From assembly GCA_001584585.1 (NCBI GenBank), contig LSYV01000015.1:1318123-1382122 (forward strand): a stretch of DNA of 64,000 nucleotides, in the 5' to 3' direction. The notes under the pieces were generated by a model. The model saw only the letters and a list, made by a program, of their open reading frames with translations, made no database searches and was not told where the DNA came from. The position numbers and the translations under genes were made by a program. Shown here in pieces: positions 1 through 64,000 of the stretch. How positions within the stretch are numbered: the stretch's first letter is position 1; each line of letters begins with the position of its first letter. The stretch comes from Gonium pectorale (taxonomy: Eukaryota; Chlorophyta; Chlorophyceae; Chlamydomonadales; Volvocaceae).

Positions 1-171
1 CGTGGGTTCACGCTTCGCTTCATAGCGGAAGAATCCCGCAATATGTGATGTATTCTTGTTTACCATACGCGCCGTGTTAAATCCATCACAACCTTCAACT
101 CCCGCTATAGCAGCCAGCTGCTAGGGCTCCTTTCTGCTTATTTCCTTGAAATCGCCTCCCGCTGCCGCCAG

Positions 172-3100
172 GGATGCTGTATCGCCGCTGCTGGCGCTTC
201 AGAGCGTGACCATCGTGGTCCCCCCAGCCGAGCTTGCCTTTCTCCTCCGGCTCTTGCGACAAGCCGGCGTTCTGCCGCAGGCGCCTGCCCCTCCGTCCTC
301 TCGGTCGCCTCAAAGCAACACCCGGCGGAAGGCGCAGGGCGTTGTGTCAAGCATCCGCAGGAGCGTCGCGGGCGGCCCCGGGCCTCAGGAGCGTCCATGC
401 CTTCGCCAGGTCCTACTGGACTTCGCTGCCTTGAGTCAGGTGGGTCCGAAGCCCAGCCGCGGATAAGACGCGCAGACCCCCGTCATGAGGATAGCTGCAA
501 GGATGGATGCTCTGTTTCTCGCATCTCGCCATGCCATGTGACTGAGATATGGTTGACCAGGTTTGGTACAGCATCGTGGTAACTGCGGACCAGGGAAAGG
601 GCCCAGAAGTAGCTGATCCGTGCGGATCCGCTGCTCGCGCAGGTCGAGTCCTACACCGATGACTCCATTTACTTCACGTACGCAAGGCAATTTGGCTGGA
701 CCGGCACCGACATCCTGGTTATGAGCGTCGTCCCCGACGATGCGCCGCAGGGCGTGGCCCCCCTGTCATTCCCGTCACTCAGTGAGTCCGATCTAGCGCA
801 TCAGCTGCAGCTAGGTACAGTAAATGCATGAGAGGTGATGGAGTTACGTCCTTGATCCGCGTGCACTCGGTGAAGGAGTCAAAAGAGCATCCCGGCTGGC
901 TCCCCGGCTGGCTACGGGGCCGCTTAACCTTCCAGACGCCTTAAATGCTGCGTGAATCCTCCCTTTGGGAAAGTCATCTTACCGTATGATTACCGAACGG
1001 TAATATTTCCATCTTGATCTGCAATAACAGCCCACATCACCGCAACGCGCGCAACCCATCCCGTGGATCCTGCATCGAGGCGACTATTTGAAACTTTTGT
1101 ACGTTGTACACCCCTACCTGGCAGGCCCCGAGCTCGAGGCCCCCTGCCCGCTCCCACCTGCCTCACCCAGCCCTCAGCCAGCGCCAGTGGGACCACCGCC
1201 ACCGTCGTCATTCCAGCAGCAACCACCGGCTCCCAACCCGTCGCCATCATCATCACTCGAGCTCACAGCAACTGCGAGCCCCGTATCCCCGCTGGGCTCC
1301 AGCCTGGGCACACCTACCAGCTCCCCATCAGGGTGGTCCTCAAAGATGAAGCTGGGTGTTGCGCTGACCGTTGTAGGTGCCACTCTCATTGCCCTTACGC
1401 TCGTCGCCTTGGCGGTCATGATGTGGGTCACCCTGCGCCAGCGGCAGCGCGCCAGCGCGTACTTGCCAAGGGGCCCAGGCCACCACGACGCGGCTCCTGG
1501 GGCCGCAACCGCATCCTGCCTGCCACCTGCGGCTGGCTCTGCGCGCAGCCCACAAAACAAGACTGTCCCTCTTCGAGATTGCCACCTACAGGTCTCAGTA
1601 TCGGCGGATGCTGGCGGTACAGTGCCCAGACTAGACAGCGACTCTTATTACAACAATAGTTGCATGGTCTACGCGGCTGCGGATGGGGGCGTGGCCGCCT
1701 CTTCCACAGCCGAACTGGACGCGTCGCGAGGCGCGGCAATGGCGGTAGCTGGGGAGAAACTTTGGGGGCCCGTCACGTTTGGTGGCGAGAAGGGGTTGGC
1801 GCAGGACAGCAAGGCGGCGCTGCCAACAGTGGCGCTTCAGCGCTTCGACTGGTACAGCTTGGATACTGCGCAGCGGTCGCCTGGCGTCGGCCGGGGGCGG
1901 TCGGGCGCGGGAGCGGATCCGTGGAACGGCAGCAGTGGCTCAGTCAAACTCCAGGTGTGGGGGCCGTGGGAGAAATGTGGCTGTGTTCGCTTGCTTCCTG
2001 CTGTCAGGGGCTGTTGTGCCTGGGACCCGAGTACCGATTGCCAGGTGTATCCCATGCTGGCATGCCGTACGCATCCTGAAGCCACTTTGTGTCGCCTGCC
2101 GCAGACTCGCAGCATCGAACTGGGCGTAGAGCGCTTCCTGCGCACCTTTGCGTTAACCATCAAGAACAGCATTGCCAACGCGGCCGCCGAGGACGGCAAC
2201 AAGAAGGCCTTGCACGGTAGGAGTCGCGTAGTGCGCGAGGGTAGAGCAAAAATGAGTTGTGTTCCTCACGTGCCGTGCAATCTACCACACCCAGCGCGCG
2301 CCAATGCGGCTCGAACGTGGTCCGCATGGGACGTGATCTGCGCGTCTGCCTACCCTTTGCTGCAGTCACCCTCATGAGGACCACGGCGAGTGTTGCGAAG
2401 GCTGAGGCAAGTACGGGAAAGCCGCCGTCGCCCACAAGTGCAGACGATAACGTCCGGGTACGGACGTACGGCCGACCTTGGGAGAACGCCGGGGGAGGGG
2501 CAAGCTGCGGTGGCGCAGCGCTCCGATAGCTGCGGGATTTCGAGACTGTTTAAAAGGCGTCGACCTGAATCGCATCGATAGCCTTGACTGGGCGTGATGT
2601 TCCCGTGTGCCGGAAGCATCGGATGCCCTGGACTCCGCAGAAGCGGTGCTTTTGTAGGGAGCCTCAGCCTTCACCCTACCTGCCCCTGTTGCTCTGCAGG
2701 CGGAGATGCAGAAACATGGCGAGTCAGAAATGTGTGTGAAGCTGCTGGCCGTCCTTGGCCGCGGCAGCAGCAGCATCGTGTACTACGGTGAGCCCGCTTG
2801 CACGATCCAGTTGTTAGTTTGTTGCATGTCAGCGGTCCAAGCCACGAGATTGCGCAGCCACAGACGGCGGGCGAACCGAGCACGAGCGCATCCCTCGCGC
2901 CTGGACCATCAGCGGCACTCGTTCCGCTTGTGAGCTTCCCACCAGGCCACACCAACACGCCTTCCGGCTCCTGCCTCGGCCTGTCACCTTCTAGTGCGCT
3001 GGTCCCTCATCTGACCCGACCGGCCCCGGCCTGATGGTGCTGGGCCCATGCAACCATGCCGCATGCGCATGGGACCCAACTGCCACGTGAGACATCACGT

Positions 3101-5408
3101 ATGCGCACCATTCATCTGCGACCAGGATCCTGGCATGGCCTGGCGGTAGCGGTCAAGTCGCGCGTCATCAACGAAGCCAGGGCGGGGCCGGAGGCCACCC
3201 GCCGCCAGCGGTCCGTCATGGAAGTCGCCATTTCCACCTCTCTGGACCACCCCAACGTCGTGCGCTCATACGCATACGAGCTGCGGCGGCTGGGCGCGGG
3301 GGCCACGGAGGCGGCGAAGGCATCGCAGCTGTTGCCGGCTCCCGGCGCAGGGGCGATGGCGGAGGGGAATGTCAATCAAGGTGGCGGTCTCGTGGGCGAA
3401 AATGCTGGCGGCTCCAACAGCAGCACCTCGGGAGGCTCAGCGGATGAGGACGTGGTACATCAGCTGCTCGTCGTACAGGAGCTGTGCGAGGCGGGCAGCC
3501 TGCGCAGCGCGCTGGGTGAGTGGTAGGGGCCGTAACCTGTGCCAAGCTGCTGGCGGGCAGATGCCCCGCATGGCGTCAATGTGTGGGGGCTTGCCCGCTC
3601 AGAGGCCCGGCACGTGCACCGACCCAGCGCCCGGCTGCAGGGCTTGGTCGTATCAGCCTTGCGCTCAGGAAAGCTTCACCTGACGCCTTCCCTTTCCTCG
3701 TGGCCCCTGTTGCACCCTCCTGTCGGCAGTGGTGGAGCTGCTCCCGGGCGCGGCCGCGGGTCTGGCGGCGACACAGTTCGCACTGGCGCTTGCTGCGGAC
3801 GTGGCGGCGGGCATGACGCACATCCACTCTCGCGACGTAGTGCACGGGGTGAGCAGCTGAGTGTCTGGACGAACTAACGCTTCCCTTCTGAACAGGACTG
3901 CAACCCACAACACCCTAGCGCCCCACAGCGTCTGTTTGCGAGGATCCCCCTTGAATCTTTAATTCCCTTGCAGGACCTCTCTGCGGGGAACGTGCTGCTT
4001 GTACGTCGGCCGCATTCAGAACCGCCTGCCGCATGCAACGAGGAGCCCACGGGTTCAGCCGCAGCCAAGCAAGGCACTGGCCATGGTGCCCCGGTCCCAA
4101 CTGCTTGGCAGCCCCCGTTGATGGCAAAGGTTGCAGACTTCGGCCTGAGGTAAGATGATATCCCTGTAACGGAGCCTAACGGGACACGCCAAAACGGCCT
4201 CCATGTACGCATCACCAAGTATTAGCGTGTTGGCGAAGAGTTGTGCATGACCACATTCGACTGCCCCATTACGCAGTGCCAAGATGGGCGAGGACCAAGG
4301 CCACGCAAGCAACACCTACCAGGTGGGGAGAATGCGCCACTGGGTTGACGGAGCTCAATCCCTGCTATTGCATCCTAATCAGGTTGTTTGAATCCCGCGC
4401 AACGGCGTTGCGGCTAATGTACCTCTCTTTTTGGGGTTTGTAAGCTGCACCGGTATGTCCAGCTATTTTTAAAGCAATCGGTTGCGCAGTGCTTTCCTCC
4501 TCCGCTCATGTTTTTCCATTACCTGGTCCAAACATTTCCTCCCCGGCGCTCCCCAGGGCGCGCACCACTACATGGCACCTGAACTACCCTTAACAGGCCG
4601 ACTGAGCAAGGCCTGTGACGTGTTCAGGTACGTCAGGCGTAGGAAGCGCCTCGCGCGCTCGTGCGAACGCTGCAGTGGTCGTGCATATGAGCCAAAACCA
4701 CAACCGGTGCCTCCAGAGCCTCTCTATCCTACAGCTTCGCCTCCCTGTCCGTTGCAGCTTCGGCATAATCCTGTTGGAGCTTCTGTGCGGAAAGGATGCA
4801 TCTACCCTGGCTGCAAACGCAAGCCGACAGCCGTTACAAGCCGCCGGCGCCGGCGTACAGGCGCCGGCTGGTGGCCGCCTGAGCGGCTCAGGGGCCGCGT
4901 CCGCAGCGCCTGCGCACGCCCTGCTGGACTGCCTGCCGCATGGGCTGCCCATCGGCTGCGAGCGGCCGCTGCGGAGCCTCCTGGCATCGTGCCTGGCACC
5001 AGAGGCGGACCACCGTCCAGCCTTCCCCCAGGTGAGTCCACCGCACTGAATTGTGCACATGCACATATCGCACTCTTGAGAAGGCAGGTTCCGGCAGGAA
5101 TATAGTGGTCTGCGTGCTATGCCAAGGCCTCTTATACCGGCGTGTGGCCGCATCTACCGCATCTCACAATCCGTCAACGCCAGAACCGTTGCATAGGAGG
5201 GGCCGTCATTGATATCTAGGTCTGGTGGCTGTACGGGCTCGTGAGCCTGTCCTAGCACTCAACAAATTGGCTGACGCGATGGCACCTCATCCTCTTGCAT
5301 TGATGGCCCCAGAGACGGCTATATGCGCCTACCCGCTCATAGTAAAATTTCAAACATGCACAGGTTCAGGAGGCGCTGGCTTCTGTGATGAGTCTGGCGC
5401 TGAATTAG
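172..5408 (+). CDS. Transmembrane receptor-like protein kinase (TKL-type), 5' end missing
   Basis: Single-pass membrane protein kinase. Exons: 172-439, 613-781, 1125-1951, 2105-2216, 2668-2787, 3126-3515, 3730-3848, 3974-4149, 4557-4627, 4758-5031, 5364-5408. The first two encode part of an ectodomain. Exon 3 holds a Pro/Ser-rich stalk, a hydrophobic segment (about 1345-1435, from KLGVALTVV to VMMWVTL) and a basic stop-transfer RQRQR. The kinase domain shows the glycine loop GRGSSSIVYYG, the lysine in VAVKS, an alpha-C glutamate (VMEVAIS), HIHSRDVVHGDLSAGNVLL, ADFGLR and HYMAPEL, ending with ALASVMSLALN and a stop at 5406. The catalytic loop reads HGD, not HRD, so it is a non-RD kinase; the Lys, Asp and DFG residues are present, so activity is expected. 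The 2668 acceptor was chosen for phase; a stronger-looking one at 2700 would break the frame. The start codon lies left of the window or in an unrecognised exon. Ligand and substrate are unknown. Confidence 0.86.
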
Positions 5409-6835
5409 CCCTAAGACGCAGCCATGGGTGGGCAGCCCATGCCAGCTCTACTCGAGGAGGCGTGTCGGTCCATTTCTCCCGGGGACGGCGCCTGGGTGGT
5501 CGGATCCAAACGCATCCTGTCATCGTATAGTGGTCGGGCATTGTCGCTGACGGGCCTTAAGCGCTGCGGCACGTGAACACCAAATACAAACCCCTGCGAA
5601 TTTTTTCGTGCATGAATACAAGGTGCATGACTGTGCTGTGAGTTTGACAGCTGCCCGTGGCTTGGTTTGACGACTGTTGGGAGCGACTGATAGCAGCGTG
5701 CGCGCTGTGCCGGCCTGCGGAAGGAGAGGCCTCTCTGGCGGTTGGGGCTGCCCCTCGGCATGGGCCGCCCCGTACTGCGTGTGCAAGTCGTATGCGCGGT
5801 GCAAGGCCCTGCAGCAAAATTACGTCGTAGCGGTTCCTTCTGGTGTGGGGCCCGGTCAGCTTCCAGCTCGTGCTCTGGTCCTGTACCGCTGCCTCCGGTT
5901 GCATGGGGCGCGGGTGAGGGGGCTCTCAGTGCTGTGGGCCACCTGTTTGAGATGCTTCTTATTGCGCCGCGTGGGGAATTGCGTTCGTGCGCCTGCAGGT
6001 GCAGCCACCGAAGCATTGCGCGGGGGACCCACGATGCGAGGGTTATGCAGGTTTAAATCTGTGCGCCCGGCGCGGGCATTATCCAACATTTTGTGTTGTA
6101 GGGTCCCTGAGGGCCTTCATGAGGGTCTTCTGTAGAGCAGGCACTCGCTCGGCTTCTGATTGTCTCCATTCTCAATTGCGCTGCGTTGTGTGTTGTTAAG
6201 TATCGTTCGTTAAATCGTTATACGAGTTGGCAAGGTGCTACCGGCAGGCGCAGGGGCCAGGCAGCGTTCAGGCAGGGCCTCCGGTGGTGCTACTGGTGTA
6301 CCGAGTGCCGCCTAGGTCCACTCGGTGGATTTGAGCCGCGCCCGACACGCTTAACGTGGACAGGTCGGGCGAGCTCCAGGAGCCTTCGAAGGACGGAGTC
6401 CTGACGGATCGCAGAGTCACGGGGTGACATGCAAAGTTCGAATCACAGGGACACGGGTGCAGCGCTTGCAGGGATTCTTGATGTGCGTGTTCAGCCGCAG
6501 TCCTGCATCAGGTATGATAACAAACGTGTCGATGCACACGACGATGTTGACGCATGCACGGTTTGTGCGATTGACATTACTAGCTTTCTGCGGCACATAA
6601 GTGTCCGGTTGCTGGGCGGAGTTGTCACGGCATGGCAGGTGGCTTGAACGAAAGGCCATGCTCCCTGGGGAAGATTGCACAGCCCGGGAGTCTGCTGGGG
6701 AAGGTAAGGCAGGTTGTGCCCGTCTGGCCTGTGCAGACCACCCACCATGTGGGCCAGCAGCCAGGCTGGCATGGAAACACGCATACCACCAGGCGCCGTA
6801 TGTATGGGTTCGCGGCCTTCTCATGAAGGGGATTC

Positions 6836-6840
6836 TTACA
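6836..6840 (-). terminator. Candidate TGTAA polyadenylation signal for the first channel gene
   Basis: TTACA on the plus strand, so TGTAA on the minus strand, about 690 bases after the channel stop codon. TGTAA is the usual polyadenylation signal in volvocine algae. I saw no other copy between here and the stop. Motif-only evidence. Confidence 0.4.
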
Positions 6841-6887
6841 TTTTGGGGGCATTGCAACTACAAGTGCCGTACCATTATTTTATGTTA

Positions 6888-6914
6888 TTGCAAGCTTTGA
6901 CTTTTTGCTTGCAA
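6888..6914. repeat. Perfect 8-bp inverted repeat in an AT-rich patch
   Basis: TTGCAAGC at 6888-6895 and GCTTGCAA at 6907-6914 can form an 8-bp stem with an 11-base loop. It sits between the two crossing TGTAA motifs of the convergent genes. Related ATTGCAA words occur nearby (about 6850 and 6933). It could be a 3'-end hairpin or the remnant of a small mobile element; no function is shown. Confidence 0.4.
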
Positions 6915-6981
6915 CCTTTGTTTATGATATTGCAAGCACCATCGTGGCATAAGGCCAAGGCAAATGCCTGCGCTGTTTGAA

Positions 6982-6986
6982 TGTAA
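6982..6986 (+). terminator. Candidate TGTAA polyadenylation signal for the kinase
   Basis: First plus-strand TGTAA that I find after the kinase stop, about 1570 bases downstream. That would give a long but not impossible algal 3' UTR. Motif-only evidence. Confidence 0.3.
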
Positions 6987-7532
6987 GGGAGGCGGGAAAG
7001 CGTTAATTCCGTTGCAGCCGCTGCAGGACCCTTCTAGGGGTTTTGATAATCAGCTGAGTGACCCACGGGCCATCCCGATGCCTATGAAAGCTGGCCTTCT
7101 GCGGTTCTCCACAGCATCAATCGGTAAGAGCACCTAAGATTCACGTGACTTGTCGCCTTCTGTAGCAGCTCCCAAGGGTCATCAATTGCTGACCAAGTCA
7201 GCGATATGCAACACAGAGTACCTTATTGGATCCGAAGAGACCAGCGCAGATGAGCGCAGGGCCACGTGCATACACATGCTCCCCTGCACATGCTGGTGCA
7301 TGAGGTCAGCACGGCGCTCCGTGTTGAGTGTTCGTTCTCAATTTGTTGTCACTTCCCAAAGCTACAGAACGACTCTGTGGAAAAGGTGTGCCGGGAACCA
7401 GCCCTGCCCTTGGCCATGCTACCCATGTTCCTGCCTTTCATGCGAATCTTCCCCAGACACCTGAATTCCACCTAGCCAGACGGGACAGATTGATAGCCAG
7501 CGATATGGTCGCGTACAGAATCAACCGGTGAA

Positions 7533-10500
7533 CTACAGATTGCCGGGCGTCTCCCCCAGCATTAGCTTGTGGTCTCCGATCTTTACCTCCATTATCACAA
7601 GGGCCGTGATGGTAACCAGATAAAGCGTCACGCACACGATGCAGCTCCACTTGTCGATCTGTGCCGCAAGAAAGCGCGCGAACCGCGGGTCCTCCTTGCA
7701 GTGCTGGTAGTAGCGGGAGGGTGCAGTCACCTTGGCCACCGCCCAGGCGGGCACGGCCACGAAGAAGGCGCGCAGCGAGGACCGGAAACCGAGCGTGCAG
7801 CAGCCACGGCGAGTGCCTTCACCGCTGGGCTCCGGCTGGAGGGACGATGAGGCAGAGGTCGGGCGGCTGCAGGCGTCACTAGCGGGGCCGGCCGCACTGT
7901 CGGACTGCGGGTTGCCAACCTGGCGGATCGTGGGGCGCCGGCCGACGGCGCCAACGCTCGCTGCAGAGGACGCCGGGCCCAAGGGCGACGCAGCGTGCTG
8001 GGCGGCGGTGATGTCCCCACCGCTGTGCAGAGCGGCGCTGGCGGTCGACTTCTCCGTCATATCAAGCGCGTGCGCGTCCACGCCCGTCCGCATTCCGGAG
8101 CGGTTGCGGGAAAGCCGCGCGGAAGGCAGCTTTGATAGGGACGGGGACGAGGTCGTGGGCGCGCCAGGCGAGTCCGGCGGGATGGAGACCGCCACGTGGT
8201 GGGGCGGCAGGAGCGGCTGATGCCCATACCGTGGGTCGTGCCGCAGCGGTGGTGCGTCGGGGGACGGCAGGGACAGGAATCGGACACGGTAAGCCAAAGA
8301 CCAGGAGGCAAAGTACTCCTCAGCTGCAAGCAAATTTAGGACTATGCAAGTACACCTAGACAGCCAGCGCGTGCGCACGACCTTCGCGGCAGGCCTAGGA
8401 CGACCTATTACCCCTATGAGGGCTATCACAAACGTGCCTACCGCTATCCGCATGGCGCATGGTGCATGACGCGCTCACCCGCCTTGAGGCGGATGTAACA
8501 CTACACAACTCACCTGGGCCTCGATGGCGGAGTCCTGGCGAGCCGGGAAGGCGGTCTCTTCGCCTCCTCCCTTCCGGCCGGAGCCCTGGCCCTGCAGGGC
8601 AGCCTTGCCCTCGCCAGGTGGTGCGGATGCGGCGGCGCCAGTCGCGGTGGCCGTCACGCTGGAAGCAGAGTGGAGGCTGGCGTTCCGCCTCACGACCGCT
8701 GCAGCCGCCGCGGGCCGGAAGCGCACACGCCCGGACGTCCCGCGCTGGGGCGGACTGCGGGATCCTCCGGCAGAGTGCGCAGCGGGGCTGCCGCGGGCGC
8801 TGCCAGGGATGCCGACGCTCTGCTCCCGCCTGATGCATCGTTGTATGCTGGACCTGTGCGCGCGATACGGCATATGGCGTGAGTGCATTGCGCGCATACA
8901 CACGGGACAACGGGTGCCCCTGGGTCGCGCCATTTGTACGGGTGCATCACCGTCGAGCCTGCTGCCGAACGCTTTTCCGTTGCGACGCAGAGACCGTGTT
9001 CTGGGCGGATACGCATGTTCTGTCCCTGCTACCGCAGATGGGCAGAGTTGGGAAGCGTGGGAGCAGCTGCGCAACGCGCGAGCGCCAGTGGAGGCCGCTA
9101 GCATACCGCGAATGTGCGGGTGTACGCGCACCAACCACGGTTCACATTGTCGTACTTACCCCTCAAGCAGCTCGCCGTACTTGGACACGCAGGACCGCTT
9201 GTTGCTGACTGCGTCCGCCACTGTAACGATGCGATTGACGACCAGACACTCGATGCACACCAGTACGATCATAATATACGACACCAGGACCACCTGCATG
9301 CGGCCAGGAGGAGGACAAACGATGCCTGCAGCATCACCATGAGCGCACCGTCAACACACGACCGCCTCACAGTAGGCACTTTCCTGTTGCGTATCACCCC
9401 GCACAGCACAGTTACGTCTGGTGCGGCCCGGGGGGTTAGCACCACATGCAACATGCGGGTATATATGACCGCCTGGCGCAACTGGACGAGAAAGGCGGTG
9501 CGCCTACCAGCTGCAGCGCGTTGAGATAGTTTGCCGGCGGGAAGTCGAACACGAACTGCATGGCCGTCAGCGACAGCAGCATGGTCAGCACCACGCTCAT
9601 GCGGTCGCCCAGAGCGTCTTGCGGCATGAAGAAGACCACGAAGGCGACCAGCGTGATGAGCAGCACGGGCAGGAGGTTGGTCAGCACGTAGTACGACGCC
9701 ACGCGCTTAATCTGCAAGAGGACATCCACACGCACGGGGGAGACATGCGCGTCACCGTGTGCATCCGGTATCCCCGGTACATGACAGTCCATGGGGGAAA
9801 GCGACAGGCATGGCGGCGGGCGGGGCAACCAACACGACCCATGGGTCATTTAATACATGGTGAACCGCATTACCACTGGTCATCGAACCCGAGGCCTCAT
9901 AATCGTGCCGCTTAGGCGTGGATTGTATGCGCGATCGGGTGTTTGCGGCAATAGCTAACGCCAACCATTCTTCACACCTCAGCGCATATCACACCTATCA
10001 GCTATCACTTTCATGCACGGTCCCGCGCGCGTTACAGCCAACGAGTAACACCGGGTGGGTCCGCACCACGCAGGCGCGCGCGGGCCCGCGCACCATGATG
10101 TCCGCCACCAGTACTACAGGTCCGTACAGCGCTAGACTCTCGTCGTACACCTCGCTGGCACCCTCGCCGCAATTGCTTGGGAGGGTTGTCCCGAGTTCTG
10201 TGTTGTCTGGGAAGTAGCGATCGGCCGTCCGGATTGACCGGTAGCGACTGGTGGCATTGGGCGCCGTGACGCCTGTGTAGCTGGGGTAAGGGGCAGGGGC
10301 AGCAGCCAGGTGCAGAAGCAGGAGCAACAGTCAGGAGCAAGGGGCTGGGGGGGGTCAGACATGCCGGCAAGCAGTCAGCTTACCGTACGGGTCAAGGACG
10401 CGTCCGTATGCTGTGTCTGCGCATACAGCACTGGGGGCACTGCATTTGACAGGGTACACGCTCCTCACCTGGGTTCAGCAACGCCGTATTCTCTATAGCA

Positions 10501-13224
10501 CACCCGACTGTCGTACACCTTGCCCTTGGCCCAGTTGATTCGCCATCCACTGAAATCCGGCCCTGTTTATAGTGCATGTGGGCACACGCAGCGGGCACAT
10601 TGCAGCAGGAAGGCGACGGGAAGCAGCAGAGCGTTATGGCAGCGGGATCGACCCCAGGGCGTCGGGGGACGGTAAACAGCAGGGTGGCTGGCTGGCTGGC
10701 TGCATCGTCTGCACGGTGCTCAGGGCTGCGGTCTACCTCCCATCTCCTGCTTCAGCGCGCAGATGTTTGTTTTACCGCCGTTTTCCCATCAGCCCTGCGG
10801 TCCTTATCCATGCGGATACCAACAAGACCAGCCCTCTTCCTCACCCTTCGTGTGCGCCGTGTTGTTCAGCTTGGCCACGTGCTGCCACTTGAGCCCCGCC
10901 ACGCCCGCTTGGCTGTCGTGGATGGCCAGCTCCAGGAGGAGGTGTTGGTGGTCGAACGGATAGGCGCGGTAGTCCAGCGGCGCGTACCTGTTGGTGTCAA
11001 GATGCAAAGGGGTGGCGGATATAGTGCACAGGCAGGGCAGGAATCAGACCGGCCATGGACAGCGCCTTCGGCTAGGATTTCCCTTTATAATCCCGGTCCA
11101 CAGCTCAGCGAAAGCAATTGAGGGCCCAAGGCCCCAAGTACAGCAATACTGCAGGCCGGCGGCAAATGGCGTTCGTCCCAAGCGCTCACCAAGTGCCCAC
11201 CAGCCGCGTAGACCAGGTGACGGTGCCGCTGGTCGAGTTGGCGTTGATGCGCCAGCGGGGCAGCTGGTCCTGCAAGATGCGTTCGTTGGATGGGCCACCA
11301 CTGCAATGGGCATCCGTATGTACATTGCTCGTCCACCCGGACGGGGGCTGCGCGTGGATGTGTTTGTTTTGGCTCCGTGTCCGCAACGATGCGTAGCAGC
11401 TATGTGCTCCGTGTCAGATGCGAGGGCGCCGCTTGCGCATTGCCAGCCCCGCGTTACAGCGGGTACCATGGTACACACTCTGCCGCCTCGTCGTCCCCCG
11501 GAGACCAGCCTACCCAGCCTGCCCGCCAACATCCCCTCCGGCCAGCCCTGGCAACTTTGCTTCAGAGTCCCTCGGAGTGCAGCCTACCCTGCCAGCCCGC
11601 CGCCCCCTCCCCCGGGTTGCCAGGACCTCCCTGCTCGCCCGCCTGGTACGGTTGTGCCCCGCCGTGGCTCGGAAATTATTGCATCGGCCCGGGTCTCGCT
11701 GCCCACTCTGCCACTCGCTGATCCACCGGCCACGGCTCGTCGTCTGTGTGTCACCTGCTTGCCTGCCTCTGTGTGCACCTTGCATGCTTTTGTTTCTTGT
11801 TGTCCCTGTGACCCTGCAGGCGGTGGGGATCTGCCCTCCAGACCGCCGCCTGCACTTTTTGGGCCCTTGTCCCGGGGCTGTTCTCTTTCCCCACCTCTTT
11901 CTTCTCCCCGCCGTTGCCTGTAGGACCCCCTGCCGTGCCCTCTCCCCCGTGGGGTCCTGCCATCTCCACCGAGCAGCCTGCTCCTCCAACAGTCACAACC
12001 GGTCCGTCGGCGCTCGCCTACCGGGCTGGGAGCGCTTTGGTCTGCTTCTGCATGCCGCCATGTCAACATGGCCGTGACCTCTGCCTGCCACACGCCTCCT
12101 GGTTCGTATTTTCTTTCATCATTTACAGCCGAGTGGGCGGGCTGGGCGCACGATGGTCTAGTAACTGCTGAGCGCCGTCAGACCGGTGACCGCGACGACA
12201 ACAACACCGCAGCTCGACCTTGGCAACTAGCGGTCCACCAGGTGAAGTTCGGCAAACCGGGTAATCTGGTAAGCCGGTCTTTGGGGGGACGGGACGAACG
12301 TCACATGTCTTGCTCTGTACCCGCCCGCCCTCTTGGAAACGTCACGCCTTCGGGCGTGTATGGCCGTAGAGGCGGGCTCCCTCTTTATGTGCAGGTTTCT
12401 CTTTTTCACAAACGGGCCGACCGAGTATCCCCCGCAGCTCAACCAGCACGCATTCTCCCACCATTGACGCACTCACACGGAGGCCTCTGCGCACCTACCC
12501 TTCCATCAGTCATTCTCTCCACGCACCGTTCACAGCCTCCGCGTCCCAACCTCGCGCCCTCACCTCATCGTACGCCACCAGGTTGGGCAGCTCGATGTGG
12601 GGCACCCAGATGCCGTCGCAGCAGCCCATAGACAGTAGGCCGCCGCTGTCGCAGAGCCGACTGCAGCTGCCGCCCGGCTGCATGGCGGCTGTGGTTGAGG
12701 TCTCCACGACGCGGCCGGCATTGGCGTCGCGCCAGGCGAACACCGCCCACCAGATTGCCTACATTGCAGCGCAGAACGCAGCCTCCCGGCTTTAGCCGCT
12801 CGCAACATAGGTGTGGGTAGCACGTAATCTTCTTGGGTTGCGTAGCTACATAGGCGCTGGTAGCTTCCATCGTCGGCGACACCGTGGACGGCAGGTGTGG
12901 GCGCAACATCTGCACCCACCCACCCACCCCGTAACCGTTCGCCATCTCGTCGAGGTGTATCATGCGCTCGAGCAGAACCGTCGTGTTGATATCTATCTTG
13001 CTAGCTGGCGCCGTGCCGTCGGACGCCGGAGGGCCGCTGGGGTGCGCAGGGCCCGCATTCGAGGGAAGCGGTCCGTCGGACCCGAGCAGCGGGTAGGGCC
13101 GCTGGCCTCCCGTGAGGAATGGGCCGATGACCGTCAACAGCAGGGCCAGCAGGCAGCAGGTGGGGGCGTGGGCTGCACGCAGCCACTTGCGGACTTGCGA
13201 GTGGAGAGCTGTCGATCGTAACAT
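7533..13224 (-). CDS. Cys-less pentameric ligand-gated ion channel, copy 1
   Basis: Subunit of a Cys-loop-superfamily (nicotinic receptor-like) channel, 752 residues. Exons in transcript order: 13224-12928, 12758-12564, 11269-11190, 10987-10845, 10562-10469, 10280-10094, 9711-9508, 9293-9160, 8754-8514, 8216-7533; all phases agree. A signal peptide is followed by a ligand-binding domain with WVPHIELPN (loop A-like) and YPFDHQH in the Cys-loop position. The two loop cysteines are absent, as in bacterial Pro-loop channels. M1 and M2 are in exon 7 (residues about 339-388), with GDRM before M2, aligning with the cation-channel GEK motif; Leu falls at 9'. M3 is in exon 8. A Ser/Pro/Ala-rich intracellular loop of about 290 residues precedes M4 and the tail KIGDHKLMLG. 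Residues NST in exon 3 form a glycosylation sequon. The agonist cannot be inferred. The tandem paralog starts upstream at 19153. Confidence 0.93.
11270..12563 (-). other. Long intron 2 of channel copy 1
   Basis: This 1294-base intron is the longest in copy 1; the matching intron of copy 2 is only 106 bases (18461-18566). It contains long pyrimidine-rich open frames on both strands, but none has a recognisable domain or conserved composition. I see no terminal repeats or transposon gene in it. Confidence 0.6.
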
Positions 13225-14646
13225 GTGCGTCAGTGGAAGTGACGTTCAAAGTCCACCTAGAAACGGCTAGCGCATCAAGCACACAGAAAGTCCCGCACGG
13301 CGAGTTGGAATTCTGGTGAGGAGAAGCCCGCATTCGCGGTCGTACGCATCGACGCCGAGGCTACGACCTTGGACACGATTCGACAAACTCACAAGGCTGG
13401 AAGCTTTCGGGCGCGCTCATAGTTGCAGTGGTGGAGGAGGAGAGTGCGTGGCTAACCCGCCAAGGGCACGGAAGATTGACCCGCGGGTCACTTTCCTCAT
13501 GTCATGCGTTCAGGCCACCCTTTTTCATGCCTTGGTGTTGTTATGGTGAAAATGGTATCATACTAGTCAACTGTTGGCTACGGATACCGTTCTGTTTCCA
13601 GTTGAAGGAAGTTGTTCGGTACAGCCCCAACATGATTGTGCCTGTGAACCGAAGGTAAACGGAAAGACAGAGCCTGGGATCGCAGCTGGACTTACATAAT
13701 AGCGACATGCAGCCCTGATGATGAGCCCTTGATGAGACGGGCGCGCGGGCTGCATAGTGCAAACATCCACACATGCGGCTCACAACGGGCGAACCCACGT
13801 GGCCACGTACATGTACATCCGCAAGCAACGCACATCCTCATGCCCATATATCCAAGTGTCGATTCACAGCAACGGGTCAACCCTGGATCTGTACTTACTG
13901 CAAAAGAGGTGGCAGACCTACGTGTACCAACGGAAAAAAGCGTAATGGCATACAACCACTCCGATACAGGCTATTCTCATGAACACAACACCGATACTGC
14001 TCTTTGTGGCCAAAGTACGCAGCGGAAGCCATGACCTCCGTGTACACGTGCTCTCCAACCTGTCACGCTGGTTATGTGGCCGTTACCAGCGTACCGCCTT
14101 GCAAAATTATTTAATTTGGGCCTACACACATGCTCCACGAAATATAGACGTGACAGCACCGCTTGAGACCCGAAGATGCCAGACGAGGGTTGCTATCTGC
14201 GTCATATCAATTAGTCACCGTGCGCCGGCGAATAACTTCGAGCAAGGCATGCAAGTAAGCCTGAACAAAAGGGATGACGCATCGCACTTGCAGCGTGGTA
14301 ACGACCAACGACCTGTCCGTGCATAAACGCTCCGACCGTACAACCGCACAACTCGGCAACCCTACAAAGCTGCTCGCCATAGGCGACCGCGCGACAACCG
14401 CGTCCAAACCCGTTGAACTACCCCACTCGCTCTGTGCGCCTTATGCATTACCCACAACTCAAGGACAAGCAGCGCCCCAGCCACCGGCCGCTACGACGTC
14501 TCGAACACCACATCGGGACTCCCATCTGCTCGCAATGGCTGGCGCACACGCCGGGCACCTCGCCGCCTCCCCGCCCCAGACCCCACGCACAGCGTGCCAC
14601 AGCGCCCCACACACGACGTCCCCACATATACCGCCATGGAACGCGG
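13225..14646. other. Spacer between the tandem channel genes
   Basis: Holds the 3' UTR of channel copy 2 and the promoter/5' UTR of copy 1, both on the minus strand. No gene-like open frame is supported. The only minus-strand TGTAA that I see is at 13692-13696, which leaves about 470 bases for the copy 1 promoter. Confidence 0.55.
13692..13696 (-). terminator. Candidate TGTAA polyadenylation signal for channel copy 2
   Basis: TTACA on plus, about 950 bases past the copy 2 stop at 14647. It is the only match that I see in the spacer. Motif-only evidence. Confidence 0.35.
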
Positions 14647-17600
14647 CTACATGTTCCCCGGCCGGTCGCCAAGCATCAACTTGTGGTCCCCCACCTTGAC
14701 CTGCACGTACAGCAGGATGGAGATGCTCAGCACATACAGCGCCACGCACACGACGCAGCTCCACTTGTCGATGCGCGCAGCCACGTAGCGCGCAAAGCGT
14801 GGGTCCTCCCCGCACTGGCGGTATATCGCGCCCGGCTTGGCCGCCACCGCCGCCAGCCACGCGGCCGCGGCCGCGAAAAAGGCGCGCAACGAGGGCCCGA
14901 AGCCCAGTGCGCAGCAGCGGCGGTACACGCCCCTGGTGCCCGACACAAAGGTGGCGACGGTCGAGGCACGGCTGTGGTTGCTGCCGATGGAGCGGCCATC
15001 CTGGTCGTCATGGGGGCTGTACGCCACGGCGGCGTCTCCCACGGCCCACGACACGTGGGTGCGGCCCGAGGCGAACTGCCGGCTGGGGCCCGCAGGCGGC
15101 TGCGGTGGCACCGCAGGGCCGTCGGCACCGCCACCGCCGCTGCCGTCCCCGCCAGCGGGCGGGCCGTCGCCGCCAGCTGATGGGCCGTCGCCCGGGGGAT
15201 GGTGGGGCTCGGGATGTGAGGCGACGCCGCCGTCGACGCTGCTGGCCGCATCGTCGTAGACGCTGCCGCCGACAGTGCTGTTGGCGATGAGGGCGTGGCG
15301 CGAGACGGCAGCGGTGGTGCCGCCACTGCCGCCGGGGACGTCCGTGTGGCTGCGAATGGTGCCATTGTGGGAGTGTACACGCGGCAGGTGGGTGGGAGCA
15401 GCCAGGCCGCCAGCCGGCGCCGGGTCGACCACGATGGTGACATGCTGCGCGGGGGAGCGCGGGGGGGGGGGGGGACGGGGGGTACGAGAGGGCGGGAAGG
15501 GAGCGGGCATCCGATGAGCTGCACTTCAGGTGGGGATCTCCCGGAGATGGAGCGGTGGGCGCTCCTGGGTTCGCTTTACGTTGGAATGCAGGCGAGCAAG
15601 CCGGGTGGCGGTGATCATCGTCACGTGCCCTTCTCTACTAGCTGCCACCAGCTACACATTCACATGTACTCCAGGACACGCGCTGCACCCTCTTCAGCGT
15701 GCGCCTTTCCTGCACGCACGTACCTGCTGCTGCTGGTGTTGTTGGTGGTGGCCACCGGGGGCCGCCGCGGTGCCTCGCTTCAGGGCGGTGGTGGGGCGAG
15801 GGCCGCCGCGCACCACGGAATTGGGCGTCTTGCTGCCGGCCCGGCCACCGCTGGGGCGGGACGCGGTCTTGGGCGAGAGCTCCCGGTGCAGGTAGCGCTC
15901 GAACGCAGCCCTGGAAGCAGAAACGATTCAAGCCGTGCATGTGCCGTGCATGCAGTACATACGGGTCCCTTCTACGTGCCATGACACCCGCCCGCACCGC
16001 GCTTGTCACGCACTGCCGCCAACGAGCGTAGTGCTGGGGCGCATGCTTTGTCGCACCTGAGGCTCTTCCTGGGCGGCTACGGTATCTGATTGCACGGGAG
16101 AGCCCAGGTCAGCTCCTTTCGGCGGTCCACACCCGGCGTCCTCACGAGTCGCCTCCCGTTGAAACTACCGATGCTGAGCCTCTCGCCCTGCACCCCACAC
16201 GCACCGCCCCTCTCGCTGAAAGCCCCTAGGCTGTGAGAACCGCAGGAGTGCTGGTCAGAGGGTCAGCGGGCGGTAAATCATAACGTCAAACCCAGCATCG
16301 GGCACTCACTTGGTCAGTAGCGGCCCGTACTTGGAAAACGCGTTCCGCTTGATGGCGACCGCGTCCGCCACGGTGGCGATGCGGTTCACCACCAGGCTCT
16401 CCACGCAGGCCAGCGCGATGAGGATGTAGGACACCAGCACCACCTGTGTCGGACCGAGCAGTACAAGGAGGGCGGAGGCACGTGCGTGACACGTGTCGCA
16501 CAGCGCACAGTGCGCACAGGCGGGATGCAGAGCGGAAGCTCGGGCGGGCCCTTGGGTGCATGTGCGTGTGCTGCTGCCGTACAGGCCGCCAGCTGGTGAA
16601 ACAAAAGATGAAGGAGCACGGGATCTGGCCCGAATGCCATCGGCCCATCGCTCCTTGCCTCACCATCTGCAGCGCGTTGAGATAGTTTGCCGGCGGGAAG
16701 TCGAACACGAACTGCATGGCCGTCAGCGACAGCAGCATGGTCAGCACCACGCTCATGCGGTCGCCCAGAGCGTCTTGCGGCATGAAGAAGACCACAAAGG
16801 CGACCAGCGTGATGAGCAGGATGGGCACCAGGTTGGTCAGCACGTAGTACGACGCCACGCGCTTGATCTGCAGACAGGTACGGCAGGGCGTCGGCGGGCA
16901 CGGGCCAGGGCAGCTTTCCGTCATTTAGAGGCCAGGAGTGCGAGGATGGACACACCGTTAGGAAGAGGTGGATAGGGGCATGGAGCGAGGCTCCGATGGG
17001 CTCGCTAGAGAGGTGCCCGGTCAAACGCGTTGCGCTTGGCGAACACCATCATTCACAAACAAGCAATTCTTCGTGGCCTCCGAGCCGCCTCACCATTACA
17101 TCTGCAACCAGCACGACCGGGCCGTACAGCGCCCGGGCTTCGTCGTACATCCGGGTGTAGGAGCCACAGTCGTCCGGCTCGGTGGTACCGCTGTCGCGGT
17201 TGTCCGGGAAGTGGCGGCTCTTCATAGTGATGGACTCGTACAGGGCCGGTGGGATGTCGTTGGCGCTTCGTGCCGCGTCATCCGAAGCCGGGTTGTACCT
17301 GCGAGCAAGGGAAGGCACGAAACGGTGCCAAGTGCTTTGCTTGTAGGCGGCTGCCAGTCTCAAGCTCAAGACGGCTTCAGCAGCGAAGCGCGCACCCATG
17401 ATGGAACGCGAGCGTGCGGGACACGCGTCGCCAGGCTAAGATCGACACCACTCTATCGTACTATGATTGCAGTGTTTCCTTTGTACCATGATTGGCAGTG
17501 CGCGGCACCCCACCCTGGGTTCGTGCGCATACACCTGCCACAGAACCGCCCCACGCCAGGCGCAGTTTCCGCACCGCCTTGTCGTACCGAGGTGCCGTGA

Positions 17601-19153
17601 TGTTGTACGCGAGGAGGCACTTGCGACTGTCGTAGATCTTGCCCTTCCCCCACACCATTCGCCATCCCGATACATCGGGTCCTGGGTTGCAAGGTTACGG
17701 TCGCGGGCACGACGCGAGGAGGTCAAGGGCAAGATGGCAGATGGTTAAAGGGGCACGCAAGCTGGCCGGCACTTGCCCGGCCGCGCGCGTCGACGGTAAC
17801 CTAGCTTCACCTACCCTCCCACAACTCCTGCGACCCATCCACGCTCCTCCCCCTCCAACAGCCAGCTACAGACCAGCAGTAGTACCCCTCCCTTCCCTTC
17901 TGAACCCCGGGTGCGCGTGCATGTGCCCCCGCATAAAACCTACCGGTGGCTTCTTCCTACAAGTTCCTGCAAGGCTGGCCCTATTGCTTACCCTTCGTGT
18001 GCGCAGTGTTGTTCAGCTTTGCAACATGCTCCCACTTCAGTGCAGCAAACCCCGCCTGGCTGTCGTGGATGGCCACCTCCAGGAGCACGTGCTGGTGGTC
18101 GAATGGGTAGGCGCGGTAGTCCAGCGGCGCGTACCTGGGACCGACGGGCAGGAGCAACAGTTAAGTAACTTGCGCCGGAGCGGATCTTAATTGCCGCTAC
18201 AGTTGAGCCACATCTCCACGCACAAATGCATTCAACGCCATGATGAACTCGGCATGGTTTGAATCCACCCTCAATGGCAGGCACTTACTGGGTCCGAGCT
18301 AAAAGGCCAAAGGTCACAAGTCCGTCAAAATGGCCTGGGGGTATGCGCCATGGGTGATGCCAAGCCTTCCGGGCGCTCACCAGTTGCCCACCAGCCGCGT
18401 GGACCAGGTGACGGTGCCGCTGGTGGAGTTGGCGTTGATGCGCCAGCGGGGCTGCTGGTCCTGTACGTGAAACCTCCCGCATTGTCGAACACGACACGAG
18501 AACGCCACTGTGTTGGTGTACCCTGAGTGTCGGGGAACTGTACAGTGCGCCGAAGCTTTGCCGTACCTCTTGATACCCAATGAAGTTCATGACTTCGATG
18601 TGCGGCAGCCACATCCCGTCACAGCAGCCCATAGACGCCAGTCCGCCGCTGTCGCACGGCCGGGTGCAGTTCCCGCTCCGCATGAAGGCGGCGGTGGAGG
18701 ACGCCACGGCCGCCCCGGCGTTGGCGTCCGGCCATGTCAGGATAACCCACCATATGGCCTGCAGATGCATACAGCACGTCTTGAGCAGCGTTTGCAACAC
18801 AGCCACTAGCATTCTGCCTAGGCGGCAAGCTATGCAAGGAGCCCCGACAGGGGCCGAGCCGACCCGTGGGTCGCCATACGCTGTCTGGGGCACGCACGTA
18901 CCCCGTAGCCGTTAGCCTGCTCGTCGAGGTGGACAACACGCTCGAGGAGGACAGTCGTTTGAATGTCAAACGGCTGGGTTGTTCCCGTCGAGGGGTCGAC
19001 GGGTAGCGGCCCGTCGGCGCCGAGCAGAGGGTACACACGCTGGGCCGATGCGGCGGGCGCTGCGAACACGAGCAGCAGCCAAGCCGCGGCCTGGCCCCAG
19101 ATGGCCATTCGGTTGCCTCTCGCCTGACGCGGCGTCTGCCGCCAACGGGCCAT
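14647..19153 (-). CDS. Cys-less pentameric ligand-gated ion channel, copy 2
   Basis: Tandem paralog of copy 1, 762 residues. Exons: 19153-18902, 18758-18567, 18460-18381, 18134-17992, 17681-17588, 17298-17094, 16867-16664, 16443-16310, 15910-15724, 15444-14647. All nine introns match copy 1 in position and phase. The signal peptide ends near ASAQRVYPLL; an internal Met at 19108 is an alternative start. The binding domain has WLPHIEVMN and YPFDHQHVLLEV, again without Cys-loop cysteines. M1-M2 carry GDRMSVVLTMLLSLTAMQFV, predicting cation selectivity. The M3-M4 loop is His/Gln-, Gly- and Pro-rich and unlike that of copy 1; M4 is followed by KVGDHKLMLG. Conserved cysteines include CTRPCDSGG, GCCDG, DSRKC and DDCGS. 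The ligand-binding core and pore are close to copy 1, so the two could co-assemble, which is inference. Confidence 0.93.
15461..15474. repeat. Run of 14 G (C on the coding strand) at a splice acceptor
   Basis: On the minus strand this is a C14 tract 14-27 bases upstream of the last-exon acceptor of channel copy 2 (AG at 15445-15446). It serves as that acceptor's pyrimidine tract. Homopolymers of this size slip in replication and in sequencing. Confidence 0.7.
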
Positions 19154-20474
19154 GGCCCAAATCGGGTGGCCGTGGCTCGGAGCTGGGCCACAGAGCAACG
19201 CCTGGCGCGAGTGACTTGAATACCGGTAGGTACGCACCGTTTCCGCGGAGCGCCTCACATTGGCTGGAGCTACAACTGTGGCGAGTGAGGGGCGAAGGAG
19301 CCTTCGCCTAGCGAGCCCTCAGCGAACACAAGCTGACTGCACACTGGCGGTGCGGAGTCCAAGGTGTCTGAGGCTTGGATCCTTGGCCTGCTGCCTTTAA
19401 CATGCGATAGGCAAGCCGAAAGCGTTAACGCCGAAGCAACGCAGGGCGCCCCAGACAGAATGCGACGGTTCCAGGCCCTGAAGGCTCCTCGCACTTTCGA
19501 CGGACGCGGCACCTCAAAACCTTTCGCGTCCAGCGCAGCAAAGCGCGTGTCACCACATACGCCCGATTTGGTTTGACATTAGCGTGGCAACTCGGATGCA
19601 TCAACACGCATGTGCAAAAAATGCAGCAAGCTGTAGCCTGCAGTGTCCTTGCCGCTCCTGCAGCTTCTGCCACGCAGGACCCTCCGCCGCTCTGAATCCT
19701 GAACCGTAGCTCCTGCTGGAGCGCGGCGACGTGCGAAACCTCGGTCAATTGACACCCCTAGCGCCCCTACATGAGGCCAGGTCCCTGCAGAGGCAGGACG
19801 CTTGGGCTGGCAGGGCAGTGCCACATTCAAGACCCGCAACCCTAACTGTGGCCGAGCGCACACCTGCGGCTCTGCGACAGGCAGAGCCGCAGCCGCTGCC
19901 ACGACGAAATCGTCATATGCTTGGCAGATACGGTGATAAACGGGCACAACCTGCATGACGCGTCGAACCCATGTGGACTAGGTGCTGTCCCGCCGCGCAC
20001 ACATTTGGCGAATCATCCCATATTCCTGGCACACTCGCCGTCTGCTACGCAGGTTCCCCCGTTGACGTGCCCCATACCAGCCCCACCATGCCTCTGTGCG
20101 CCAGGCATCAACCGTTGGCAACAAAAGGCTGGTAGCCGGGACAGGATTGGCAGCCCGCGGGTGACGTCACAAAGAGCACGGCGTTACCGAAAAATACCGC
20201 GCTGCAGCCGCTGCTGCATGCCTCACCACGTTCCCGCTCCAAGCATTCCTTGGCCATGGGCAGGTAGCAGCTGGCGGAGCCAGGGGCGGCAGCCAAGACT
20301 GTCCCCGCGCCTCTCCATTTCATGGAAGGCAAACGGTCAAAGTACGGAGCTGCAAACGGAAAATCACTGACGGCAGCACACCCGCGCCAAACGTTGGCGC
20401 ACTGCGGACGAAAACAGCAACAGCACGTCGCATCGCCCTCCGCTGAGCCCCAGTCGCCCCAGACCCGCCCGCGC
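19154..20474. other. Promoter-side spacer of channel copy 2
   Basis: About 1.3 kb between the stop of the alpha-solenoid gene and the start of channel copy 2, both on the minus strand. It should hold the former's 3' UTR and the latter's promoter. I found no minus-strand TGTAA, no tRNA and no convincing open frame. Confidence 0.5.
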
Positions 20475-23400
20475 TCATATGTGGTCCACGTTGAGCATGG
20501 TCCGCATCTGCAGGTACGGGTTGTCCAGTAGCCGCTCGTCGTTGAGCTGCTGCGCGGTGCCGATGATGTGCCGCAGCGTGCGCCAGTACTTGTCGTGCTG
20601 GTTGAGCATCCAGTGCTTGAGCAGGTACACGCCTGCAGGCGGCGGGGCAGACGGTGTGGGAAGCACGTGGGCGGAGGGCAGGGGCAGGGCAGGAGGCAGG
20701 GCAGGGGGTCAGCGCCACGAGGCGGGAGGTGGGAGGCGGGGCGCAGGCGCGCAACACGGACCGCGGCCGCGCCCGTGTACAGAGAGGATTGACCGCAAGC
20801 GAGGGTCGCCTTTCGGGCCTTCCGATGCCCCTCAGGGCAGCGCGGGGACTCGGTATAATAGTGGGAACGACGGCCGTAGAAGCCTCAGCCAACCCACTGA
20901 CCGAACGCGTCGAGAAGTAACAGTCCGAACCAACCCAGCACCTAGCGCCAACCTGTTCCTCTAGCACGCGCACCTGCATAGTAGCGGCAGCGCAGGTCCT
21001 CGCAGCTGAGCTGGGCCTTGATGACGTGCGACAAAGAGTACTTGGCGAAGGCCTGGGGGTTGATGTCGACAGGAAGGACGTTTACCATACTTCAAGCCTA
21101 GCAAACAGCAAAACACCGCCACGCCACTGCCGTTTGTGAAGGTCTCCCGCGGGCTTGCGTGAGAGGCCGCACCGGACACGAAAGAAAGCCCAAGTATTAG
21201 AGAAGCGAAGTTGATGGCATGAGTGCGCACCACCGCAAGCCCCCCTCGGCCCAGCCTCGCAAGGCCAGCTGCGATTCAGACGTGGCGCTCGCCTCCTCCT
21301 AGCCGCAGCACGCACCTCCGGGTCCAGCGAGCAGCGCGCCATGAGCAGCAGCAGCAGCGCCAGCCGCCGGTCCTGCCAGTCGTCCTGCCACGGCCCCACC
21401 GCCGCGGCGGAGGGGGCCGCCTCACACGACAAGCTCGTCCGCACAGCACTCAGCGCCCCCGCGCCCGGCCCTGCCAGTGCACACGGCCGGCCGATGAAGC
21501 CGCGGTGCATGCTCCGATAGCCGCCACCGGCAACGCCTGCATCGGCGCCGGCAGCGCCGCCGCCGCCGCCGTCCCGGCCGGCGCCGTCCGCCGAGCCGTC
21601 GACGCTCTGGGAGCACTGCTGGAGCAGGGAGACCAGCAGCTCGGGTGGCGTGCAGGCGAGGGCATCTGGGTCAAAGGCCATGAGGCCCGACAGCAGCTGC
21701 TGCGAGACGAGCATGCCGCCGCCCGGCTCAAGGTGCGCCGGTTGCGTTCCCGGCGGTTGCTGTCCGTGGTGCTGCTGGCCGGCGGCCGCCGAAGCGGAGG
21801 CGCTCGATGCGTTGAGCACGGCCTGCTGCTGAGAGGAGGCGTGGGACTGCATGTGGGACAGAATGCTGCTGCCTCCAGTAGCGGCGCCGCTGCGAGGCGG
21901 CAGCAGGCCGCCGCGCGTGGTGCCGCCGAACGTGGCTGCCGCGCCGTGCGACGACGCCACACCGCGATCCGCCGCCAAGCCCGTCGGGCCGCCTGCGGAG
22001 CCAGCCGCTGCCGCAGCAGCGGCGGCTACGGCGGCAGCCGCCACCGGGTCCGGCTGCAGGAGCGCCGTTAGCACGGCGTCCGCCAGATCCAGCACGGCTG
22101 GCATCCGCGCCTCGGCACTACCGCACTGGAGCATCCACTGCAGGCCCACATAGTACAACTCCATCACCCTCCGGCAGGCCTCCAGCGCCGCCTCCTCATC
22201 GCCGACAGGGCCGGCTACCGCTGGCCCCCGGCCCGGCGTGCCGAAGCGCGGGGGTGAAGGCGGCAGCTCCGCCGCCGCCGCGACGGCCTTGAGGTCCGCC
22301 ACGACACGGCTGATAGCTGCCATGAGGAGCTCGCAGCCCAGGGGCGCCTCCCGGACGATGTGCTTCAGGGCATCGGCAAGCGAGGAGTTCCATCGGGGCA
22401 GCCCCGACGCCGCCGGAGCGGACGTGGCTGTGGCGGCCAGCTTGCTGGCCTCCGGCGAGGTCTTGAGCGATAGCGGCGACAGCAGCAGGAGCTGGCCCTG
22501 GAAGGCGCGGCACGCGGCCGAGAGCAGCTGCGCGGGGCGGAGCGAGCGGGGCGGGGTGACGGGAGGCGGCAGTCAGAGGCCGGGCCGATAGCGTCATCAG
22601 CCGAGCAAGCGACGGGCTACAGCTGTGACTACTGACACAAGCCAAGGACGCACGCGAAGCGCTGTCTATAGGCGTGGGGTGCGTGCTGCACGGTCTGGGT
22701 TCAAGCCAACATAACCCCCGGGCGGCGCAGCGAGCCCACCTTGTGCAGCCAGTGGATGGCCGCCTGGCGCGCCTCGGGCGTGTCCTGGCTGCACACGTCC
22801 ATGAACGCCCGCCACGCGGCCGACACGCCGCTGGCCGTCAGCGCCGGCCGCGCCACGGGGCCGCTTAGGCCGCCCACATGCGCCAGGCTGACCTCCATGT
22901 GCGCCCGCATTCGGTCATCCTGCAAGTGGCAGCATGCGTGCAGTGGCCGCAGTCGGGCTTTGCACAGCCAACACTTCGGGAGACGCGCACGCAGCATCCA
23001 ACCAAAACGGCAACGCATGCACAGCCCGCGGTAGCCCGAGGCGTGCACAGTCCGTCGGCCGCACCTTGGGGGATTGCATGCTGCCCACGCAGCAGTCCTC
23101 CAGCGCCTCCAGCAGGGGCCGCAGCAGCGCGCGCGCCGCGATGGTGGAGGCCACGCCGGCAGGCAGCGTATGGCCGTGCGCGGGAGAGGGAGCGTACTCG
23201 GCCGAGGCTGAGACGGAGGGCGCCGGCGACGTGGCTCCGAAGGCGCCGGCGACCAGCTCCGGACCCCCGACGGCACTGGCCAGCACGTCAGCAAGGCGGG
23301 AAGACATGCCCTGGACGCAGCGGGACAGGGTTGGTTCGAATCCTGTAAGGTGAAGGCACTTTAGTGCCATATATCAGTCACGACGCGGAAAAGCGCGGTT

Positions 23401-26400
23401 TTGAGGAGACTACTATTAACAACCTGGTGCAGGCCGAGCTCCAGCACAGTCCCGAGCCCCTGCCCTTGCCCACACGCACCGGCCAAGGCCGCTGCAGCGC
23501 CGCCCGCAGCGCAAGGCAGACGCTGTCCAGGTGCAGCCGCTGCAGAAGCGCCAGCACCGCCGCCGGTCCACCGTCCTGTCCGCGGCTGCCGGGGCTGCCC
23601 CCGGGGCCGCCGGCGCCGCTGCCGGCGAAGCGCTCACCGCTGCTGCTCAACGAGCCCGGGCCGGAGCCCAGCGACTCCAGGGCGCCGCCACCGGGGCAGC
23701 AGTACGACAGGGCAGTCAGCAGGGAGGCCCGCGAGTCGGGTGTGGGCGCCCGCATGAAGTGGTATAGGACCTCGCTCAGACCGCCAAACTCCTCCAGCCG
23801 CTGCGCAAGCGGGCCAGTTGCGCCCCCAGCAGCGGCTGCGCTATTCCCTGCCGCCACGCCGGCATCGCCCGCCGCCGCCGCGGCAGCCTGCGCCACAGCA
23901 GTCGGCAACGCGAAGGCGCTGTCGGCTCGCCTGCCAGTCGGCGTCCCCACCGCTGACGGTGGAGGCATCGGCGCCGCTGCCGATGATGCCGACGCTGACG
24001 CCGCGGCCGCCCCGGCGGAGGCCCGTACGAGCACGTACGGCACCAGCTTGAGGAGGTGGGCGTAGAGCTCCTGTGACCAGTTAAGATTGCAGGCGGCGCG
24101 GAGCAGCCCCGCCAGCGCCTGTGGCGGCAGGTGCTGCACCCATGCCGCGACCCAGTAGCCCCCGTGGCTACACAGCTGCGCGGTGCAGCCCATCGCGGCG
24201 CGCCACACGTCCTCTGCGTATTCGCAGCTCTGGTGGCCGAGGGCAGATCAGAGGCAGGTGGAGTGGTGAAAGAGCGGGGAGAGCGTACATTCATGTAAAG
24301 GGTATAAGTTAGGTTGGCAGTGGCACCCTATGGCGCTGTAGGCAAACATCCTCATCTCGAGCTCTGAGCAGAATTCCCCACTACGGGTCGTGCAGCTCGA
24401 TAGCAGCAACCCTAACTGCGAGGCGAGAGCCCAGCCCTTCTTTATTCTCCCAGAAACCAAGCAATCTACCCGGTGCCCTACGACACCATCGACGCACCTC
24501 ATATACATCGCACAGCATCTGGAAGAGTAGCGCACGTAGCCAACGGTCGAAGCCCGCCGCCGAGCCGGCTGCCTCGCCGTCCAACCCACCGCCGGCGGCG
24601 CCCAGGACCGCTGGCTGCTGCGAAGTCCTAGCCTCCGGGGCCACGGACGGCGCGGGCGACGGCGGCGGCACCGGAGGTCGAGATCCCTCCTTCTGCGCCT
24701 GCCCATCCGCAGCACCGGCACCGGCAGCGCCTCTGCTGGCGTTCCGCAATAAATGACCGTGTTGCCCGGCTGCTGCCATGCCACTGAGGCTCCCGCCCGA
24801 GTCCAACAGGGCGCTCCCCGCGAGGCCCAAGCTGTGCGACGCAAGTGTCCGTAATGGGTCTTTGCTGCTCAGCTGCGCCGTCGCCAGCGGGGCAGGCGGC
24901 GGGGTGGACGAGGGCGCAGGCGGCCGCGGCGCCGGCGGCGGGGTGAGGCCGCCGCCGCCAGAGGCGAACGGCGAGATCGGCGCAGAACTGCAGACCTACA
25001 GGACAGGCGGTGAAGAGGGTGCCTGCCATCAACGAAGGACACGGTGGCCAGGCATGCGTGGGAACGCGTTGGGACATCAACTGAAGTGCCTGTGGTGTGC
25101 CGAGTTGACGTGTAATTACATGGGGTGCCATTCCGAGGTCGCAGAGAGCCGCCGCCCTCCGTAGACGCATTTATTAGGCAAGGGCGCGTGCGGTGATACG
25201 CCAGTGCCATGGAGCGCCACGGTAAACCGCTCACAACCGGCTGTACGCCACAGCATATCCGCACCTGCCAGGGCAGCTGTACGCCGTTTGCGCCGCCGCC
25301 GCCCGCCTCGGCCGCCGCCGCCAGCGCGGCCTCCTCCGCCTCGCCTCGCAGCATGGTGCCGTGCATCGCCAGGTTGTAGAGCACGTCGAACGCGCGCGCG
25401 CGGGTGGCGGGCTGCGAGCTGCGCAGCGCAGCACGCAGCATGCGCAGCACGAGCGTGTAGGAGCCCACGGGGCCGCATCGCATCCACATGTCCACGATGA
25501 GCTTCATGAGGATGCTGCCGCACATCTGAGGGCGGGCGCGCCAGCAGCATGCAGTGCTCATTGCGCAGAACGGGGAGGTACACCAACCAGGCCGGGTGAA
25601 GGGTAAGGAGTAGTAATCGCTGTGACAAGGAGAATCGGGGGCCCCCACTGCACAACCACACCGTCTCAGGGGCCGCGAAACATGCAACCCAGCCCGCATT
25701 AATGCCACAAGGCGTACACAGCCCACCAAGTAAACCAAAGCACCTTGTGTGATTACTCTTTCCGGTACACTCCCAGCCTCAGGCCCAACCTCCAGGTCAA
25801 GTTGCATAACCCACTTCTTCCCATCCCCCGCCCAGACCTTTCCGCACCTGCGCAAAGTCCGGGTCCTCCTCGAAGGCGGCTTGCCACATGCCCTCCGGCT
25901 GGCCAGACGCCTCCGCCTCCGCCTCGTCCACCCCTGGGGGCCCCCCGACTGCTGCCAACGCGCTGGCCGCCCGCACCCCACACACGGCCTCCACCACCAC
26001 GGCCACGTCCGCCTCCGTCATCGGCAGCTGCTCCGAGCGATTGTAAGGAGGGTGGTGGAACAGCAAGCGGCCGGGGCGGGCGCGCCGACCCCCGGGTCCG
26101 TGCCGTGCGCCGCCGGCGCCTCCGCCGCTTGGATGGCCATTGGCGCGCGCGGGGCGGGGGCGCTGCTGCTGTCCCGGCGTTTGCTGCTGCAGTGCCTGGA
26201 GGTGCGAGGGTGTGGCAGAGAGGCGGAGGGCACAGGGTATGAGCTCGAGCCGTAGCCCGAAGGACAGGAAAGCGGGATGGCGCCATGCCACGATAAGCCG
26301 ACGCTTGCGACTAGCGACGTGTCGCCCGCAAATGCGCCCAAGTGCGATACCGACCCGCATATATGGTGTGCAACATGGACAACGCATCGCGGTTTCCCTC

Positions 26401-29173
26401 TCCATCCCTGCGGCCCCTCTGCGGCCGCCCCACACTTCAAGCGCGCCGCACCTCGCCCCGCGCCTCTCCGAGCACCTCGGCCAGGTGTCTCCCAATGTCC
26501 TGCTCCTCGAGGTCCAACACGCAGCGATGGATAGTGGCGATGCTGATGGGCGGCGCGCCGGACAGCGAGAGCGGAGGCGACGGGGGCGGGGCACCACCCG
26601 ACGAGCCAGGCAGGACTCCTGCGCCAGTGTGGGGGATGTTTCCCTAAGCCTGTGACTCCGTTCTCGCAGACGATAGGCGAGTCCCGGAAGGACTACTCGT
26701 CCTTGCGCGTTGCAATGCCATGTAAGGACATCTACCCGATCACGGCACAGACTTTACAGGGCCCTTTCCACAAGGACCCGAAAGGACTGACGCGCGGGAT
26801 GCTGGATCTTGCTGCCATGTGCTGCGGGCCGGCCACTCACGTGCCAGGGTAACCCGCGGCGCCAGATCGGGCAAGTGCTGCATCCAAGCCACAGCGCGCT
26901 TCGCCGTGGCGGTCGGCGGCGGCGGGGGGAGCTGCAGGGGCCTGGCAGGCACAGCCCATGTCGGCTCAGCCCCGTTCGCCGCCTGCGACGGGCGGGAAAA
27001 CAGGCTCCCATTTTACGCGCTATACATTACTAGAAGAGCTAGATTGCAACACCTGCATCGGTCCAGCACTCAGCTGGAAACGTTCAACTCTGTGCAAGTC
27101 CCGTGTCAACAATGCAAGCGGGGGGCGTCACAGAAAGCCGCCACCAAACCAGCGTTCATAGCTGGCACCGAGGCCCCCGTTCCTCGCTTCGCCTGCCCTC
27201 ACCTGCTGCGGCGACGGCACGCTGACGTCCTCCCAGCTGCGAGGCCCCTTGCTGTTGGACTGCCGCAGCCACGCCGGCACGGGCGGCCCCGTGGCCGCCG
27301 CAGCTGCGGCAGCGTACCCGCCCATCAGCGCGTCGGCATCGGTGGGACTGGGCAGCGCGTCCGCCGCCGCGTATCGGTCATTGGCGCGGCCCAGCGTGGT
27401 GCTGCTGACGCTGACCTTGACGCCGGGGAAGCGCCCATCTGCATCACCAAGTGGAAGAGCGACCGGATCAGTCAGCCAGCGCTTCCAGTGGTGATGTCCT
27501 TGATGCGCATGCGGGAAGCCGCACGGGCAGGCGCAGCGGGGTGAGCGAGAGCCGTGCACCCAATCGAGGCTCACTGAATGGGATACAAACCGAATCATCG
27601 CACAGGTTCCGGGGGGCCGGAGGAGCAAAAGGTCTCCTTACCGGTAGCAAGCCGGGGCAAGTCCTCCCTCGACCGGCCCCAGGAGCCGCGCAGGCTGCTG
27701 CTCGTGCTGCCTGCCCCCGTCAGGGAGCCATAGCTGCCCCTGCAGGCGGGCACAGGGCACTCCGTCATGAGCAATTGCACAGGCGGCAGTGAATCAATAA
27801 CATGGCGCTGATTGACAACCCCCACACAGATTGCTGCACAGACGGTAAGGTCGTCAGGGCCGAGCCCATCGCCATACCTGAGGCCACGCAACCCTCCCGG
27901 CCGCTCGCTGCGCAGCTGCCGAAGGCACGAGCGAACATAAGTCACTGCAGAGCGACCTGGGGGAATAGGAGTAAGGGGCGCCACAGCACAGTACGGCGTT
28001 CGTACACGACGGCAGAGCAGGGCTGGGAATATGGAAACGCGTTGAAGGCGGAGGCGTGGAGAAAAGGCCGCAGAGGCACGAGAGCCGAAGCACATACGGG
28101 TTCGCAGACCACCGGAGCATGATACGTGTGCTGCGCTGTCGGCGCAACGCAGCAGACAGCTAAAAGTCTCTACCCCCACCCGCGACGATGCACGCACCTG
28201 CGGGGGACAGCTCCTTAAGTTCCTGCACGCGGAAGCTGAACTCCTCCAACAACGCAGCAACCTCCGCCGACGGTGAGAACCTGCAGGCAGGGCCCATCAC
28301 GCTCGCCCCCAGTTGCGTACCTCTCAGTTGAGCACAACCTATTTGGTGTTCCTTGCGCAGGCGGGGAACTGCACACGAAGCAACCCCGGCTTCCACCCCC
28401 ATGGCTCCCTGACAATGCGACCGACGCATCACCCACCTCAGGAGGTACACCTTGAGCAGTGACACCACCTTCTCCACCAGTGGCACACTGGGTTGGGCAC
28501 ATAGGAAAGGCGGCGCAGCGCAGCAGCACAGAGGTGGGTCCATCAGGACCCGGCCGGACCCCGCTGCACCTAAGCAGCCCTGTAGCCTCTGTCGATGCGT
28601 TCCCCCGAACACACCTACATGGCCGCCCATGACTGTAGCATCCGGCTGTTTGTGGGGCCACCTGAGGCTCACCTGAACGGCTCGGTGTACGCTCTGCTGA
28701 GCAGGCCCTCATAGACGGCATCTGTGCTCCGCGGGTCCCCAAAGTAAACCTGTGGAATGTCATTGTCCAGGGGCAAACGGGGAGAGAAACACTGTGTACT
28801 GAAATGTTTTACATTATTGGAACCCGCCCAGGCGTCCCACAAGCGGGCCCCGGGAGCGCAGGGAGGCGTGGGAGGCGGCAGGGAGGCGTGGGGTTTCATC
28901 CGGCACACCGTGGCCCCATGTACAAGAATGTGAGAACCACGACTGCAGCACAGAACTCTAGTGGGTAGCCCGCGAGTTGCAGCGGCGGCTGAGCAGCATC
29001 GGTCCGAGGCACCCTCCGGCAACTTCCACAGAACAAGCCACCCCGCGGCGCCCTCCTTAGACAAAGGGCACATTGAGCATCACCTCCAAAGTCCGAAGTA
29101 CGTCCGAAGATGGATAGACCCCAAAGGGACTCGTGGAGTCGGAGATGGCCCGTGAAAGGCCCGGAGGCAGCAT
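20475..29173 (-). CDS. Large alpha-solenoid (ARM/HEAT-like) protein, plant At3g12590-type
   Basis: 1583 residues in 18 exons, all phases consistent: 29173-29084, 28749-28673, 28487-28437, 28280-28198, 27944-27878, 27739-27642, 27498-27203, 26931-26841, 26618-26452, 26195-25848, 25525-25265, 24995-24498, 24229-23480, 23310-23065, 22919-22740, 22527-21316, 21052-20974, 20632-20475. The N-terminus (SDVLRTLEVYFGDPRSTDAV), the middle (ILMKLIVDMWMRCGPVG, ARAFDVLYNLAMHG) and the C-terminus (LLKHWMLNQHDKYWRTLRHI, DNPYLQMRTML) recall, from memory, an uncharacterised Arabidopsis family represented by At3g12590. Helix pairs alternate with Ala/Gly/Ser/Pro inserts, largest in the 404-codon exon 22527-21316, which is typical of volvocine versions of conserved proteins. 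No enzyme motif, signal peptide or membrane span is evident. The molecular role is unknown; scaffold or trafficking functions are only guesses. The gene is divergent from the splicing factor at 29493. Confidence 0.84.
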
Positions 29174-29492
29174 GGCTTTGTGCTGCCTAGCCCGGCATCT
29201 AGCTATGCGTGCATCGTGTTAATGTGATCAGCAATCATCGGCTTCAAGACAAGAAAGAGGGAGCTGTAGGTCCAAACAAAAGATTGAGGCAGAATCAAAA
29301 AAAGACTCTTTAGTCCAAACAGGATGCAATTACGAGGGAGGGAGCCCGTAAGGAAGTACTTTGTTCAGCATTTGGATTCATAACTGTGTTTCCTCTTTTT
29401 GGCTACGTTGCTTTCGATCGTCTTGTATTGCCATAATTTGAAGCATCGTCAACTCTTTTTCATACGGCGGAGCTGCCGACACCGCGAGCGGA
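29174..29492. promoter_or_regulatory. Bidirectional promoter between solenoid and splicing-factor genes
   Basis: The 319 bases between two divergent ATG codons must hold both 5' UTRs and promoters. The stretch from about 29215 to 29460 is clearly AT-richer than its surroundings, with A and T runs, but I see no clear TATA box. Confidence 0.5.
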
Positions 29493-32400
29493 ATGAGCAG
29501 CGGCTGGTGGGTGGCCAGTCCAGCTGGCGGGCCTCCAGTTGGACCTTATAGTGAGCCGGCACTCAAAGGTGCGCGCTGCGTCTCTTCGCGGGGAGGCGGG
29601 TCTCTAGAAGCACCCTCGGGCGTGCGAGTCAGGAGCACACGCGGTTACGCGCCGAGCCAGTACCAGCTGGAGGGTGACAGGGACTGTAGCGTTGCGTGGA
29701 GGTGGCGGGCAGGGGAGGCATCGCACGTCGCACACACGGTTCGTGCTTGGAGCCGCTAGGCGGCTACGCCGCACCGTCGCCTGTGCAAGCATAAGGGCTG
29801 GAGCCCCGCTGCAATCCCCCTCCCTACAACCACACTTACACGCCTCATATACCAGCCCTTACCTTACGCAAGCAACTCTGCACCTGTGTCCGTTCGCCTC
29901 GACACGCCGTACCCCGCGTGGCTGACCCCTCGATCAAGCCTTCCGGGGGTTATAGCTGTCATCCCACAGGTTTACACATCGCCACTGAAGTTGTGCGCCC
30001 GGCCTGGAAGCCATGTCCTGTCCACGCGCAGGGCACCCGGGCGTGGGAGGCCTGCCAGCATCACGCCTGCCCTCCCGCCCCTCGGCCTCCCGCCCCACTT
30101 CCCCAGGCCTCCTGGATGACGGCCACATCACGGGCGACTCGCCCGTGTGGTGTGAGGGCCGCACCGAGTGGAAGAAAATCAGCGAAACGGAGGAGCTGCG
30201 TTACCTGACGGATGCCGATGGCGGCGACAGCCGGCCCAAGAAGAGCAGGCGAGGCCTCTGGTGACCTGGGGCCGTCGGGCAGTGCATTGGGGGCCCAGCG
30301 TCATGCAATGCAACTACGGGGGAGCGCGGACGGAGGGGCAGCCTGTCCACGGTGTCGCGGAGGCGGAGCGGCAGCGAGTGGTGGCTGGGCCGGGAAGCGA
30401 CGACGGCGTAGAGGAACGGAGCAGGCAGGGCTGAGCGCGCTGGGCTAGGGAACTGTGCCGAAGCGTTGTGACGCCAACGTATGCACCAACGAACGCGACG
30501 CAGACCTGTATGGCCGAGGGCCGGCAAGGCGCGGCCTGTGGCCGCCGCCGGTCGTCGCCAAGCTGGGTGTGCCGGATCTGTGTCCAACTCCCACAACCAC
30601 CCTTGTCCGGGCTCCGACGCGTCGCGTCCGTCACGGCCCGTTTCTTTGGTTGCAGGCGGGCTGACCCTGGCACTGAGCTTGAGCTGCTGGAGGCGGAGGC
30701 AGCGGCCATGGAAGCGGAAAGGGCTGCCAAGGTGGGCGCGTCGGTGGGCTGTGGCAGCCTTGGGCGTGCGGGTGGCACAAGGCAGGGGGTGAGCGCGGGT
30801 TTTGGGGGCGTGTATGCGGCGCCACGGGGCCAGCAACGAGCGAGCTGGTGCGTTTGTTACCTTGCAGCTGGCTGCAAGGCTGCATGGGGGCGGCTAGCCA
30901 GCTACGGTGCACAACGCGGTGCCAGCTTGTCGGCGCCATGGCCAACGTACGCCAGGCAAGGAGCCCGTGTGCTCCACGGTCTAGAATTGAGAGTGCTTGG
31001 CGCGCTTGCAGCAACGGGTGCATGTAGCCGCGGTGTGATGGCGGATACCGTAAGCGGGATGCTCCTGCTGCTGACCGGGTGGGCACCAAGGGGCCCTGTA
31101 TGCGACACACGTCGCCAAAGCAGTGCGGCTCCCGGGCCTAGCTGCTGGCGCCCAGCTCGTCGTTGTTCATGCCCCTTTCCCTTCAACTCCCCCTTGCCGG
31201 TGCGCTCACAGGCAGCTGAGGCGGCGGTGGCCGCGGCAGATGGCGATGACGTCACGGCCGCGGATGCGCCCGGGACGCCCGAGGAGCTCGAGTTTGAGGA
31301 CGACGACGGCACGAGCTACGTGTGGGACCGGAGGTACGTGCGCCGCCGGCCGCGCACAGGCCGCAGGACCGGAGCGCGAAGAAATGAAGGGGAGTGTTGG
31401 ACACAAGGTTCAGGACTTGGGGCTGGTAGCTCAGAGCTAGAGCAGGGGCGCGCAGTTTGTGTCTCACGCGGCGCTTGCGGCGCGTACGGGGCTGGGCGGT
31501 GCACAGCGGGGCGCGGCCGTCGGAACGCGGGAGCCGCAGTCGCGAAGTCCTGGATTGCCGCATGCGCGCAATGTACAGTTCAAACCGTTGGCGTCGGTCT
31601 GAGGTCTAAGCCTGTTCCAAAAGCACCCTCCCCCCAACAACTGCTTGTTCTCCGTTTCCGCTTCATGTCCTCCGGTGGCTCACCCTTGGGCCGCGCCCGC
31701 GCCCCGCGGGCGCGGCATCGCAAGAGCTTGCCCACGGACTGAGTACCGCCCCCCCCCCTGCTCCCCGCCAGACTGCGGAAATACATGCCCAAGGAGGGGC
31801 AAGGGCAGAAGGGCGGGCCAGTTCCCGAGGAGGCCGCGTACGACATTGACGCGATGACGTATGAGGTATGGGTTCCAGCCGACCGTTGCCGGGCGTATCC
31901 TGCCCAGGTCGTGTGTCATCATGTTAAAGGGACGCGCATGTCTGTCGCCCCAGGCTTCTCGCTACCACCTCCAGCTGCACAGCACGACCTGGGCAGGCTC
32001 CAAGGGCACCTGCTGAACGGCTTTCCGTAGGAGATGCTCTTTTACTATTGCGGCAACCCTCTCCTTCGCTGCACCCCTCTGCCCAAAGCACAGCTGGGCT
32101 AAGCTCGCGTGTGCGTCCTCTTTTTTTGCGCAGCCCGAAGAGGAAGTGATCCCCTCACTCGCGCAAGCGCGCGCCGCTGAGGCGGAGGCAGAGGCGGAGG
32201 CGGAGGAGGCGCAGAAGCGGGACCGGAAAGTAAGTCACTACTGCACGACAACCCCGTCTGTGTCGCACAGATGCGCATGCCGCCACCGCAGCTCTTCGTC
32301 AGTCTTAGTCCTCACGCTGCTGTCCGGAATACACACCGCGCCTGATTGGACTGACCCGCCGGCGCATCGATTCATAAAGGCTTATGTGGTCCGCTGGTGT

Positions 32401-35400
32401 CTGCGCAGAAAACGGGACAGGGTGCCAGCAGCAGTGCGCCCTCGGCGGACGCGGCGGAGGCCAGCAGCAGCAAAAAAGACGCAAAGAAGGGCGCGGCGGC
32501 CGCCGCGGGTACAAAGCGGCCAGCGCCGGAGGCGGACGCGGATGGAAAGGACGGAGCGGGCGCCGCCAGCGGAGAGCCGGCGGCGGGCGGGGAAGAGGAC
32601 GGCGACGCAGCCGACGGGAGGGGGAGGAAGAAGAAGGGTGGCAAGGGCAAGGTTGAACAACCGGCCAACTGGTTTGACCTAAAGGTGAGTTCCAGCTGTG
32701 GTCGGTTGATTGGATGAATGGCGTGGATGCGGGTTGGCCACCTGTCCACGCGAGGAGGTTGTCGGGCACAGGGTGGCCTGGGTACGCATGACAGCGGCTC
32801 ACGTCGCTTCATGGACCCGGCAATCACCGCCCATCACAGGTTGACGGGCTGCTCGTCCAAGTCACAGGCTGCTCGCGGGGGATGGTCCTCTGGCTCATGG
32901 ACCCATGCTGGCACCCACTCGCGGGCTCCCTTTGGCACCCACTCACGGCTTCCGTCCCCGCTTTCTACCTGCTCTTTCCACTGAGCGCCTGGCACCCTGT
33001 CCCCTCCCGCCTCTCCTCTCGTTCCGCAAACCCCCGGGGGAGCGGCAGATCAACACAAACGTGTACGTCACGGGCCTGCCGTTAGACGTGACGATCCAGG
33101 AGGTGAATGAGACGTTCAGCAAGTGCGGCATCATCAAAGTGGACGAGAAGGGCCACCCGCGGATCAAGCTGTACAGGTGGGGGCTTTGCCGTACGCGCCT
33201 GACGCCCTGTCGTATGTGGGCGTCCCTGGTACACTGTGCGGCGGCCGTTGTGCGTTTGCCTCATGAACATCTGAGGGTGCTCGTTGATGAAGGAGACGTT
33301 GCCAGTTGGCTGAAACGGGTGTTGGCAAGTTCCTTTGGTTTCGCTCAAGACCGCACAGGGCGTCGCTGGTGCAAAGAGCAGGTTTGAGCTCGCGCTGTTG
33401 AGCCTTCTAGCTCGTTTGGATCACTTACGAGCCTTGAGCTTGTAACAAAATCATCGACATCGTACTGCAACACTGGGTGCACCTACATGCATACCCGCGT
33501 GTGTGCCCGCTCCCCCCCCCCCGCCCCGCATGTGCCTGCAGGGACAAGGCCACCGGTATGCTCAAGGGGGATGCGCTGGTGTCCTACCTCAAGGTGCAAT
33601 GCGGCCCACCGGGATGGGTGGATGGGAAAAGGGTGGCGCGCGGCTGGGCGGCGATGGCACAGAGCGGCCCGCGCTGTCGGCGGCGGCCGGCCCAAGCACC
33701 CATAAGGGTGCAGGAAGGCCCGTGCAGTCGTCGCATATGTATCGGCTGTCACTGGTTCTGGGCCGTGGCCGCTGCGGGTTCCGGGTGCACTTCACGCCCA
33801 CCGACCATGTGTGCCAAGGGCTGTAACCCCGAGTCCGCTTCAGGGGTCAAGAGTGCACTTGTCCGCCCATCCCCCGCTCTGTGCGACCTGCAGGAGCCGT
33901 CGGTGCCGCTCGCTTGCCAGTTCCTCCACCAGTCGTACTTTAGGTGGGAGGCGCGCCGATCCTCATGTCGTACGTTGCGCGGTTGCATGGTGGCGCGTAA
34001 GCCACTCCGGTGGCTCGACCCTCTCGCTCGCGTTCGCCCCGTCCATGAGCTGCGCTCCCCCCCTTGACACGCCGACACCAGCCCTGCGTCACGCTTACGC
34101 TCTCCCCCGGTCAGCGTCCGTCCATCCATAGTACTGGAGGTCAGCCTGGGCTGCGGGACCTTCCTCTGGGTGAAATGACGACAAGTCCCGTGCGGCTGCT
34201 GCTGCTGCTGCTGCTCAACAGATAATGCTGCATGCCTCCTCTTGAACCTGTCTGTTGGTCAGGGCGGGCTGCGGGACGCCCATGACGGTGGAGCCCGCCA
34301 AGTTCGAAATGAAGGGCGAGAAGTACCAGCCCAAGGTGGAGCGCGGGTCCAGGCGGCCAGGGGCCGTGCGGCGCTGACCGGGAACGTTCCCCTGCGGTGT
34401 GCATCGGGCCCCAGCGAGCGCCGCCAGTCGCCCTTCGCGCATCCCCTGTTACCACTTCTCGCGGAGGACACAGCCTGTCTGCGCCAGGCCGCCGTGTGGC
34501 GCAGTGGTTCGGGCTGGGGCAGCTCCACGCACAAGCGGCTTGTAGTAATGGTGGCTGAGATGCTCGTGTTCAAACGCACTCGAGGCCTATGTGCTGAGTG
34601 CGGAGGGGCGTTTGACAGGCACGATTACACGGCCCCTCCTGCCCCCCTGGGCGCCCTGCTCGCCCCGACCGCCCCTCCAGGCCTCCAACAAGAAGGAGAA
34701 ACGGAAGCAGCTGGCGCAGCTGGAGCAGCGCGCGCTGGGCTGGGGCGGTTTCGACGACAAGGCGTCGGCCGACAAGACCACCGCGGTGCTGTCGCAGATG
34801 TTCGCGCCCGACGACTTCCTGGAGAACATGCTGCTGGCGGGTGAGGAGAGGCGCGTGGCGGCGCTGCCGGGCCTCAGGAGCGCGGGGTTGCCCTCCCCTC
34901 CGGGCCTCCATCAAAGGGCAGGGGCTGGCGGAGGGACGCGAGTGGCCTGGGGTCGCGAGGGTGTCTTGTCGTGTGGTGTGGAGCGGGCTGCAGGCTGCCG
35001 TGTCCTACTACCGCTTCTGCCCCCACCCCTGCCGAAGAGCCCTGTCCAACGGTTTAGTGCATCCCATGGGCCACCGTTCGGGAGTTACCCCGCCAAGACA
35101 CTTCAACCCCACGCGGCCATGCCCGTCCTCAACTGGATACACCGACCTCACAAGGGTCGCGGACCATGTGCTCGGGGTTCAACGGCGCATTTTGAGCAAC
35201 CCCGCCTCCTGCCCCCGGCCCCCGGTTGCCCACGGCCGCCCGGGCCCCAGAGGAGCTGGAGCAGGACGTCCGCAGCGAGTGCACCAAGCTGGGCGTGATC
35301 GAGAAAGTGCGCATCTTCAAGCAGAACCCGCAGGGAATCGTCACGGTGCGCTTCCGCACGCCGGAGGCGGCCCACAAGTGCGTGGAGCTCATGAACGGCA

Positions 35401-36702
35401 GGTGGGGCGCCGGGCCGAGGGGTGAGGCGGGGCGGGGTGGGAGTGAAGACGGGAAATGGGTCGGCAGCTCGGAACGCGTGACGCTGAACCGCATTCGTAC
35501 GGGTTGACATCTTGAGGAATGGGGTGGGGGCACACCCGGCAGCCGGCACGGAGCGGGTATATGGGGAGGGGAGCTGGGAAGGCGTGGAGGCTTGGTGGGA
35601 CGGGGCGCTGCCCAAGAAGGGGAATGGGCCTTGGGTGCGGTCACGTGCCGGGCTTTGAGGACCTCTGCTTCCACAAACGGCCACGCAGCAATTGCCCGCC
35701 GCCCGCTGTGTCGTGGTCCTCCCGCCGTGGGCCCAGGCCGACCACTGCGCTGCGCGTGAAGTGTCCCCGTGGCTTGGCTGCTCCTCAGCCCCGCCGCAGC
35801 GGCCCCGGCAGTCCGCCGCTTGTAGGTCGTGGTGTGGACGGGCGCACAGACGGGGGTGTGCCGTCCGCTGCTCCGCTCGCACCGCCCTGCGGTTGGAGTG
35901 ACGCCCGGCCTTGCGACGGTCCCCTTCCGACCCCTTTCCGCAGGTACTTTGGCGGCCGCCGGCTGGAGGCGTTCATGTGGGACGGCTTCACAAACTACAA
36001 CGTCAAGGTACGTGCTGGCGCTCGCCGGCTCGTCATGTCAGCAACATGGGGTCGTTGGGAAAAGATAAAACAACAGGTGTTCTCACTAGAGAGGCCTGAG
36101 GCGCAGGCCGTCCCGTCCCGAATCACAGAGGCAAAGGTAACCAAAAGTGCCCAGCGTCCCATCGCAACGACCGATCGGGGGGTGGGGGTGGGGCTGGCAA
36201 GGCGCGTCGCACTGCGTGCATCATCCGGTGCCCCGGAATGGGCTGCCGATTTTGATACGCAGGCGGGGGGGAGGGGTCGCGTTGCCCGACTGCATAGTTT
36301 TTGCACTCCGCGCGGAGACAAGGGGCACCCAGCCATTAGCATGCGCGCGACATGCACCCTGGCACTGGTTACGGGGGCGCCACGCCTAGCGAAGCCAAGC
36401 CTTCAGCCCCGGCGCCATCGTGTGGACTGCGGGCATCAACATGTGTTTGTGTCTGGCCCCCAAATTTGTTTCCGCGGCGTCAGACTTACACCTTCCGCCC
36501 GCAGTCGAAGGAGACAGCGGAGGAGGAGCAGGCGCGGCTGGAGGCCTTCGCGCGAGAGCTGGAGGCCAAGGGCGAGGTGGAGGCCGCCGCCGCGGCATCC
36601 GCGGCGGCAGCAGCAGCAGGCGAGAGGGCGGCGGAGGCCAGCCGGGCTACTGCCGCTGCCACCGCTCCAGCAGCAGCCGACGAGCAGAAGATGGAGGCAT
36701 AG
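29493..36702 (+). CDS. Tat-SF1/CUS2-family splicing factor (plant ELF9-like)
   Basis: 583 residues in 15 exons: 29493-29550, 30107-30260, 30656-30731, 31212-31333, 31772-31865, 32134-32229, 32409-32684, 33049-33176, 33542-33593, 33894-33943, 34263-34335, 34681-34840, 35251-35401, 35944-36007, 36505-36702; phases agree. The N-terminus has a GYF-like module (SGWWVASPAGGPPVGPYS, then GDSPVWCEGRTEWKKI), as in Arabidopsis ELF9. Next come YVWDRR and KYMPKEG, matching the Tat-SF1 start, acidic and Lys-rich linkers, RRM1 (TNVYVTGLPLDVTIQEVNET, GMLKGDALVSYLK, EPAKFEMKGEKY), and a second RRM of UHM type (ECTKLGVIEKVRIF, GIVTVRFRTPEAA, RYFGGRRLEAFMWDG). The Glu/Ala-rich tail ends in DEQKMEA. The family binds the U2 snRNP protein SF3b1 and acts in early spliceosome assembly; ELF9 also affects mRNA turnover in plants. 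Nuclear location is inferred. Confidence 0.93.
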
Positions 36703-37884
36703 CGTGGTTCGACTGCAGGCGGGGCGCTGCGCGCGTGGTCGGGGGTTGCCTGTTGGGGTGCCATTGACGGTTGTCCCGCCTTGGACGGTTTGGAAGAGGA
36801 GTAAGTGTGTTTGACTGGTCTATCGGTATGGAGTGAACTTGACTGCTGGAAAGGGGACTGGTCCAGCGGTTCGCTGACACCACCGCAGCCTGATTTGGAC
36901 AATTCGAAGCCATGCGAGCCGAGATGTTTTCTTGTCTTATTTGTGCTGCAGTCGATCGGCGTTTGGTCGCGTTCGGCACACGCTGAATACACAGTATACT
37001 GCAGGTTGCCATGACAGGGATGATTTGAGTCCTGTTCCATCAAGTAAATGAACTTACGTCTGTGCAAACTGCTTGACACAGGCAACTGATCATCGCCATC
37101 GAGGCACCCTGACAGTTGCGCCACCCGAGGCAGTACACCGTAGTTTTATGGGCACTACCTGTCAACGCAGCAAGCATTATGATGTTGCCTCAGTCACAAA
37201 GGTACTCAGACCAAGAATGAAGGCCTAGGGTGCACCCAATACCGTACTTGCTGTACAGACACTTGCCCACTTCACCTAGAACTACTACGTGGGCTTGACT
37301 GCAGTGCATGTAGCTCTCCGGAACGTCGGACTATGATCGCCTAGCTCAAGGGCCCGCTGCAGGTCCTGCAACTCCTTCCCCACGTACAGCACAACTACGC
37401 CTATTTAGGAATATCGTGTTGGTCACTGGTATTGTGCTGACGTTCCATCAGTTGCAGTGGTCTGGAACAACTGGAGCGCAACTTCCGCCTTCTGCCACTC
37501 TCCTGGGCTTTATAGTCAACACTCGCTTTTAGCTCTTTTTACCCTAGAACATCACTGCTCCGTCTGCTCGGCGCACTACGCTCGGTTTCCATGAGCAGCT
37601 TTGAGGCGTTACCAACCCCTGTTCGAAACAAACGGCTCGCTTGTCTTGAACGTCGTTGACGCACGCAATCAGTCCAAGCTCAGCTGGCCTGCCTTGGTTT
37701 TCCAGGAGTCTCTCGGCATTCCAGTAACAGACAACCCGCGACAGCATATTACCTCTGGGTGTTCGGTGCACGTCCTGAGGCGCACGTACCGACATTCGCC
37801 AGTCCTCGCGGCAGTTCGGACGGCAACGGTCGTTACGTGTCGCCGTCCACTGTTCGGGCCCCTTCCAAGTGCCCAGGACCGGCC
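36703..37884. other. Spacer: 3' UTR of splicing factor and 5' side of next gene
   Basis: Both neighbours run on the plus strand. The region is less GC-rich than the coding sequence and has no supported gene. I saw no plus-strand TGTAA, so the cleavage site of the upstream gene is unclear. A short non-coding first exon of the next gene could lie here. Confidence 0.45.
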
Positions 37885-40800
37885 ATGCTACCGAGCGTTA
37901 AGTTTGAGGATCGTGCCTTTGCTTCGCCTTACCGGCTCCAACCGTCACCCCGCAAGCAACCCAGCGATGCCTCCCTCCCAGCAGTAGGAGGGTCAAACTC
38001 TTCCCACGCCCTGCTCGCAAGGCAGAGCTCCCAACGAATTTCCAACCCCAACCTGCTCGCAAGTTTCGAGCGGCAACACCCAAATGCCGGTGCAGCTAGC
38101 CCCCTTCTCCATCGCCTCAGCGACACCGGCACCGCAGCCGGCAGCATTCCCTTCAGCCTGCTGAATACAGCTCCGGCTATACTCGTCGGCGACGGCCACG
38201 GCGACGGCGAAGATGGGTCTGCCAGCGCCTCGTCACGTCCACAGCCCAGTCCCGCCGGTGAGGGCCAAGAGCCGCAGTCCAAGCCGCGCCGAGCGGCGGA
38301 GGCCGCAAGCTCGCCGCACGGTGACGGCAGCGATGGAGGTGGCGGCAGTGGCGAGCGCTGCCGCCGTGGCGTTGACGCGCTGCGCCCCGCTGCGGCGCCC
38401 GATAAGGGCCGCGGGCCGGAGCCGCCGGCGGAGCACCGCAGCGGGCGGCATGGTGGCCCCGCAGACACGGCCCTGCCGCCCCACCGCCGGGGCTTTGCGC
38501 CCCGCCACGCATCGCCGTCGCCCTACCGCACCGCGGTGCCGGACGGGCCGCCCCTGGCTGGTGCCAAGGCGCGTCCCAGGCTGCTGGCACAGGTGCGACG
38601 AGGTGAAAGAGGAGAGGGGAACAGGGTGCGGCGAATCCAAAGAGTTTCCGGAGGCGGCTGCTCGCTTGTAAGAACAATAGAGTGATGGCTTCCAAGGAGG
38701 TACGCTTGCGGCGCCGGCCGTGTCACTCACCCCCTGGTTCCCTATCCCTCACTCCCCGCCCCAGCCTCGGGCCGCTGCCGGTGCGTCTTGCTCGGCGCTC
38801 AGCGGCGCCCCCGGACATGCACGTGCACAAGGATCACCGGCGGCCGCGCGCGGCCGCGGCAGCGCCTCTCCGTCTCCATCGCCACCGCCGTCCCTGCCTT
38901 TACCGGGGCCGCGAGCGGGGCGGCAGGTGTGTGGCGGGTGCGGGATTTGCTCTCAGGCATCCCTCAACCGGCTGCCAATGCTGGCTGTCACTATCCACTC
39001 AGGGGCAGCATCGGCGCGGGTCCACGCCTGCTCCCCGCCACCTGTCCCTCGCACTGCTGCCCGCTGAGCCACCATGCCCCTACATCCTAGGGGCACGCTG
39101 CCCCCCTTGAAAGCCAATCCCATGGGTGCCCTCCCCCCTCACCCTCCCCCCACAACCACCACCAACGCACAGGTGGCAACGCACAGCGGCGACGGCGGCG
39201 CGGAGCTGCCCCGGTTGCGGCCCTCCGACCCGGGTGTCGCGGGCCGTGCCGCCGGCGGTGGCGGCGGCGGCGACCTGCAACAGCGCTTCGAGGTCAGCTC
39301 TCGCCTCCCAGACATTGCAACCTCCCGCGACGAGTCCGCCTTCGCTATCGCCGCGGCCACCCCCGCAGCTGGCCCCGCCGTGCTGTCCCTGCCCATATCA
39401 GTAGACCGCCTTCGCGCCAGCGTCTGCGCATCCGGCCTAGGCTCGGGCGCCGCCCAGCGCGACGGCAGCGGCGACGGCGCGGGGCCCGGCGGCGACCAAG
39501 TGCTGGCGCAGCTGGCAGCGACGGTGCAGGAGCTGCAGCGGAAGGTCTTGGAGCTGTCGCGAACCCACGCACCGTGTGCACCGCCCGCGCCGCCGTGCCT
39601 GCCGGGCTGCGCGCAGGGCCGCGCCGGCTTGCCGCTCGGAGTGCAGGCCGTCCGGTTGAGTGAGCTGTCCGACGCGGTGCTGAGCGGGGGCAGCAGCGTC
39701 TACAGCAGCAGCTTTGTCGACAGTAGCACGGGCATGCCGAGAAACTACGTGGCTGAGGGCGCCTACAGCTTCGAGAGCGCGGCCAGCGGCCGTGGCTGCG
39801 GCGGCGGCCGCGACGGCAGCGGTGGCGGCAGCGGTGGCAGTAGCGGTGGCGGCAGCGGTGGCAGTAGCGGTGGCGGCAGCAGCGTGGCAATGGCGGCTGC
39901 GTGCCCGCCGGCGGGAACTGGAGTGGAGGTGGCGGACGCGGTCGGGTCCGCGGGGCGACCGTCGGCGATGGAGGAGCGCCTGGCGGCGGTGGAGGCGCAG
40001 CTGCAGCTGCTGGCCGCCGGGACCGGCCACGCAGCTCCGCCGCCCCTCTTTGACCGCCTCATGCCGCCCCTGCGCGTCACCAGCAGCTGCGCGCGGGTGC
40101 CCGCGCCAGTGGCTGGCACTGACGACGCGCAGCCCCAGGTCCCCACTCCCGCTCCCCCCGCGGCAGGAGCGCCCGCCTGGGGCGCTGCGGACGCCATGGG
40201 CTTGGCGCTGGGATGCACCCTGGCGGTTGGGGCGATGCTGCGCAGCGTGCAGCGGCGGCCTGGCGGCCGGCCGCGGCCGCCGCCGCCGTCAGCGCAGCGG
40301 GACGAGGAGGCGCGCGCCGCCGTGGCGGCTGTTCGGGAGAGCGTTGATGGCTTGTCGCAGCGGCTGCAGGACCTCACCCTGGAGCTGGCGAGCGCGGCTG
40401 CGCAGTCGTCCTCGGCCACGTGTGAGATCCAGGCCTTGCTGGATCGAGTCCAGCTCGCTCAGGCGACGGCCGCCACCGCCGCCACGACAGCCAGACAAGC
40501 GCTCGACGCCGCCGAGGCGGCGGCGGCGACAGCCGCCACCGTCTCGCAAGAGGCGCTGGCGGCCGCGGCCGCGGCAGCGGCCGGGCCTCAGGAAGCAGCG
40601 GGCGGCAGCGCGTCTGGCGCCGCCGCGCCGGTGTCCCCGGCGGCGCTGGCCGTGCCGCGGAGGTCGGCGGGGGTCCGCTGCGTCAGCTTTCAGATATCAC
40701 CCGTGCAGGCGATGGGCGATGAGGACCATGGGGAAGCGGGCCGAGGCAGGGACAGTGACCGGCACACAGACGAAGACCACACGGGCGGGAACGACAGCAG

Positions 40801-41788
40801 CGCCCGCACGCCCGAGCGGCGGTCCCTCCTGAACGGCTTTGGCGGTGGCGCAGTCGGCGACGGAGCCACCACGCCGCGCCTACCACAGCGCAGCTCGATC
40901 AGCCCGGCCCGTCTGTACAGCGGCGTCGGCTCGGTCTCCTACAGTGGCGTGGGCAGCCCCCTGCGCCACTCCTACAACGGCGTGGGCGGCCCCGTCCCTG
41001 CGGCCTCGGCCCTGATTGAGCCGCTCAACGCCCGTCTCACCGCGGTGGAGGAGCTGGTGGCTGATCTGCGGGCCAAGGTCCACAAGGGGCTGGCGGTCCG
41101 CGTCACGCGCGATGAGATGCGAGAGTCCATGGCCCAGGTCGAGAACCGGCTGGAGGAGGCGATGGAGGTAATCTCACGGGCAACGTCCAGGGCCGCCTCG
41201 GCGCACCACAGCTCAACTTCCCACCGCCATGCCCATGCCCATGTACATGACCTGGCGCACTCGCTGTCGCTGGCTTTCTTGCACGGCCGCTCGCTACCGC
41301 AAGGCGGCCGGGAGCTGCGGGCGGGCTTCGGCAGCAGCGGCCGCAGCGGCGGGGTGTACGAGGACCTGGCGACGACTGAGGGAGGGGAGCAAGAGGACGG
41401 CGAGGATCTGGAGGAGGCCGTGCAGGAGGAGAGCGCGTGGAGGGGCGGCGGGGGGGCTCCGGGCGAGAAAGCAGGCAGGGGAAGTACCAGCGGCGGAGCT
41501 GGAGCGGCGACGCGGGCCCGATGCGGTATCGAGGGCGAGCTGGCGGACGGCAGTGCAACCGCGCATCCGGCGGCGTGGGCCGACAAGCCGCGTCCCGCCA
41601 CCAGCCGAAGAGGTGGCAGAGGTGAGGCTGCCGACGTGGCCCTGCCTACCGGTACGCCGCCGGTGATGCGCCGCCTTTCCCGGGCGCTCGGCGTGCTGGA
41701 GCAGCGCGTTGAGCTCCTCGAGGGGGCTGCGATTGGGGGCACCGGCGGCGGCTCAGCCGTGATCGCCGCGGTCCCGGCGGGCGTGTAG
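37885..41788 (+). CDS. Low-complexity coiled-coil protein with one possible membrane segment
   Basis: Not recognised. Model: exons 37885-38592, 38765-38926 and 39173-41788, all phase 0, 1161 residues. The start is the first in-frame ATG, but the frame stays open upstream, so an extra 5' exon is possible. The first 290 residues are Ser/Pro/Arg-rich and probably disordered. Residues about 508-528 are a Gly-Ser repeat. A hydrophobic stretch around residue 630 (MGLALGCTLAVGAMLRS) is a weak membrane-span candidate followed by RRPGGRPRPP. Two coiled coils follow: about 660-760 (Ala-rich heptads such as ESVDGLSQRLQDLTLELAS) and about 905-965 (LNARLTAVEELVADLRAKV). Between them are Tyr-Ser-Gly-Val-Gly-like motifs. 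The tail ends ALGVLEQRVELLEGAA, a third short coil. Composition is typical of volvocine structural or ciliary proteins, but no function can be assigned. Confidence 0.68.
39826..39884 (+). repeat. In-frame Gly-Ser minisatellite
   Basis: Tandem copies of a unit close to GGTGGCAGTAGC / GGTGGCGGCAGC encode Gly-Gly-Ser-Ser and Gly-Gly-Gly-Ser within the low-complexity coiled-coil gene. Unit length is a multiple of three, so copy-number change would keep the frame. Confidence 0.75.
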
Positions 41789-43334
41789 ATGCGCGACGCA
41801 AGATGGCCAGGAGGGTTCCCTCGTGACCGTGAGGGGCTTCCCCCGGGCCATGCCGCATCCATCGTGGGCGTGTGGCAGGTAGCACAGCAGCGCTCCTGGC
41901 GGGCGAGTGCCCTTGTGTGTTTCGATCGACGGCTCCATTATGCGAGTGCAGCGGAAGCTCATTGACAAAAAAACGCCTAGGAATGCTACATTGGTGGTTC
42001 GTGTGGCAGAGCGAACGGGCATGGACTGATCTCCCAGCAATGCGGTGCATGTGTTTGGCATGCGGGTCAAGGCCCGCGGCGGGGGGCAGGAGTGCAACAC
42101 GGCGGCACGTGTAGTGGTGCTGCAATGGACCGGAAAGGCACGAGGCCCTGGGCGCTGCGTATGCGCCAGGAGATTGTTTGCATTGGGGGTGTGGGCAGGC
42201 AGTGGCAGCTGCGCCCTGTCACGGCAGACTGCGGGGGGGTCACGCCAGCGAAGCAAACGGCGCAACCCCCTCACAAACTGTGCACCAAGACTCAGTGGCG
42301 CGTGCAGTGCGCATGGTGGTGACTGCGGTATGGGTTCTGAAGCCGTTGGGAACCTGCTTCCTCCCTTCTTCCAATGCCAGGGCGGGTCCGCCAGGCTGCG
42401 CTGGGCGTCCCCGTGCTCCTGTTGCGTTTCAATGTCCCCCGGTGTCCGCAGTTGCCGGCTTGCCGCTGCAGGTTTTCGAAGTCCAGGTTGTGCAGCACCC
42501 TGCTGTAGCGGCGCATGCTCAGTACGGATACGGATACGGGTGCCGGCAACACCAACGGCGGTCTGTTGTGCCCGTGCTGCCTCCGTACAGCATGGGTGTG
42601 TGGGTGCCCGGTGCCATGTGCGCCAGGGGAGGTGTTGAATGAGCGTTGTGTCCTCCGTCCTCCTGGTTGAGCCGCTCAACTTGTCGCATTTGAAGCTCGA
42701 TTCGAAGTGAAGCCGCTTTGATGAAGGAGGCGATATTGCCTCCTTGATTGGCCTCCACAACATGAACTGTTGGTTTGGTTCGGCGGCATTGGTTCGGCGG
42801 CAGGATGAGGCGTTGCGCGGTGTGCGCGGACTCCCATGTTCTATTTGGGCTAACTGCTGTCTTGAGTCGGGGTGGGGGAGTTACATGGTGGGCCTTGCGT
42901 GCGGACGGACATCCACCGCCTTGCAAAGGGCAGTCAACTGGTTTATGACGCGGTTCATGGTGACGGTGACGGTAACGTTCGCGGTGACGGTGACCTGTCT
43001 GCTGTCTCGCGTTCCGCTACGTTCCAGCGGATCAGTGGTGCAAAGGCGAGTTCGGCGAGTGCCCCACTGGACGGGTGTGCAGGGGCGCAACCATTGGCAG
43101 GACTGAGCTGGGCAGGAGGGGGAGCCTCGCTCCTCAGGCCACCTGCTGCCTAGCGTCATGGATGAGTCTGGCCTGGCGAAAGACAGAGCGCCCTGCGGGT
43201 CCAAACAACTCGACCAAGGTACCACCCGCGCGTTTGTGTGTTGAAATCACTTTGCTCTGTGATCCGTTACCCTTACAAGCAGCCATGCACACTATTGCTC
43301 GTGTTCTTAGCCCGTTGCGCAATGAGTTCGCCGG

Positions 43335-43339
43335 TTACA
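43335..43339 (-). terminator. Candidate TGTAA polyadenylation signal for the DCC-family gene
   Basis: TTACA on plus about 690 bases after the minus-strand stop; a second copy lies at 43352-43356. The distance fits a typical volvocine 3' UTR. Motif-only evidence. Confidence 0.4.
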
Positions 43340-43451
43340 TGCGGACTTTGATTACATGTATAGAGTGGTTAATCTAACTGGCCGTTTTGCTTACTGGTAT
43401 AGGGGCGGAGAGTTCCGCTGGGCACCTCCAGTCCCTCCGGTGTCCAGCCGC

Positions 43452-43456
43452 TGTAA
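43452..43456 (+). terminator. Candidate TGTAA polyadenylation signal for the coiled-coil gene
   Basis: First TGTAA that I find after the stop at 41788, about 1660 bases downstream. The distance is long, so a variant signal nearer the stop is possible. Confidence 0.28.
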
Positions 43457-44025
43457 CACGCACGACTCGGCAGGCAGGCAGGCGTACTCACTTCCCAGCG
43501 CCACCTAATGTCGGCGCCTCAAACGACTGCATGTGACCCAGTCTGCGCCCAACGGTAACGTCGTGCGCTGCAATGTGTGCAATGGACCGGCACCACAGCA
43601 CACCGTCGACTTGGCAACCAACCAAGAATGCGTGCTCCTCTCTCCCACGGTCTGCCGAGCATTAGAAGACAGGCTCTCGCTGAGCAAGGCGGTCCCGCGC
43701 CGGGTGACCGTGACCCATTAAACTCTCAGGACCCTCCCGCGTATCGTTGCGATACTGTAGTGATCAATGGCATGCTGACAACACACGCAGCTCATGGCTC
43801 TCCTGCCCCGAATGTTGCATAACGTTATGCGCCGGGCACCACCTCTCACGCTCTCTCCCGGCCTCTCGTTCCGGCACCTAGGCGACGAGCCGCCAATTAT
43901 CCTCTCCGAAACACGTACCAAAACCGCTTGCGTACTCGACACACACCGCATCCTGCTGCCAACGCGCAACGCCACAGTCTTTGCCATGCAACGCCCACCC
44001 TGCGCTCCTCCCCAACGCCTCACAG

Positions 44026-46418
44026 CTAATCGACGATGAAGCGATCCGCGAACTTGCCCGCATCCCGCAGCCGGCACGAGTCGGTGCGCCCAAAGAAAGA
44101 GTACCTGCGCGGGCGGACGCGGCGAACGGGGATGCGGCAGCCAGTTGGTGCAGGGGCGTTTACAAGTACCGCGTGGCACGTGTGTGTGCCTGTATGTGGG
44201 GGGTGTATGTGTTGTGATACATCTCCGGGCCGACGCTGGCCAGGGGCGCTACCTGCCCCAACGCAAGACCACCTCAACACCGCAAGGCGAGGGTTGTGGG
44301 GGACCGCTGTTCCCCCTTGCTCAACCCACAGGGACAACCTGCAGCCCTAAGCAACTGCAGCTGCCCTGCAGATCCCGCCGCAGTGCTGCTCCTCTATTCG
44401 TCCGAGTAGCTGCTGCACACCTCAGTCCTTGCCGCACAGGAGCAGCCCCCCGGTGTGGCGCTGGTCACGCGTTTCATAGCAGTCCATACAGACAGTCCAT
44501 ACAGACATATAGCAGTCCAAACAGAACTATGTGTGTTACGTCATGCGAATGTGCGTGCTTGTGGACAGGCTGCAAACAGACTATGCGAGGTAGGCGAGCG
44601 AGGCGAGGTAAAACAGTCGAGCAGTCTGGCATTCTAGCCGGCAGCCCAACAACCCATTACGCATAGTACCCGCTACACGACCCCGCTACGTGGCGCCCGC
44701 TGCCCTGGGGGACCCCGAGTGACTTAACGCTGCAATGGCGGCTGTGCTGGCTGAGCTGTGCTGTGCTGTGCTGCTCTCCAGACGGCAGAACCGGTAGTGC
44801 AGGAGCCGCGTTCGCGCGCCCGCTCGCTCGCTCTATGTTCGCGACGCCAGAACTATGTGTGTGTGGTGGGGGGGGGGGGAGAGGGCACCATCAGTACGAG
44901 GGCACAGCGGCGGCCCCTCCGCGCCAGCCAACGTGCGCTCCTCCCCGTCAAGCACACGTCAACCCCAGCAATCCAGGAGGCCACGAAAACAGCACACATT
45001 CCCCAACACCAGTTCCAGGTGCACCGGCGTGGCCACCACCACGCGTGCGCCACGTGCGCTTCCCAGGAGGAGGAGCAGCAGGAGGAGGACCCCAACGCCG
45101 CGCCTCCCGGGCGCCGGGCGCGCGTGCTGCCCATTCCGTCGCTTGTACGCCGCCACAACTATGCGCGCTTCCTATTCCCGGGTCCGACCACGCGCTGGCC
45201 ACGCAGGGCCCAGCCGCACGTGCCGTGTGCTGCACTGATGTGGACAACCCACCGCCCGCTTGCTTGCCAATCAGCAAGCCGGCTGTGTGCCGCGCGCCCC
45301 GCGTGGCCCCTGCCTGCTTCGCTTAACACCGAAGCGCCCTCCCGCATTACGAGCGAGCGGTAATCGCACGCGTGCTCAGAATGAACGACCAGCTCCGCCC
45401 ACACAGCCACGAACACGCACACACCTGTTGCATACAAAACACACACAACTGTTTGAGCATATTGTTACGCATACAAAACATACCTGTTGTTGGCGACCGC
45501 GTCATAGAAGGCGTCCCGCAGCGGCAGCGGCACCGGGAAGCCGAACGCCGCCAGCAGCGGCAACGGCACGCGCAGCGCCACGCCGATGCGCAGGATAGCC
45601 TCCGACCGGATGTGGTGGGCGGTGGGGGTGACCAGCACGATGGAGGAGAGGTCGTCGGGGCGGCGGCCGCAGCGTGACAGCAACCGCCGGCCGGCGGGGC
45701 TCTGCAGCGCCGCCAGGCGGAAAGCGCCGCCCGGGTCGTTGTCCAGCATGAAGTTGACGCCACGGTTGCACCTGCAGGGGCGGACGGGGGTGTTCATCAA
45801 ATAATGGACAATCATTAGGGCCTTTTGGGGTGCGTGGGCCCGGGCCGGGGCGCGGGGGCAATTGGAGATGGCACAGCGGCCAGGCGAGTCATGGCGGGGG
45901 AGTTGCGCCTCGCCCAGCAGGTGGCTCCGTGCCGCGCCCTCCTGGGGGGCGGCCCCGGGGGTGCACGTAGCAGCCACTGGTGTGCAACGGCAGCCACAAA
46001 TGGATCGGGGGTGCGTGGGTGGGTGACCATCCTACTAGCGCTTGGCGGTGCGCACTCGCCCCGTGCGCCGTACACCCGGCCCGCCCGGCCGCACTCACAG
46101 GCCGCAGACGCCGTCGTAGAGGATAACGGGCCGCTTGTCCAGCACAAAGTCGTCGCGGTCCTGCGCTGGCGCGGGGCGCGCAGCCACCGCGGCGGTCGCC
46201 TCCGGTGCTGCGCTGCACACGGCTCGCGGGGAGCGGCGCCGCCCGCCCGAGCTCCTGCCGTCGGGTGCAAGGCTGTGCGCCGGTGCTGCCGCGATGGATG
46301 GAGCCGTTGTGTGGCGCAAAAGGACGACACCGGGCGCACGACGCGCGTCCAGGCGCCACCCCCCGCTGAGACGCGGTTGGCCGTTCAGGCCCTTAAGCAC
46401 TGAGGGGGCCGCTGCCAT
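44026..46418 (-). CDS. DCC-family (DUF393) thiol oxidoreductase-like protein, probably organellar
   Basis: 228 residues in three phase-consistent exons: 46418-46099, 45771-45484, 44104-44026. The family signature appears as RPVILYDGVCGLCNRGVNFM, with the paired cysteines of the DxxCxxC motif (the motif is split by intron 1), then FRLAALQSPAGRRLL, VALRVPLPLL and YSFFGRTDSCRLRD near the C-terminus. The family has a thioredoxin-like fold and is assigned thiol-disulfide exchange, though few members are characterised. The first 90 or so residues are Ala/Arg/Ser-rich, lack acidic residues at the start and resemble a chloroplast or mitochondrial transit peptide. The last intron is unusually long (1379 bases, 44105-45483) and carries a G12 run at 44868-44879 but no visible gene. 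The gene is divergent from the lipase at 47091. Confidence 0.87.
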
Positions 46419-47090
46419 GTCCAGTTGACCGTGGAGGCTCCTTGTCTGGCGTGGTCAGGAGCCACGGGCAGGCGGCCTGATGAGTGGTGTATCGTGTGGG
46501 TGACCGCTAGGGCACGGGCAGGGTACAGATACGTGGCCGCTTTGCTGCTCAGGGCCACACGTATCTCGTCGGGGTTTTCCTTGCCTGTAAGAGGAGCTTC
46601 ACATATAATGAAGGAGTATGCCCTGTGCGGCTTGCAAAGGAGAATAGGGCTATATGTGGGAGAGAGGTGTTGTATTCGGTTTGGCTGTTTGTTTGGCTGT
46701 ACAGCGCAAAACCCAGGATGAAACTATGTGCGCTTAGTACTAGCCAGCCTTTGTGGGTGGTTCGTGTTGCCGTGAGGTTGCCGTGCGGTTGACTTGGTTT
46801 GGGGCTGGCTCTTCAGCCACCACACTACTTCTGCGCGGAAATGGCATACACAAATGCTTATGAACGCCTTAGCTCAATGACCTACGTGTATGCGGGCAAA
46901 ACCCTTTCCTGCCTCTGAACGGGACGCGACCGGTACACTCCATAGCTCATTAGCAGACGTCTCAACTTGTGCCTTTTACTATCCTCGATGGTAATTGATC
47001 TGCCACGCCTGGGCTCTCGGCCCATGCGTGTCGGTGACTTGTGAGGGCATCAGCAGCAGCGTTCAGGGCGCCAGCTCCCAGGAGGCAGCC
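46419..47090. promoter_or_regulatory. Divergent intergenic region between DCC-family and lipase genes
   Basis: 672 bases between divergent ATG codons, presumably containing both promoters. The central part (about 46560-47000) is AT-richer than the coding flanks. No clear TATA box or other motif is recognised. Confidence 0.45.
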
Positions 47091-50000
47091 ATGGAGAGCC
47101 TCAGCGAGCACGAGGCCATGCGCGTGCTGCAGGCCGCTGCGGCCCTTGACGCCGCGCGCGCGACCTCGGGCTCTCTCGCGCCTGCACCCTCAGGCACCAG
47201 CAGGCAGCCCGCAGCCCAGCCGCAACTGCAGGGCCCCGAAGCCGCGCCTCCGACGCCGAGCCAGGGGCTGGGCGACGACGTGTGGCGGGAGATGGCGGAG
47301 ACGGACAGCGGAACGCCCGAGCAGAAGCGCCTTGGGGACCTGGACTCGTGGCTCGACGTGTTCCGTGCCACGGCCACCATCGTGCGCAACGCATGGACCC
47401 ACATGGAGTGCCTCACGTTTGAGTCACTGGCGTTTGGCTGGTGAGCATGCCAGGCAGGCCGCCTGGCAGGGCGTCGGCGAGGGCAGAGGTGGCGGATGAG
47501 GAATGGGGCGTGTCTGCCGTTTGGCCTACGGATGAGGAATGGGGCGTACCTGCCGTTAGCCCTCCCTGCGTTGGTGGCTCCGGTGGTACGCTGACGAGGG
47601 AGACCGCGGTATGTGCATGCGACGCGGCTGGGCAGGATGCATTTCCGGGAGCGGGGCAGACGGCTGCTTGGCGCATCGTGGCAAAGGCCCAGTCGAGCTG
47701 GCCGCCTTTGCTGCGGCGCAGACGGGGGAGGCGCCTGACTAAGCCATGGCGGTGGCTGTGGCGGAGGAGAGTGTGCGGGGCGCGTTGGGTGCTCGGGCCG
47801 CAGGCTGGCCGCCTCAGCGGCTGGGCGACCCGTAGGCTACCGTGTTGGGCCTGCAGGGTTGGCAGGACCGGCATGCGTCGGACGAGGGAGGCGATGCGGG
47901 TCAGGAGGCTTTGACTGGGGTTCACGCCAGGAAGCCGTGAGCCGATGTGGTGTGGCAGGGAAGCCTGCCGGTAATGGGTCTCGGGCGACTATGGATCAGG
48001 CACTATGGGCCGGTCAGGCCGGGGGGTGGGAGTGTGCCAGGCAGCGTACCGGTAGTGCGGTTCAGGAGTGTGGGGGGTTGCGGGATACGGCATCGGTATT
48101 GTGTGAAGCGGCCGGGCCGTGCGGCTGCCGGCAACGCCATGTATCACTGCCCAGCCCCGCATGCGCCTCACGGAGCCGCTTCTCCTCGACCACCCTTGCT
48201 GCTCACAGCCGCCCTCCGCGCCCGCCCTGGTTCGCCCACAGGCTGGCGCTGGCTCGCAAGCACGAGGCGCTGCAGGTGGTGCCCTCGGCCGCCCCCGGCG
48301 AGGAGCTGGACGACATGTGCGTGGCGTCGCGATCCGCACTCGCCTTCGATCACAGTCGTTGCGCCGCCGTGTTCAATGCCCTCCCTAGTTAACCCGCATT
48401 GCAGCTCTCTGCGGTGGCTGTGTCGGGCGCCGCTGGTTCACCCCATGCAACGAGGGCGGGCGCACACAAAGGCAATAACAATTCCGTCGCGTCATTGCTT
48501 GCGTTCTGCCGGAGCCGGTCAAAAGGTAGCACGTTTGACGCCTCTTCTTGGCTTCTCGGCATGCCGCTGCCTCCCCCGCAGCGCTCCCCTGGCGCACTGG
48601 CTGGGTGAGGCCGCCTGGGCACAGGCGGCCTACACGGCGGGGTCGGCCGAGCAGCTTGCCGGCGTGCTGGGGGTGCAGGTGCGGCCAGCGTGCAAAGGGA
48701 TGTGTGAGGGAAGGTGCGACGGGTCCAAGGGCAGGTTGGTATTTGTATCCTTGCGCGCAGGGGGGCATGTCTGGGCTCGTAAAGCGGGGGGCGTAGCTTG
48801 CGGCTGAGTGACGGCGTGGGTGCGGGGCGACGCTACACAGCGATGGCCAACGCAGTGCGCCGCCCCCTCTGTCCGCCTCATCGCCCTCCCGCCGGGGCCC
48901 GCGAGCAGCCTGCGGACCTGATCGTCTACCAGGCCGACCCGGAGGGCTGGCGTCCGGCCTTCTTCATTGCCATACACCATGACAGCCGTACGGTACGGCT
49001 GGTGGTCCGCGGCACGGGCCACCTGCGAGACCTGCTGACCAACAAGGCGGGGCGCTCGGCGCCGCTCGGAGCAGGTGCGGGCACGTCGCATCCACACTAG
49101 CGCCAGCGCCGGTACTATGGAGACAGAGAAGGTGCATGCAGCTGCGCCATCGTGCCCTGCTGTGTTCCATGTGAAGTGGCGGCGCGTCAGCGCGGCTGAG
49201 TGGTAGTGTGGAGGGTCTGCTTGCCTTCCGTGCCCCGCCCTGCGCTGTCCGTCCCCGACAGCCTCCCTCCCCGCCCCCCACCCCCGCCCCNNNNNNNNNN
49301 NNNNNNNNNNNNNNNNNNNNNNNNNNNNNNNNNNNNNNNNNNNNNNNNNNNNNNNNNNNNNNNNNNNNNNNNNNNNNNNNNNNNNNNNNNNNNNNNNNNN
49401 NNNNNNNNNNNNNNNNNNNNNNNNNNNNNNNNNNNNNNNNNNNNNNNNNNNNNNNNNNNNNNNNNNNNNNNGCAGCTGCTGGCCGGGGAGGCGGAGCGGC
49501 TGCGCGGCGCGCTGCAGGCCGCCCCAGGCTACGGGCTGCACGTGATCGGGCACTCGGTGGGCGCAGGTGGGCGCACGCCGTATGCGGAGGTCGTACAGGC
49601 AGCGGGCCTGCGCTGCCCGCGCCCGAGTCGCTAGCTGCCAACCGCCGGGTGGGGGGAGTAGAGAGGATCTATGCTACCTCGTGCCTCGTTTGCAGAGCAC
49701 GCTGCCCGGTCGGGGGCCGCAGCTGAAGCCCCTCGCGCGTTGGCGTGACACGCCCCGGGTCTCCGCGAGCCGTAGGAGTGCAGGGCTATGCGGGGTGCAT
49801 GCAGGGTCCAGGGCTATGGGTGTACCAACCTTGGACCTCATTCCCTGCTACCATACGCATGCTGCTCCGGCACAGGCATTGCGGCGCTGGTGGCGTTGCT
49901 GGCGGAGACGGAGACGGCCACGGCTGAGGCGCTGGGCCGACCGCCTTCCGTGCGCGCGACGGTCTTCGCCTCGCCACCGTGCGTCACCGCGGAGCTGGCG

Positions 50001-52132
50001 GAGGCGTCGTCGGCTTACGTGGAGGCCATTGTGTACAACGTGGGTGGGGCTGGGAGGGGAGGGGAAGAAGGGGAGGCTGTGATGTCCGGCGGCGGTTGGG
50101 TGGGAAAGGGCCCGAGTACTGTTGCGTGGGGCGCTTGGGAGGGGCCGTCACGTCTGCCGCATGCGCCTGCTAGGTGTGGAAGCTAATCATGGCGTCCGCC
50201 ACTAGACGCTCCGATGGCGCCCTAAACCCCAAATGGGGCGGGCGTGGCGGAGCGGGGCGGGGCGGGGTATGCGAGCAGCGCTGCAACAACGCAGTCCGTC
50301 AGTCCCACGCCAGACAATGGTACTCCTCATTCACATGGCCGTATGATTGTTGTCTTTTGCACCGGCAGGCTGATCTGGTTAGTCGCTGTAGCGTTCTCTC
50401 GCTGCGGCGGCTGGCAAACGAGCTCAGCGGAGCCGGGGAGGAGGTGCTGGCCAGGAGTGAGCTGGCACAGGTGCGCCACGGATGGCGGCATACGTGCTCA
50501 CGCTGACCCGCCCATTATGCGGCGGGCACCGCCTTCGGATGGGTGGCACATCCGTTGTCAGTCGTAGCTTTTCAGCTGCCTCCATAATCGTTTATATTAC
50601 CTTGCCTTGTGCGCCTGTCGTTTTCCCGCTCCTCCCGGCTCGTCGCAGGCGCTGCGCCGTTCGGGTGCCCTGGGCCTGGCCAACCACCTGGTGGCTGCAG
50701 CGCTGTGCAGGTGCCAGCCGCCGCAGGACGCGGCCGCGGGGCCGCACGGCCCAGCACCGCCTGCTGCGACCGGGCTGCCGCCGCGACCAGCTATATCGGC
50801 GGGCCTGTCGGCGCTCAGCAAAGCGGGGGCAGCAGGCGTGATTCCGCCTGCACCGCCGAGTGAGTGGGGGCCGGGGATGGTGCGGGCGGCGGAGGCCAAC
50901 TTAAGGGCTTCGGAGAAATGCTTGGCTGGGAAGGACGCCTGTTGTATCTATCTGCAGCAATCAGGTGAAGTTACGGGAATGCCTTCGTCGGACTGTTCAA
51001 CAGCATCTGTTGCGCCACCACAAGCATACAATTGCACATTCTGCAGCCGCCGACACCATCCTCGTGGGCGCGCGCCCGCTCCCTGCCCACAGACGGCCGC
51101 GCGGCGCAGCTCGCGGCCCTGGGCTCGGCCGTCAAAGCGGTGGCGAGCAGCGCCACCGCCAGCGCGGCCGCAGCCGAGACCCACGCCGGGCCCCACGGCT
51201 CCAGGGTCATCAGCGCAGCGCCCTCAGGGACGCTGGCCGCACCGGGGCCTATGGGACCGCCCAACGGCGCCCTGCCACCGCTTGTCACCGGGGCTGCCGT
51301 CGGCGGCGTCTCTCGTACGGCCCACGAGCCACCGCTGCGGCGGGGCACGGATGCGCCTGGGGTGCTGTCCCCGCCGCCGTTGGTAGCCGCTGCCAACGCA
51401 CAGACAGCCGCCGCCGTCGCCGCCGCCGTCGGCCCCACGCCGCCGCGGAAGGGCCTGACGGGCTTCCTGCCTGATATGAAAGGCGCCTCGCAACAGGAGG
51501 GCCGCGGCCCAGCCCCAGCCTCCGGAGTTGACTCCAACAGCGGCGCCTGGCCGCGCACCGAGGCCGGCATGCCGCCGTCAGCCGTTGTGGTCTTGGAGCC
51601 GCTGGCGGCGCCGCCAGTGCTGCCCGCCGGCAGTGTGGTTGCGGGCGGGCACCTGGCGAGCTTGCCATCTCTTCCTCCGGGCCCGCGGCGGGACCCAGTG
51701 CTGGGGGCGGCGGCGCCTGGGCACGACGCGGCCGGAGGCGCTGCCACGCCGTCGGGCCCGCACGCGCTTTCGCAGCCCTCATCGCCACGGTCGCGGCGGC
51801 AGCCGGTGGCGGAGGGTACGGAGGCCGAGGACAGCGTTGTAGACGCGGCAAGGCAGGAGCAGAGGGCCGCCGACGGGCGGACGGAGGGCGAGGGCTCCTC
51901 ACAGGACGCCGCAGCGGCCGGGAGGCAGGAGGCGTACGAGTATCATGAGCTGCTGGTGCCGGGGCGGCTGTACATGATTGAGCGTAAGGGAGCCGATGCC
52001 ACCGCATCCTTCCGATTGCTTCGCGACATTGGCCGGACGCAGCTGAACCGCATGTTGCTAAAGCGCAGCATGCTGCGAGACCACTTGTTGAGCCACTATG
52101 CCGCGGCCCTGGAGCGCGTCTTCCACCCATAG
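47091..52132 (+). CDS. Class 3 lipase, sn1-specific diacylglycerol-lipase-like
   Basis: Serine lipase of the alpha/beta-hydrolase class 3 family. Exons seen: 47091-47440, 48242-48316, 48582-48678, 48909-49074, then the N gap, then 49472-49566, 49876-50039, 50369-50470, 50649-50859, 51093-52132. At least one exon is partly or wholly in the gap. Motifs: VVRGTGHLRDLL (oxyanion RGT segment), the nucleophile elbow VIGHSVGAG interrupted by an intron just after GAG, ADLVSR with the likely catalytic Asp, ELLVPGRLYMI, and RDHLLSHYAAALERVF with the likely catalytic His. The full Ser-Asp-His triad is therefore present. About 290 Ala/Pro/Gly-rich residues are inserted between Asp and His (51093-51930). 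The N-terminal 100 residues are Ala/Pro-rich with a helical KRLGDLDSWLDVFRATATIV segment. The family releases fatty acid from glycerolipids; the exact substrate and location are not evident. Confidence 0.86.
49291..49471. other. Assembly gap (181 N)
   Basis: A run of undetermined bases inside the lipase gene, between the RGT-containing exon and the exon with the catalytic serine. The left flank is a C-rich tract (CCCCGCCCCCCACCCCCGCCCC), a likely cause of the sequencing break. The first resolved bases are GCAG, so an acceptor right at the gap edge is possible. Confidence 0.99.
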
Positions 52133-52340
52133 TACTACAGTCGTACGCGTGTCGCACGGCGACGAGAGCACTGGCTTGCTTGACACGACAGACGTGATGC
52201 CTCATTTGCATTTTACGGGGAACGGCAACATAAAGGCTTATCATCCGCTCGTCACATACTACCTAGTCGCTCGTAGTGACATGCTCGCCGCCTGGTGCAG
52301 CATTCTCCGCTGCTTTGCCTGGTCTGTCATGGAAGATGGC

Positions 52341-52345
52341 TTACA
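52341..52345 (-). terminator. Candidate TGTAA polyadenylation signal for RAD51
   Basis: TTACA on plus, about 540 bases past the RAD51 stop and the only match before the lipase stop. Distance fits a normal algal 3' UTR. Confidence 0.45.
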
Positions 52346-52738
52346 CGGTGCATGCAACCCGGCATTGGACGTGCAGAGTATTACGTATTACCGGTGCCAA
52401 ATGTACGGAATGGATGGGCATATGTGACGTGTGAATTGGTACGAAGTGATACCGAGTTATTGGAGACTGTTGACGAACGAACACCGCATGTGTGGCCTGC
52501 GCGCGTACAGTTAACACCCAAGCTGCATGTCCAACCAACCGACTGGTAATTCCGCTGCCAAAGGGCCATGCATGATGTGGCCCCCCATTCATTATGTCAC
52601 GCAGCCAAGCGCAACCCACGCGGACATGCTTTAAAGCCCGTGCTGATTATGCAATCAATACTGGGTGAGTTCACACTGGCACACTGGCCGGTATTCGTCC
52701 GGTGTCACGTCAGGGCCTGCATATGTTTGTCTCAACAC

Positions 52739-52743
52739 TGTAA
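52739..52743 (+). terminator. Candidate TGTAA polyadenylation signal for the lipase
   Basis: TGTAA about 610 bases past the lipase stop at 52132, the first match on the plus strand. Distance fits a normal algal 3' UTR. Confidence 0.45.
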
Positions 52744-52886
52744 TGCCCACCTGCGTTATCACGTGCATCGTCCTCCACTACAGAAATAAGCATACATTCG
52801 CGGAAGCTTCCAAAAGCAGCTATCATGGCAGCCGATGCGCTCGGCCTAACCGTTGTAGAGTTCCTACTGTAGCACGGCCGAGCTTG

Positions 52887-55153
52887 TCAGTCCTTGGCGT
52901 CCGTGACTCCCTCGACGCCGATCGAGAACTGCGCTTCACGCTCAGGCAGGGACGGCGAGGCGATAATCTTCACGACGCGGTTCTCTCCGCGGCCCTTGCG
53001 CAGGGCAAGGCGAGTCGTGGTGGCGTGCGCCATGATGTTGCCGCCGATGGGCTTCACCGAGGGCCCGGCGAACATGCCGGCACCGCCGCCGTCCAGGTTT
53101 GCGGCGACCACCTGCGGGATGGAGATAAGGACCGAGGGCATTGCGTGCGAAGAGGCGACATTCCACAGGAGGCGCTGTGGATGAGGCAAACAGGAGCGCT
53201 TCTAACTCAGTTGCGTTGTGCCCACGTCTGCATGTGGACGGACGGGGCTTCTATGCATTCTCGACTGTGCACCCCGAAGGGGACCTTGGGAGTCCCAAGC
53301 TCGAGCACATGTAACTCGAGGTCTGAGAACTTGGTTGCGACCCTGCATCCAGCATGGACCCGGCTACTCAAAGGCCAGCTTGCAACAGCCCTAACCTTAC
53401 CTGGTTAGTGACCACCACCGCCACGCCAAACTCGTCGGCAATGCCTTGGAGGGCGCGCAGGAATCTGTCCGGTACAAGAGTATTCCTTAGGCACAGTCCT
53501 TGTCGGTAGCCCAAATAGTGTCCTGCCCACAAACAGCAATCAGCCAGCACATGCGACATGCCCTTGAACATGAGCCGCCAACTAGCATCTTAACCGTGCA
53601 CGCACCGGCCCAGGTGGATCTGTCGTACACTGAGCTCGCCACGACCGTTGAACTCTGTGCGGTACAGCGCAGTCGCGCTGTCCACTACCACCAGCGCAAA
53701 ACGGCTGTCCGCAAGCATGGACGCGGCGTCAGTGAGCAGCCGCATCTGGTGCTCCGTGTTGTGCGCCCGCGCGTAGGCCACGTTGTTGAGCACGTCTTCC
53801 GGGCTAAGCCCGTACCTGCGCGACGCGGGAATAGCGTGGGGTAATCCACAGTCACGCACTGTTGGCTTGTCAGCCAACCGCATGCGCACCCAACGTCGCA
53901 CGTCCTAAGATATATCAGACGAGCATATGATACGCTGCCCCGAAGCCGACAATGACACTGTGTGCATTTATTGCCTGCTAAAGGCGGTAGCTGTAACCTA
54001 CCTTTCGGCGATCTGGGTCAGGCGCTGCGGCCGGAATGTTCCCTCCGTGTCAATGTACATCGCCTTGCCCTCGCCTCCGCCCAGGTCCACTGGGAGCTGC
54101 AGGGCGCCCGGGACGAGGACAGGGGTAAGCAAGGGAGCCCAGCAAGCATCGAAGTCCTGCGCATATCTGACGCTCCGTGACAGGAGTTGAGGATTGCTGG
54201 CTAGGGATTTGCAGGGAGCATGCTGGCAGTCGTCTCTGGTGCGACCCACATGACCTGAAACCAACCGGACCTGGCACGTGACGCAGAGGGTGTGGCACAG
54301 CTGCGTCTTGCCGCACCGGTACTCGCCGTAGATCTCTGTAATGCTGCCTGTCTCGATGCCACCTGAGGTAAGAGGCGCCAGGCAGCGCAGGGACTCGGTG
54401 TCAAGGATTGAGGGCATGAGGAGGCCCCTCATGAGCCTCGAGGCTGCGCGCCAACTGGCCAACCGGACCGCAGGCGCACACAGCAGCCGCACCTTCTAGG
54501 ATGGCATCAAGCTCCTTGCAGCCAGTCGTCACATTGATGACCTACGTGGGTTTGGATTGATGGGGTCGGGTGCACTGGTGCTGACGGAGTTTCGTTCGCG
54601 GCCCAGGCCTAAGCCCCGGTCACAAAATCCGGGTGGCCTGATGGGGCTGTCCCAGCACCGGGCGCACCTCTTTACGTTGCTCCGCGACAATGGCCGCCGT
54701 CGTAAAGCCCATGGGCGTCATCTTGAACGCTGTGGACAAGAATAGGCGCCTGTCAAGTGCCAAAGCACGATGGCGAGGCCACGAGACAGCCACGCGCCCC
54801 CTATGGCTTCCTACCTACGGCCTGCATCTTGTCAATCTTTGCCTCGCTCAAGCCCTTGATCTCCGTCAGCTGCTTCTTGGGCGCGTGCGCGAGGTGCTCG
54901 ACCGTGTGCACCCCGCCTTCCTTCAGCTTCTTGATATCCGCTGCCGGGATGCCGTGTTGCTGGTGGAAGAGGAGGTGCGTGGGGCAGTCACAAGACGCGC
55001 GTGCCAAAGTGTGTGGCACCTAGCAGCCCTGGGCTGGCCAGCGCGGTCAAGGTCGCGCACCTGCAGGAGCTCAACCAGCATTGGCCCTGTCATGGCGTCC
55101 TCATCGCCTTCAACCAGACCCTGCTGCTCCATCTCCTCCATCGCCGCTGCCAT
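52887..55153 (-). CDS. RAD51: RAD51 recombinase
   Basis: Complete eukaryotic RecA-family recombinase, 344 residues, the usual RAD51 length. It forms filaments on single-stranded DNA and drives strand exchange in double-strand-break repair. Nine phase-consistent exons: 55153-55061, 54959-54815, 54729-54668, 54541-54493, 54362-54271, 54096-54002, 53815-53606, 53464-53401, 53111-52887. The N-terminal helix-hairpin-helix domain has [35 protein letters not shown] leads to Walker [10 protein letters not shown], then [18 protein letters not shown], Walker [21 protein letters not shown], the L2 region with [20 protein letters not shown], and the C-terminus [13 protein letters not shown]. The internal [20 protein letters not shown] and the VTDxKD ending favour RAD51 over DMC1. 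Walker A has Cys where animals have Thr and Arabidopsis Ser; the GKT core is intact. The start gives [13 protein letters not shown], matching the expected N-terminal extension. Confidence 0.97.
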
Positions 55154-55749
55154 GTTGTCTCACAGGATTTGGAAACCTCTAGTACTGTGCAGGGCTGCAA
55201 CGGTCTGCACACTCGAGTCGTGCTGAACCAGCTGGTAACGGAAGAGGAGACGGAGCGGGGAGACGCTTGAGTGAGTCTCAGAGGCGGAAGTCCTTTCACT
55301 ATATCATAACACTTTCAGTGTTGAGTTTATGGGTAACGACTATGTTTCGCTCCAGAGCTGTACAGCTGTTTGTGAGAGCCGAGCTGTCGTGCGATGCGCG
55401 TCCCATGCGCTGGATCCTATCCACCAGATGAAAGCCATCTCCATTTGTTAATCCAGTCTAAATGCACAGCCACTTTCACGCGCTTTGAACACAGCCGCCC
55501 GTAAGCGCCAGGTTCACCGCATGGATGTCCACGCGCTTTCTGCTCTGAGATTCAACTTCTGTCCACTATCAAGGAAGCGAGGTTGTAAGGCACCGACAAG
55601 CGGATCTCAATACAGTCATACTGCTGTTACAGACACATTAGAGCGCTTCGAACGCAAGTGTGGCGCGAAACAGCGCTGTCCGCGGCGCCGCACGGAGTAC
55701 TCGTGTCCGGCGACGTGTTCGGCGACCCACTGTCCCACGGTCTGCTGTC
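55154..55749. other. Spacer between LRR gene 3' end and RAD51 start
   Basis: 596 bases, both neighbours on the minus strand. It should hold the short 3' UTR of the LRR gene and the RAD51 promoter. It is AT-richer than its flanks around 55270-55460. Nothing else is recognised. Confidence 0.5.
55627..55631 (-). terminator. Candidate TGTAA polyadenylation signal for the LRR coiled-coil gene
   Basis: TTACA on plus about 120 bases past the stop at 55750, leaving about 470 bases for the RAD51 promoter. Motif-only evidence. Confidence 0.45.
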
Positions 55750-58700
55750 TCACGGTGCCTGGGGCTGGAACCAGGTGCTCTGCGGGAAGGATGCCACGTG
55801 CAGATGCGCGCCGCTGGAAGTTGAAACCACAGATTGGGATGCGCGGGGACCTTCCCGCAGCAGCTCCCGCTCCGCGTGTAGGGCTGCCAAGTCGGCGCGG
55901 ACACGCTCCAGCTCCACCTGCAGCTGCCGCTCCCTATCAGCAGCATGGACGGGTTGATACGAGGGTGCGGTTCAGGTTGGGGCCTTTGAGGCAGACTGGG
56001 CAGCCTAAGTAGAACAGTCCGACCGGGTTTGCGCACCGCCTGGAGGTCCAGCTTCCGGTGCACAAGGACACACACTCGCGCCGCGTTCTGTGCATTTCTG
56101 TGCATTCATGCCTGTCACGCACCTGCTCTCGGCAGCGGCTGCAGCGGCTGCAGCTGCGCGCCGCTCCGCCTCGAGCTGCTCCTTCACCGCGCGGTTGACC
56201 GCCTCAGCGGCCACCAGCCGACCCTGCACCATGTCGGCTGCGGCCTCGGCGGTGTGGTGCCCGTCACGAGCCGCCGCCACCGCCCGCCACGCCTCGTCGC
56301 CGGCTGCCTTGGCAACCTGGTTGACAATCGGTGGACCGCGAGCGGGGCCCCTCAGAAGTAGTCCTTAAGCGCGCTACCAACTGCTGGTAGCCTGTGCAAA
56401 ACATAAGCTTTATCAGACGCATCTAGAGCGGTGCCCTGCTCTTCCCGCCCGCTGCCACATGCCCCCGCTTCCTGCCCCCGCCCCCCCTTCTCTACCGTTC
56501 TCCACCCGCCGTCCCCGCGGTCACTCAGCGCACCTGCAGCTGCTTCCTTAGGCTGTCCCGCTCCGCCACTACGGGCAGCAGGTCCGCCGCCATGCGCTCC
56601 GCCTCGGTGGCAGCCAGGGTCGCGGCGTCGCAGCGCTCCCGCTCACGCCGGAAGTTATCGGCGGCCACCGTCGCGGCCTCGCGCAGCGCCGCCACCTGCG
56701 AGTCCCGCATGCGCGGTGGGGCAAGCCGCAGTTGAGTGCACATCCGCGAGCGATACGAGTTCAATTTGCGACCCTGTAATGATGACGATTTCGGGGTTGT
56801 TATGCGGTGGATCGTCCTGCAGCGTCGCCCGTGTGGCCCATCCATGTCTGGTCCGCATAACTTGACGTGTGGTAGCTAGCCGTCTAGCTGCCTCCGGTCA
56901 TGAGCTGATTCCCCATCCCGCGCTGTTGCTCACCTCGCTTTCGGCCAGTTCCGCCCTCTTATGCTGCTTCATCGCCTCCCGCGCGCGCTCCTCCGCCTCC
57001 GCCTGCGCCACCGACGCCGCCTGCCGGGCCTCCCGCAGCTCCGCTTGCAAGTGGGCTTCGAGCTCCGCCGCCGTCTCCGGCCCCCTCCCCGCCGTGCGCC
57101 CCGTTGCCGACGGCGTGGCCGCGGGCGCCCGCACGGCCTCGTTCCTGGGGCTAGGCTGCTGCTGCTGCTCATGCGGCGATGGCGGGGCAGGGACCGGCGG
57201 CCCTCGGTAACCGGGCAGCAGTGACGCCGCAGCCAGCTGGCGCGTGAGGCGGCTGATCTCGCCGTCCGAAAACGTCGCCCGCGCCGCCTGTGCCGCGAGG
57301 TCTTTGGCCTGCTCCAGGGATTGCGCGGGCGGCGAGTGGCAGGTCAGGGCACACAACGCTCTGCGATCGGGCGGCCGCACCCATGGACGCATGCCGCCGC
57401 CACCCCACGATCATCACAACAAGCCGGGTGAACGTACGCAACCGTGAGAGGCCCTCCGTGTGCCCATGCGCGGAGCGTGCTGTTGTGCACCATACCCGCC
57501 ATGCCTGTCCTGTGGTTTCCCCATCCCGACGTGCACCCCATCCAGCTCTGCGCTCGCACCTGTCGGGCCAGCTGCTCGCGGCAGTGCTCTAGCTGCTTGT
57601 CCAGCTGGCCGCAGCGCTCGCGGGCCTCTCGCAGCAGCTGGCCTGCGAGGGGTCCAGGGCAGCTGGGTTGGGCGCAAGTGCGTGTGGGCGGGTGGACGGG
57701 AGCGGGGGAAGCGCGGAGCTGGGCGGCGTGGACGTGGGCTTGCGGCCAGGAACTGGCCCGGACAGGCAGCGGTGTGTGTGTGTGGTGTTGGGGTGGGGGA
57801 CAACCGCTTCAAGGCAACGGGCTCGCATCCAGCAGCATAGGATATAGATGGAGAGCAGAACCGCCGCCCGCTCCCTTACCCAGCTCCTCTATCCGGTCGT
57901 CTTTGTCGGCGCAAGCGACGCACGCTGAGCCGATGTGGAGCGGCCGCTGCCGCGTCTTGAAGGCGGCGCCGTCACTCTCCGCACAAGGCTCCCCTCCATC
58001 GGAACCTTCCCGCGACGCCCCGTGGTCCTGTCCAGGGACGGATCGCGGGCGGATGAGTTGCGGGGGAGGCGAGGGGGGCCACACATACCTGCAGCCGGCA
58101 CGCCCTACAGAGCGCGCCCTTTGCTACGCGGCTAGGCAACGAGAGCAGCTTCACATCATACCACTTCGATTAGAAAGCTGCAAAGAAAGGCCGCCTTGAT
58201 ACGCCCGTTACGTGCGCCCATGCCAACCGCGCCCACGGCAAACTGGGCAGCAGTCGACTGTTCCCACCCCACGCCACTCGCCCTTCTTCCTGACTAGGTA
58301 ACCCTCCCACTCCGGCCGGCCGCCTCCCCGCCCAGCCATCACGCGGCACCCCCCGCGCCCGCCCCACCCCATGCCACTCACTTCCACACCGGCCCTTGCA
58401 CCGGTCGCGTCCTCCCCCTCCGCCGGCAGCGTCCCCGCCCCTGCCACCGCCTCCGCGGCCTCCCGCTGCGCCGCCAGCAGGTACTCCCGCACCGCCGCCA
58501 CCCCGCGCGCCGCCACGGCCCTGGGCGGGTGCACCAGAGGGTTGCAGCCGGACGTGAGGCGGGTGAGCGCCAGCAGGCGGCCCAGCTCGGCGGGCAGCAC
58601 AGCCAGGTGGTTGTTATGGAGCTGCAGCTCGGCCAGCCGCTGGTGGAGCGAGCCTGAGTCGGGGGCGGGGCAGGGGCGGGGCGGGACCGGGTGGAGGAAG

Positions 58701-61700
58701 GGACAATAGAGGCCGGGAGGACAGCTTTGTCCATCGGAGCAGACTACGGTAGGATGGGGTAAAGAGGCGAAGGGGAGGTGGAGGGGCGCAGGGGGTGCTG
58801 GGAGGGGGGGGACCGACTGAGCGGGGTGGGACAGGGGTGAAGCGCAGGGCGGTAAGGACGGCCGGGCCCGTGTTGTCGTGTTGCTGCAAAATGCTACAGC
58901 AGGACATGAACCGACCGCCCTTTTGAGGCTTGAACGCCATACAGCTTCGGGTGTAGTGCCCAGTGGGGACGGGCGAAAGGCCAAGAAGGGCCTGCGCGAA
59001 CCAGTAACGCTTCCTCGCACTCTCCGCGTCACGCTCCAGGGCGTGTGAAGCGGAGAGCGAGGAGCGAAGCAGGCAGGGATGGTATGGACGGGCCGGACCA
59101 ACAACTCGACACGGCCGAGCTCACGGTGCTGTCGTACGCGCCGTATACCGTACCACGCGCATCGCAGCGCAGCCCTCCCACCGCACACACCCGCCGTACC
59201 TATGCTCGCCGGCACGGCGGTCAGCAGGTTGTGGCCCGCGAAGATGGCGGTCAGGCTGAAGGCGCCGCCCAGCTCGGAGGGCAGCGCCGTGAGGCGGTTG
59301 TGGCTGACGTGCAGGGCGGTGAGAGAGGGCAGCCCCGCGGCGGCGGCCGGCAGGTAGGCCAGCCTGTTCCTGTCCAGCTGCACGGCGCAGGCGCGGAGGG
59401 TGGGGGTAGGGGTTGTGGAGGGCGTTGTCAGTAGAGAGAAGCCGGAGGAAGGCGCATGTAACCCCGATCCGGCGAAGGCCGAGCGGCGAAAAGTCTCGGT
59501 AGGAGAGGGGGGGGGGTAGCGTCGACGGGGCAAGGGGCGGGAAGGCACGAGACGATAAAAGGCATGGGCGGCGACCTCCACCCTCCGCCCCTTACCCGCA
59601 GCTCCACCAGCCGCACCAGCCGCTCCATCCGCAGCGGCAGGCACTCGAGGACGTTGTGAGAGGCGTCAAGACTGCCAGGAGGAGTGGAGTGGGGGCAGGG
59701 GCGGGGGCGGGGCCGGGTAAGAGCGGCACGGTAGCCGGGGCGCAGGCATCGGGAGGCGGGACAAAGCGCGGGCAAGCCAGATGTGCAGCGAGGCGTGGGA
59801 GCCGGGGCCTGCGACCAAACGAAGCAGCAGGTGGGTGGGTGGAAGCACTGACGTGGGCGCTTCCATCCGATGTCGCTCCCAGCTCTACTTCTGGTACCGA
59901 ATGCAGGGGCGACAAGGCGCATACAATGGACTACCCGCACACCTTACAGGCGCACGCAACGTAGTTTCCTGCACAGCGTCCCGTAATCGCCAGCATCGCA
60001 AGCCCTTGTCACGCCGGTGATCCGCCAAGCTTCACCACCCCCCTTCCCCAGATGACGCGACGCAAACCGTTTCCCTTCTTTACTTGCCCCTCCCCTGCCA
60101 CCTGGTCAGCGCTGTCAGCTGGCAGAGAGCCTCCGGCAGCGCCGACAGCGCCCCGTTGCGGGATACGTCCAGCGACCGCAGCCGGGTCAAGCAGCCCAGG
60201 CTGTCGGGTACTGCGCGCGGGCAAGGTAGAGGAGGACGTGGCGGGCGGACGTGGGTGTGGCGGTAAACAGCGGTAGGACTTCCGAGGGAGGAGTACTCGC
60301 ACGGGTCCCAGGGGCTGCTTGGAGTGCGCATCCGCGCCCCTAGCCGAGGCAGGCGAACAGTCCTCGCGCCATCAGCTTGCCGCCCTGGCACGACAACTCC
60401 AAGACGTCGCTTCTTCCTTTGCCTTTGCCCGCGTCTCCACCAGCTCATCTCCACAAATGCCGCTAAGCGCGTACTATACGTGCGAAACCGGCCGAGCGCC
60501 CGGCACGAATACCATCCGTCTAGCTGCATGCCCGTTCCTCTTCAAGTTACAAGGAAGGTGTGAGATCTGTCCTGCCCGCCCAAAGGGGCATAAATGGCCC
60601 ACTGCTCCTCGGCCAGACGGAGCTATCTCTATTTACCCTCCTCCCCCCCGCCGCCCCTCCGGCCCAACGCCACCCACACGACTCCAGCAGGTTCGCCGAC
60701 AGGTCCAGTCGCGTGAGGGAGGGCAGCAGCTCCAGCGGCGGGGCTGACCCCAGGCGGTTGCCCTGCAGCTGCAGCTCGAGAACCAGGGATCCCTCTGCCC
60801 TGTGGGCGATGGCCAGGAGGCACAGGGGGACGGGGCTGGCTGGCTTGAAACCGGGCACGGGGACAGACTATCTTACCCACGCCCCGAATCAGCTGCAGCT
60901 GGAAGAAGCCCTCCTTCCCGTGGGCCGCAGCCAGAGGGATTGGGGGATGGGGCCAAGCCAACGCGCGCGGCCTCTCCTGCTAGAGCCTATCCTACCTCTG
61001 CCGCCGCCTGCGCCGCCCGCGGCAATGCCCTGCCAGCCAGTCGACTGGCCGGCGACTCCCGCGGCGCAGGATCACACCCCCAGCCCCAGCGCCTGCGTGC
61101 AGCTGCCCCCTCCACCCCCCACACCCCACCCCAAACAGCCCTGGACGGAGCCCGCCCCGTGGCCGTACCTGAAGAAGCGCAGCAGCGCGGGCGGCAGCCG
61201 CGTGACACCCCGCATGGCCACGTCGCACAGCCCGCCCGCCTGGCAGGCCGCGATGATGCCCGCAGCCGCCGCCTCGCACTGCGCGTCGCTCTCGGTCGGG
61301 GGGTCCCCCAACCAGCCGCCGCCGCCGTAGCCGCCGCCGACACCGTAGCCGGCAGCAGCGGCGGCGTTGCCGCTCTGCGGGGCAGCGTCCTGCAGGAGTC
61401 GCTGCACGTAGCTGGCGCCGCCGTCGGCGGCTGATGCCGCCGCCGCCCCGGCGGCGGCGTTCAGCGCCAGGTGCGTGGGCGGGCCTCGGCTGACTGCGGT
61501 GTTGGCGGCGTCGTAGCCACTGCGTTGTCCTAAGGCTTCGAAGTCGCCACGAGGTTCGGAGCCCCGACTCCGTACCGCAGCGGGCAGTGAACTGTATGAG
61601 TAGCGGCCGTTGGAAGTTTTGGAGAAGCCGCTGCTGGCGGAAATGCCACCAAGCTGCCCGGCGGCCGTCCGGCTGGGGCCTACACTGCCGCTGCTGCTAT

Positions 61701-61968
61701 TCTTGACCACAGGGCTGGCCGTGCCACGGGCGGTCCTTTTTGGGTCACAATGTTAGGTTGAGGGTAGTCAGGGGGGCTTGCAAATGGCAAAGTTGGTGCA
61801 CCTTGCGACGCAAAGGGCTTTGTGTTTTGGTTTGTGCATGCACGTGCGTGCAGCCTTCGGATGAGAGCCTTCAGCAGAGTAAATCCACGACTATACCCAA
61901 CGAAGCTATATCAGCTGCAAGATGGAAGTCGATGACTGGGCTCACCTTCGAGGGGATTCCCTTGACAT
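55750..61968 (-). CDS. Leucine-rich-repeat and coiled-coil protein
   Basis: 830 residues in 13 exons whose phases all agree: 61968-61946, 61735-61169, 60799-60678, 60210-60102, 59671-59596, 59377-59200, 58653-58382, 58027-57880, 57642-57560, 57308-56934, 56695-56534, 56316-56123, 55933-55750. The first 23-base exon (MSRESPR) is the least certain; it joins through a CTAAC-preceded acceptor. Residues 1-195 are Gly/Ser/Ala-rich with a Cys-containing helix. Residues about 197-430 hold six or so plant/bacterial-type LRRs such as LDLSANLLESLPDSLGCLTR, LDASHNVLECLPLRMERL and LHVSHNRLTALPSELGG. A linker with CVACADKDDRIEEL leads into coiled coils from about 500 to 790 (QLLREARERCGQLDKQLEHC, LEAHLQAELREARQAASVAQ, AAREAATV-like heptads). 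No membrane or enzyme motif is seen. A scaffold, perhaps ciliary or centrosomal, is a guess. Confidence 0.8.
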
Positions 61969-62335
61969 GATCTTATTCGTATTTATCCTATGTCATATTA
62001 TTCTGAGGTTACACATGGCTGCAAAGTTCGAAGGCTACGACCTTGGCACGATTTCAGGCCATGAATTCATATATTATTGCTAAAATGGGCTGATCGACTG
62101 ACCTTGCCACGTATTGTGGCTCTTTGCTTGCGTGTCGGTTGCATGGTGCAACCACCACCTGCCACCTAACCGTGCCGCGACTCAAGCCCTAAGGGACCCC
62201 TACACCCTGTCATGAACTGCAGCGGTAGAATGGGAGAGCTAACACTGATGCCCTCCCCACTCGCGGCCATGACCACCCGTTGCTTTGCGGCGCCCAGTAA
62301 CAAGACTTCAGTTCACCAAGGACATTAGGCGTGGA
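61969..62335. promoter_or_regulatory. Divergent promoter region between LRR gene and TcdA-like gene
   Basis: 367 bases between divergent starts. It is AT-rich around 61965-62085, with ATATT and TTATTC words. A small open frame starting at ATG 62264 (MTTRCFAAP, stop near 62328) overlaps the 5' side of the TcdA-like gene and may be an upstream ORF in its leader. Confidence 0.4.
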
Positions 62336-64000
62336 ATGCGTGGTGTATTAATCAATTCCTATAGCAGCAGGTCTGCCCTGCTGGAAGCGGGCCCTCCAAA
62401 CGGCGCCATTTGCCGCACCTGTGGCCATTCAGCCCAATTACAAGGAAGACACCCTTTGGTCCCCAGCGCGGCTGTCAGCCGGGCACCAGACGCGTCGTCG
62501 GGCCGACCGATTGCGCACCGTCGCGCGCACTACGCGCATCACAAGCCGCGCGACTTGCCCATTTCGCCGCGGGGGCCTGACTTGAGTCAACGGGGTCGCA
62601 CGGCGGCGGCTCTGGCGTCTGTTGCCGTGGCAATACTCGCAGATGCTGCTGGTATCCGTGACGGCGGCGCTACGGCCGGCTCGCCGCAGCACAGCGCCCC
62701 GACGGGCCTCGCATCTGCTGACGCCAGCGCCTGTCGTGGCGTCAGCCGCGAGGTCCCTCAGGCCGTCTCGTCAGCCTCGCACACACACAACCCAGTACGG
62801 CACTCGCCGCCATCCTCATCGCCAACTGAACCAGCTGAACCAGCCGCAGAACCGGTGGCAGCCTCGGCGGCAGCACAGCCCGCGCTTGCCTCGCAGCCGC
62901 TCGATTCAAACCTTGGCCTGGATCCGGATCCCAAGCCCGAGGCGGAGTCAGGTCCCGAGCCCGACTGGCTGCAGCGCACGACGCTGCTGCTGGGGCCCGA
63001 CGGCGTGGCGGCGCTTGCGGCGCGGCGGGTGGTGGTTGTGGGCCTGGGCGGCGTCGGCTCCTACGTGGCCGAGTTCCTGGTGCGGGCCGGCGTGGGGAAC
63101 ATGGCCATCGTGGACGGCGACGTGGTGGACGTTACCAACAAGAATCGCCAGGTACGGTTGACGGTCAACGGCCGACGGTTGCCGGTTGGTCGTGGGGGCA
63201 GTCAGCCGACCGCCGTCGGCTGGGAGCGCAGAGGTGAGGGGGGTGGGGGCGAGCGCCAGCTGGGTCGGGAGCGCTGGTGAGGCCTGTGGCGGGCGGGGGG
63301 GGTCCGGCTTTCCGAGCAGACGGCGGGCGACGATGTGCGGAAGAAGCGCCGACGCCCTCCCGTGTCCCGTCCCTTCCCCCTCCCCCGCCCCGCCCCCGGC
63401 CCCTCATCGTCTCCGCAGCTGCCCGCGCTGGACTCCACCGTGGGTCAGGCCAAGGCACAGGTGATGGCTCGCCGGCTGCTGGACATCAACCCGCGGCTCA
63501 ACCTGGTGGTGCGGCAGGTGGGGGGCAGGCCGGGCAGCGACGACGGGGGCTGGGTGTTGAAATGAAATACGCGTACGACGAGCGCAAGCGCTGGGTGTGT
63601 TATGTATGCGTGACGGAGTGCAGAAAAGCAAGCCTAAAAGGTAGCTAGCAAAGGCAGCAGCCCGGGGGCTGGGTGTGTATGTCTGGGTGGTTGGATGGAT
63701 GGGTGAATGGGTGGGTGGGAGGTGAGGAGGACGGGGGCGGGGGGGGGGGATGAGGAGCTGGGGTCCGAGGCGCTGAGGCGGGGCAGAGGCGCCACCCCAG
63801 CGCGTGGCCGGTGGGCCGGTGGGCCGGTGGGCGTGCGGGCGACCGCCCCGTTACGAGCGCCGCATCGGGCGCTGTGACGCGCCGCCCACACACACACACA
63901 CACATGCGGTGGTCGCCGTGGTCGCCGTGGTCGCCGGTCATGTGGTGGTTGTCGGTCACGTGGTGGGCCCCCGCCGCAGGGACATCACCCCTTCGAATCC
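62336..64000 (+). CDS. TcdA-like tRNA threonylcarbamoyladenosine dehydratase (ThiF/E1 family), 3' truncated
   Basis: N-terminal part of an E1-like adenylating enzyme; the window ends inside it. Exons: 62336-63151, 63419-63517, and probably one starting near 63980. Residues about 1-200 are Ser/Ala/Pro-rich with early hydroxylated and basic residues, so an organellar transit peptide is likely. The catalytic domain begins with DWLQRTTLLLGPDGVAAL, followed by the nucleotide-binding VVVVGLGGVGSYVAEFLVRA, IVDGDVVDVTNKNRQ and LDSTVGQAKAQVMARRLLDI NP. The order and the N-x-N-R-Q motif match TcdA/CsdL, which converts t6A37 to its cyclic form in tRNA, rather than ubiquitin E1 or MoeB. The last exon could read DITPSN, like the TcdA segment after the INP motif, but its phase does not follow from the 63517 donor, so an exon may be missed between 63518 and 63979. 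Confidence 0.82.
63807..63935. repeat. Cluster of simple repeats in a TcdA-like gene intron
   Basis: Contains three GGCCGGTG-type units at about 63807-63830, a (CA)9 run at 63887-63904 and three perfect copies of GTGGTCGCC at 63909-63935. Upstream, 63672-63722 is a GGTGGATG/GGTGGGTG-like stretch. All lie between the exon ending at 63517 and the acceptor near 63979. Confidence 0.8.

Follow-up and report, generated by a model that had tools for sequence, protein, structure and literature searches.

Two neighbouring Cys-less pentameric ligand-gated channel genes in a green alga and apparent gene conversion of their pore exon

Structure of the two genes

Two genes for Cys-less pentameric ligand-gated channel subunits are present on the minus strand of the window, i.e. 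the whole 64-kb stretch of DNA that was analyzed: gene A (7533..13224; 811 codons plus stop) and gene B (14647..19153; 762 codons plus stop), each of 10 exons. A first-pass annotation had proposed two complete channel genes on one strand, an observation confirmed by the full-length open frames of both (A, 811 aa; B, 762 aa). The models were assembled by hand from splice sites and reading frames, the sites being chosen with the likeness of A and B as a guide; with these hand-chosen sites GT-AG boundaries are present at 18 of 18 introns, and the intron phases are 0,0,2,1,2,0,0,2,0 in both genes. The proposed agreement of all nine introns holds for introns 1–8, which are in alignable sequence, but at intron 9 only phase can be compared, because this intron is located in the unalignable M3–M4 loop, and its acceptor in A is one picked among candidates. 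The chance of a frame remaining open over such lengths under a simple composition model (~1e-10 for A, 4e-10 for B) overstates the case, because exons were picked to keep the frame; it is the profile matches described below that carry the case for the gene models.

All features are on the minus strand. Exon 1 (A, 12928..13224; B, 18902..19153) encodes, in A, a signal-like stretch and a conserved N terminus (QRPYPLLGSDGPLP), and exon 2 (A, 12564..12758; B, 18567..18758) encodes, in A, the start of the binding domain, with a WxD motif and a four-cysteine stretch. Intron 2 is 1294 bases in A, where it bears an inserted high-copy repeat (11478..12406), versus 106 bases in B. Exon 3 (A, 11190..11269; B, 18381..18460) is followed by exon 4 (A, 10845..10987; B, 17992..18134), which encodes the Pro-loop, in A with the motif YPFDHQH without flanking cysteines, and by exon 5 (A, 10469..10562; B, 17588..17681). 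Exon 6 (A, 10094..10280; B, 17094..17298) likely carries a divergent loop C region, enlarged in A and extending there up to β10. Exon 7 (A, 9508..9711; B, 16664..16867) encodes M1 and M2 (the pore), with the M2–M3 loop in A, exon 8 (A, 9160..9293; B, 16310..16443) M3, exon 9 (A, 8514..8829; B, 15724..15910) cytoplasmic loop, and exon 10 (A, 7533..8318, acceptor uncertain; B, 14647..15444) further cytoplasmic loop, M4, and a conserved C-terminal tail, GDHKLMLG in A.

Assignment to the channel superfamily

Both proteins were compared with the Pfam profiles Neur_chan_LBD and Neur_chan_memb, as the first-pass annotation had suggested, and all four comparisons gave significant matches above cut-off, so that this check did not refute the assignment. 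Neur_chan_memb matched at 8.6e-11 in A and 2.4e-10 in B, and Neur_chan_LBD at 8.5e-7 in A and 5.7e-6 in B, the latter profile passing narrowly (29.1 and 26.4 bits, respectively, versus a cut-off of 26). When the loops were trimmed from A, B, and two further family members, C and D, both profiles were matched at E ≤ 0.1 in 4/4, as was the NCBIfam model TIGR00860 LIC (best 1.1e-23), whose scores are below its curated cut-off where shown (for B, 69 versus 280 bits). A also gave a weak hit to the Pfam profile TMEM135_C_rich (0.012), which falls below that profile's cut-off and was disregarded.

Hydropathy analysis gave four membrane-like segments C-terminal to the binding domain in both A and B; a signal-like stretch, claimed earlier for both, is over threshold in A but not in B. 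M1–M3 of the A/B family are matched to solved channels by sequence. No such match to solved channels was obtained for M4, where two unrelated weak hits had E values of 1.5 and 2.3, and M4 is assigned by hydropathy and position.

The superfamily signatures include [F/Y]PxD, an arginine before M1, a proline in M1, and a proline in the M2–M3 loop (Jaiteh et al., Table 1, PMC4795631). In A–D, YPFD is present at the β6–β7 loop in all four, and the pre-M1 Arg-325, M1 Pro-337, and M2–M3 Pro-380 (B numbering), together with Arg at 0′ and Leu at 9′ of M2, are likewise invariant (4/4); the signature residues align with their equivalents in GLIC-chimera and GABA-A chains. A candidate for the β9 tryptophan, Trp-229, is also invariant, the HMMER alignment placing it four residues from the tryptophan of the structure. 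By contrast, the cysteine pair of the Cys-loop, the two places of which were located by the spacing of its cysteines, is absent in A–D, with Ala at the first place and Leu, Val, or Met at the second. Their sequence signatures place A and B among the Cys-less (Pro-loop) pentameric ligand-gated channels and outside the nicotinic receptors; the earlier description of a pair from this superfamily in a green alga stands, but the term nicotinic was too specific.

Relationship to known channels

The top solved chains, among the best 60 of 310, 231, and 210 matches, are GLIC chimeras, GABA-A β, GluCl, ELIC, and two larger LBD-containing channels. Among the matches listed, the top-scoring solved structure is a GLIC chimera, and GABA-A β and GluCl give the best M1–M3 matches among them, with an ungapped M1–M2 linker in the GABA-A alignments; nicotinic chains rank lower among the listed matches in the membrane-domain comparison. 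GABA-A β and GluCl differ from the algal channels, which have Asp at −1′ where these carry Ala, and which are without the Cys-loop cysteines. An acidic residue at −1′, a basic residue at 0′, Leu at 9′, and a long M3–M4 loop are features of the nicotinic receptor and constitute the likeness of the algal proteins to it; by contrast with the nicotinic receptor, the algal proteins are without a Cys-loop and the sequence match is weaker (2bg9_B, 1.2e-5, M1–M3). The M1–M2 linker of nicotinic receptors is also one residue shorter than in A/B.

GLIC, ELIC, and other bacterial channels have the Cys-less Pro-loop in common with A/B (PMC4795631). Compared with them, the algal genes add a signal-like leader (in A), an M3–M4 loop of ~300 residues, and introns, and the encoded channels appear to have an enlarged loop C region and have extra conserved cysteines. 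Two cysteines are encoded in exons 5 and 6. Closest in kind are the Cys-less channels of protists, including Chlorophyta, with which A/B have in common the superfamily, a YPxD Pro-loop without cysteines, the M1 and M2–M3 prolines, and a lineage in which green algae are named (PMC4795631). Chlorophyte members of the superfamily were thus already reported in 2016 (Jaiteh et al., PMC4795631), so the kind of channel was already known. The parts of that paper drawn on here describe no gene array or gene conversion, the word tandem having 0 occurrences in its main text. Among the matches listed in the literature, no further work on algal channels of this kind was recognized, except a Chlamydomonas salinity transcriptome (PMC11355073), and the part of PMC7935092 drawn on contained nothing on these channels.

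A wider gene family

The two genes had been described as a tandem pair. They are indeed neighbours on one strand, but are not a pair only: the family comprises at least five genes and a divergent sixth, and extends beyond the window. Gene C is on the same strand as A/B, 17.8 kb away; gene D is on a different contig, i.e. unlinked; gene E breaks off at a stretch of N in the assembly; and F is the divergent sixth member. Exons 1–8 of C and D are open and the M4 exons of both end in stop codons, while their cytoplasmic-loop exon models are incomplete and one spliced alignment of C, with A as query, crossed a stop codon within the loop. Exons 1–2 of E matched Neur_chan_LBD (0.028), and the one exon of F matched Neur_chan_memb (1.8e-4), both under cut-off; beyond the gap in E, spliced alignments scored 142 (+) and 153 (−), below four controls (156–192).

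A protein query was the best finder of the family in the genome. The Neur_chan_memb profile gave four places, three of them above cut-off, and the Neur_chan_LBD profile alone gave zero matches in this genome and in the control genomes.

Predicted ion selectivity

A GDR motif precedes M2 in all four of A–D, with a linker of anion-channel length. Within the sequence ALGDR an acid occupies −1′, beside Arg at 0′, an acid at −1′ being the usual cation determinant. The reported cation motif is GE[K/R], which the algal sequence is near, and the reported anion motif has Ala and Pro before M2 (PMC4795631). It is rather unlikely that the channels pass anions, as GABA-A or glycine receptors do: the M1–M2 linker aligns ungapped to that of GABA-A-type anion channels and has the length found in the aligned GABA-A and glycine-receptor chimera chains, and the best membrane-domain matches among those listed are to GluCl and GABA-A, but Asp at −1′ and Gly at −2′ stand in place of Ala and Pro. 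Thus, the A/B channels are probably cation-conducting.

Homogenization of exon 7 at silent sites

A and B are identical at 38 of 39 fourfold degenerate sites in exon 7, with 35/40 for A–C and 33/39 for B–C, versus 22/33, 21/33, and 22/33 in the comparisons with the unlinked D; in exons 1, 2, 4, 5, 6, and 8 pooled, A and B agree at 51/108. Fisher tests of the A–B value gave P = 1.9e-9 against the pooled exons, 2e-4 to 5e-4 against the D pairs in the same exon, and 4e-4 against A–B exon 4. Over exons 1–8 the longest identical run is 129 nt for A–B, 128 nt for B–C, and 104 nt for A–C, versus 38 nt in each of the three D pairs. This near-identity at silent sites indicates that exon 7 of A and B was homogenized by gene conversion. 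C was probably involved as well, on a weaker case than that for A–B.

Strong constraint alone, via codon use, splicing signals, or protein, might be proposed to give the exon 7 likeness of A, B, and C without conversion. Compared with the 40–53% of the pooled exons, silent identity of exon 7 with D is itself 64–67% (P = 0.11, 0.015, and 0.0089), the longest exon 7 run with D also exceeds those in shuffles (P ~0.0005–0.0015), exon 7 has a high GC3 (0.93 in both A and B), and the excess over the D pairs is weak for A–C and B–C (P = 0.03–0.07). The raised likeness to D implies that part of the signal reflects constraint or older events. However, D encodes nearly the same exon 7 protein (57–58 of 68 residues identical to the linked copies), yet its silent sites agree with theirs much less often than those of A and B agree with each other. 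Exon 4, which is conserved (43/48 residues in A–B) and has a GC3 of 0.94 in A and 0.83 in B, is identical at only 12/20 fourfold sites, and runs of >100 nt occur in 3/3 linked-copy pairs and 0/3 D pairs; constraint without conversion is thus quite improbable.

Likeness extends beyond exon 7 in some pairs, as judged by fourfold identity in exon 8 (16/21 for B–C; 11/20 for A–B). Conversion via spliced RNA copied back to DNA is unlikely, because such a copy would join exon 8 directly to exon 7, yet exon 8 shows no homogenization in A–B, though the B–C value is higher. Exon 3 is a weaker candidate for a conversion tract, the A–B value not standing out from the D pairs (P = 0.16 and 0.27).

Divergence of the putative sensor and proposed function

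Invariant columns number 56/68 in exon 7, 36/48 in exon 4, and 23/70 in exon 6. Exon 6, which likely carries loop C, thus ranks with the most divergent exons. Silent sites outside exon 7 are near saturation, so dN/dS cannot tell whether the divergence of loop C was selected. The earlier remark that core identity is high while loops differ is correct as to a conserved core and divergent loops, but in exon 7 the identity appears to go beyond constraint, owing to conversion. From sequence, we read A and B as having one pore in common and differing sensors.

We consider it likely that A and B, with C, D, and E, form a subfamily of Cys-less channels, in a green alga that is probably volvocine, in which the A–B pore exon is near-identical by recent conversion while sensors and loops diverge. 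We infer pentamer formation, ligand gating, cation selectivity, and a sensory role, which may, as the first-pass annotation proposed, be chemosensory or ciliary: five subunits would assemble into one channel, an extracellular ligand would bind between adjacent binding domains near loop C, and the YPFD Pro-loop and pre-M1 arginine would couple binding to the M2 pore, which would open to cations. Recent gene conversion would keep the pore exon near-identical in A and B while the loop C region, N terminus, and long cytoplasmic loop drift apart, and with such a uniform pore any differences between the copies probably concern ligand or regulation rather more than conduction.

It may be, as the first-pass annotation suggested for A and B, that a conserved pore keeps A, B, and C compatible for co-assembly into heteromeric channels; M2 is identical in all three, and they are linked on one strand. 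Since the extracellular subunit interface matters too, and exons 1, 2, 5, and 6 are more divergent, while proximity alone could give conversion, co-assembly is possible but open to doubt. It is improbable that the additional copies are duplicates kept for dosage, or decaying genes, without a functional split: E is incomplete in the assembly, a repeat is present within intron 2 of A, and C and D have loop exons that are hard to model, with the stop codon noted above in the alignment of C, but the frames of A and B are open to their stops, as are exons 1–8 of C and D, and outside exon 7 conservation is far greater in the protein than at silent sites, as in exon 4. Moreover, what breaks E is a stretch of N rather than a known lesion. 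Returning to the subfamily with a converted pore exon, a tentative and somewhat doubtful extension is that the linked copies constitute a protist chemoreceptor array, in which conversion keeps M1–M2 uniform and leaves loop C free, giving one output for different ligands; if so, this would be an algal counterpart to the diversification of animal receptor subunits.

The new aspect is thus the mode of evolution, i.e. apparent pore-exon conversion between copies, not the kind of channel; a search of the literature on gene conversion in tandem acetylcholine-receptor exons gave nothing relevant by title among the matches listed. The genes offer an example from nature of a pore exon that may be preserved by gene conversion even as the binding domain drifts apart. 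The group to which the source alga belongs is genetically tractable, and a linked family with a common pore and divergent putative sensors offers concrete genes for knock-out and recording. According to the 2016 survey, a biological role was known for no pentameric ligand-gated channel of any unicellular organism (Jaiteh et al., PMC4795631).

Genomic neighbourhood

The window has 161 unspliced open reading frames of ≥150 aa, which catch neighbouring genes only poorly; of the 16 scanned, only a leucine-rich repeat and a ThiF match pass cut-offs. The polyadenylation word TGTAA has 48 matches versus 36 expected, a number reached in 3 of 100 shuffles, and its minus-strand copies ~0.7 kb (A) and 0.95 kb (B) downstream were not taken as evidence for gene ends. 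The assignment to a green alga agrees with 54 matches in the genome to PF12499, the domain of the pherophorins, which are typical of volvocine algae.

Two complete channel genes in the window

Genes A and B, which are neighbours on the minus strand, encode subunits of Cys-less (Pro-loop) pentameric ligand-gated channels. Hand-built models, based on splice sites and reading frames, place A (811 aa) at 13224..7533, with exon lengths of 297, 195, 80, 143, 94, 187, 204, 134, 316 and 786, and B (762 aa) at 19153..14647, with exon lengths of 252, 192, 80, 143, 94, 205, 204, 134, 187 and 798; exons 3, 4, 5, 7 and 8 are thus identical in length. All 18 introns of the two models are GT-AG, and the agreement between the nine introns of each that was proposed in the first-pass annotation extends to every phase (0,0,2,1,2,0,0,2,0). 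The acceptor of the last exon of A is uncertain, with consequences confined to the low-complexity cytoplasmic loop; the M3-M4 loop comprises ~333 residues in A and ~294 in B, with Ala, Ser, Gly and Pro abundant. The view that both genes are complete is borne out, in that both reading frames could be assembled and the profile check for the two channel domains, run with Pfam, placed the binding and membrane domains of A and B above the curated cut-offs, the binding domain narrowly.

The residues most conserved in the superfamily are given in Table 1 of Jaiteh et al. (PMC4795631). Among them, the Pro-loop Y-P-D, the pre-M1 Arg, the M1 Pro and the M2-M3 Pro are invariant in all four of A, B and the further genes C and D and coincide with their counterparts in alignments with solved structures. 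For the beta9 Trp of that table, the candidate W229 is likewise invariant, but HMMER aligns it four residues away from the Trp of the structure. Both Cys-loop cysteines are missing from all four genes. The M2 stretch is GDRMSVVLTMLLSLTAMQFVF in A, B and C, with one change in D; Arg is at 0', Leu at 9' and Asp at -1'. A-D share four cysteines in exon 2; exons 5 and 6 each hold a further shared cysteine, the two probably flanking an enlarged loop C region. A C-terminal tail is also shared (10/15 columns invariant).

Two papers describe multicellular plants as without superfamily channels (PMC4795631) and land plants as lacking pLGICs (PMC11085791), in agreement with the earlier statement on land plants; they report such channels in chlorophytes, with Chlamydomonas and Chlorella named (PMC4795631), and in many types (PMC11085791). 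The channels are, hence, of a known kind in a known group; new here are a family in place of a pair and good evidence that the pore exon underwent gene conversion between A and B. A channel of this kind, perhaps an orthologue, features in one salinity comparison of a Chlamydomonas transcriptome study (PMC11355073). Among the matches listed in open-licence full texts, there was no published account of this gene array or its pore-exon conversion.

A wider channel family

Residues 1-435 of B, used as query against the assembly (128.9 Mb, 352 contigs), gave 37 matches, which were followed by spliced alignments. The tandem arrangement of A and B stands, but the pair is enlarged to a family with members elsewhere. 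Gene C shares its contig and its minus-strand orientation with A and B (1303101-1307898); it lies 17.8 kb past the A stop codon, and 10.2 kb separate it from the window. D, located by protein search and spliced alignment, is on the plus strand of a second contig (316548-322920). On a third contig, only exons 1-2 of E precede an N run of ~6.8 kb (from 5445 onward in L027 to 2769 in L034, the stretches at either end of the run), and a fourth carries the divergent channel gene F (4527-4826 and 2908-3885 of its stretch, L028). With A and B as queries, respectively, spliced-alignment scores were 1805 and 2067 for C, 1752 and 1667 for D, 310 and 305 for E, and 366 and 336 for F, versus 156-192 for four control stretches of the window with query B, under conditions not strictly equal (intron penalty 12 versus 9). 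The same genome holds 4 matches to RuBisCO small-subunit exons and 54 to PF12499 (named DUF3707), which we take to be the pherophorin domain, a hallmark of the volvocine green algae.

In both C and D, exons 1-8 have open frames and GT-AG introns, and the M4 exons terminate in TGA and TAA, respectively. The loop-exon models are provisional: in C, where 20 N lie within the loop region, the spliced alignment crosses a stop codon with A as query, not with B. Compared with A and B, C has one additional intron, inside exon 2 (3565-3696 in the reverse complement of L025, the stretch with C), and D has two, in exons 1 and 7 (5891-6439 and 2751-2858 of L026, the stretch with D); intron 4 of D is in phase 2, not 1, in a hand-built model. 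Introns appear, then, to have been gained or lost within this small family.

The M1-M2 exon of F matches Neur_chan_memb at 1.8e-4, below the cut-off, and together with part of M3 matches solved bacterial channels at 1.2e-8, the M1-M2-M3 piece being closest to bacterial channels such as ELIC. An open frame upstream contains a Pro-loop-like FPMDCQ; a Pfam scan of this frame gave no match.

Silent sites and probable conversion of the pore exon

Fourfold-degenerate sites were counted per exon for A-D over exons 1-8, leaving out exons 9-10, genes E and F, and columns gapped in the pair or in A. In exon 7, which encodes M1, the M2 pore and the M2-M3 loop, identity is 38/39 for A-B, 35/40 for A-C and 33/39 for B-C, versus 51/108, 51/97 and 58/124 in pooled exons 1, 2, 4, 5, 6 and 8 (Fisher P 1.9e-9, 6.5e-5 and 1.9e-5); the P values here and below are guides only, because sites and pairs are non-independent. 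Identity between A and B is 7/18 in exon 9 and 14/43 in exon 10, and that between B and C is 16/21 in exon 8. Since the identity expected by chance from base composition is 0.33-0.39, the A/B duplication is old and the A-B likeness of exon 7 recent. Comparing A with B, blastn gives 10 matches, every one of them on an exon; that of exon 7 (96.7% over 211 bases) extends past the exon by 5 and 2 bases. The simplest reading is gene conversion of exon 7 between A and B, bounded by diverged introns.

Constraint, or older events, contribute to this likeness, as the unlinked gene D also shows an excess: exon 7 identity is 22/33 (A-D), 21/33 (B-D) and 22/33 (C-D), versus 52/99, 39/98 and 37/91 in the pooled exons (P 0.11, 0.015 and 0.0089), and the longest identical run of exon 7 with D, 38 nt, exceeds that in shuffles. 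Compared directly with exon 7 of the D pairs, the A-B excess is clear (P 2e-4 and 5e-4); for A-C (0.03) and B-C (0.04, 0.07) it is weak, and a conversion signal involving C is suggestive. Exon 3 is a second candidate tract, with identities of 14/16 (A-B), 14/17 (A-C) and 14/16 (B-C) and a blastn match between A and B of 94.5% over 91 bases that extends past the exon by 3 and 8; its identities with D are 7/11 (A-D), 7/10 (B-D) and 8/11 (C-D), from which A-B does not clearly differ (P 0.16 and 0.27).

A constant pore and a variable putative sensor

At the protein level, invariant columns among A-D make up 56/68 of exon 7, 36/48 of exon 4 (the Pro-loop) and 18/26 of exon 3, versus 23/70, with 16 columns gapped, of exon 6, the probable loop C region; the counts are 20/59 in exon 1 (mature part), 28/65 in exon 2, 13/31 in exon 5 and 20/44 in exon 8. 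The near-constancy of exon 7 and the divergence of exon 6 suggest that the copies may differ in ligand or regulation, though relaxed constraint could equally explain the divergence.

Repeats and neighbouring frames

Intron 2 of A contains a repeat (window 11478-12406) with many genomic relatives, at least 55 matches being found (1368 first-look candidates, 40 scored); a piece akin to it, as judged by eye, lies close to F. A run of 181 N at window 49291-49471 is an assembly gap or masked. Among 16 scanned of the 161 window ORFs, only two pass Pfam cut-offs, a leucine-rich-repeat frame at 58208-59665 on the minus strand and a ThiF-domain frame at 62273-63280 on the plus strand.
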